A stretch of 25,459 nucleotides of DNA from a virus. The notes under the pieces are model-generated. The model was not told where the DNA came from, searched no databases, and saw only the letters and a program-made list of their open reading frames with translations. The stretch lies in the IMG/VR virus record IMGVR_UViG_3300037492_000115, positions 1 through 25,459 of that record; one strand, 5' to 3'. The translations under genes and the position numbers were made by a program. This document shows positions 1 to 25,459 of the stretch, one piece after another; within the stretch, counting starts at the first letter, position 1; the number at the start of each line of letters is the position of its first letter.

Positions 1-214
1 TATCAGGATCACCAAATAGCTTTGCGCCAAAAGCATGTTCAATAAATTTGTATATCAAAGGTCCAGCAAAAGACATTGCAAGCATAGACCCCATCCAGGA
101 AAAGGAAGACTTATCATCGTCCTTATTGCCTATTCCTTTATGAACAGCTAGTCTTATTGCTTTTTTGTCTCTGTGCATTATGCTTATCAAGGCAGCAGCC
201 GTAGAGACTAACAT
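1..214 (-). CDS. Partial phage protein of unknown function, N-terminal end only
   Basis: The frame opens with ATG at 214 and stays open to the left edge of the window, so only about the first 71 residues are visible. The start codon directly follows the TAA stop of the M15-domain gene (TAAATG), which suggests translational coupling. The visible part has a hydrophobic N-terminus, a Lys/Asp-rich stretch, then a second hydrophobic stretch (around WMGSMLAMSFAGPLIYKF), so a membrane-associated or tail-tip protein is possible. I do not recognise the family. Its position after the hub and peptidase genes suggests a virion or baseplate role, but that is inference. Confidence 0.6.
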   Translation of the reverse strand, partial: MLVSTAAALISIMHRDKKAIRLAVHKGIGNKDDDKSSFSWMGSMLAMSFAGPLIYKFIEHAFGAKLFGDPD

Positions 215-2323
215 TTAGCATACTCCAAGATTCATAGCCAAGAACATCCCGTCTGACTGGTCAAACGTAGGAATATCCTTAACGCTACTTTGTGAAGGGA
301 CGCCCATTGAGCCTTTACCAGATCCACCACCTGCACCACCCCCGCCTGGGCCAGATACGTTTCCAGTATCTCCTGGCGATACAGCAGCCGTTACAGCCTG
401 AGCAGCAGGCGCTGCCCTTGCAGCAGATTCGCCAGGTCCACCTTGATCTGCTGGAGCATCTCCAGAGTACAAACCACTACGGGCAGCCGCCAAAGTCATG
501 CCCGCAGGTTGCATGTGCCAAGGTTCCTTGCTTAGAGGTCTTTCAAACCCATACTTGGCAAGCAAGCCATTCTTCTGCAACTCACCACCAACGCCTGAAT
601 TTGTATCAACAGCAAAGCCAAAATTGTGGAGTGAGCTACCAGGGGCAGCCGCCATTCCCTTAGGCTTCGTCTTGTATAGCTTAGCCTGTTCATCAATAGA
701 GCGGAAAGCACTGTTGATCGGGAGTTTCTTCCCTGTCAGTTGTTGGTACTCTGTAGCCATACCCATGAGGTTGGCTTTAACACTTGGGTTCAAGCCTTTT
801 ACGTTTGCGCCACTATTAAGCTGCACAGAATTTGGATCTACGTTGGCTGGATTGATACGACCACGACCTCCACCTACGCCAGTGTCTGGCATTGATGTTC
901 CTGTGCCAGTAGATCCAGATACCTGTCCTCCTGTGCTTACTACAGAGGGAGAGTCATCTGGGGTAACCATTGGTGGATTAACTGAGCCTCGCCCACCTCC
1001 TCCACCTAGCCCGCGAGTTGTCCCGCTCTTAGGTGTAAACTGCGTTGGTGCAGTTGCTGCCCTATTTATGTCGTTTACGGATTGTCGACCAAACAGGTGA
1101 GATACAAAGTCATCTATTTTGCCTATGCCTGTTTGTATCTCGTCGCCGTACTTTTCATAAATCTTTGTTCCTACTTGCCAACCAGCATACCCAGCACCTG
1201 CTACCAGGGCAGCAGGGCCAGCAACTCTAGCTAACGAGGAAGCAACTTGCCCAAGAGGAATTTTACCAGCTATACTACCAAGTAAGCTAGTAAGTCCTGA
1301 CCCAGAAAAGAATGTTCCCAATCCTGCTGTAATAGCCGCAGCAAGGCCGCCAAGACCGCTATCTCCGCCTCCGGATTTTTTCTTGCCTATACCATCAACA
1401 ACTTTGTGGTTGAATTTCTTATTGTCGTTGACGTATTCTTTTACTAGCTCAACAAGCTCTTTTTCGTTTTCGGCTTTGTTGTCTTCTTTCATCCCTTCGC
1501 CAACACCAGCAAGCTTAGGGTTAGTCATCCTGACCAATTTCTTGGCCGCACTAAGCTCGCGATGCTTGTTGACAAAGCCCTTTACGCTCTTGTACCCACG
1601 TATTGCGTTGCCTACGTTGAACCCGCCTATACCAATTTTGTCAGCAATACCCATGCCGAGGTTATGACGCCATTCCTTTAGCTCTTTTGCCCTATCGTCA
1701 AGAAGGTCCTGAGCGCGTTTGTTATCTGCTGACCACTTAGCACGTTGCTGCTCTTGTTGTTTGTTTAGAGTGTTGAATAGCTCAGTGGTTTCTTCAAGCC
1801 TCTTAGAGAATTCCTCAGGGAGATTCTCCATAGAAGCTTTGACCTTCTCAAGGTCGCTCATTACGCCAGCAGTCTCAATCTCTGACTTACCAAGATTCTT
1901 TGAACTTTCAATCAGTTGTTTCAACAGGTCTTGAGTTACCTTAGCATACTGGGCAACATACGGGTCCTTATTTCCTTTTAGGAGAGACTGCACATCCTTA
2001 AGCTTCATCGAAGCTTCTTCATGCAGGTTTCCCTTTTGCTTAAACAAAGCCATCATCTTGGCTGTGTCTTCTTTAGCGTCCTTAAGGCCCTTCTTAGCTT
2101 CTGCAAGGGCAGCATACAAAGCACGGCGAGTTTCCAAGTTAAGACCTGGGCTAGCCATTTGGCGGCTTATGACAACAATTTCTTTCTGGAAAGCAGCAGC
2201 CGCGTCTACACTCTCTTGAGCCACATCTTTTGGATCATTACTCCATTTGTTTAGTGGGTCAAAAGCTTCACCTGTCTTCTTTTTGCCTGAACCCGAGTGG
2301 GGTGCTTTCCCTTTGGTTGCCAT
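215..2323 (-). CDS. Virion-associated protein with C-terminal M15/VanY peptidase domain
   Basis: This 702-aa protein has a charged, largely helical N-terminal half that is probably coiled coil (about residues 40-260). A Gly/Ala-rich hydrophobic stretch follows at about 325-390, then Gly/Ser/Thr-rich linkers, and a peptidase M15 (D-alanyl-D-alanine carboxypeptidase, VanY-like) domain at about 510-615. The metal site is visible as SLHNFGFAVD (H566, D573) and EPWH (E600, H603), the usual HxxxxxxD and ExxH arrangement. Enzymes of this family cleave peptidoglycan cross-bridge peptides. The size and helical N-terminus fit a structural tail protein carrying a murein-cleaving domain for DNA entry, rather than a free endolysin. 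A tape-measure role is possible but unproven. AGGA lies just before the ATG. Confidence 0.8.
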   Translation of the reverse strand: MATKGKAPHSGSGKKKTGEAFDPLNKWSNDPKDVAQESVDAAAAFQKEIVVISRQMASPGLNLETRRALYAALAEAKKGLKDAKEDTAKMMALFKQKGNLHEEASMKLKDVQSLLKGNKDPYVAQYAKVTQDLLKQLIESSKNLGKSEIETAGVMSDLEKVKASMENLPEEFSKRLEETTELFNTLNKQQEQQRAKWSADNKRAQDLLDDRAKELKEWRHNLGMGIADKIGIGGFNVGNAIRGYKSVKGFVNKHRELSAAKKLVRMTNPKLAGVGEGMKEDNKAENEKELVELVKEYVNDNKKFNHKVVDGIGKKKSGGGDSGLGGLAAAITAGLGTFFSGSGLTSLLGSIAGKIPLGQVASSLARVAGPAALVAGAGYAGWQVGTKIYEKYGDEIQTGIGKIDDFVSHLFGRQSVNDINRAATAPTQFTPKSGTTRGLGGGGGRGSVNPPMVTPDDSPSVVSTGGQVSGSTGTGTSMPDTGVGGGRGRINPANVDPNSVQLNSGANVKGLNPSVKANLMGMATEYQQLTGKKLPINSAFRSIDEQAKLYKTKPKGMAAAPGSSLHNFGFAVDTNSGVGGELQKNGLLAKYGFERPLSKEPWHMQPAGMTLAAARSGLYSGDAPADQGGPGESAARAAPAAQAVTAAVSPGDTGNVSGPGGGGAGGGSGKGSMGVPSQSSVKDIPTFDQSDGMFLAMNLGVC

Positions 2324-2337
2324 AAGTAGGTCCTAGG

Positions 2338-2514
2338 TTATCGAGGTCCGCCACTGAAACTGGGAGTGTTCTGCTTTGCGTTTAGTCGTTTTTGTTTTCT
2401 ACTCTCAACCTTGTCCGACAGGTACATGATAGTTCTCAAGTCCATATCATAGGTCAGCAAAACGCCAGTTTCAGTCATCACATTGTCTATTCGGTTGAGT
2501 AGGTTTTCCTCATC
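2338..2514 (-). CDS. Small ORF after the gp26-like gene; possible +1 frameshift extension
   Basis: Between the 323-aa gene and the M15 gene, one minus-strand frame reads as plausible protein right up to TAA at 2338-2340. It begins DEENLLNRIDNV and continues MTETGVLLTYDMDLR, then a Lys/Arg-rich end. This frame is +1 relative to the upstream gene and joins it exactly at that gene's TGA (2513-2515). The first in-frame starts are GTG at 2481 and ATG at 2478, giving about 46 residues, but neither has a Shine-Dalgarno sequence, and convincing coding sequence lies upstream of both. It may be a separate small hub or chaperone gene, or a 58-aa extension made by +1 frameshifting. The ATG overlapping the TGA (2513) is in another frame and gives only 8 codons. 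Confidence 0.55.
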   Translation of the reverse strand, partial: DEENLLNRIDNVMTETGVLLTYDMDLRTIMYLSDKVESRKQKRLNAKQNTPSFSGGPR

Positions 2515-3484
2515 AACCGCCTGGAAGAAACGTCAGTGCATCGAACGAGATTTTAACTCGCTTTGACGCACCACACTCCTTACATTTAATTGTTGCAAAT
2601 TCTTCCACACCGTAGTTAGTCACAGCTTCCATGTACTTGTCAAGGAGTGTTGTATCCTCGACACTCATATCACCTACGACCTTGCAGCGTTCGGCCAGTG
2701 AGGTAGGCGTACGCAAGAACGCAGCCTTACTTGCCAACCATCCGTATTCTGTGATGTCGTCTTCAGACTCTTCGTCTTCCGCAATATCAACCATACGCTC
2801 TGTCATGTCCACTACGTCACGCATTGTCTCTACGCCAAGCTCGAAGTCTGGCAAACTTGCCATAAGTGTAGGTAGGTCCAAAGGTTCAGAGTACTTTGTA
2901 TCCAGCGTAGTGGAGTTCAAAAATTGCTCAATCTTCAAACTCTCAGGTGTAAGTTCCCGAGCTTGAACACGAGCAACGTGTGTCTCATCAGAGCATTGTG
3001 TGGTAATGATCTGCGGGCTCTTGGTAAAGCTATTAACACGCTGCCAGTACATCAGGAAATAGAAGTCTCCTGGAGTAAGGTCAAAAGCAGACACACCGGG
3101 TTCTAGAGTAGCACCCATTGCCTCAACAACATAACGTAGACGGTTCTGCGTATAAGCCCTGTTTAGCTTAGCCTGGTGGCTGCCTTTGAGTGTACGAACA
3201 CTCAAGGTTTTGAACGAGTAGAACTGAAACTTGCTTGGTAGATCAATCGACGTAAACTCTGGATTCTCTTCAGCGTAAGTCTTCTTACCGTCCTCAGAAG
3301 GAATAGACGGCGCTTGGCCTAAGGGTTGCAGAGTTTTCTTGAGTTCAGGTGTAGGTACTGCTGTTGCGATCGGAGCAGGTTGTGGTTGACCTTGACGACG
3401 CAATGGTATTGACTGAGTAGAGATTACTTCAGTAACCTTAGGGCCCTGCCCTTTTTCTCTACTAGGAGGAGAGTTGTTTTGCAT
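2513..3484 (-). CDS. Putative baseplate hub / hub assembly protein (T4 gp26-like)
   Basis: This 323-aa protein starts with a disordered, Pro/Gln-rich segment of about 75 residues, followed by a globular region (FTSIDLPSKFQFY onward) with an acidic patch near 240-250. It ends with a half zinc-ribbon: C301 and C304 in TIKCKECGASKR, then FDALTFLPGG. A C-terminal CxxC followed by a Phe/Pro end is what I recall from T4 gp26-type hub chaperones in large myoviruses, and the position between the tube-fold genes and the peptidase-bearing protein fits. GAGG precedes the ATG. The stop codon is the point where the +1 frame opens, so a longer product may exist. The assignment rests on this pattern and on gene order, not on a search. 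Confidence 0.5.
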   Translation of the reverse strand: MQNNSPPSREKGQGPKVTEVISTQSIPLRRQGQPQPAPIATAVPTPELKKTLQPLGQAPSIPSEDGKKTYAEENPEFTSIDLPSKFQFYSFKTLSVRTLKGSHQAKLNRAYTQNRLRYVVEAMGATLEPGVSAFDLTPGDFYFLMYWQRVNSFTKSPQIITTQCSDETHVARVQARELTPESLKIEQFLNSTTLDTKYSEPLDLPTLMASLPDFELGVETMRDVVDMTERMVDIAEDEESEDDITEYGWLASKAAFLRTPTSLAERCKVVGDMSVEDTTLLDKYMEAVTNYGVEEFATIKCKECGASKRVKISFDALTFLPGG

Positions 3485-3549
3485 TGTATGACCTCAAATG
3501 GGTTAATGTTTTTGAAATACAGTACCGCTACTTGACGTAGGGCATAATG

Positions 3550-4341
3550 TTAGAAATAAGCTGGCATGGGCTGAGGCTCATAGTCAACAAATTCCATTAC
3601 AGGCGTAACACCTGTGAAATCCGGATACTCCTTTCCTGAATTAAGTAACGATGAAGAAGCTTGCGCGGGTGTTAGCTTTGCAAAGCTCATGTCAATGTCA
3701 TCAACGCTGAACGTGACGCCAGGGACAATACGATCAGATGAACCACCAACAAGGTTAAACGCATCTACATTCAATGGCCAGCAACCAGAGTAGGTTATCA
3801 AGATGACCTCAAGCTTGCCTACATCAAACAAAGTAAAGCCAATTGACAGCTTATGCTTGCTTGGCGGATTGTACAGACCTGTTTTCTTGTCAAAGATAAG
3901 AGACTGCCAATTCTTTATGTATGCACTAGAGTGTCCTTCTGAGTCCTCATAAAGCTTTACGGTCAAGTTACCCAGATTCTGATGTGCTGGATAATGGTAC
4001 ATCTTACCTGCTCTATAGTTTGACTGGGGCTCAAACTCGAACATCGGCAGCGTCGCTTCTTCTACCATTTCCCAACCAAGTGTAGTTGGTTCACCAGAAG
4101 CGCCACTGAGAAATGGCATCTCACAATACCAATCTATGCCAAGCAAAGGATCTGAACGGCCTTGAGCCATTTGAAGGGGATCAACTCTGCCTGTATTTCC
4201 TTTGGGCTGGAAATCGCCAGGTTTTGACTGTCCGCGATTGTACAGGTTCATAAGGAGCTCGGCAGCGTTTCTGGAATTACCAGTTAGCCGAGAGCTCCCA
4301 AAACCTACACTCGCCGTCTTTAGCGTGTCGAGTAGTGACAT
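3550..4341 (-). CDS. Tube-fold protein, possible baseplate tube initiator (gp48/gp54-like)
   Basis: This 263-aa protein shares with the nearby tail tube protein a GCWP motif (here residues 186-189, in ITYSGCWPLNVDA) followed by an alternating beta pattern, which suggests the gp19-type tube fold. Its N-terminal ~70 residues are extra: Asn/Gly/Gln-rich and probably disordered. In T4 the tube is nucleated on the baseplate by gp48 and gp54, which also carry tube folds. A longer second tube-fold protein downstream of the tube gene and next to a hub-like gene is best read as such an initiator or tube-baseplate adaptor. No clear Shine-Dalgarno is seen; the start is 4 nt beyond the previous stop, so coupling is likely. 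Confidence 0.55.
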   Translation of the reverse strand: MSLLDTLKTASVGFGSSRLTGNSRNAAELLMNLYNRGQSKPGDFQPKGNTGRVDPLQMAQGRSDPLLGIDWYCEMPFLSGASGEPTTLGWEMVEEATLPMFEFEPQSNYRAGKMYHYPAHQNLGNLTVKLYEDSEGHSSAYIKNWQSLIFDKKTGLYNPPSKHKLSIGFTLFDVGKLEVILITYSGCWPLNVDAFNLVGGSSDRIVPGVTFSVDDIDMSFAKLTPAQASSSLLNSGKEYPDFTGVTPVMEFVDYEPQPMPAYF

Positions 4342-4345
4342 ATGT

Positions 4346-4729
4346 CTACATCAAATCTGCCAGCTGGTGCAACTCACAGTCTGACGTGAACGCAATGTAC
4401 ATCTTATTTCGTATGCACATAAATTCCATGTCAAGCTGATGCTCTTTGCAAAAAGCTGCCAACAGAGCCATTCGATTGTCGTTGTAGATCATGCTTTGAC
4501 CAGCAGTAAGAACGGCCGAACCACTTGTTACTTCGTAGGCTGCCCAAGCTTCTTCTGGCTCGTCCTCGTCCTCTTCTACGTTGGCGGCAACATATAGGCT
4601 ATCAACAAGATGAGCCTTTTTTGCCTCCAAACATTTGAGAACAAGACCGTGAGCTTTAGCTTCCCATGGAGGAGTCGTCTCAGTAGAAAGGGCTACGGTT
4701 TTAAGGCGAGTTGCTTTTTTAATTGCCAT
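4346..4729 (-). CDS. Unknown 127-aa phage protein between two tube-fold genes
   Basis: A strong AAGGAG lies 7 nt before the ATG. The protein has a basic N-terminus (AIKKATRLK), an acidic tract (NVEEDEDEPEEAW, about residues 50-62) and a hydrophobic helix-rich C-terminal half with cysteines but no CxxC pair. I do not recognise the family. Its place between the tail tube gene and the second tube-fold gene is where many phages keep tail assembly chaperones, so that role is possible. No frameshift signal typical of such chaperones was identified. Confidence 0.7.
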   Translation of the reverse strand: MAIKKATRLKTVALSTETTPPWEAKAHGLVLKCLEAKKAHLVDSLYVAANVEEDEDEPEEAWAAYEVTSGSAVLTAGQSMIYNDNRMALLAAFCKEHQLDMEFMCIRNKMYIAFTSDCELHQLADLM

Positions 4730-4740
4730 TATGTATCTCC

Positions 4741-5244
4741 TTAGGACTCAGTAAAGAAGTCATATGACAACGTGCAATTGATCGACACGGCGGCGCTAGC
4801 ACGATCCAGTGCAGAGTCGTCAATCGTCTCAGGCCAGCAACCCATGAGGGTGATAGTCCGCGTCGCCTGGTTTGTGTCATCGTACAAGACAAGCTCAACG
4901 GCTGTTGCGTAAATGTCCTTGTAGGTGCCAGTGTTCAGGTTGTTGTCGCGGGCGATCCGTTGCCAGCGGCGCAGCATCTCGATCGACCCTGTGTCGCGTG
5001 TTTCATGCAGCGTCAGCGTAAAGCTGTGGCTAAAGTTCTGGCGGCCTGCATAGCGTAGTTCAACGCCAGCAAGATTCACCGGAACAGATTCGAGCATTGA
5101 ACCTGGGATTGAAGTAGACGTTGCTTTGTATGTCAAGCTGCGGCTATTTGGGGTACCAGGCAACATCGCAATAAACACGTCCCACTGATACGTGTACAAC
5201 GGATCGGGAAGCGATCTTGCGTCTTGTAGGCTTGTCTTTGGCAT
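4741..5244 (-). CDS. Tail tube protein (T4 gp19-like)
   Basis: At 167 aa this matches the usual length of gp19-type tail tube proteins. Visible features are an N-terminal segment with LYTYQWDVFIAMLPG, a central beta-rich part with FSHSFTLTLHETRD and LRRWQRIARDNN, and the MGCWPETID motif (GCWP at 135-138) before the last strands, ending SYDFFTES. Tube subunits stack as hexamers inside the contractile sheath and form the DNA channel. The gene directly follows the sheath gene, the standard sheath-tube order. AAGGA precedes the ATG with good spacing. Confidence 0.85.
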   Translation of the reverse strand: MPKTSLQDARSLPDPLYTYQWDVFIAMLPGTPNSRSLTYKATSTSIPGSMLESVPVNLAGVELRYAGRQNFSHSFTLTLHETRDTGSIEMLRRWQRIARDNNLNTGTYKDIYATAVELVLYDDTNQATRTITLMGCWPETIDDSALDRASAAVSINCTLSYDFFTES

Positions 5245-5267
5245 GTCTTTTCCTTAAAATTGGAAGA

Positions 5268-5283
5268 GGGACATTTCAGTCCC
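5268..5283 (-). terminator. Small hairpin between sheath and tube genes
   Basis: The minus strand reads GGGAC-TGAAAT-GTCCC, a 5-bp stem with a 6-nt loop, followed by TCTTCCAATTTT. The stem is short and the T run imperfect, so it may be a weak terminator or an mRNA-end stabiliser that sets the sheath-to-tube ratio. Confidence 0.3.
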
Positions 5284-5294
5284 GTCTACTCTGG

Positions 5295-7229
5295 TTACCC
5301 TAAATTGGACAGGTTGATTTCAGAGAAGGCCAAGCCAGACTTGGTAATAACCATGTCAACTTGAATCTCATGCACAGCAATCACTGGGGTGATAAACACT
5401 GTGACTGTCAAAATGCCCAGGTTGTATTGCGAACTTGGGTTGTTGCTATCATCAGAGATGACACTGTAGTCCTGAATACCACGAGCGTTTTTCCAGTATT
5501 GCAGATAGTCACTGGTAGACCGCACAATCATCTTGCGTGTGAAGTCATCATTAGGTTCATGGATGCTGTACATCAGGAAGTCACGCACCGACGCCTTGAT
5601 AACGTTAACCATGCGGCGCACGTTAACCCAAGACAGAGCAGAGTGTTTGTTATAGAGCGTCACTTGTTCAAACACTGCGTTGCCTGCACCCACAAAATTG
5701 CGGATGTAGTTAACCTGGGCGTTAAACAAGTCAGTACGTTCTTGACCACTGTATTTGTACCTAAGAGCCAGCACATCAATAAGACCACGGTTCAAACCTG
5801 CTGGCGCAAACTGCGGACCTGCAACTCGATCAGTACGGGCAAACACTGCACCCATCCAACCAGAGACTGGAATGTACAACTTCTTGCCGGAATAGTTATC
5901 GCTTTCCAGAACGTCTGAGGTGTAGATCGCGGCATAGCTCGTATTGGCATTCAGTTGCAATTGACGGAATGTGATTGCATCTTGTGAGCTTTGCATTGTG
6001 CTAGGCGTATCAAGAATAGCAAACGCGTCGCCACGAGTTTCAGCAACGTTAATCATTGCTTGCTGGACACCCACGTCAGTGTAGCCTGCATTGATCAAGA
6101 TATTGACGTTGATCTTTTCTGTATCGCTGAAGTTGTCTGTCCAAGCTTGGCTGATTTGACCGTTAGTAACGGCTGCACCAGAGTTACCACCTGTCAACTT
6201 CGTTTGCGGACATGCAAGCACAACAGGAACTGCGCCTACAATGTACGGCACATACGACTCAACACTGACGTAGTTGGAATACGGATTCAGAAGCTGAGTT
6301 GCTTCCAACTGAACGCCGCTTGCATCTGTGTAGTCTGTCAGTGTGCAAACAAATGTCTCTTGCGGAACTGACGTGTTAACGCTCATGTCATAAATCTTAA
6401 CAGTGAACGTAGGATCCGGTGTAGGCAACAGAGCAGGGTTAGTGATCGGGGGATTGGCAGTATCGGGTGTCACCACGCCAGTGTCAACAAAGGTGAAAGT
6501 TGACGCACCTAGAGTAGCAATGCGGTACATGCCACCACCATCCCGACCATACACATAATATCCACGAGCGTTAGGCACAGCCGGCCAAGTGATAGTTACA
6601 TCAGCTTGGTCACTACCGCCGCTAACTACAATTGTAGATATAGTGGATGCCAACGTCTCACCAATTGCAGAAATTGCGGACACTTGATACGAGTACGTCT
6701 GATCAGCAAGAATACCTGCAGTACCAGAAGTAAGATCAGGAGCATCAGGAGAGGTGATATTTTGCGAAGTGATCTGGATTGCAATGTTGTCAGCGTAGGA
6801 CCCAGGTCCTGACTTGGGATAGAACATCAACAGCGGAATTTCTGCGCCGAAGGTGTACGTGTTCCAATCAATGTTAGCTGGGTCTGGAATGCCTGCTGTG
6901 ATTTGGTATATCGAGCTAACGCCTGAACCATTGTCTTTCAGAAGTGCTGCAGAGTAGGCATAACCTGCGCCAGCGACACGCAACACTTGCAACGAACTAC
7001 CTTCTTGAAAGAAGTCCAAAGCACAGTAATGTCCAAAAGAGACAGCAGCATCTGGTTTGCCGTACTCATCATTGAAATCGGTAACAGCAGTCACTTTGAA
7101 TGGTGAAAGTCGTCCTTGTTTACTCACGAGAACCATAGCAGCATTGGCGCTAGTGTTCGATGCGATAACCTGCGATAGGTCTATCTCATTAAATCTAACG
7201 TCTGCACTTTGTTGCTGTAAATTTGGCAT
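5295..7229 (-). CDS. Tail sheath protein (T4 gp18-like) with probable Ig/Fn3-like insertion
   Basis: This 644-aa protein has clear sheath signatures in its C-terminal half. PVSGWMGAVFARTDRVAGPQ and the APAGLNRGLI stretch are followed by INPLYNK-like spacing, then NVRRMVNVIKASVRDF and MYSIHEPNDDFTRK. A C-terminal beta-rich end follows, with FITPVIAVHEIQVDM. These belong to the part of the sheath that wraps the tube and forms the extended C-terminal arm. Residues about 161-265 interrupt the N-terminal half with an Ig/Fn3-like pattern (TYSYQVSAISAIGE, VTITWPAVPNARGYYVYGRD, FTFVDTG). In gp18 relatives, inserted domains face outward. The start has a strong GAAGGAG. A candidate promoter lies 62 nt upstream, and the leader holds a small hairpin. 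Confidence 0.9.
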   Translation of the reverse strand: MPNLQQQSADVRFNEIDLSQVIASNTSANAAMVLVSKQGRLSPFKVTAVTDFNDEYGKPDAAVSFGHYCALDFFQEGSSLQVLRVAGAGYAYSAALLKDNGSGVSSIYQITAGIPDPANIDWNTYTFGAEIPLLMFYPKSGPGSYADNIAIQITSQNITSPDAPDLTSGTAGILADQTYSYQVSAISAIGETLASTISTIVVSGGSDQADVTITWPAVPNARGYYVYGRDGGGMYRIATLGASTFTFVDTGVVTPDTANPPITNPALLPTPDPTFTVKIYDMSVNTSVPQETFVCTLTDYTDASGVQLEATQLLNPYSNYVSVESYVPYIVGAVPVVLACPQTKLTGGNSGAAVTNGQISQAWTDNFSDTEKINVNILINAGYTDVGVQQAMINVAETRGDAFAILDTPSTMQSSQDAITFRQLQLNANTSYAAIYTSDVLESDNYSGKKLYIPVSGWMGAVFARTDRVAGPQFAPAGLNRGLIDVLALRYKYSGQERTDLFNAQVNYIRNFVGAGNAVFEQVTLYNKHSALSWVNVRRMVNVIKASVRDFLMYSIHEPNDDFTRKMIVRSTSDYLQYWKNARGIQDYSVISDDSNNPSSQYNLGILTVTVFITPVIAVHEIQVDMVITKSGLAFSEINLSNLG

Positions 7230-7258
7230 TGAATTCTCTCCTTCGAGAAATTGGGAAA

Positions 7259-7272
7259 CGTCTCAGCAGACG
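7259..7272 (-). promoter_or_regulatory. Hairpin in the tail sheath mRNA leader
   Basis: The minus strand reads CGTCT-GCTG-AGACG, a perfect 5-bp stem with a 4-nt loop, followed by TTTCCC. It lies between the candidate promoter (7292-7305) and the sheath Shine-Dalgarno, so it would sit near the 5' end of the sheath mRNA and could protect the transcript. The evidence is only the base pairing and location. Confidence 0.3.
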
Positions 7273-7291
7273 CAGTTGGGTTATCCTACTG

Positions 7292-7305
7292 TATTAAATT
7301 ACAAT
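7292..7305 (-). promoter_or_regulatory. Candidate phage late promoter upstream of the tail sheath gene
   Basis: The minus strand reads ATTGTAATTTAATA, followed by CAGTAGGATAACCC. It differs at one of 14 positions from the motif before the scaffold-like gene (13395-13408), and both sit about 60 nt before a structural gene start. I see no convincing sigma70 -35 box, so a phage-modified or phage-encoded polymerase may read it. The role is inferred from repetition and position. Confidence 0.45.
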
Positions 7306-7318
7306 AGGGACGTTAGAT

Positions 7319-7501
7319 TTACTTTGGTTTAGCGGTGTTCATCACAAAGCTTTCGTACTCTCGTGCAAAAGCCGGGTCAATGCGCCAGCCTGGAGGTAAA
7401 TGAATTTTACCTTTAGGTTGGATGTTGACTGAATCCTTTTTACCTTCAGCGTTAACTATCTTGAGCGTAACGCCACTCTTAAGCGTATTGATTAGAGGCA
7501 T
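7319..7501 (-). CDS. Unknown small phage protein (60 aa)
   Basis: GGAG lies about 6 nt before the ATG, and the protein reads as a compact soluble domain: a beta-like N-terminal half (GVTLKIVNAEGKK) and a helix near the C-terminus (DPAFAREYESFV). I do not recognise the family. It is the last gene before the candidate late promoter of the sheath gene. Proteins of this size in head-to-tail regions are often minor virion or assembly factors, but nothing in the sequence shows a specific role. Confidence 0.7.
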   Translation of the reverse strand: MPLINTLKSGVTLKIVNAEGKKDSVNIQPKGKIHLPPGWRIDPAFAREYESFVMNTAKPK

Positions 7502-7536
7502 TGTGATCTCCGGTTGAGGTTTTGAATTTGTTATGA

Positions 7537-7893
7537 CTAGATTTGGACAAGTCGTAACGTTGCTATGTTTGTTGCATCTAGATTCGTAAAGAGCAGTTGA
7601 TCAATAGAATCCGTAAACACGAACAAAGAATTTATGGTGAAAGAAAAAGTTGCAATACCTTTCGTAACCACTACGTTAATAGGTATTGAAGTGCGAATAA
7701 CCGTACACACATTTCCTGTTAGGCATGTGTAGGTTTTAGTACCAGATGCAGCAACGTCAATTGTCTGTTCAACAAAATTATTGCTCTCGGTTGCTGCGTT
7801 GATTGCTACACTTAAGACGCCTCGCCGTATATTGTTGGTAGCAAGAAAGACTTGTAGGTCTAATAGCAGAGCCTGATTATTTGTACTTGGCAT
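7537..7893 (-). CDS. Unknown beta-rich phage protein, probable virion component
   Basis: This 118-aa protein has alternating hydrophobic residues typical of a beta sandwich (VLSVAINAATES, IPINVVVTKGIATFSFTINSLF), few charged residues and two cysteines in TCLTGNVCTV. The start has a moderate GGAAACAGAAC leader. It lies between a neck/tail-completion candidate and the sheath gene. A minor head or tail-joining protein would fit, but I do not recognise it. Confidence 0.65.
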   Translation of the reverse strand: MPSTNNQALLLDLQVFLATNNIRRGVLSVAINAATESNNFVEQTIDVAASGTKTYTCLTGNVCTVIRTSIPINVVVTKGIATFSFTINSLFVFTDSIDQLLFTNLDATNIATLRLVQI

Positions 7894-7928
7894 GTTCTGT
7901 TTCCAGTGTAGATGAAGTGCGTATTAAA

Positions 7929-8687
7929 TTAAGCACCAGGTGTTTTTGGATCTTGGTAAGAGCCTTCTGGGCCAGGAATAGAATTCCATTGCCTATTAAA
8001 CATGAAGATCTGTCCGTTATGTCCTTGGGTAGCATTTTTCAATGCTTCATAATCTGCTTGGGGACCCATCAGACCTTGGATTTTAAGGTCAGTGACTGCC
8101 TGTACCTTAGACAAATTGTCTGGGCTGAGATATCCTAGAACACGCATGTTGGTAATCATTTCGTATTCATTTACATCAGAGAGACCGGCTTTCTTTTCTG
8201 GTATCTGTACTTCTCTATCAAGATCATTGCCTATGTCAAGGTCAACTACTCCGTAACTAACAGAGAATTTCAAGTACCCACCAATTGAGGCAAATATCCA
8301 TTCCTTAGCCAAGGCTGTCACTTCTTTTATGTCTTGACTGAGAAAGGTTATTTCAAATGAGATCACTACAGGCACAAATTGAGCCTTGTAGGTTAGCTTG
8401 CTGTCTGAAGATGCGCCAGAAGTTACGCCGCGCAAAAGCAGAGACTTAGGAGAGTACCTAGTCTCATCAACAGCAATTGTTTTCAAAACAGCGAACGCCA
8501 TAGGATAACCAGTATCCTTGTTGCCAAGCATCTTGGCTCGCGCAGCTTTCTTATCTTGTGAAGTCGTATATGTAAGTACCGCGCCGAACACCTGGTAAAA
8601 ACGATCGGCCAGCCCTTTGTAAATAAAGGCCTCAATCGGATTGATCCGTTGGTCTAGCTGGTTGGGATTGGGAAGGGGGACTGACAT
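7929..8687 (-). CDS. Putative neck / tail completion protein
   Basis: This 252-aa protein has a helical N-terminus (NPIEAFIYKGLADRFYQVFG) and a beta-rich middle (YKAQFVPVVISFEITFLS, IGGYLKFSVSYG). The C-terminal part is Gln/Gly/Pro-rich (FNRQWNSIPGPEGSY). Its place between the head genes and the sheath gene is where myoviruses encode neck, tail-terminator or sheath-stabilising proteins such as T4 gp3 or gp15. I assign it there mainly by position. The ATG is only 13 nt beyond the T run of a strong terminator-like hairpin, with AGG as a weak ribosome site, so expression probably depends on read-through or RNA processing. Confidence 0.45.
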   Translation of the reverse strand: MSVPLPNPNQLDQRINPIEAFIYKGLADRFYQVFGAVLTYTTSQDKKAARAKMLGNKDTGYPMAFAVLKTIAVDETRYSPKSLLLRGVTSGASSDSKLTYKAQFVPVVISFEITFLSQDIKEVTALAKEWIFASIGGYLKFSVSYGVVDLDIGNDLDREVQIPEKKAGLSDVNEYEMITNMRVLGYLSPDNLSKVQAVTDLKIQGLMGPQADYEALKNATQGHNGQIFMFNRQWNSIPGPEGSYQDPKTPGA

Positions 8688-8699
8688 AGGGGCCTAAAT

Positions 8700-8748
8700 G
8701 AAAAAGGGGCAGGCTAAACCTAAAACGTGCTTAGATCTAGGCCTGCCC
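8700..8748 (-). terminator. Terminator-like hairpin directly before the neck-protein gene
   Basis: On the minus strand GGGCAGGC (8748-8741) pairs with GCCTGCCC (8714-8707). An inner stem extends this through about nine more pairs with one bulged C, two G-U pairs and a short GCACGTT loop. CCTTTTTC follows. The two G-U pairs would be A-C mismatches in the other strand, which supports function as minus-strand RNA. It follows the charge-block gene and would end or reduce transcription of the highly expressed head genes. Confidence 0.75.
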
Positions 8749-8795
8749 ACTTTGTTGCAACGGACTGTGTTAGCCCTATTTAGTTCAGCGCAAAC

Positions 8796-9863
8796 TTACT
8801 TACTAGTCTTGCTGGTGCTAGAAAGCCTGGCCAAAGCTTTGAGGTTGGCTTGGACACGTTTCACGCGAGATGCAATAGCTCGCGATTCTTCCATATCCTC
8901 GTCAAGGTCTTCTACACCCTCAAAGCCGTCATCTTCATCCATGTCGCCGTCAAAGTCAGCTTTAGCTTTCTTTTTCGGTTTAGGAGCAGGCTTTGCCGCA
9001 GGTTTCGGAGCCGGCTTCTTAGCTGCTGGCTTTTTGGCCGCAGGCTTCGGAGCCGCCTTCTTTGGCTTCTTGTGACGCTTGGAACCTGGATGATTCAACA
9101 AGTATTTAGCTTGTTTGTCCTTGGAGTAGTTGTCAAAGCCAGCATCTTCTTCGCCGTCTTCGTCATCTTCCTCTTCGTCATCTTCCTCTTCGTCATCTTC
9201 CTCGTCTTCCTCTTCGTCATCTTCCTCTTCGTCATCTTCCTCGTCATCAGCTTCCGACACTTCTGAGTTGTCATCACCTGGTTGGCCTTCGCCGTCTACA
9301 GAGGGGATGCTAGGGTCAAGGTTCTCCATGACGTCGTTGAAGCCTTCGTCAATGTCTTCGAGGTCAGCATCTTCTTCGTCGAGGTCGTCTGTGTCTAGCT
9401 CTTCGTCATCCTCGGCTTCGTCTTCACCGAAAGCTGCGGTTGATCCGCCGCCAAAGGGTCCGTTAACCGGACGAGAATTGCCAGCAGGGCCGTTACCAAC
9501 GGTCATGTCATCAGCAATATCGTCAAAAGAATCACCTTCATCGTCAGCAGCTTCGGATTCAGATTTCTTCTTGAACGGCGGAGCAGCACCAGGGAAGGGC
9601 AGCTTGCCTGCAGCGATTTGAGCTTTGCGGCGTTTGGCGGCCAGCGAAGCCATCAACTGGGCAGTAGTCTTCTTTTTCTTGGTCAATGAAGCCGTCAGCT
9701 CAACGTGAGCCTTGGCTTGGCTTCTCTCAAGCACGGCGATAGTCGGACCGAGGTCCTTCATAGCCAGCGCCTTATCGAAGCAAATCGCGGCCTTGTTTGT
9801 ATCACCTTGGCGACCAAAGGTCACCGCAGCAATAAGCAAATCAAGGGATTTTGAATATCGCAT
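8796..9863 (-). CDS. Charge-block, low-complexity phage protein (probable internal head or scaffold-type)
   Basis: This 355-aa protein has a helical, slightly basic N-terminus (residues 1-90). An Asp/Glu-dominated segment covers about 106-242, densest at 205-240 where it is almost pure D/E. A basic segment with repeated KPAAK/KPAPK units spans about 262-302, like histone or HU tails. A second acidic patch lies at 304-326, and a short helical C-terminus follows. The acidic core is encoded by a 15-nt tandem repeat. I do not recognise a family. It lies immediately after the major capsid gene, with GGAGA before the ATG. A DNA-associated internal head protein or a scaffold-like factor is plausible. 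The polyacidic part may bind the basic part or capsid proteins. Confidence 0.75.
   Translation of the reverse strand: MRYSKSLDLLIAAVTFGRQGDTNKAAICFDKALAMKDLGPTIAVLERSQAKAHVELTASLTKKKKTTAQLMASLAAKRRKAQIAAGKLPFPGAAPPFKKKSESEAADDEGDSFDDIADDMTVGNGPAGNSRPVNGPFGGGSTAAFGEDEAEDDEELDTDDLDEEDADLEDIDEGFNDVMENLDPSIPSVDGEGQPGDDNSEVSEADDEEDDEEEDDEEEDEEDDEEEDDEEEDDEDGEEDAGFDNYSKDKQAKYLLNHPGSKRHKKPKKAAPKPAAKKPAAKKPAPKPAAKPAPKPKKKAKADFDGDMDEDDGFEGVEDLDEDMEESRAIASRVKRVQANLKALARLSSTSKTSK
9158..9241 (-). repeat. In-frame 15-nt tandem repeat coding for acidic residues
   Basis: The plus strand shows five copies of CTTCGTCATCTTCCT: three in tandem at 9158-9202, a 9-nt partial unit at 9203-9211, then two at 9212-9241. 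On the coding strand they give Asp/Glu runs. Both the unit and the interruption are multiples of three, so copy-number change would keep the frame. Confidence 0.9.
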
Positions 9864-9897
9864 GGTCTTCTCCAGTTGATTGGTATTTAAGAGTAGG

Positions 9898-9925
9898 GCC
9901 CACCCTCACGTGAATAAGGGCAGGC
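9898..9925 (-). terminator. Hairpin between the major capsid gene and the charge-block gene
   Basis: The minus strand reads GCCTGCCCT-loop-AGGGTGGGC, a 9-bp stem closed by a 10-nt loop. Two central pairs are G-U and would be mismatches on the plus strand, so selection appears to act on the minus-strand RNA. No T run follows (CCTACTCTT), so a transcript-processing or stability element is as likely as a partial terminator. Confidence 0.5.
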
Positions 9926-9948
9926 ACACTATTACTTAGCTCGAAGTG

Positions 9949-11001
9949 TTATTGTCTAATGCCCTTAGCCACAGAACGAGTGTTACCAATCACTGAGGAG
10001 TAAGACTCATAGACCCACCAGCCCTTGCCAGGAATCTTCTCAGTTGCGCCGGAGATTGCTTCTGTATCAACGCCGCCACGATCAGTGTACTGACCATGGG
10101 TGATCGGGTCGCTGATTGCATAGAACTCGCCTTGATTCAGAACGCGGTGTTCCGGATGGCGATATGCATCGCTAGTGATTGCCATGCCGTACAGGATAGC
10201 CAGTTCGCCAGTCATAATCAGCTCATGACGTGCAACCGGTTCAATCGCTTGGATGAACGTGGTGTCACCGACGATGTCAGTGTACAGATCAGATGCCATC
10301 AGCAGCGACGGGACCGGCAGGTTCCAACGTGCAACGTTCTGACGCACTTCCATCAAAGTCAGCGGGGTCAGCGTACCAGAGATGATGCTCAGGTCGTTGT
10401 CCAGGCCAATGGTGCTGTCGGCTTGGCGCTTCCACAGACGGTCTTCACCGACCATGATAGCTTCCAGAGCTTCACCAAACTTCTCGTCCAACACGTCGGA
10501 GGTCGAAGTGTTGATTTCGCGCAGTTCGATAAACGGACGAGCTTCCAGGATGACTTCTGGCGGCGTGAAGATTTTGTCACGGGTGATTTGCGATTCCGTC
10601 TTGGTAGGCGAAGTTGCGTACACAACCGTAACGTCTTTCCGGCGCAGCTTGACAACAGGGAACTGACCAGGCAGCAGGTCTTGACGGCTCATAAACTTAC
10701 GAGCAAAACCGCGGCGATTGGCGGTCAGGTACAAGTCCTTGCCCATCGTTTCGCCGAGTTCCTTGTGGACCGCGTCGTTGTTGAACATTGCTTCGATCAG
10801 TTCGCGGCTCTTACGAGCGCGTTCCAATTTACCAGCAGTGGTCACTTCGCCGTTGGCCGTAGCCTGGACCAGCATCAATTGACGTTGAAGCAGTTCGCGT
10901 TTGGAACCTGCATTCAAGTCACCATTTGCACCGACAGCACGCTCGTTGGAGCCCTGGAAGCGATACTCGGTAGCGAGCACGGGAGTTTTGATTCGCATCA
11001 T
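9949..11001 (-). CDS. Major capsid protein (HK97 fold)
   Basis: At 350 aa this fits a major capsid protein. The helical N-terminal region (residues 30-100) resembles the scaffold/delta or N-arm part. It is followed by segments typical of HK97-type shells: LLPGQFPVVKLRRKDVTVVY, FTPPEVILEARPFIELREI, a spine-helix-like LDEKFGEALEAIMVGEDRLW, and an A-domain-like tail with ILYGMAITSDAYRHPEH. Codons look more G/C-ending than in the accessory genes, as expected for a highly expressed product. It follows a scaffold-like gene and a 225-aa structural gene. AAGG lies 4-5 nt before the first of two consecutive ATGs; the second (M2) is also possible. Confidence 0.75.
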   Translation of the reverse strand: MMRIKTPVLATEYRFQGSNERAVGANGDLNAGSKRELLQRQLMLVQATANGEVTTAGKLERARKSRELIEAMFNNDAVHKELGETMGKDLYLTANRRGFARKFMSRQDLLPGQFPVVKLRRKDVTVVYATSPTKTESQITRDKIFTPPEVILEARPFIELREINTSTSDVLDEKFGEALEAIMVGEDRLWKRQADSTIGLDNDLSIISGTLTPLTLMEVRQNVARWNLPVPSLLMASDLYTDIVGDTTFIQAIEPVARHELIMTGELAILYGMAITSDAYRHPEHRVLNQGEFYAISDPITHGQYTDRGGVDTEAISGATEKIPGKGWWVYESYSSVIGNTRSVAKGIRQ

Positions 11002-11032
11002 GTTTCCTTTTAAGTTAAGTGTTGGTGATAGC

Positions 11033-11710
11033 TTAGTTGGTCAGGTTCAGACCAAGGTAAGGGGAAGTTGCCGAAGGCACATTCACCACAAAACCTGGGA
11101 CCGTATCACCAGCACCGCCGATAGTGAATTGGCCGCCCACGCCAGTCGTTACGACCGGATTGGCAACGTTCCAATTTTGCGTGGTGTCAAACTCGGACGT
11201 GAAGACCGTACCGTTCTTGAGCACACCGACTTGGCCAACAACCAGACCAGCAGCGCCGCCCGGATAGATGTCGCCTTGGATTTGCATCGACTCTTGCGCC
11301 GTCACAACAAACTTGTAGGACACGTTAACTTCATGGCCAGTTTCAGCAGCAGTCAAAGTCAGCGTATCGCCAATCAGAGACCATGCGCCTGGACCAGCAG
11401 ACGGCACAACGGCGCCAGCAGTCACGTCATAAACTGACGTTGTACCAGCAGACGGAGCACGTTCCAAAGTCAGCGTGTTGCTGGCAGGAACGACTTGCGT
11501 CTCAACGCGAGCCAGGCTTGTGATCGTCATTTGCATGGAGATCGAGATACCAACAAACTTCTCGCCAGCGTCAGCATTAGAAGGCTGAACACCGAAAGAA
11601 CCGTTGGACGTGTTTGCAACAAGGGCCAAGCCTTCTGCGGGGACGGTAGCGCCCAAAGCAACAGGGAATTCCTGGCTGATGTAGGTACGACCTTGGGGAA
11701 AGTAAAGCAT
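11033..11710 (-). CDS. Probable head structural or decoration protein
   Basis: This 225-aa protein is rich in Thr, Val, Gly and Ser with alternating beta patterns. The N-terminus (LYFPQGRTYISQEFPVALGA) looks like those of phage capsid decoration or fibre-type proteins, and later segments (NTLTLERAPSAG, GDTLTLTAAETGHEVNVSY) suggest an Ig-like beta sandwich. It sits between the scaffold-like gene and the major capsid gene, each about 15-30 nt away. AGGAG lies 6 nt before the ATG. A capsid decoration or minor capsid protein is the best guess, from composition and location only. Confidence 0.55.
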   Translation of the reverse strand: MLYFPQGRTYISQEFPVALGATVPAEGLALVANTSNGSFGVQPSNADAGEKFVGISISMQMTITSLARVETQVVPASNTLTLERAPSAGTTSVYDVTAGAVVPSAGPGAWSLIGDTLTLTAAETGHEVNVSYKFVVTAQESMQIQGDIYPGGAAGLVVGQVGVLKNGTVFTSEFDTTQNWNVANPVVTTGVGGQFTIGGAGDTVPGFVVNVPSATSPYLGLNLTN

Positions 11711-11724
11711 GTATTTCTCCTGGA

Positions 11725-13338
11725 TTAAAAGAAGGAAGAGGAATTACCCAGAATGCGACGCAATTCCGGAGTCTTGAACGAACTGTCTTTCAACGAAGAC
11801 GTTACGACTTCGACGGGAGTAGCGGTAGCAAACTCTTCGCCTTCATCTTCTGTCTCATCGTCATCAACGTCATCGTCATCAACTGATTCGTCTTCATCGG
11901 CATCATCACCAGCGGTCACGGGCTTTTTCAAGTTCGCGGTCGGGGTGTACTTCACCAAATCAATCGTCTCAGCCAATGCGTTTAGAGCCACGACAGGCTT
12001 CTTGGCAAGTTCGCGCGCAACATCAATGACTTCCCGGAATTGGGCGACACTGTATTGTGCGAAAATCTTGTCAATGATCTTTTCAGGTTTGCGAATGTTT
12101 AGGCTCGCCAACTCTGCAATCAAGGCAGTCTTCAACGGATCATGTTTGTTGCGCCAGAAATTACCTGCGTAACCTGCGGCTGCAATATCCAGACTGTGTT
12201 GGAACTGTTCGGCATACGTGTCAGCACCTGCAGTGGCCGTCTTCCGTTGTTTCTCAGTAGCTGCATCGACTTTCGCCTGCACAACCTTGGAAACTTTGAC
12301 AGTGACCTTGCTGGGTTTGAACTTGTACGTTGCCAGAGCCTTCTTCAAGCCTTCTGTTTCGATGGTGTGCGCGACGCTCATACGGAACTGCTCAGTTTGC
12401 AGCATATCCTTGTAAGCACCTGCATCCGCTTCGGCCAGTGTGGCAATGATTTGGTCCTTGGCAGACAGCAACACCTTCTTGTCACCGTAGAAGAACGATA
12501 CGGATTCAATTGGGGTTTCGTCTTCGTCTTCGACGTCAACTAGGTCCATGTCCATCGTTTCATCTCCGTAGTCATTTTCAGGCATTTCATCTGCATCAGC
12601 TTTGACTGCACCCGCCTTTGTGACTTTGGGCTCCACGGCGCCTGGGTTCTGAGTGGTTGGCTCGATACCAGGGTTAGCAGGCTTGCCATCAACAAGGGCT
12701 GAGTCAGGGGCACCAGGGCCTCTATCTGCGCCAACGTCATCAGGCAATGTAGTCGTATTGGGTTTTACGCCAACTTGATCTTCATTGGTCGTAGTTGCGA
12801 CAGCATCATCAGTGTCTTCAATGTCGTCCTCAAGATCGAGGAGTTCCATATCGTCAACTTCTGGCGCATCGTCAGCAGCTTCTTCAGTGTCCTCATCGAA
12901 ATCGATGTCTTCACCGTCACCCTCATCGCTTCCATCGGCAGCTTTTTCAAGCATATCAGTACCACATGCAGAGCAGTGGATGTGTTTGCCTACACCTGCA
13001 AGGGCAGCATGAAACGCGTTAATCGTTCCGCAACCAGCGCAAGTCAGATACGAGAGTTCTTCGTCGGGGGCAATGCTCGCTTTCACTTCTCCCTTGACTT
13101 CTACATTTCCATCGCCGCAGACAACACAGAATGGCTGTGCGCCTTCGACTTTGGGAAACGCAAATTCTGCGGTGCATTTCTTGCAGGAGCATTGTACGAA
13201 ACTATGCTTTGCAATCTCTGCACTTACGTCCTTCGCATTTGGCAACGTAGCGTCCCGGGTAGCGAAAACAAACACACCACCAGTCTTACGAGCGATCTCG
13301 GCGAACCGAGAAGCTCTCTTAAGATTTGGTTTGTGCAT
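11725..13338 (-). CDS. Scaffold/prohead core-like protein with N-terminal zinc ribbons
   Basis: The frame is open from a TTG at 13407, but ATG at 13338 has GGAG 6-7 nt upstream and leaves room for a promoter, so I use it (537 aa). Residues about 45-130 carry CxCxxC/CxxC (C50, C52, C55, C71, C74) and a second CxxC/CxxC ribbon (C100, C103, C122, C125). A strongly acidic, Pro/Thr-rich, probably disordered region follows to about 290. A helical domain covers 300-460 (KPSKVTVKVSKVVQAKVDAA), and another acidic stretch precedes a short C-terminal helix (TPELRRILGNSS). Acidic, helical proteins directly before the capsid gene are commonly scaffolds or core proteins. The zinc ribbons are unusual for that role. 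No protease motif was seen. Confidence 0.6.
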   Translation of the reverse strand: MHKPNLKRASRFAEIARKTGGVFVFATRDATLPNAKDVSAEIAKHSFVQCSCKKCTAEFAFPKVEGAQPFCVVCGDGNVEVKGEVKASIAPDEELSYLTCAGCGTINAFHAALAGVGKHIHCSACGTDMLEKAADGSDEGDGEDIDFDEDTEEAADDAPEVDDMELLDLEDDIEDTDDAVATTTNEDQVGVKPNTTTLPDDVGADRGPGAPDSALVDGKPANPGIEPTTQNPGAVEPKVTKAGAVKADADEMPENDYGDETMDMDLVDVEDEDETPIESVSFFYGDKKVLLSAKDQIIATLAEADAGAYKDMLQTEQFRMSVAHTIETEGLKKALATYKFKPSKVTVKVSKVVQAKVDAATEKQRKTATAGADTYAEQFQHSLDIAAAGYAGNFWRNKHDPLKTALIAELASLNIRKPEKIIDKIFAQYSVAQFREVIDVARELAKKPVVALNALAETIDLVKYTPTANLKKPVTAGDDADEDESVDDDDVDDDETEDEGEEFATATPVEVVTSSLKDSSFKTPELRRILGNSSSFF

Positions 13339-13394
13339 GTATTCTCCACGTAGGGTTTTTGAACTTAAATCACTGTTAGGCTGGTCCAGTGATA

Positions 13395-13408
13395 TATTAA
13401 AATACAAT
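13395..13408 (-). promoter_or_regulatory. Candidate phage late promoter upstream of the head gene block
   Basis: The minus strand reads ATTGTATTTTAATA, followed by TATCACTGG. It matches 13 of 14 bases of the motif before the sheath gene and lies 56 nt before the ATG at 13338, just after the terminator at 13446-13476. It therefore sits exactly where transcription of the head and tail genes should restart. Confidence 0.5.
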
Positions 13409-13445
13409 GTGCAGCAAATCTTTGAAATGACGCAGGCAAAGGAAA

Positions 13446-13476
13446 GGCCGTTGCCCAGAATTACCAGGCAACGGCC
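13446..13476 (-). terminator. Rho-independent terminator between modification and structural blocks
   Basis: The inverted repeat GGCCGTTGCC ... GGCAACGGCC is a perfect 10-bp stem with an 11-nt loop. On the minus strand it is followed by TTTCCTTTGCC, and on the plus strand by GATTTTATTTC, so it could stop transcripts from either side. Because all genes here are on the minus strand, it most likely ends the operon running from about 19408 to 13515. Confidence 0.75.
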
Positions 13477-13514
13477 GATTTTATTTCTTTGAAATATTTT
13501 CTACTGTCGAATAG

Positions 13515-13943
13515 TTAGTAGATACCAACTGGATTGTCGTAGACACAGGCTCCACATTCTCCATCCTCAGAAACTTCTACTTCGATTGAACGATTACTGC
13601 AATCGTATTTCGAAGCAATTGCGCCAACTAATTCTGCGGCAATCATTTCACAAGATTTGTAATCCAACATGAGCATAGACTTGTCGTACAGGCCTGTAAC
13701 CCAATTCAAGAACATATGGAATTCGATTTCACGGTCATCGTGATGAACCTGGATGCCAACTTTGAAGTGGAAACTGTGACGGTGAGGATCTCTAAGATAC
13801 TTCACTTCATCAGGAGCCTTAGGGTAGCAGTGAATACCAGGTCGAGTAAACTTTACCCATATGGTTGTCTTTTGACTGCTGAGCCTACTAAGCCTAGGTG
13901 TAGAGATCACTAGAGTTTCTTTGTCTGTGTTAATGGTTGGCAT
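13515..13943 (-). CDS. PTPS/QueD-fold-like protein
   Basis: This 142-aa protein resembles 6-pyruvoyl-tetrahydropterin synthase / 6-carboxy-tetrahydropterin synthase in layout. GIHC (H38) and PHRHSFHFKV (H54, H56) correspond to the three zinc-binding histidines. REIEFHMFLNWV matches the segment before the active-site helix, CEMIAAELV the usual T/S-x-E-x-I-A helix, and IEVEVSEDGECGACVY the C-terminal strand and Glu. QueD converts dihydroneopterin triphosphate toward preQ0, which would suit a DpdA-containing locus. However, the catalytic Cys that normally sits four residues before HxH is not present (L50), so this may be a diverged enzyme or a binding protein. GGAG precedes the ATG. It is the last gene before the terminator. 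Confidence 0.45.
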   Translation of the reverse strand: MPTINTDKETLVISTPRLSRLSSQKTTIWVKFTRPGIHCYPKAPDEVKYLRDPHRHSFHFKVGIQVHHDDREIEFHMFLNWVTGLYDKSMLMLDYKSCEMIAAELVGAIASKYDCSNRSIEVEVSEDGECGACVYDNPVGIY

Positions 13944-13946
13944 GGT

Positions 13947-14315
13947 TTACGCTCCGTAATTGAGCCTATGGTGCTCTTTGGTGTTAGCACCTTTTATGCC
14001 TTTTGCTCTGTCCTTGGCGAGGGCTGGCGTAATAGGCACAAGCAAGATGCTAGGGAAGATTAATTTCTTTTCTTTTGGCTTCAACAGCCGTGGGATGCGG
14101 TTGAAAATTCCTCTGTAGTAGGTTGCGTCAACGATCTTAATGCGACAGCTGGACAACGTATCAGCTGAGTCATAAACCCAAGCTTCGTCAGGCAACCCAG
14201 CTTCTACCCAAGAGCGAACTGATGCGTAGAATCGTTCTGGTTTCTTTACTGGCCAGAAAATCAACCCACCAACAGTCTTTACAGCAGGTTTTGCTTTAAC
14301 AGGTGCGGTAGCCAT
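13947..14315 (-). CDS. Unknown 122-aa protein next to the DpdA-like gene
   Basis: The N-terminus is an Ala/Lys/Pro-rich tail (ATAPVKAKPAVK). A folded part follows with FYASVRSWVEAGLPDEAWVYD, DATYYRGIFNRIP and a basic C-terminus (KEHHRLNYGA). I do not recognise the family. It is separated from the DpdA-like gene by 4 nt and from the PTPS-like gene by 3 nt, so it belongs to the same transcription unit and may have a linked function. AGGT precedes the ATG. Confidence 0.7.
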   Translation of the reverse strand: MATAPVKAKPAVKTVGGLIFWPVKKPERFYASVRSWVEAGLPDEAWVYDSADTLSSCRIKIVDATYYRGIFNRIPRLLKPKEKKLIFPSILLVPITPALAKDRAKGIKGANTKEHHRLNYGA

Positions 14316-14319
14316 AGTG

Positions 14320-15627
14320 TTACCTGAACTTTCGTTTGTGAAACTTTTCGTACTTGGTAAGGATATCGTTGTACTTGTCCTTGCCTACGTTCGCTTCATC
14401 TATGTTCTCTTCTGGGATGATGTCTGAGAACAAGCTGTTGGTACTGCGAGCCGGTTTGATTCTCTTGAACTTGTCGCTGGCGATGATCTCGCGAGTATAG
14501 TTGACCATGTATTGAAACTTCGTCAGGTCTATCCGCAAGTTCATTACCTTCGATATCTCTGCCAGTGTAACTTCGTTCTTTATGAAGTGCCGGGCCAGGT
14601 CGATAATCAATTCTGTTTGTTTAGACCTTACCCAAAGGTTATGAGCTTCTAGAATTGCTGCCGCGTTAAGAATGCGGATGTCATCGACCGCCACGCAAAC
14701 AGGACACCCGCAAGGAATAGCCTGTTTGAAGACTTGATTCTTTGGAATGTCAACGACAGTGAAATCTGAACGATCAACCATACCAATCAGAGAACCCATT
14801 CTGTGGCTAACAGAGTCAGCGCCGATCTCTCTGACGTAACCTTCTGCTTCGATCAGCGCATACATGAACATCCAGAACTTTGAGGTTACACCCAGAACAT
14901 GGAAGTACCGCGTAGTCTTTCTATATCGGCTAATCACATACATCAAGTTTTCAATGTTGTTCAGGTAATGGTCAACGCCAGGTTCTGGCTTGATGTTCAA
15001 CCCAGCTATTGCCACTACCTCAGCCTTGCGATCGAGAACGTCCAAACGACGTTTCCGTTTTTCTATAGACGTCCCGTGGCTGATCAACGCAAGGTGAATG
15101 TGTGGGTCAAGCCTCTCAATCAAATACTCATCGTTAGCCCGTATCATTCTCGAAACAGGGTCGAAATACTCTTTCTCAAACTTTGATCTTACAGGCAAGT
15201 CAATTGGCATACCAATGTTAGCCAACCTATTGTACCGCTTAACCACATCATCAGGGTGGACAAAGTCAGCAGCACCAGTGAGCATTTGGAACCCACCACT
15301 ATCGATGATGGACTCTATGCCCTTGTCTTCGAATGTGCTCTTGACATAATCGCCATGGATTGGGTTTGCCAAGACCTTTGTAAGTCCACAGGCATGGACG
15401 AACAGAGCGTTGGAAATCGGTACAGCAATATCTGCAGTGTGCTTGATGTTAACGCCGTTGACTTGAGACCGCGAGACAAAGCTGACTGTCTTGTCGTGGG
15501 TGTACCACTGTTTGTACTTTGCGCCAAACTCTGTGGATTCTTTCTTGTTGTGTTCCCTAGTGACCAAGATTTGGGCGCTATTTTGGCTGTAACTTTCACA
15601 GCCTGCAGGGACATAATGCACACTCAT
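14320..15627 (-). CDS. dpdA: DpdA-like DNA transglycosylase (TGT fold)
   Basis: This 435-aa protein carries tRNA-guanine transglycosylase hallmarks. IDSGGFQMLTG (D109) is the base-binding/general-acid loop, and VLGVTSKF a barrel strand. IGADSVSHR has D271 at the nucleophile position, in the form seen in phage DpdA enzymes. A zinc site C306-x-C308-x2-C311 with H329 in the AHNLW segment is complete. DpdA exchanges guanine in DNA for a 7-deazaguanine such as preQ0 and protects phage DNA from restriction. The length and the GADS motif favour DpdA over bacterial TGT, which normally acts on tRNA. The start overlaps the glycosyltransferase stop by 4 nt, with AGAGG upstream. I see no FolE, QueE or QueC with full motifs in the window, so precursor supply is unclear. 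An RNA-acting TGT is the main alternative. Confidence 0.75.
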   Translation of the reverse strand: MSVHYVPAGCESYSQNSAQILVTREHNKKESTEFGAKYKQWYTHDKTVSFVSRSQVNGVNIKHTADIAVPISNALFVHACGLTKVLANPIHGDYVKSTFEDKGIESIIDSGGFQMLTGAADFVHPDDVVKRYNRLANIGMPIDLPVRSKFEKEYFDPVSRMIRANDEYLIERLDPHIHLALISHGTSIEKRKRRLDVLDRKAEVVAIAGLNIKPEPGVDHYLNNIENLMYVISRYRKTTRYFHVLGVTSKFWMFMYALIEAEGYVREIGADSVSHRMGSLIGMVDRSDFTVVDIPKNQVFKQAIPCGCPVCVAVDDIRILNAAAILEAHNLWVRSKQTELIIDLARHFIKNEVTLAEISKVMNLRIDLTKFQYMVNYTREIIASDKFKRIKPARSTNSLFSDIIPEENIDEANVGKDKYNDILTKYEKFHKRKFR

Positions 15628-16739
15628 AAGACTAACCTCTCTAGACTACGAGCAATGTTCTCTGCTCCGTTAGTGTCTACTTCATTTACAGTAGGCCAGT
15701 CAGAGGTATTGAACGTAGCCATGAGATCGGACGTTACGTCAAAGTCCCTAACCTTCTCATTATCAAACAAGAATTGCATGGGCAAGAACTCATCGTGAGA
15801 TAAGCCTTTACGGGCAACCACATGGCATTTGTGGATCAAAGCTTCTGCAAGACAATAACCGTAGTTTTCCTCAATACTATGAGTTACCATGATCGCTGCT
15901 TCTTCAAGCTCTTTGTGGTACTGATCTTTTGTCAAGCCTGCCTTGATAGTGATCACACCCTCAGCCTCAAGCTTACGGGCATACACCACGCTCTCAGTTC
16001 CTCGGAAGGTTGACCTGCCAGTGGTCACAACGAACTCCCAATCTGGATACCTTAGCTTAAGTATGGCAAACATCTCAAGGGTTTCGTTGGGCCGCTTTTC
16101 AGTATCGAACCTGTTGGTAAGTAAAACTTTTTTCTGTTTGCCTGCCAACAGATTGGTGTTATTGGCCCTTGGATAATCAGATAGGAACAGAGGGTTCTTA
16201 CTTACATACAAGTTGCTTTCCAAGTTCTTTGCCCCGTACGGACGCAGACGTTCTCTTATGACCTGTTGCTTGTGGTACTGGCTACCGACAAATACTAGAT
16301 CACTGCAGGCTATCCAACCAACCTCTGTATATTTTTGGTAATAGGCTGCCACGCTGAACGCGTCTTCTTTTGTGTATGACGCGGCGTGCAGGAACGAAGT
16401 TATGAACACCTTGACGTTATTCATTTGCGCCAACAGCCGTACGCTCTCAAGTCCCCAAAACTCTGTGTCGGAGAAAAAGAATACGCACCCATCTTTGATC
16501 TGCCGCTGATGAAACATCTTGCTGATCTTTTGTAGCTGAGTAAACTTGTAATGGGTTGTGCTGTTGATGTCCAAGAAGGTTCCGACCTTCACTTCATCTT
16601 CCAACGTCACACCGTCGATGACCGTCACATCGAAGCCGTGCTTGGTAAACAGAGGCGGTATATTCCTGTACCAGGACTCTGTGTACCGCTCAAACAACGG
16701 CTCAAGAGGGACTAGCACTAATTGTTTTTTGGTATTCAT
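15624..16739 (-). CDS. Glycosyltransferase, GT4-like (GT-B fold)
   Basis: This 371-aa protein reads as a GT-B glycosyltransferase. An N-terminal Rossmann-like half (KKQLVLVPLEPLFERY) is followed by a C-terminal domain that begins at KVLLTNRFDTEKRPNETLEM and continues with WEFVVTTGRS. The GT4-type EX7E motif lies in SIEENYGYCLAEAL (E291, E299), which contacts the sugar nucleotide. GT4 enzymes use UDP- or GDP-sugars and retain configuration. There is no signal peptide or membrane anchor, so it is cytoplasmic. Four-nt overlaps with the DpdA-like gene downstream and the 171-aa gene upstream argue that its product works with theirs. Modified DNA base, a small molecule or a cell-surface glycan are possible acceptors; the context favours the first. 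Confidence 0.75.
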   Translation of the reverse strand: MNTKKQLVLVPLEPLFERYTESWYRNIPPLFTKHGFDVTVIDGVTLEDEVKVGTFLDINSTTHYKFTQLQKISKMFHQRQIKDGCVFFFSDTEFWGLESVRLLAQMNNVKVFITSFLHAASYTKEDAFSVAAYYQKYTEVGWIACSDLVFVGSQYHKQQVIRERLRPYGAKNLESNLYVSKNPLFLSDYPRANNTNLLAGKQKKVLLTNRFDTEKRPNETLEMFAILKLRYPDWEFVVTTGRSTFRGTESVVYARKLEAEGVITIKAGLTKDQYHKELEEAAIMVTHSIEENYGYCLAEALIHKCHVVARKGLSHDEFLPMQFLFDNEKVRDFDVTSDLMATFNTSDWPTVNEVDTNGAENIARSLERLVL

Positions 16740-17251
16740 TTTTGTAACCCTGGCAGTAGGAACTTCTTATCAGTTGATACTTTTAACGTTATATCGTCAG
16801 CAAAGGCTTGTGGTTGCGTTAGCATCATGTTACCAACAGTAATACACCGCACTGTGTTACTACCGTCAAACGTAGTTCTGCTAAACTTTACTTGGTCTGT
16901 ATCGTACAAATTCCAGAAACTATCGTTGAAAAGCGAACCAGTGTCTGTTATAGTTAACATGATGGTTACATTTTTGGAGTAACTGTCTCTGTTATATATC
17001 TCAGTTCTCTCTAGTGTTACAGGTAGACCTAATTCGTACCACTTTTTTAGGCAGTCGGCATAAGGTTGTATGTCGTTGGCGTGGTCACTTACGTAGATTT
17101 GTCGAACCCGTTCAACACTTGCTACTGCGCTTTTCGGAGTCGACCTATCCTTTAGAGACTTATAGTTGAAAAATTCCATAGCCTCTTTGGCGTCCATAAA
17201 CAGAGTGTATAGGCCTGACAAACGACCTTCTACTTCAAATCCAAGTTTCAT
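16736..17251 (-). CDS. Unknown 171-aa protein between glycosyltransferase and deacetylase
   Basis: The protein starts KLGFEVEGRLSGLYTLFMDAKEA, then IYVSDHANDIQ and LGLPVTLERTEI, and ends in a beta-rich part (NVTIMLTITDTG, ITVGNMMLTQ). The middle region recalls the alternating strand-helix pattern of radical-SAM partial barrels such as QueE. It has no CxxxCxxC cluster, so it cannot be a radical-SAM enzyme as it stands, and I do not assign a family. GAGG lies before the ATG. The 4-nt overlap with the glycosyltransferase start and the 14-nt gap from the deacetylase place it firmly in the same pathway cassette. Confidence 0.7.
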   Translation of the reverse strand: MKLGFEVEGRLSGLYTLFMDAKEAMEFFNYKSLKDRSTPKSAVASVERVRQIYVSDHANDIQPYADCLKKWYELGLPVTLERTEIYNRDSYSKNVTIMLTITDTGSLFNDSFWNLYDTDQVKFSRTTFDGSNTVRCITVGNMMLTQPQAFADDITLKVSTDKKFLLPGLQK

Positions 17252-17265
17252 GATGTGTTCCTCTT

Positions 17266-17937
17266 TTAGATCTTAAAAATGCAACCGTTGATGTGATCAA
17301 ACCGTAGCTCACCAGATAGGCATACGCTAACCAATTTGTTGAACGCTTTGACTTGGCACTTGTTGAAGTCGTCCATGTTTTGTAAGACGATCGAATTGAT
17401 TTCTTCAACGTAGTTGGCTGGTGCGGTTATTGAGAAGAACCCGTAGCGTCTCCGGACGTAGCTGTGGATATCTGTCTCGTAGACGGCAGTAAACAGGTAA
17501 TACTTTGCATCGTACTCCCATAGCTTTGCTTGACTTGGGTAGAATGTGTCTAACAACACTCGCTTATCGTTACTAGCCTTCTCAGACAACGGTATACCCA
17601 TAACCATATCTACAGAGTAGAAGTGAGTAGCGAATTCTCTGAACAGCTGGTTGGTCATCTTGTGATCTATGTGCCAATCCTGACGTGCTGGTACGTAGAT
17701 CTTGTCGTACTTACCTCGGTAGATAAGCTCAGGAACCTGGGCACTAAACACAGCAGCACCAGTAAACCCAAAGTACTCTGCAAGGCGATGACCTTCTGTT
17801 AGTCGTTCCTCAGTTGTCTCGTAGAGCCATATGACATCCAAATCATTTTCTTTTGGACCATGCCTGTAATCTTCAAGAACTTGATAACAGCCAATAAGTT
17901 CGTCATCAACGTGCGGTGCAAGGATCAGTGTCTTCAT
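17266..17937 (-). CDS. PIG-L / LmbE family deacetylase
   Basis: This 223-aa protein has the family's zinc motif at the very N-terminus, APHVDDELIG (H9, D11, D12, E13). The second metal motif follows in DWHIDHKMT (H89, H92). Members remove the acetyl group from N-acetylglucosamine-containing substrates (GlcNAc-PI, GlcNAc-inositol in mycothiol, GlcNAc-malate in bacillithiol, antibiotic intermediates). The length suits the family. It starts inside the stop of the PAPS-reductase-type gene (4-nt overlap) and is followed by the unknown 171-aa gene and the glycosyltransferase. A GT4 enzyme and a PIG-L enzyme in one operon usually act in sequence: sugar addition, then deacetylation to a free amine. 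The substrate here is unknown. Confidence 0.8.
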   Translation of the reverse strand: MKTLILAPHVDDELIGCYQVLEDYRHGPKENDLDVIWLYETTEERLTEGHRLAEYFGFTGAAVFSAQVPELIYRGKYDKIYVPARQDWHIDHKMTNQLFREFATHFYSVDMVMGIPLSEKASNDKRVLLDTFYPSQAKLWEYDAKYYLFTAVYETDIHSYVRRRYGFFSITAPANYVEEINSIVLQNMDDFNKCQVKAFNKLVSVCLSGELRFDHINGCIFKI

Positions 17938-18521
17938 GCTGCATCCTTTGGAATGAGATATTCGTCGCTGTACTCAATGTCGTTCCCGAATATATACGCC
18001 CACACTTCTTCATCTGACCAGTCGTACATAGGAAACACAAAGTTTAGGCCAAACAACCCGTTGGTAACATACAGAGGCATCTTATCCCTTGACACAGATA
18101 CTCCACCTACAATGAAATCAGTGGAACGGCCATCTGCCCTATTGTACTCAGATGCCCTTGACCCATCGAACTGAGTTCGCAAATGTGCAGGCATGGCCGC
18201 ACCCTTAGGTACATACAGAATAGGATACTGCCTGCGGTACAGGAAGTCTTTTGTTAACGGATGAACATCCTCTGGTTTGTTTGTATGGAGCACTGACCAA
18301 GTCAGAGTAGTCTTACTCATCAAATGATGAACTGCTACAGAATCTTTTCCGCCACTGGTGCCAACGTACAGCCCACCAATAGGCAATATCTCGCTAGGTA
18401 GTGTTGCAAGGCGTTCTAAGGCTACGCGTTCAAGCATGTCGATCTTGAACGCGGCACACGATAGTTCGAACAGGCTAAGCTTTTGCGCCTTGACAGTAGC
18501 TTCTTGTCGTGGTGTTATCAT
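17934..18521 (-). CDS. PAPS-reductase-family ATP pyrophosphatase
   Basis: This 195-aa protein has the PP-loop YVGTSGGKDSVAVHH (SGGKDS at 56-61) and the family's late motif PMYDWSDEEVWAYI (164-177), typical of PAPS reductases, CysD and DndC relatives. These proteins bind ATP and activate sulfate, carboxylate or amide groups. At this length it lacks the extra cysteine domains of DndC, and no CxxC pair or catalytic C-terminal Cys motif of true PAPS reductase is visible. Small phage members of this family are common but mostly uncharacterised. It overlaps both neighbours by 4 nt, so it is produced with the P-loop protein and the deacetylase. Confidence 0.7.
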   Translation of the reverse strand: MITPRQEATVKAQKLSLFELSCAAFKIDMLERVALERLATLPSEILPIGGLYVGTSGGKDSVAVHHLMSKTTLTWSVLHTNKPEDVHPLTKDFLYRRQYPILYVPKGAAMPAHLRTQFDGSRASEYNRADGRSTDFIVGGVSVSRDKMPLYVTNGLFGLNFVFPMYDWSDEEVWAYIFGNDIEYSDEYLIPKDAA

Positions 18522-19408
18522 TGTGCGTCCTCATGTGTCAATGCAGTGTCAGGTCCAGTAGGCATATACTTTGCAGCAACAAAGGGGACCCTATCCCATG
18601 GCACAGGCGGGGCAAACATGAGGTCAATCTTCAGCTGATCGCCAAACAAAAGCTTTGCGAAGCTCCTGATATTTGTGCCGTTAATTTCCAAAAACGCTAG
18701 GCTGTTGGGCTTGCCAACATAGTTGTACCAAACGTCTTGATCAGATGTGCTGCTATTCCTCTCCTTAACTATCAAGGTTATCTTGAAAGTGTCGGCAAGG
18801 AGTTGCCACTTCTCGTACTCAGCAAACACATCGTTCTTTACAGATATACGCAGCAAACCCAGAATCGTCTTGAAGATTTCTGGGCGATCGACTGTAATCA
18901 CGTTGGGGTAGTTGCCTGTGCCGATAAGTTGCATGAGCGTAGCATGAGTCCGCATACGGAATTCATCTGGTGGACGCTTGCCGTCTTCTTGATATGCCAA
19001 AGGCGACAGGTAAAAGATTCGAGTGTAGGTTTTGGCCCAAGCGTTGACAGCAAACCCCAACTCCTTTATCATTTGGCTATCGGGGTGGTCAGTAAGGGCG
19101 ATCGCATAAAGGTCCAGAACAGAGCGATCAGTGATGACAACATCAGCATCACCTTTGAGCTCTGCTTGGACCTCTGCGTGGATGAGATTTGTGATCATGC
19201 CGTAGTGGGCACGTGGGTCGACAGGGAAGTGATCGTCCTTCCAAGTGATCTTTCGGTCTTGAGAAGATACAAGCTCAGCTAGGACGTGGTGATCACGTTT
19301 AAGTCTTGAGCATACTTCCATAGCCATAGTAGTCTTGCCGCTGGAATTGGTTCCAGTAAAGGCAATCTTCTTATGGGCCGATTTAGGATTCGGGTCCATC
19401 TGTTTCAT
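18518..19408 (-). CDS. P-loop kinase-like protein (AAA_28/NadR type)
   Basis: This 296-aa protein has a Walker A loop in FTGTNSSGKTT (19-27) and a DR motif in VVITDRSVLDLY (D94, R95). The order fits thymidylate-kinase/NadR-type small-molecule kinases. The kinase domain spans about residues 12-195. The remaining ~100 residues, ending PTGPDTALTHEDAQ, are of unknown kind. Similar kinases occur in phages that hypermodify bases, where phosphorylation activates a hydroxymethyl group, but I cannot tell the substrate. AAGGAACAGT precedes the ATG. This is the first gene after the 65-nt gap at 19409-19473. Confidence 0.65.
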   Translation of the reverse strand: MKQMDPNPKSAHKKIAFTGTNSSGKTTMAMEVCSRLKRDHHVLAELVSSQDRKITWKDDHFPVDPRAHYGMITNLIHAEVQAELKGDADVVITDRSVLDLYAIALTDHPDSQMIKELGFAVNAWAKTYTRIFYLSPLAYQEDGKRPPDEFRMRTHATLMQLIGTGNYPNVITVDRPEIFKTILGLLRISVKNDVFAEYEKWQLLADTFKITLIVKERNSSTSDQDVWYNYVGKPNSLAFLEINGTNIRSFAKLLFGDQLKIDLMFAPPVPWDRVPFVAAKYMPTGPDTALTHEDAQ

Positions 19409-19473
19409 ACTGTTCCTTAAAATTGTTCATGTTCGAACACTTCTAATTTACAGTATGGTGTAGTGTGGTTTGA
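19409..19473 (-). promoter_or_regulatory. Intergenic gap with a weak promoter-like motif
   Basis: This is the only notable gap in the long operon. On the minus strand it contains ACTGTAAATTAGAA (19454-19441), which matches 10 of 14 bases of the structural-gene motif, 32 nt before the ATG of the kinase-like gene. No hairpin terminator is seen. It may mark a promoter for the dpdA cassette; the match is too loose for more. Confidence 0.25.
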
Positions 19474-20370
19474 TCACACTCGATCTGAATTGTAGTAGGC
19501 AAACACATCAGCAATAGCATCTCCGATCTGTTTTGCACCAGGTAAAGGCGGATCTATAAACCTGCGTATTGCCAGCACATCGGGTAAAGTTATGGCCATC
19601 TCTAGAGGAGAACTTCCAGCAACCTTTTCTGTTGGAATATCTATGTTTAGTTTATCTGCCATCATTGCAATAAATTGCACCTGCGTAAGAGGAGTGTTAT
19701 TACCATAGTTGAACGTATAGCTCGCTCCCTTGGCATAATTACCTTCTGTGATCAACATGTCAATGCACTTCACTATGTAGTCAACAGGAGTCCATGCCCT
19801 GTACATCTCACTAAAGAGAGGCACAGGTACACCTAGGCGTAAGCAATCCAAGATGATGTAGGGAAACATATTCTCCCTTTGGTAAGATCCAAGGGCATTA
19901 AACAGACGAAGGTTTACTATCGAAGGACCTGAACCTTCTGTCTGGTCTGCTGCAAGATTTAACCAATGTTCGGCAGCAAGCTTAGACACAGAATAGTTAG
20001 ACATAGGGTGAGGAACTTGCTCCTCGCTAAACGGTGGCGGGATATTGCCGTACACAGAACTAGAAGATGCGTTTATCATCAAAGGTACTTTGTGCTCTAC
20101 GCAGGATTCATATACATTCATTGCCAACCCTACGTTGATGCGTAGGAGCTCTTTGCAACTTAGTCCGCTACGAACAGAGGTCTCACTAGCCAAGTGAACA
20201 ACGGCGTCAACGCCAGCAAAGTCGTATATCTGAGTTTCACCCAACAGCATATCTTGACAGTGAGTTATATGGTGCGTTGTTATACGTTTATCAAACGATA
20301 AGGCGTCAGGCCAGTGATCGAGACAGTTACGACCAATGAAACCTGACGCCCCAGTAATTGCAATCTTCAT
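19474..20370 (-). CDS. NAD-dependent epimerase/dehydratase (extended SDR)
   Basis: This 298-aa protein has the extended SDR layout: dinucleotide-binding GASGFIG (G7-G13), DAVVHLASETSVRSG, the catalytic Ser segment ASSSSVYG (102-108) and YxxxK in YSVSKLAAEHW (Y126, K130). The C-terminal substrate part includes TPVDYIVKCIDML. Such enzymes interconvert nucleotide sugars, e.g. UDP-Glc/UDP-Gal or UDP-GlcNAc/UDP-GalNAc 4-epimerases, or dehydrate them. It is slightly shorter than GalE. It could supply the donor for the glycosyltransferase at 15624-16739, although a 65-nt gap separates it from that cassette. The start overlaps the previous gene by 4 nt. Confidence 0.8.
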   Translation of the reverse strand: MKIAITGASGFIGRNCLDHWPDALSFDKRITTHHITHCQDMLLGETQIYDFAGVDAVVHLASETSVRSGLSCKELLRINVGLAMNVYESCVEHKVPLMINASSSSVYGNIPPPFSEEQVPHPMSNYSVSKLAAEHWLNLAADQTEGSGPSIVNLRLFNALGSYQRENMFPYIILDCLRLGVPVPLFSEMYRAWTPVDYIVKCIDMLITEGNYAKGASYTFNYGNNTPLTQVQFIAMMADKLNIDIPTEKVAGSSPLEMAITLPDVLAIRRFIDPPLPGAKQIGDAIADVFAYYNSDRV

Positions 20371-20642
20371 GGCTGATCCTTTAGCTCTGTGTACGTTTCT
20401 CTAAATTTTTGGTTCGACATTACACATACAATATCCCCTTCAGTGACTATCCAGTCCCCAGCAAAAACTAATGTGCTTCCGATTTGTGTACCTTTATCGT
20501 GAACATGAGGGCTACTACCTGGACCACCTAACATGATGCAACCGCATAAAGCCTTTGGATTAGCACCTTGTACAAGGGGATGGTCTCCATCCTTGAACCA
20601 CTGAGTAGCTTCAACAATAGAAGGCTTGGTTGTGTACTTCAT
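20367..20642 (-). CDS. Small conserved-type phage protein (91 aa)
   Basis: The N-terminus KYTTKPSIVEATQWFKDGDHP and the later segment LVFAGDWIVTEGDIVCVMSNQKF match a small protein type that I recall from many tailed phages (a 'KP...EA.QW...DG' start and 'GDWIV...G...VM....F...Y' end). A function is not established as far as I know. The middle HVHDKG could bind a metal, but that is a guess. Overlaps of 4 nt on both sides place it within the operon. Confidence 0.75.
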   Translation of the reverse strand: MKYTTKPSIVEATQWFKDGDHPLVQGANPKALCGCIMLGGPGSSPHVHDKGTQIGSTLVFAGDWIVTEGDIVCVMSNQKFRETYTELKDQP

Positions 20643-20857
20643 TTCTTTTTCTTGGCCTTCGGCTCTTCTGGGGCTATCACTTCGATGGCGCGCTCCAAAT
20701 CCTTCAATGCTGATTTACGAAGGTTCGATTTAACGTCCTTGACATCGTCGCTATCTTCGAGTTGAGCTTCGACTGTGACCTCTGCGCCGTACGTTCCGTA
20801 GTTGCCATCACTGAGCTTGCGTACCAACGTCAAGGAGAGTTTTGTTATTTTTGCCAT
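20639..20857 (-). CDS. Unknown small protein (72 aa)
   Basis: The protein has a beta-like N-terminal half (ITKLSLTLVRKL, YGAEVTVEAQLE), an acidic turn with DSDDVKD, a helix (RKSALKDLERAIEVI) and a Lys-rich tail (PKAKKKK). I do not recognise it. The single-domain shape and basic tail suggest a small nucleic-acid-associated factor, which is only a guess. The start has a weak GAAAGA upstream, and the stop overlaps the next gene by 4 nt. Confidence 0.65.
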   Translation of the reverse strand: MAKITKLSLTLVRKLSDGNYGTYGAEVTVEAQLEDSDDVKDVKSNLRKSALKDLERAIEVIAPEEPKAKKKK

Positions 20858-20869
20858 TGTTGTCTTTCG

Positions 20870-21175
20870 TTATGCCCAACGACCGCGTTTGGGCCCCAGG
20901 GCTATTTTTGAGAGTTGCTTGTGTTCTTGTTGCTTGAACCTAACTTTGTCAGCCTTCAAATCTTCTTGCAAGGTCGTTAATAGTGGCGTAATGTCAGGAA
21001 TTAACCCAGACTTATAACCGTCAGGAGACCTGATGATACGCATACCCCTAAAGGTACCAACCTCCATCTCACAGTGTTTGCTTGTGAATATAGAGTTGAG
21101 TTGTTCTATCTTGGTCCGCATTTCTTCTTCTGTAGTTTCAAGGGAACCGAAGAAGCTAGGAATAGTTTTATCCAT
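20870..21175 (-). CDS. Unknown small protein (101 aa)
   Basis: The protein appears mainly helical: TTEEEMRTKIEQLNSIF near the N-terminus and LTTLQEDLKADKVRFKQQEHK near the C-terminus, with a basic end (LGPKRGRWA). I do not recognise the family. Its first codons overlap the end of the methyltransferase gene by 8 nt. A 12-nt gap separates it from the 72-aa gene. Confidence 0.6.
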   Translation of the reverse strand: MDKTIPSFFGSLETTEEEMRTKIEQLNSIFTSKHCEMEVGTFRGMRIIRSPDGYKSGLIPDITPLLTTLQEDLKADKVRFKQQEHKQLSKIALGPKRGRWA

Positions 21176-21776
21176 TTGGTATCACCAGTCTAGTTCCGCC
21201 ACCACCCCATCCTACGTAGCGCAAATCAATCACAGTGTGGTTGGGAAGGTTATACAGATCCAAGAAGTTGTTAAGGTACTCAACGTGGTTGTCTGGGAAC
21301 AAATCACCATCAGTGTAGTTGTCGAGGACAAATATGCACCTGGGACTAGTCATTGGCAAAATTGTTTTTAGAAAACGAGTCCTGTTGAAGGGGTGATACG
21401 TGTCAATAGATACTAAGTCAAACGGATACGTGAATTTGTTAAGGTGGTTAACAACCTCGTCCTCTGTTTTGAAGAAGTCAAGCTCGACATTATCAAGTTC
21501 CTGATCTATAATTGCCTGCTTAACCGCTGGCTCCCACTGTCCTGTTTTATCGATCTCTACACCGTAGACTTTCCGTGTACGTGCAGCATAAAATACTGTT
21601 GAGCCACCAACACCGAGGTCTAATGCAATCTCTGTTCCGGTTAGTAGCCTGTTAAGCTCAAGAGTAGCCTCAGGAGCAATCCATGGAAGACCATAGTGCA
21701 AAGATTTCTGTTGCGGGTTTATATGGTTGTAGTCAACAGGAAACGCAAAGCCTTGTTGAGGTAAAAAAGTTTTCAT
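21168..21776 (-). CDS. Class I SAM-dependent methyltransferase-like protein
   Basis: In this 202-aa protein motif I is ALDLGVGGSTVFYA (residues 51-64), followed by the acidic end of strand 2 in VYGVEID (70-76). A later FDLVSIDTYHPF corresponds to the motif IV region. This is the Rossmann-like SAM fold. The substrate is not readable; sugar, small-molecule and DNA methyltransferases share the fold, and no NPPY/DPPY DNA-methylase motif is present. FVLDNYTDGD resembles motifs of methyltransferases acting on small metabolites or sugars. AAGGA lies before the ATG. It may decorate a product of the neighbouring sugar genes. Confidence 0.6.
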   Translation of the reverse strand: MKTFLPQQGFAFPVDYNHINPQQKSLHYGLPWIAPEATLELNRLLTGTEIALDLGVGGSTVFYAARTRKVYGVEIDKTGQWEPAVKQAIIDQELDNVELDFFKTEDEVVNHLNKFTYPFDLVSIDTYHPFNRTRFLKTILPMTSPRCIFVLDNYTDGDLFPDNHVEYLNNFLDLYNLPNHTVIDLRYVGWGGGGTRLVIPNG

Positions 21777-21788
21777 TTAGTCCTTGTG

Positions 21789-22013
21789 TTAACCAATTGT
21801 AACCTCAGTGTAGGTCGTCTCACCCAGTTGGGTGCTAGTATCAAATTTGCGTCCGCACGTAGAACATTTAACCGTACGGAAGGTAGTGTTGCGGTCAGGG
21901 TTGTGGTTGACGCCAGTAAGGTCTATCTGGGGAGGGTAGTACACTGCCGTACTTACACTAGGACACTCTAACTGGAGACGGCACTCAGTTGGTTTGTCAC
22001 AAGGTAGTGCCAT
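21789..22013 (-). CDS. Small Cys-rich, zinc-ribbon-like protein (74 aa)
   Basis: I use ATG at 22013, which has AAGGAG about 10 nt upstream, over a GTG at 22058 that would add 15 residues. Cysteines are C5, C11, C17 and a CxxC pair C50/C53 in VKCSTCGRKFD, so one zinc site is plausible. The CxxCGRKF pattern is typical of small zinc ribbons. I do not know the role. Confidence 0.6.
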   Translation of the reverse strand: MALPCDKPTECRLQLECPSVSTAVYYPPQIDLTGVNHNPDRNTTFRTVKCSTCGRKFDTSTQLGETTYTEVTIG

Positions 22014-22095
22014 AGTCCCCGAACTCCTTCCAATAATGACAAATATATCTGATCTCACTTACAAGCGGTTTAAGCGTAAAAGGTGGTGTGCTCAT
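21997..22095 (-). CDS. Possible 32-aa small protein
   Basis: An ATG at 22095 overlaps the TGA of the winged-helix gene (ATGA) and opens 32 codons (MSTPPFTLKPLVSEIRYICH..., ending YGTTL). The residue choice looks protein-like, and the start is in the same coupled position as most genes here. The end overlaps the start of the Cys-rich gene by 17 nt. Its short length makes it uncertain. Confidence 0.35.
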   Translation of the reverse strand: MSTPPFTLKPLVSEIRYICHYWKEFGDYGTTL

Positions 22096-22526
22096 AGTTG
22101 GCTTTCTGTGTTGCTATCTGTATTTACAGTGTATGCGGTTAGGCCAAAAGGATTGTTGATCCTATTTATTTCAGAGCGTTCCTTGTACGCCTTGAGGTTA
22201 ATGCGAAGTTTGTGCTTTTCGTAGTGGCGCCGCTTCTGCTCTTGGCGCGATATGGGAGGTGGCTCAGGAACATCATCACAAATATCTTTAGTTCCTAAAC
22301 CATAAATTGGGCTGCGACGCCCTTTAATTTCTTTGAGCTCCCAATCAACCTTGTATATGGGTTTTCCTTCACTACGCATGACCCTCAAGTGGTGTGAAAC
22401 CATTTGGAACTGAACGTCTAAGTACCTTGCTATCTCTTTGATAGTCATTGGACCAACATACTCAAAAGCCTTTAGGATAGCCGCATAGTAAGGACTGGGC
22501 GGAACACTAGACCTTCTTTTGGTCAT
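22092..22526 (-). CDS. Winged-helix DNA-binding protein
   Basis: In this 144-aa protein residues about 12-75 form a winged helix: a first helix YYAAILKAFEYVG, then MTIKEIARYLDV and QMVSHHLRVMRSEGK as the helix-turn-helix, with a wing at KVDWELKEIKG. The pattern is close to ArsR/MarR-like domains. The C-terminal part is basic (SRQEQKRRHYEKHKLR) and probably DNA-binding or disordered. It is the only visible regulator-like gene in the window and could control the accessory block. Its 4-nt overlap with the GNAT gene shows joint expression. Confidence 0.7.
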   Translation of the reverse strand: MTKRRSSVPPSPYYAAILKAFEYVGPMTIKEIARYLDVQFQMVSHHLRVMRSEGKPIYKVDWELKEIKGRRSPIYGLGTKDICDDVPEPPPISRQEQKRRHYEKHKLRINLKAYKERSEINRINNPFGLTAYTVNTDSNTESQL

Positions 22527-22981
22527 AAGTTCTTCTCTACTTTATAAAAAGTTGCAAATGCTCCAATTCTAGTCATAGCCGTTAGCATATCTTTGTTCTT
22601 GATGTGTATGTTACCTGTTATCTTTTTGCACCCAAAAGCCTTAACACGTTGTTCTAGAGCAGTGAACATATGTTGGAAAATTCTGGCTCCCCTATGGTCA
22701 GGAGTAACGTGAACAAATTGGACTAATACTGTTTTATAAGTATCTGCGTAAACTACAAACATTAACACACCAACTACAGTCTTGTTTACTATCGCATAAA
22801 TAACTTCACTCTTGTTTGTAGTAAGAAGAAGGGGTTGAGTGTTGTTCGCTTCAATTAACGCGGAGTAGGCAGATAGAAAAAGGGCAATTGCAGGGCACCC
22901 GTTTATGCTGCTAGCATATCTTACTTGCATATCCTGAGCACCGCCTGTCCCCTTTACGGTAGATAAGAGAGTGTCACTCAT
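22523..22981 (-). CDS. GNAT-family acetyltransferase
   Basis: This 152-aa protein has the GNAT core in order: KSEVIYAIVNKTVVGVLMF (beta 2-3), VQFVHVTPDHRGARIFQHMF (beta 4 and the acetyl-CoA pyrophosphate loop, residues 87-106), then helix LEQRVKAFGCKKI and a beta-5 region with a following MTRIGA segment. Members acetylate amines with acetyl-CoA. The acceptor is unknown. It lies beside a second possible acyltransferase and an ATP pyrophosphatase. Confidence 0.65.
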   Translation of the reverse strand: MSDTLLSTVKGTGGAQDMQVRYASSINGCPAIALFLSAYSALIEANNTQPLLLTTNKSEVIYAIVNKTVVGVLMFVVYADTYKTVLVQFVHVTPDHRGARIFQHMFTALEQRVKAFGCKKITGNIHIKNKDMLTAMTRIGAFATFYKVEKNL

Positions 22982-23534
22982 AGTTAAATGTCCTTAGGTT
23001 ATCCGGTAGGCTATAGAGTTTTACTAGTACAGGGCGGGCGTACGTGATACCAAGTTGTATATCATTCCAGTACATACCGAAAGAGGACTTCTTATTTGGT
23101 GGTATAACTTCTTCTGTTGCAACAGTGTATCGTCTGAACATCTCAGATCGTCTGCTTAGCCAGTTCTCCCAACGGGCATCAACCCCTGCAAAGAGCTTAA
23201 CGTATCCGTGATAATATTTTATACTCTCCGCATATTTGAAAGCTTCATCAAAGGCAAATGCAAGACAGTTGAAAGGCGCAAACGGTTGCTTGACCACATA
23301 CGCCAGTTTCCAGTAGCGGGCATTAGCAGAGAAGTGGATGAAGATGCAAGCGTTCAAGACGTTGTTGTCATCATAGACACCAAAGACCTTGTGCAGCTTC
23401 TCTTCATCGTTGAAATAAAAGTTCTCTAATGCAAGTAGGGAAGGTCTTGGGTATCCATTGTTTTTTATATTGGCTGCTGCTACGAGTCTGTCGTACTCGA
23501 AATAATTAGCGCCAGATAGTTCTTTACATTTCAT
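22974..23534 (-). CDS. Possible acyltransferase (GNAT-like fold)
   Basis: This 186-aa protein shows a topology reminiscent of acyl-CoA N-acyltransferases: KVFGVYDDNNVLNACIFIHF as central strands, YWKLAYVVKQPF next, then a long helix FAFDEAFKYAESIKYYHG. The canonical Q/RxxGxG/A loop is absent, so it may be a diverged member or a different protein. The C-terminal part is Arg/Lys-rich. The stop overlaps the 152-aa GNAT gene by 8 nt, suggesting the two work together. Confidence 0.35.
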   Translation of the reverse strand: MKCKELSGANYFEYDRLVAAANIKNNGYPRPSLLALENFYFNDEEKLHKVFGVYDDNNVLNACIFIHFSANARYWKLAYVVKQPFAPFNCLAFAFDEAFKYAESIKYYHGYVKLFAGVDARWENWLSRRSEMFRRYTVATEEVIPPNKKSSFGMYWNDIQLGITYARPVLVKLYSLPDNLRTFNYE

Positions 23535-24477
23535 ATTTAATCCCCAATGTTGTTAGTAACTGTTTATAGGGCAACCTGGCTATTGTGAACGGGAATAGTT
23601 CTTGCTCCAAGTCTTCTCTGAGAGCTTTAGCTGTAGCAAAGTGTGGACCAAAAGAAAACACGTTCGTCTTTTCTCTGTTTGGTACAGAAAACTCTTTGCT
23701 CATCATTATGTTTTTAGTTGAGTAGCTAGATACTCGTCCTGCAGAATGTGCAATAAGCTGCCTAATATCTTTAGCGAGAATCATTGCAGCCCACAAGTGT
23801 GGTGTGTACCTAAAAGAATCAGCTATCGTTGGTATGCCAGTAAGAGCCTCGTAGCGATTGTACAGACCATCTTCGTCCTCACGCACCTCATACAACCATT
23901 GCTGATACTTTGTTTCATGCGCGTCTGTGTGCAACAAGTCTTCGCCTGTGCTTTGGTACACCATCTGAATATCGTCGGCAAGGATGCAAGGTATTGCCAG
24001 CTTAGTCATTACGTAGATAAGCTCAAGCTGACCGAGTCTTGCTGTCTGATATTTTCGTCCCAAATCATGTAGTACGCCAGAGTTGTACAACGTGGGTAGG
24101 TCAACTTTGAATATAGTAGGGACTATGCCTAACTCTTTACATACTGCAAAGGCGTTAAGTGTCTCGTTTGACTTTGGCTCATGAACGTGTACGAGTACAA
24201 TTGGGTTAACTGGAATCTTGAGATAGCAAAAACTTCGTAAAAGACATTCAGAGTCCATGCCACCACTAAAGAACAGGTTTACTTTCTTAGTGTACTTCCT
24301 AAATTTGTCAAAAATGAAACCACAGGCTATGTGAGTCTCCTGCTGGAAGGTAAGCACATGACGACCATCCAAGATGTCCTTTGAAAAGTGCGGCTCCCAT
24401 CTATCATGGATATCTTTCCTAACAACGTGTTTGGGGTCGCTGTTGTAGTAACACCGGTAATAGTTATCATGAACCAT
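23524..24477 (-). CDS. N-type ATP pyrophosphatase / asparagine-synthase-like protein
   Basis: A TTG at 24501 is in frame, but ATG at 24477 has AGGA 6-7 nt upstream and follows the previous stop, so I use it (317 aa). The PP-loop is NLFFSGGMDSECLL (SGGMDS at 71-76). IVLVHVHEPKSNETLNAFAVCKELGIVP matches the next strand-helix unit of asparagine synthase and QueC relatives. These enzymes adenylate a carboxylate or carbonyl group before amide or nitrile formation. QueC's C-terminal CxxCxxC zinc cluster is missing, so it is unlikely to be QueC. There is no glutaminase domain, so ammonia or another amine is the likely nucleophile. It may ligate an amine in a sugar or nucleotide pathway. Confidence 0.6.
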   Translation of the reverse strand: MVHDNYYRCYYNSDPKHVVRKDIHDRWEPHFSKDILDGRHVLTFQQETHIACGFIFDKFRKYTKKVNLFFSGGMDSECLLRSFCYLKIPVNPIVLVHVHEPKSNETLNAFAVCKELGIVPTIFKVDLPTLYNSGVLHDLGRKYQTARLGQLELIYVMTKLAIPCILADDIQMVYQSTGEDLLHTDAHETKYQQWLYEVREDEDGLYNRYEALTGIPTIADSFRYTPHLWAAMILAKDIRQLIAHSAGRVSSYSTKNIMMSKEFSVPNREKTNVFSFGPHFATAKALREDLEQELFPFTIARLPYKQLLTTLGIKYEM

Positions 24478-24485
24478 TTTTGATC

Positions 24486-25151
24486 CTAGGCATAAACGCA
24501 AATACGCTCACCAACAATTTGGCGGTTAACAGAAATCCAACGCATCATTCGGTTAGGGCTCAACATCCTGTACTCTTTTGATACGCCTACTTGAGTTGCT
24601 GGTTCAGATAGGAAATTAAGAGAGGGAAGTTTGTACCCAACAAACCATGTTTGCTTATCTGGTGACATAACAATACCAGGTTGTACAGCAAACATCAATT
24701 GGTTAGATGTCTTTGACACTTCGTTGATGCAGATATGAATATCATCATCGGGAGTGACGTCCATCCTCCAAGATGAATCAGTTTCATACATGCGGGCAGC
24801 CAAGGCCTTTTCATCAACGACCAGTATGTCAGTACAAGGTATCAAAGTAGGAGTCAGTTGGAACTCGTAAGGTATACCTTCGCAAGAGAAGGTGCCAGAT
24901 ACGACTATGTCTTCTTTCTCAGGTTCATACCCGTGGCGCTCTCCTGCGCGGTTAATGAACAGGGTTGCATTTGACATTAGCTTCTTCTTCAAGCGGATCT
25001 CAAAATCGCAAATGTCAGAGCTTACTTGGCTCCACAACGCGTCAAGTACACCTTTGACGATGGCAGTCCCGTGCAGGTAAGGCCGGTTGTTCAAATTCTT
25101 CAACAACAAGCTTTGGACTGGCGGGAAAAGATATGATTTAGTGAGGTTCAT
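24486..25151 (-). CDS. Unknown 221-aa phage protein
   Basis: The protein begins with a Leu-rich segment (YLFPPVQSLLLKNLNNRP). GTAIVKGVLDALWSQV and a helix with FEIRLKKKLMSN follow, then a beta-rich middle (EDIVVSGTFSCEGIPYEF, DILVVDEKALAARM) and a mixed C-terminus ending ERICVYA. I do not recognise it. The ATP pyrophosphatase ATG lies 8 nt beyond its stop, and its own start follows the window-edge gene by 1 nt, so it belongs to the same operon. Confidence 0.65.
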   Translation of the reverse strand: MNLTKSYLFPPVQSLLLKNLNNRPYLHGTAIVKGVLDALWSQVSSDICDFEIRLKKKLMSNATLFINRAGERHGYEPEKEDIVVSGTFSCEGIPYEFQLTPTLIPCTDILVVDEKALAARMYETDSSWRMDVTPDDDIHICINEVSKTSNQLMFAVQPGIVMSPDKQTWFVGYKLPSLNFLSEPATQVGVSKEYRMLSPNRMMRWISVNRQIVGERICVYA

Positions 25152-25152
25152 G

Positions 25153-25459
25153 TTATACAGCCCTGTGAACTTTGGGTGTTATGCTATTAGCAAGGTTAAG
25201 GTTTATGTTCAACAGAGAGATTGTCTCCTCCATGTCAAACCCTCGGGAATTTTTTGTCTGAATAAATAGGTCAGCTATTTGATGCTGACTCTTATCTCCC
25301 ATGCTCCCATCAAAACTGAAATCAGATGCTATTGCTGTACCAATAAAATTTTCAAGCATGAAAGGACAGTTTGCCATGAACAAAGTAAAATAGATTTGGT
25401 AGTAGGCAATCGCAGATGCACTAAGGTTAATAGTCCAACGAAAATCAATCTTGTAATGC
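25153..25459 (-). CDS. Partial phage protein of unknown function, C-terminal end only
   Basis: The frame ending at TAA 25153-25155 stays open without interruption to the right window edge. The TTG/ATG codons at 25383/25377 are therefore probably internal and the gene begins outside the window. The visible ~101 residues include INLSASAIAYYQIYFTLFMANCP, then MLENFIGTAIAS and a Lys/Gln-rich stretch, ending NLANSITPKVHRAV. The long hydrophobic-aromatic stretch may be a buried core rather than a membrane segment. I cannot assign a family. Confidence 0.55.
   Translation of the reverse strand, partial: HYKIDFRWTINLSASAIAYYQIYFTLFMANCPFMLENFIGTAIASDFSFDGSMGDKSQHQIADLFIQTKNSRGFDMEETISLLNINLNLANSITPKVHRAV

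Follow-up and report, generated by a model that had tools for sequence, protein, structure and literature searches.

The window analyzed here is the entire 25,459-nt viral stretch IMGVR_UViG_3300037492_000115, in which positions 13515 to 19408 hold a cassette whose open reading frames all lie on the minus strand. From the high-numbered end, it encodes an AAA_28/thymidylate-kinase-like P-loop protein (18518 to 19408), a PP-loop, PAPS-reductase-like ATP pyrophosphatase (17934 to 18521; "PAPS"), a PIG-L/LmbE-type zinc N-deacetylase (17266 to 17937), a conserved protein of unknown function termed h171 (16736 to 17251), a GT4-type (GT-B) glycosyltransferase (15624 to 16739; "GT"), a DpdA-like base transglycosylase of the TGT superfamily (14320 to 15627), a small protein of unknown function termed h122 (13947 to 14315), and a QueD-like T-fold protein of phrog_17812 termed h142 (13515 to 13943). 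On re-examination, the coordinates and reading frames of a first-pass annotation were as it had given them. It had described mostly 4-nt overlaps, and four of the seven junctions (kinase-like/PAPS, PAPS/PIG-L, h171/GT, and GT/DpdA) do overlap by 4 nt, with spacers of 14 nt between PIG-L and h171, 4 nt between DpdA and h122, and 3 nt between h122 and h142. The five genes it named stood, and h142, h171, and h122 had been overlooked. In a 222-kb sister record (G001), the cassette proteins are 89.9 to 100% identical to those of the window. Because of this identity in a second record, and because the order PAPS/PIG-L/h171/GT recurs in other phages, the cassette is not a chance grouping. A megablast search of positions 13000 to 25459 against phages gave no match.

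Every transglycosylase residue that had been named was found, including both catalytic Asp residues and the CxCxxC...H zinc site; D109, SGGFQ at 110 to 114, D271, C306, C308, C311, and H329 are invariant in an alignment of seven phage homologues. Both DSGGFQ and CxCxxC...H line up with the archaeosine TGT 1iq8 (profile E value, 2.3e-11), and TGTs took Foldseek ranks 1 to 5 (E values, 6.7e-8 to 2.3e-6) with an AF2 model of moderate confidence (pLDDT 74). Pfam and NCBIfam TGT models gave no match at an E value of ≤1. The best isolate relative is the DpdA of Achromobacter phage Motura, at 23% identity.

The GT matched PF00534 (Glycos_transf_1) at 2.8e-7 (30.7 bits against a cutoff of 26.4) and phrog_2170 at 7e-10, and it carries the expected EX7E motif as E291-x7-E299; in phage BUCT-ZZ01, the first E is replaced by D. 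The PIG-L protein has both motifs attributed to it, PHVDDE and HIDH (within DWHIDH), and PHxDDE and DxHxxH are kept in relatives. Its PF02585 score of 24.2 bits (5e-5) falls under the gathering cutoff of 28.2 bits, and this model misses most cassette PIG-L proteins, that of the sister record included; it exceeded the cutoff in 2 of 19 records, in one of them through a noncassette gene. In the profile searches of each protein that the first-pass annotation had proposed, the TGT was matched only weakly by the PHROGs queuine TGT family (E value, 7.8e-4), and PIG-L stayed below the PF02585 cutoff.

The PP-loop protein was likewise as first described (PF01507, PAPS_reduct, 1.6e-8; SGGKDS), and it shares 48% identity with its homologue in Xanthomonas phage X1. 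Against the DndC equivalog model (Dnd phosphorothioation), it scored 13.7 bits, compared with the 290.4 needed. The kinase-like protein kept its identity (PF13521, AAA_28, 1.6e-9; phrog_2107, 1e-10) but not its place in the recurring cassette. Its gene is translationally coupled to the PAPS gene; across two locus scans, a homologue was seen only in the sister record's own loci (L133, L139, and L153), and we rejected it as a core part. Homologues of h171 occur in X1, L135 to L138, L140, L142, L154, L172, and L174. h122 found no family in Pfam or PHROGs, and a homologue adjoins DpdA in L134, L140, L172, and L174.

h142 matched phrog_17812 at 2e-26, a family for which we confirmed at least 587 viral relatives. 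Its AF2 model (pLDDT 83.8) matched QueD/PTPS in Foldseek (1.7e-5) and aligned with Escherichia coli QueD (4ntk) over 110 residues (VIA Z, 12.6; rmsd, 2.5). Sequence comparison was weaker: PF01242 (PTPS) gave an E value of 0.11, below its cutoff; an h142 profile searched against PDB sequences gave a chance match only; and hhalign with phage QueDs aligned the C-terminal half alone (58%; E value, 1e-4). The catalytic Cys of QueD stands just before the HxH motif. No Cys is found at positions 44 to 53 of h142, just before HRH at 54 to 56, and Cys 39 is common among relatives without being invariant. Since G001, ACP17, BUCT-ZZ01, L140, L172, and L174 each carry a separate QueD as well, we rejected h142 as an ordinary QueD.

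A survey for the dpdA-GT4-PIG-L neighborhood, as the first-pass annotation had suggested, found it again in X1, L140, L172, and L174. Phage X1, whose GT is 50.5% identical to that of the window (tblastn), has the order FolE-PAPS-PIG-L-h171-GT-TGT-h142-QueE, and in the large contigs L140, L172, and L174, QueD, QueE, and FolE adjoin a block of PAPS/PIG-L/h171/GT/DpdA/h122. The named phage records that carry the GT number 16, from about five lineages; 11 belong to close PA5oct-like phages, and ACP17 and PA5oct each appear twice. All 16 have both h142 and a TGT, which is of the DpdA2 type in 4 and the PAC2 type in 12. QueE lies near the GT in all five named GT phages examined. GT and h142 recur with transglycosylases of three subfamilies. 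Pfam did not match PAC2's TGT copy, and no solved structure was found with the PAC2-type profile; we took this protein as a TGT because hhalign aligned it with the window family (98.2%; E value, 3.7e-14) and because DSGG is present in 63 of 63 long ORFs.

Among the best 80 of at least 587 viral h142 loci, several of them near-duplicates, a TGT was found in 68 and a GT in 63, 60 of which also had a TGT; at least one of FolE, QueD, and QueE was found in 60 and QueC in none. No GT or h142 was present in 20 control loci. When these 80 were clustered at 80% h142 identity and one locus per cluster was counted, the 39 clusters included 30 with a PAC2-type TGT, 1 with DpdA2, 28 with a GT, 29 with FolE, 24 with QueE, and 17 with QueD. 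In genome contigs, h142 loci numbered 14, of which 10 had a GT and 10 a TGT. Of 22 named records with h142, 6 showed no GT, as did 17 of the best 80 of at least 587 loci, some of which are incomplete. In L164, L171, and L188, h142 stands without any other gene sought. No TGT was found within the stretch examined in L135 to L137, L143, and L155 to L157. None of the best 80 of at least 587 h142 loci yielded PAPS, h171, or the cassette PIG-L. A scan for PIG-L returned six loci, one of them the sister record, and PIG-L adjoins this GT in all six; in addition, PIG-L and h142 form one fused protein in six contigs. Record G012 (L084), which has GT and h142, encodes a clear PIG-L about 54 kb from them, so PIG-L can exist outside the cassette in such phages. 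PAC2 gave no PIG-L match. Judged from these gene contents, PIG-L is an add-on of a variant, with h142 as the core partner and probably a core component of the system.

The window record is a fragment without precursor genes, whereas its sister carries FolE, QueE, and QueD about 72 to 75 kb from the cassette, along with an apparent truncated second QueD. We found no match to QueC (PF06508) in the sister record. A phage with FolE, QueE, and QueD and no recognizable QueC should, by its gene content, be able to make 7-carboxy-7-deazaguanine (CDG) but not preQ0. The first-pass interpretation is partly supported: the comparison places the GT and deacetylase in a 7-deazaguanine pathway, with the correction that this pathway would stop at CDG. 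HMM searches found QueC in 0 of 18 GT-positive records. QueC was present in 11 of 11 records taken as GT-less on their absence from the tblastn list and on the stretches examined: 6 of 6 by PF06508 and 5 of 5 by annotation (four as "QueC-like" and one as "queuosine biosynthesis protein") plus a match in the QueC-based search. For 1 of 19 against 11 of 11, Fisher's test gave 2.2e-7, with shared ancestry ignored and the 19 records, some of them fragments, picked from those at hand. The single QueC case, G011 (L099), has h142 and no GT within its 20 kb, and its match passed the cutoff only when neighboring frames were summed. No QueC match exceeded Pfam's cutoff in the QueE-bearing phages PAC2 (PA5oct-like), ACP17, BUCT-ZZ01, Phosso, and X1; X1 had one below it. 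In the related phages ACP17 and Moby, the position beside DpdA2/QueE holds GT and h142 in ACP17 but QueC in Moby.

Taken together, we consider it likely that the cassette serves to decorate the base in a phage pathway of 7-deazaguanine DNA hypermodification, one that branches off at CDG. CDG itself would come from FolE, QueD, and QueE, encoded on the sister genome, and without a recognizable QueC it would not be converted to preQ0. The DpdA-like enzyme would then exchange guanine in phage DNA for a CDG-derived base, and h142 may work on the 7-substituent or pass the base on. The GT4 enzyme would add a sugar, putatively from a GlcNAc donor and through a linkage to the modified base, from which PIG-L in this variant would strip the N-acetyl group to leave an amino sugar. 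One more bond may come from the PP-loop ATPase, h171 may contribute a reaction of its own, and the steps would presumably follow in this order. For the broader reading, the case for and against is about evenly balanced: a widespread, undescribed branch would divert CDG, use three TGT subfamilies, and add a sugar by h142 and GT4, and some members, this phage and X1 among them, would deacetylate it to a bulky cationic base.

A GT4 enzyme and a PIG-L deacetylase also catalyze the first two steps of bacillithiol and mycothiol synthesis, in which BshA/BshB and MshA/MshB transfer and then deacetylate GlcNAc. The pair could therefore serve to make a surface glycan or small thiol, its place next to DpdA being a coincidence, a reading to which we give almost no credence. 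The enzyme classes are the same, but the cassette differs in its deazaguanine context, and the bshA/bshB and mshA/mshB NCBIfam models did not match the window GT or PIG-L at an E value of ≤1. We rejected this role on gene context (PIG-L beside the GT in 6/6 loci, QueE near the GT in 5/5, and a TGT in 16/16) and on the fusions of PIG-L to the QueD-like h142. It is also quite improbable that the cassette is a relic that still inserts the base and has lost sugar transfer or deacetylation. The distant precursor genes and apparently truncated second QueD of the sister genome would fit such decay, but none of the catalytic motifs checked is damaged, and the cassette ORFs remain uninterrupted in both records (89.9 to 100% identity).

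The target could instead be tRNA, with the transglycosylase inserting a CDG-derived base that the GT then glycosylates. QTMAN, a eukaryotic GT4-type enzyme, glycosylates queuosine in tRNA at the cyclopentenediol; it shares with the cassette GT its class and a 7-deazaguanine derivative as substrate, and differs in being eukaryotic and tRNA acting; genes for making the cyclopentenediol were not noticed among those examined. The best solved matches of the TGT superfamily are tRNA enzymes, and the window enzyme retains the zinc site. We nevertheless regard a tRNA target as unlikely, given that phage DpdA is required for base insertion into phage DNA (PMC6884629), that the Motura transglycosylase is described as DNA acting (PMC7824862), and that several TGT subfamilies, including the DpdA2 type, occur at GT loci. 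Alternatively, the phage might glycosylate or deplete free CDG to starve or poison deazaguanine-protein conjugation (Cap9 of CBASS; QatC). Host immunity does use deazaguanine conjugation chemistry (PMC13329287; PMC13279940), and GT-bearing phages appear to halt at CDG. A pure small-molecule role needs no transglycosylase, however, and a TGT accompanies the GT in all 16 named records and, among the best 80 of at least 587 h142 loci, in 60 of the 63 that have a GT. This counts against the idea and makes it highly unlikely in our judgment.

The proposed DNA decoration pathway has several partial precedents. The T4 alpha- and beta-glucosyltransferases place a sugar on a phage DNA base as well, although that base is hydroxymethylcytosine. 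Cui and colleagues are said to have described, in 2023, dCDG and dDG phages with a predicted CDG decarboxylase, DpdL, and no glycosyltransferase or deacetylase; use of CDG would be shared, with GT and deacetylase being confined to the cassette system. Conceivably, h142 corresponds to DpdL or to a related protein. In the openly licensed papers surveyed, we found neither the names DpdL, DpdM, and DpdN (the letters DPDL there denote other things) nor a link of GT or PIG-L to DpdA phages. The phage Dpd pathway for dPreQ0, dADG, and dG+ (Hutinet 2019) has FolE, QueD, QueE, and a TGT-superfamily transglycosylase in common with the cassette system but includes QueC; what it lacks, and the cassette has, are the GT4 enzyme, the QueD-like T-fold paralogue, PIG-L, the PP-loop protein, and h171. 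The Motura cluster (PMC7824862) contains a same-family DpdA with FolE, QueD, and QueE and, unlike the cassette system, QueC and an asparagine-synthetase-like gene. The Motura record was absent among the tblastn matches of GT, h142, and PIG-L.

The 7-deazaguanine DNA bases known from phages carry small 7-substituents. If our model is true, phages would possess a new class of DNA hypermodification in which 7-deazaguanine carries a sugar, in one variant an amino sugar. phrog_17812, whose function is unknown, would then have an assigned role, and there would be an explanation for the five QueE-bearing phages named above that show no QueC above Pfam's cutoff. Such bases could protect against restriction and could bear on evasion of restriction, Cas, and BREX, as well as on sequencing artifacts and base-specific DNA labeling. 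Isolated phages with these genes exist, so the proposal is directly testable, and since a related gene set occurs in many phages, it may represent an unrecognized viral DNA disguise.

Virion genes in the 25,459-base window (tail sheath, tail tube, major head, and others) share a strand with a run of small enzymes. At 13515 to 19408 on the minus strand lies a cassette whose first transcribed gene encodes an AAA_28/thymidylate-kinase-like protein and whose next ones encode, in order, a PAPS-reductase-like PP-loop protein (PAPS), a PIG-L deacetylase, h171 (no assigned function), a GT4 glycosyltransferase (GT), a DpdA-like transglycosylase, h122 (also without assigned function), and lastly h142 (phrog_17812). 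Four junctions are 4-nt overlaps, and the remaining three are gaps of 3, 4, and 14 nt. Every residue named in the first-pass annotation was found in the cassette proteins, and its observation of the gene set and overlaps was confirmed. Upstream of the cassette are genes for a nucleotide-sugar epimerase (19474 to 20370; PF01370, 1e-25), which might be the source of the sugar donor, and a Methyltransf_24-like protein (21168 to 21776). A gene at 8796 to 9863, just downstream of that for the major head protein, encodes a protein with long Asp/Glu runs.

The DpdA-like protein (14320 to 15627) had no transglycosylase (TGT) match in Pfam or NCBIfam searches. Its family profile matched archaeosine tRNA-guanine transglycosylase (E 2.3e-11), with the DSGGFQ and zinc stretches aligned, and D109, D271, and zinc ligands C306, C308, C311, and H329 do not vary among seven aligned phage homologues. 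The five best solved matches to its AlphaFold model (pLDDT 74, from 4 sequences only) were all TGTs.

Sequence searches alone did not reveal the QueD likeness of h142 (PTPS E 0.11). Its AlphaFold model (pLDDT 83.8) is a T-fold, with QueD and 6-pyruvoyltetrahydropterin synthases as best solved matches (Foldseek 1.7e-5) and a VIA Z of 12.6 against E. coli QueD (rmsd of 2.5 over 110 residues). Across 46 sequences, H38, H54, H56, S97, C98, E99, E126, and D127 were invariant. The catalytic Cys of QueD stands just ahead of HxH. Since h142 has no Cys there and several h142-bearing phages also encode a separate QueD, we treat h142 as a probable QueD paralogue with an altered active site, which could still bind a deazaguanine. 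The predicted 7-carboxy-7-deazaguanine (CDG) decarboxylase DpdL is one lead for its identity.

The first-pass annotation had proposed a survey for the DpdA-GT4-PIG-L neighborhood, and this neighborhood recurs in independent genomes. Xanthomonas phage X1 consecutively encodes FolE, a PAPS-like protein, PIG-L, h171, GT, a DpdA2-type transglycosylase, h142, and QueE; its annotated PIG-L start is internal, and the PHVDDE motif is visible on upstream reading. Contigs of 190, 192, and 136 kb (loci L140, L172, and L174) carry QueD, h142, PAPS, PIG-L, h171, GT, DpdA, h122, QueE, and FolE within about 10 kb, with somewhat variable outer-gene order. The PIG-L pair scan gave six viral loci, one of them in G001, the sister record of the window; GT was present in all six, PAPS-like in five, and h142 in four (one copy fused). 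Further loci came from scans with PAPS, GT, and DpdA alignments. Over all scans, PIG-L was found in 15 distinct contigs, whose loci held GT (15/15), h142 (13), PAPS-like (11), h171 (10), and TGT (8), counts biased towards the cassette because most scans began from cassette genes. PIG-L and h142 form a single open reading frame in six contigs of about four sequence groups (L138/L141 on one contig, L142, L143, L155, L156, and L157, the last three near-identical in appearance), which is a direct physical link between the deacetylase and the QueD-like protein. A second glycosyltransferase stands ahead of PAPS in L140 (8602 to 9981; weak GT4-conflict match, below cut-off) and in the same place in L154/L176. 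In virus record G012 (contig of L084), a PIG-L over the Pfam cut-off (7e-12; 65.8 to 66.2 kb) lies about 54 kb from that record's GT/h142 locus and perhaps acts in trans or is unrelated.

Of 50,697 phage records searched by tblastn with the window GT, 16 matched, all at ≥80% coverage and from about five lineages: 11 close PA5oct-like records, ACP17 (two records), X1, Phosso, and BUCT-ZZ01. All 16 carry h142 and a transglycosylase, which is of the DpdA2 type in 4 and the PAC2 type (from a PA5oct-like phage) in 12. The PAC2-type protein matched the window TGT family (hhalign probability 98.2%), and its long open reading frames have DSGG in 63/63 and the zinc motif in 0/63; it appears to be a diverged TGT. 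Among 2.9 million viral contigs, at least 587 h142 relatives were confirmed. The best 80 of these loci, many of them short or near-duplicate, held TGT in 68, GT in 63, both in 60, FolE in 56, QueE in 36, and QueD in 33; the 24 loci of ≥20 kb among them held GT in 20, TGT in 21, FolE in 23, QueE in 16, and QueD in 15. In genome contigs of bacteria and archaea, 14 h142 loci were found, 10 with both GT and TGT. With the same profiles, neither GT nor h142 was found in 20 loci serving as controls, 11 of them DpdA loci lacking GT and nine PAPS-only, and the PAPS-only ones had none of the other cassette genes. Four Magnetospirillum genome contigs (L158, L162, L165, and L170) hold GT, h142, PAC2-type TGT, and QueD together, with an integrase-like reading frame nearby in L162, and may represent either a mobile island or DNA modification by the bacteria.

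QueC, which converts CDG to preQ0, was over the PF06508 cut-off in 6/6 GT-less relatives of the window DpdA and in 0/18 GT-positive records; one borderline match came from a further record, the 19th, whose examined locus contains h142 but lacks GT. QueC is also annotated in all five GT-less DpdA2 phages examined (in one as a queuosine biosynthesis protein matching QueC). Moby has the order uvsX ... FolE ... QueC-DpdA2-QueE-helicase, and ACP17, a distant relative of Stenotrophomonas phages such as Moby according to PMC9025141, has uvsX ... FolE ... DpdA2-GT-h142-QueE-helicase. In gene content, GT plus h142 replaces QueC, and the two related phages show this exchange at a single place. Moby (L189) also has an annotated inositol-3-phosphate synthase between FolE and QueC (3454 to 4704).

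FolE, QueD, and QueE together make CDG. The uncultivated G001 (222,078 bases) shares the cassette region, its eight cassette proteins being 89.9 to 100% identical to those of the window (kinase-like, 89.9%; DpdA, 95.2%; GT, 100%, as is the major head protein). It encodes FolE, QueE, and QueD about 72 to 75 kb from the cassette, and a PF06508 search of the record gave no QueC; this phage can therefore make CDG and seems to lack the preQ0-forming enzyme. Its only GT profile match is the cassette gene. A second, Motura-type QueD (188.68 to 188.99 kb, L018), seemingly truncated (66 amino acids after ATG), lies near the intact one. At 97.07 to 100.97 kb (L014:2067-5974), genes for a GNAT, a pair of radical SAM proteins (524 amino acids in one case), and a PP-loop-like protein sit just upstream of those found near the right edge of the window for PP-loop, GNAT, and HTH proteins (22092 to 24501), possibly forming a second modification operon with them. 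In five GT-less large phages (L003 to L007), homologous small Cys-containing proteins follow the transglycosylase; the G001 homologue (160056 to 160466) is about 48 kb from DpdA, which suggests that DpdA moved into the cassette.

Most likely, CDG would be made first, DpdA would swap guanine in phage DNA for CDG or an h142 product, GT would add a sugar, and, in the window variant, PIG-L would deacetylate it. As h142 is also present in some phages with no detected GT (6/22 named records), it probably acts ahead of GT. A phosphoribosyltransferase beside QueE/FolE genes, in 24 of the best 80 of at least 587 h142 loci and also in PAC2 and BUCT-ZZ01, would fit salvage of the guanine freed by base exchange. 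QueC activates a carboxylate, and by analogy the PP-loop protein could do so for a further amide bond.

Phages with DpdA and DpdA2 carry dG+, dADG, dPreQ0, or dPreQ1, and Bipper lacks only QueC, according to Hutinet 2019 (PMC6884629). A jumbo-phage survey mentions that Motura and PA5oct make and incorporate deazaguanine, and it discusses glycosyltransferases in connection with surface polysaccharides (PMC7824862). In the openly licensed literature searched, neither a GT nor PIG-L nor the T-fold protein was described as belonging to a DpdA pathway. The first-pass interpretation, a 7-deazaguanine in phage DNA glycosylated and then deacetylated on the sugar, was strengthened in its core by the independent genomes and needed corrections. 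Judged from its genes, the cassette appears to belong to 7-deazaguanine DNA modification as a variant, with glycosylation of the base as its predicted feature.
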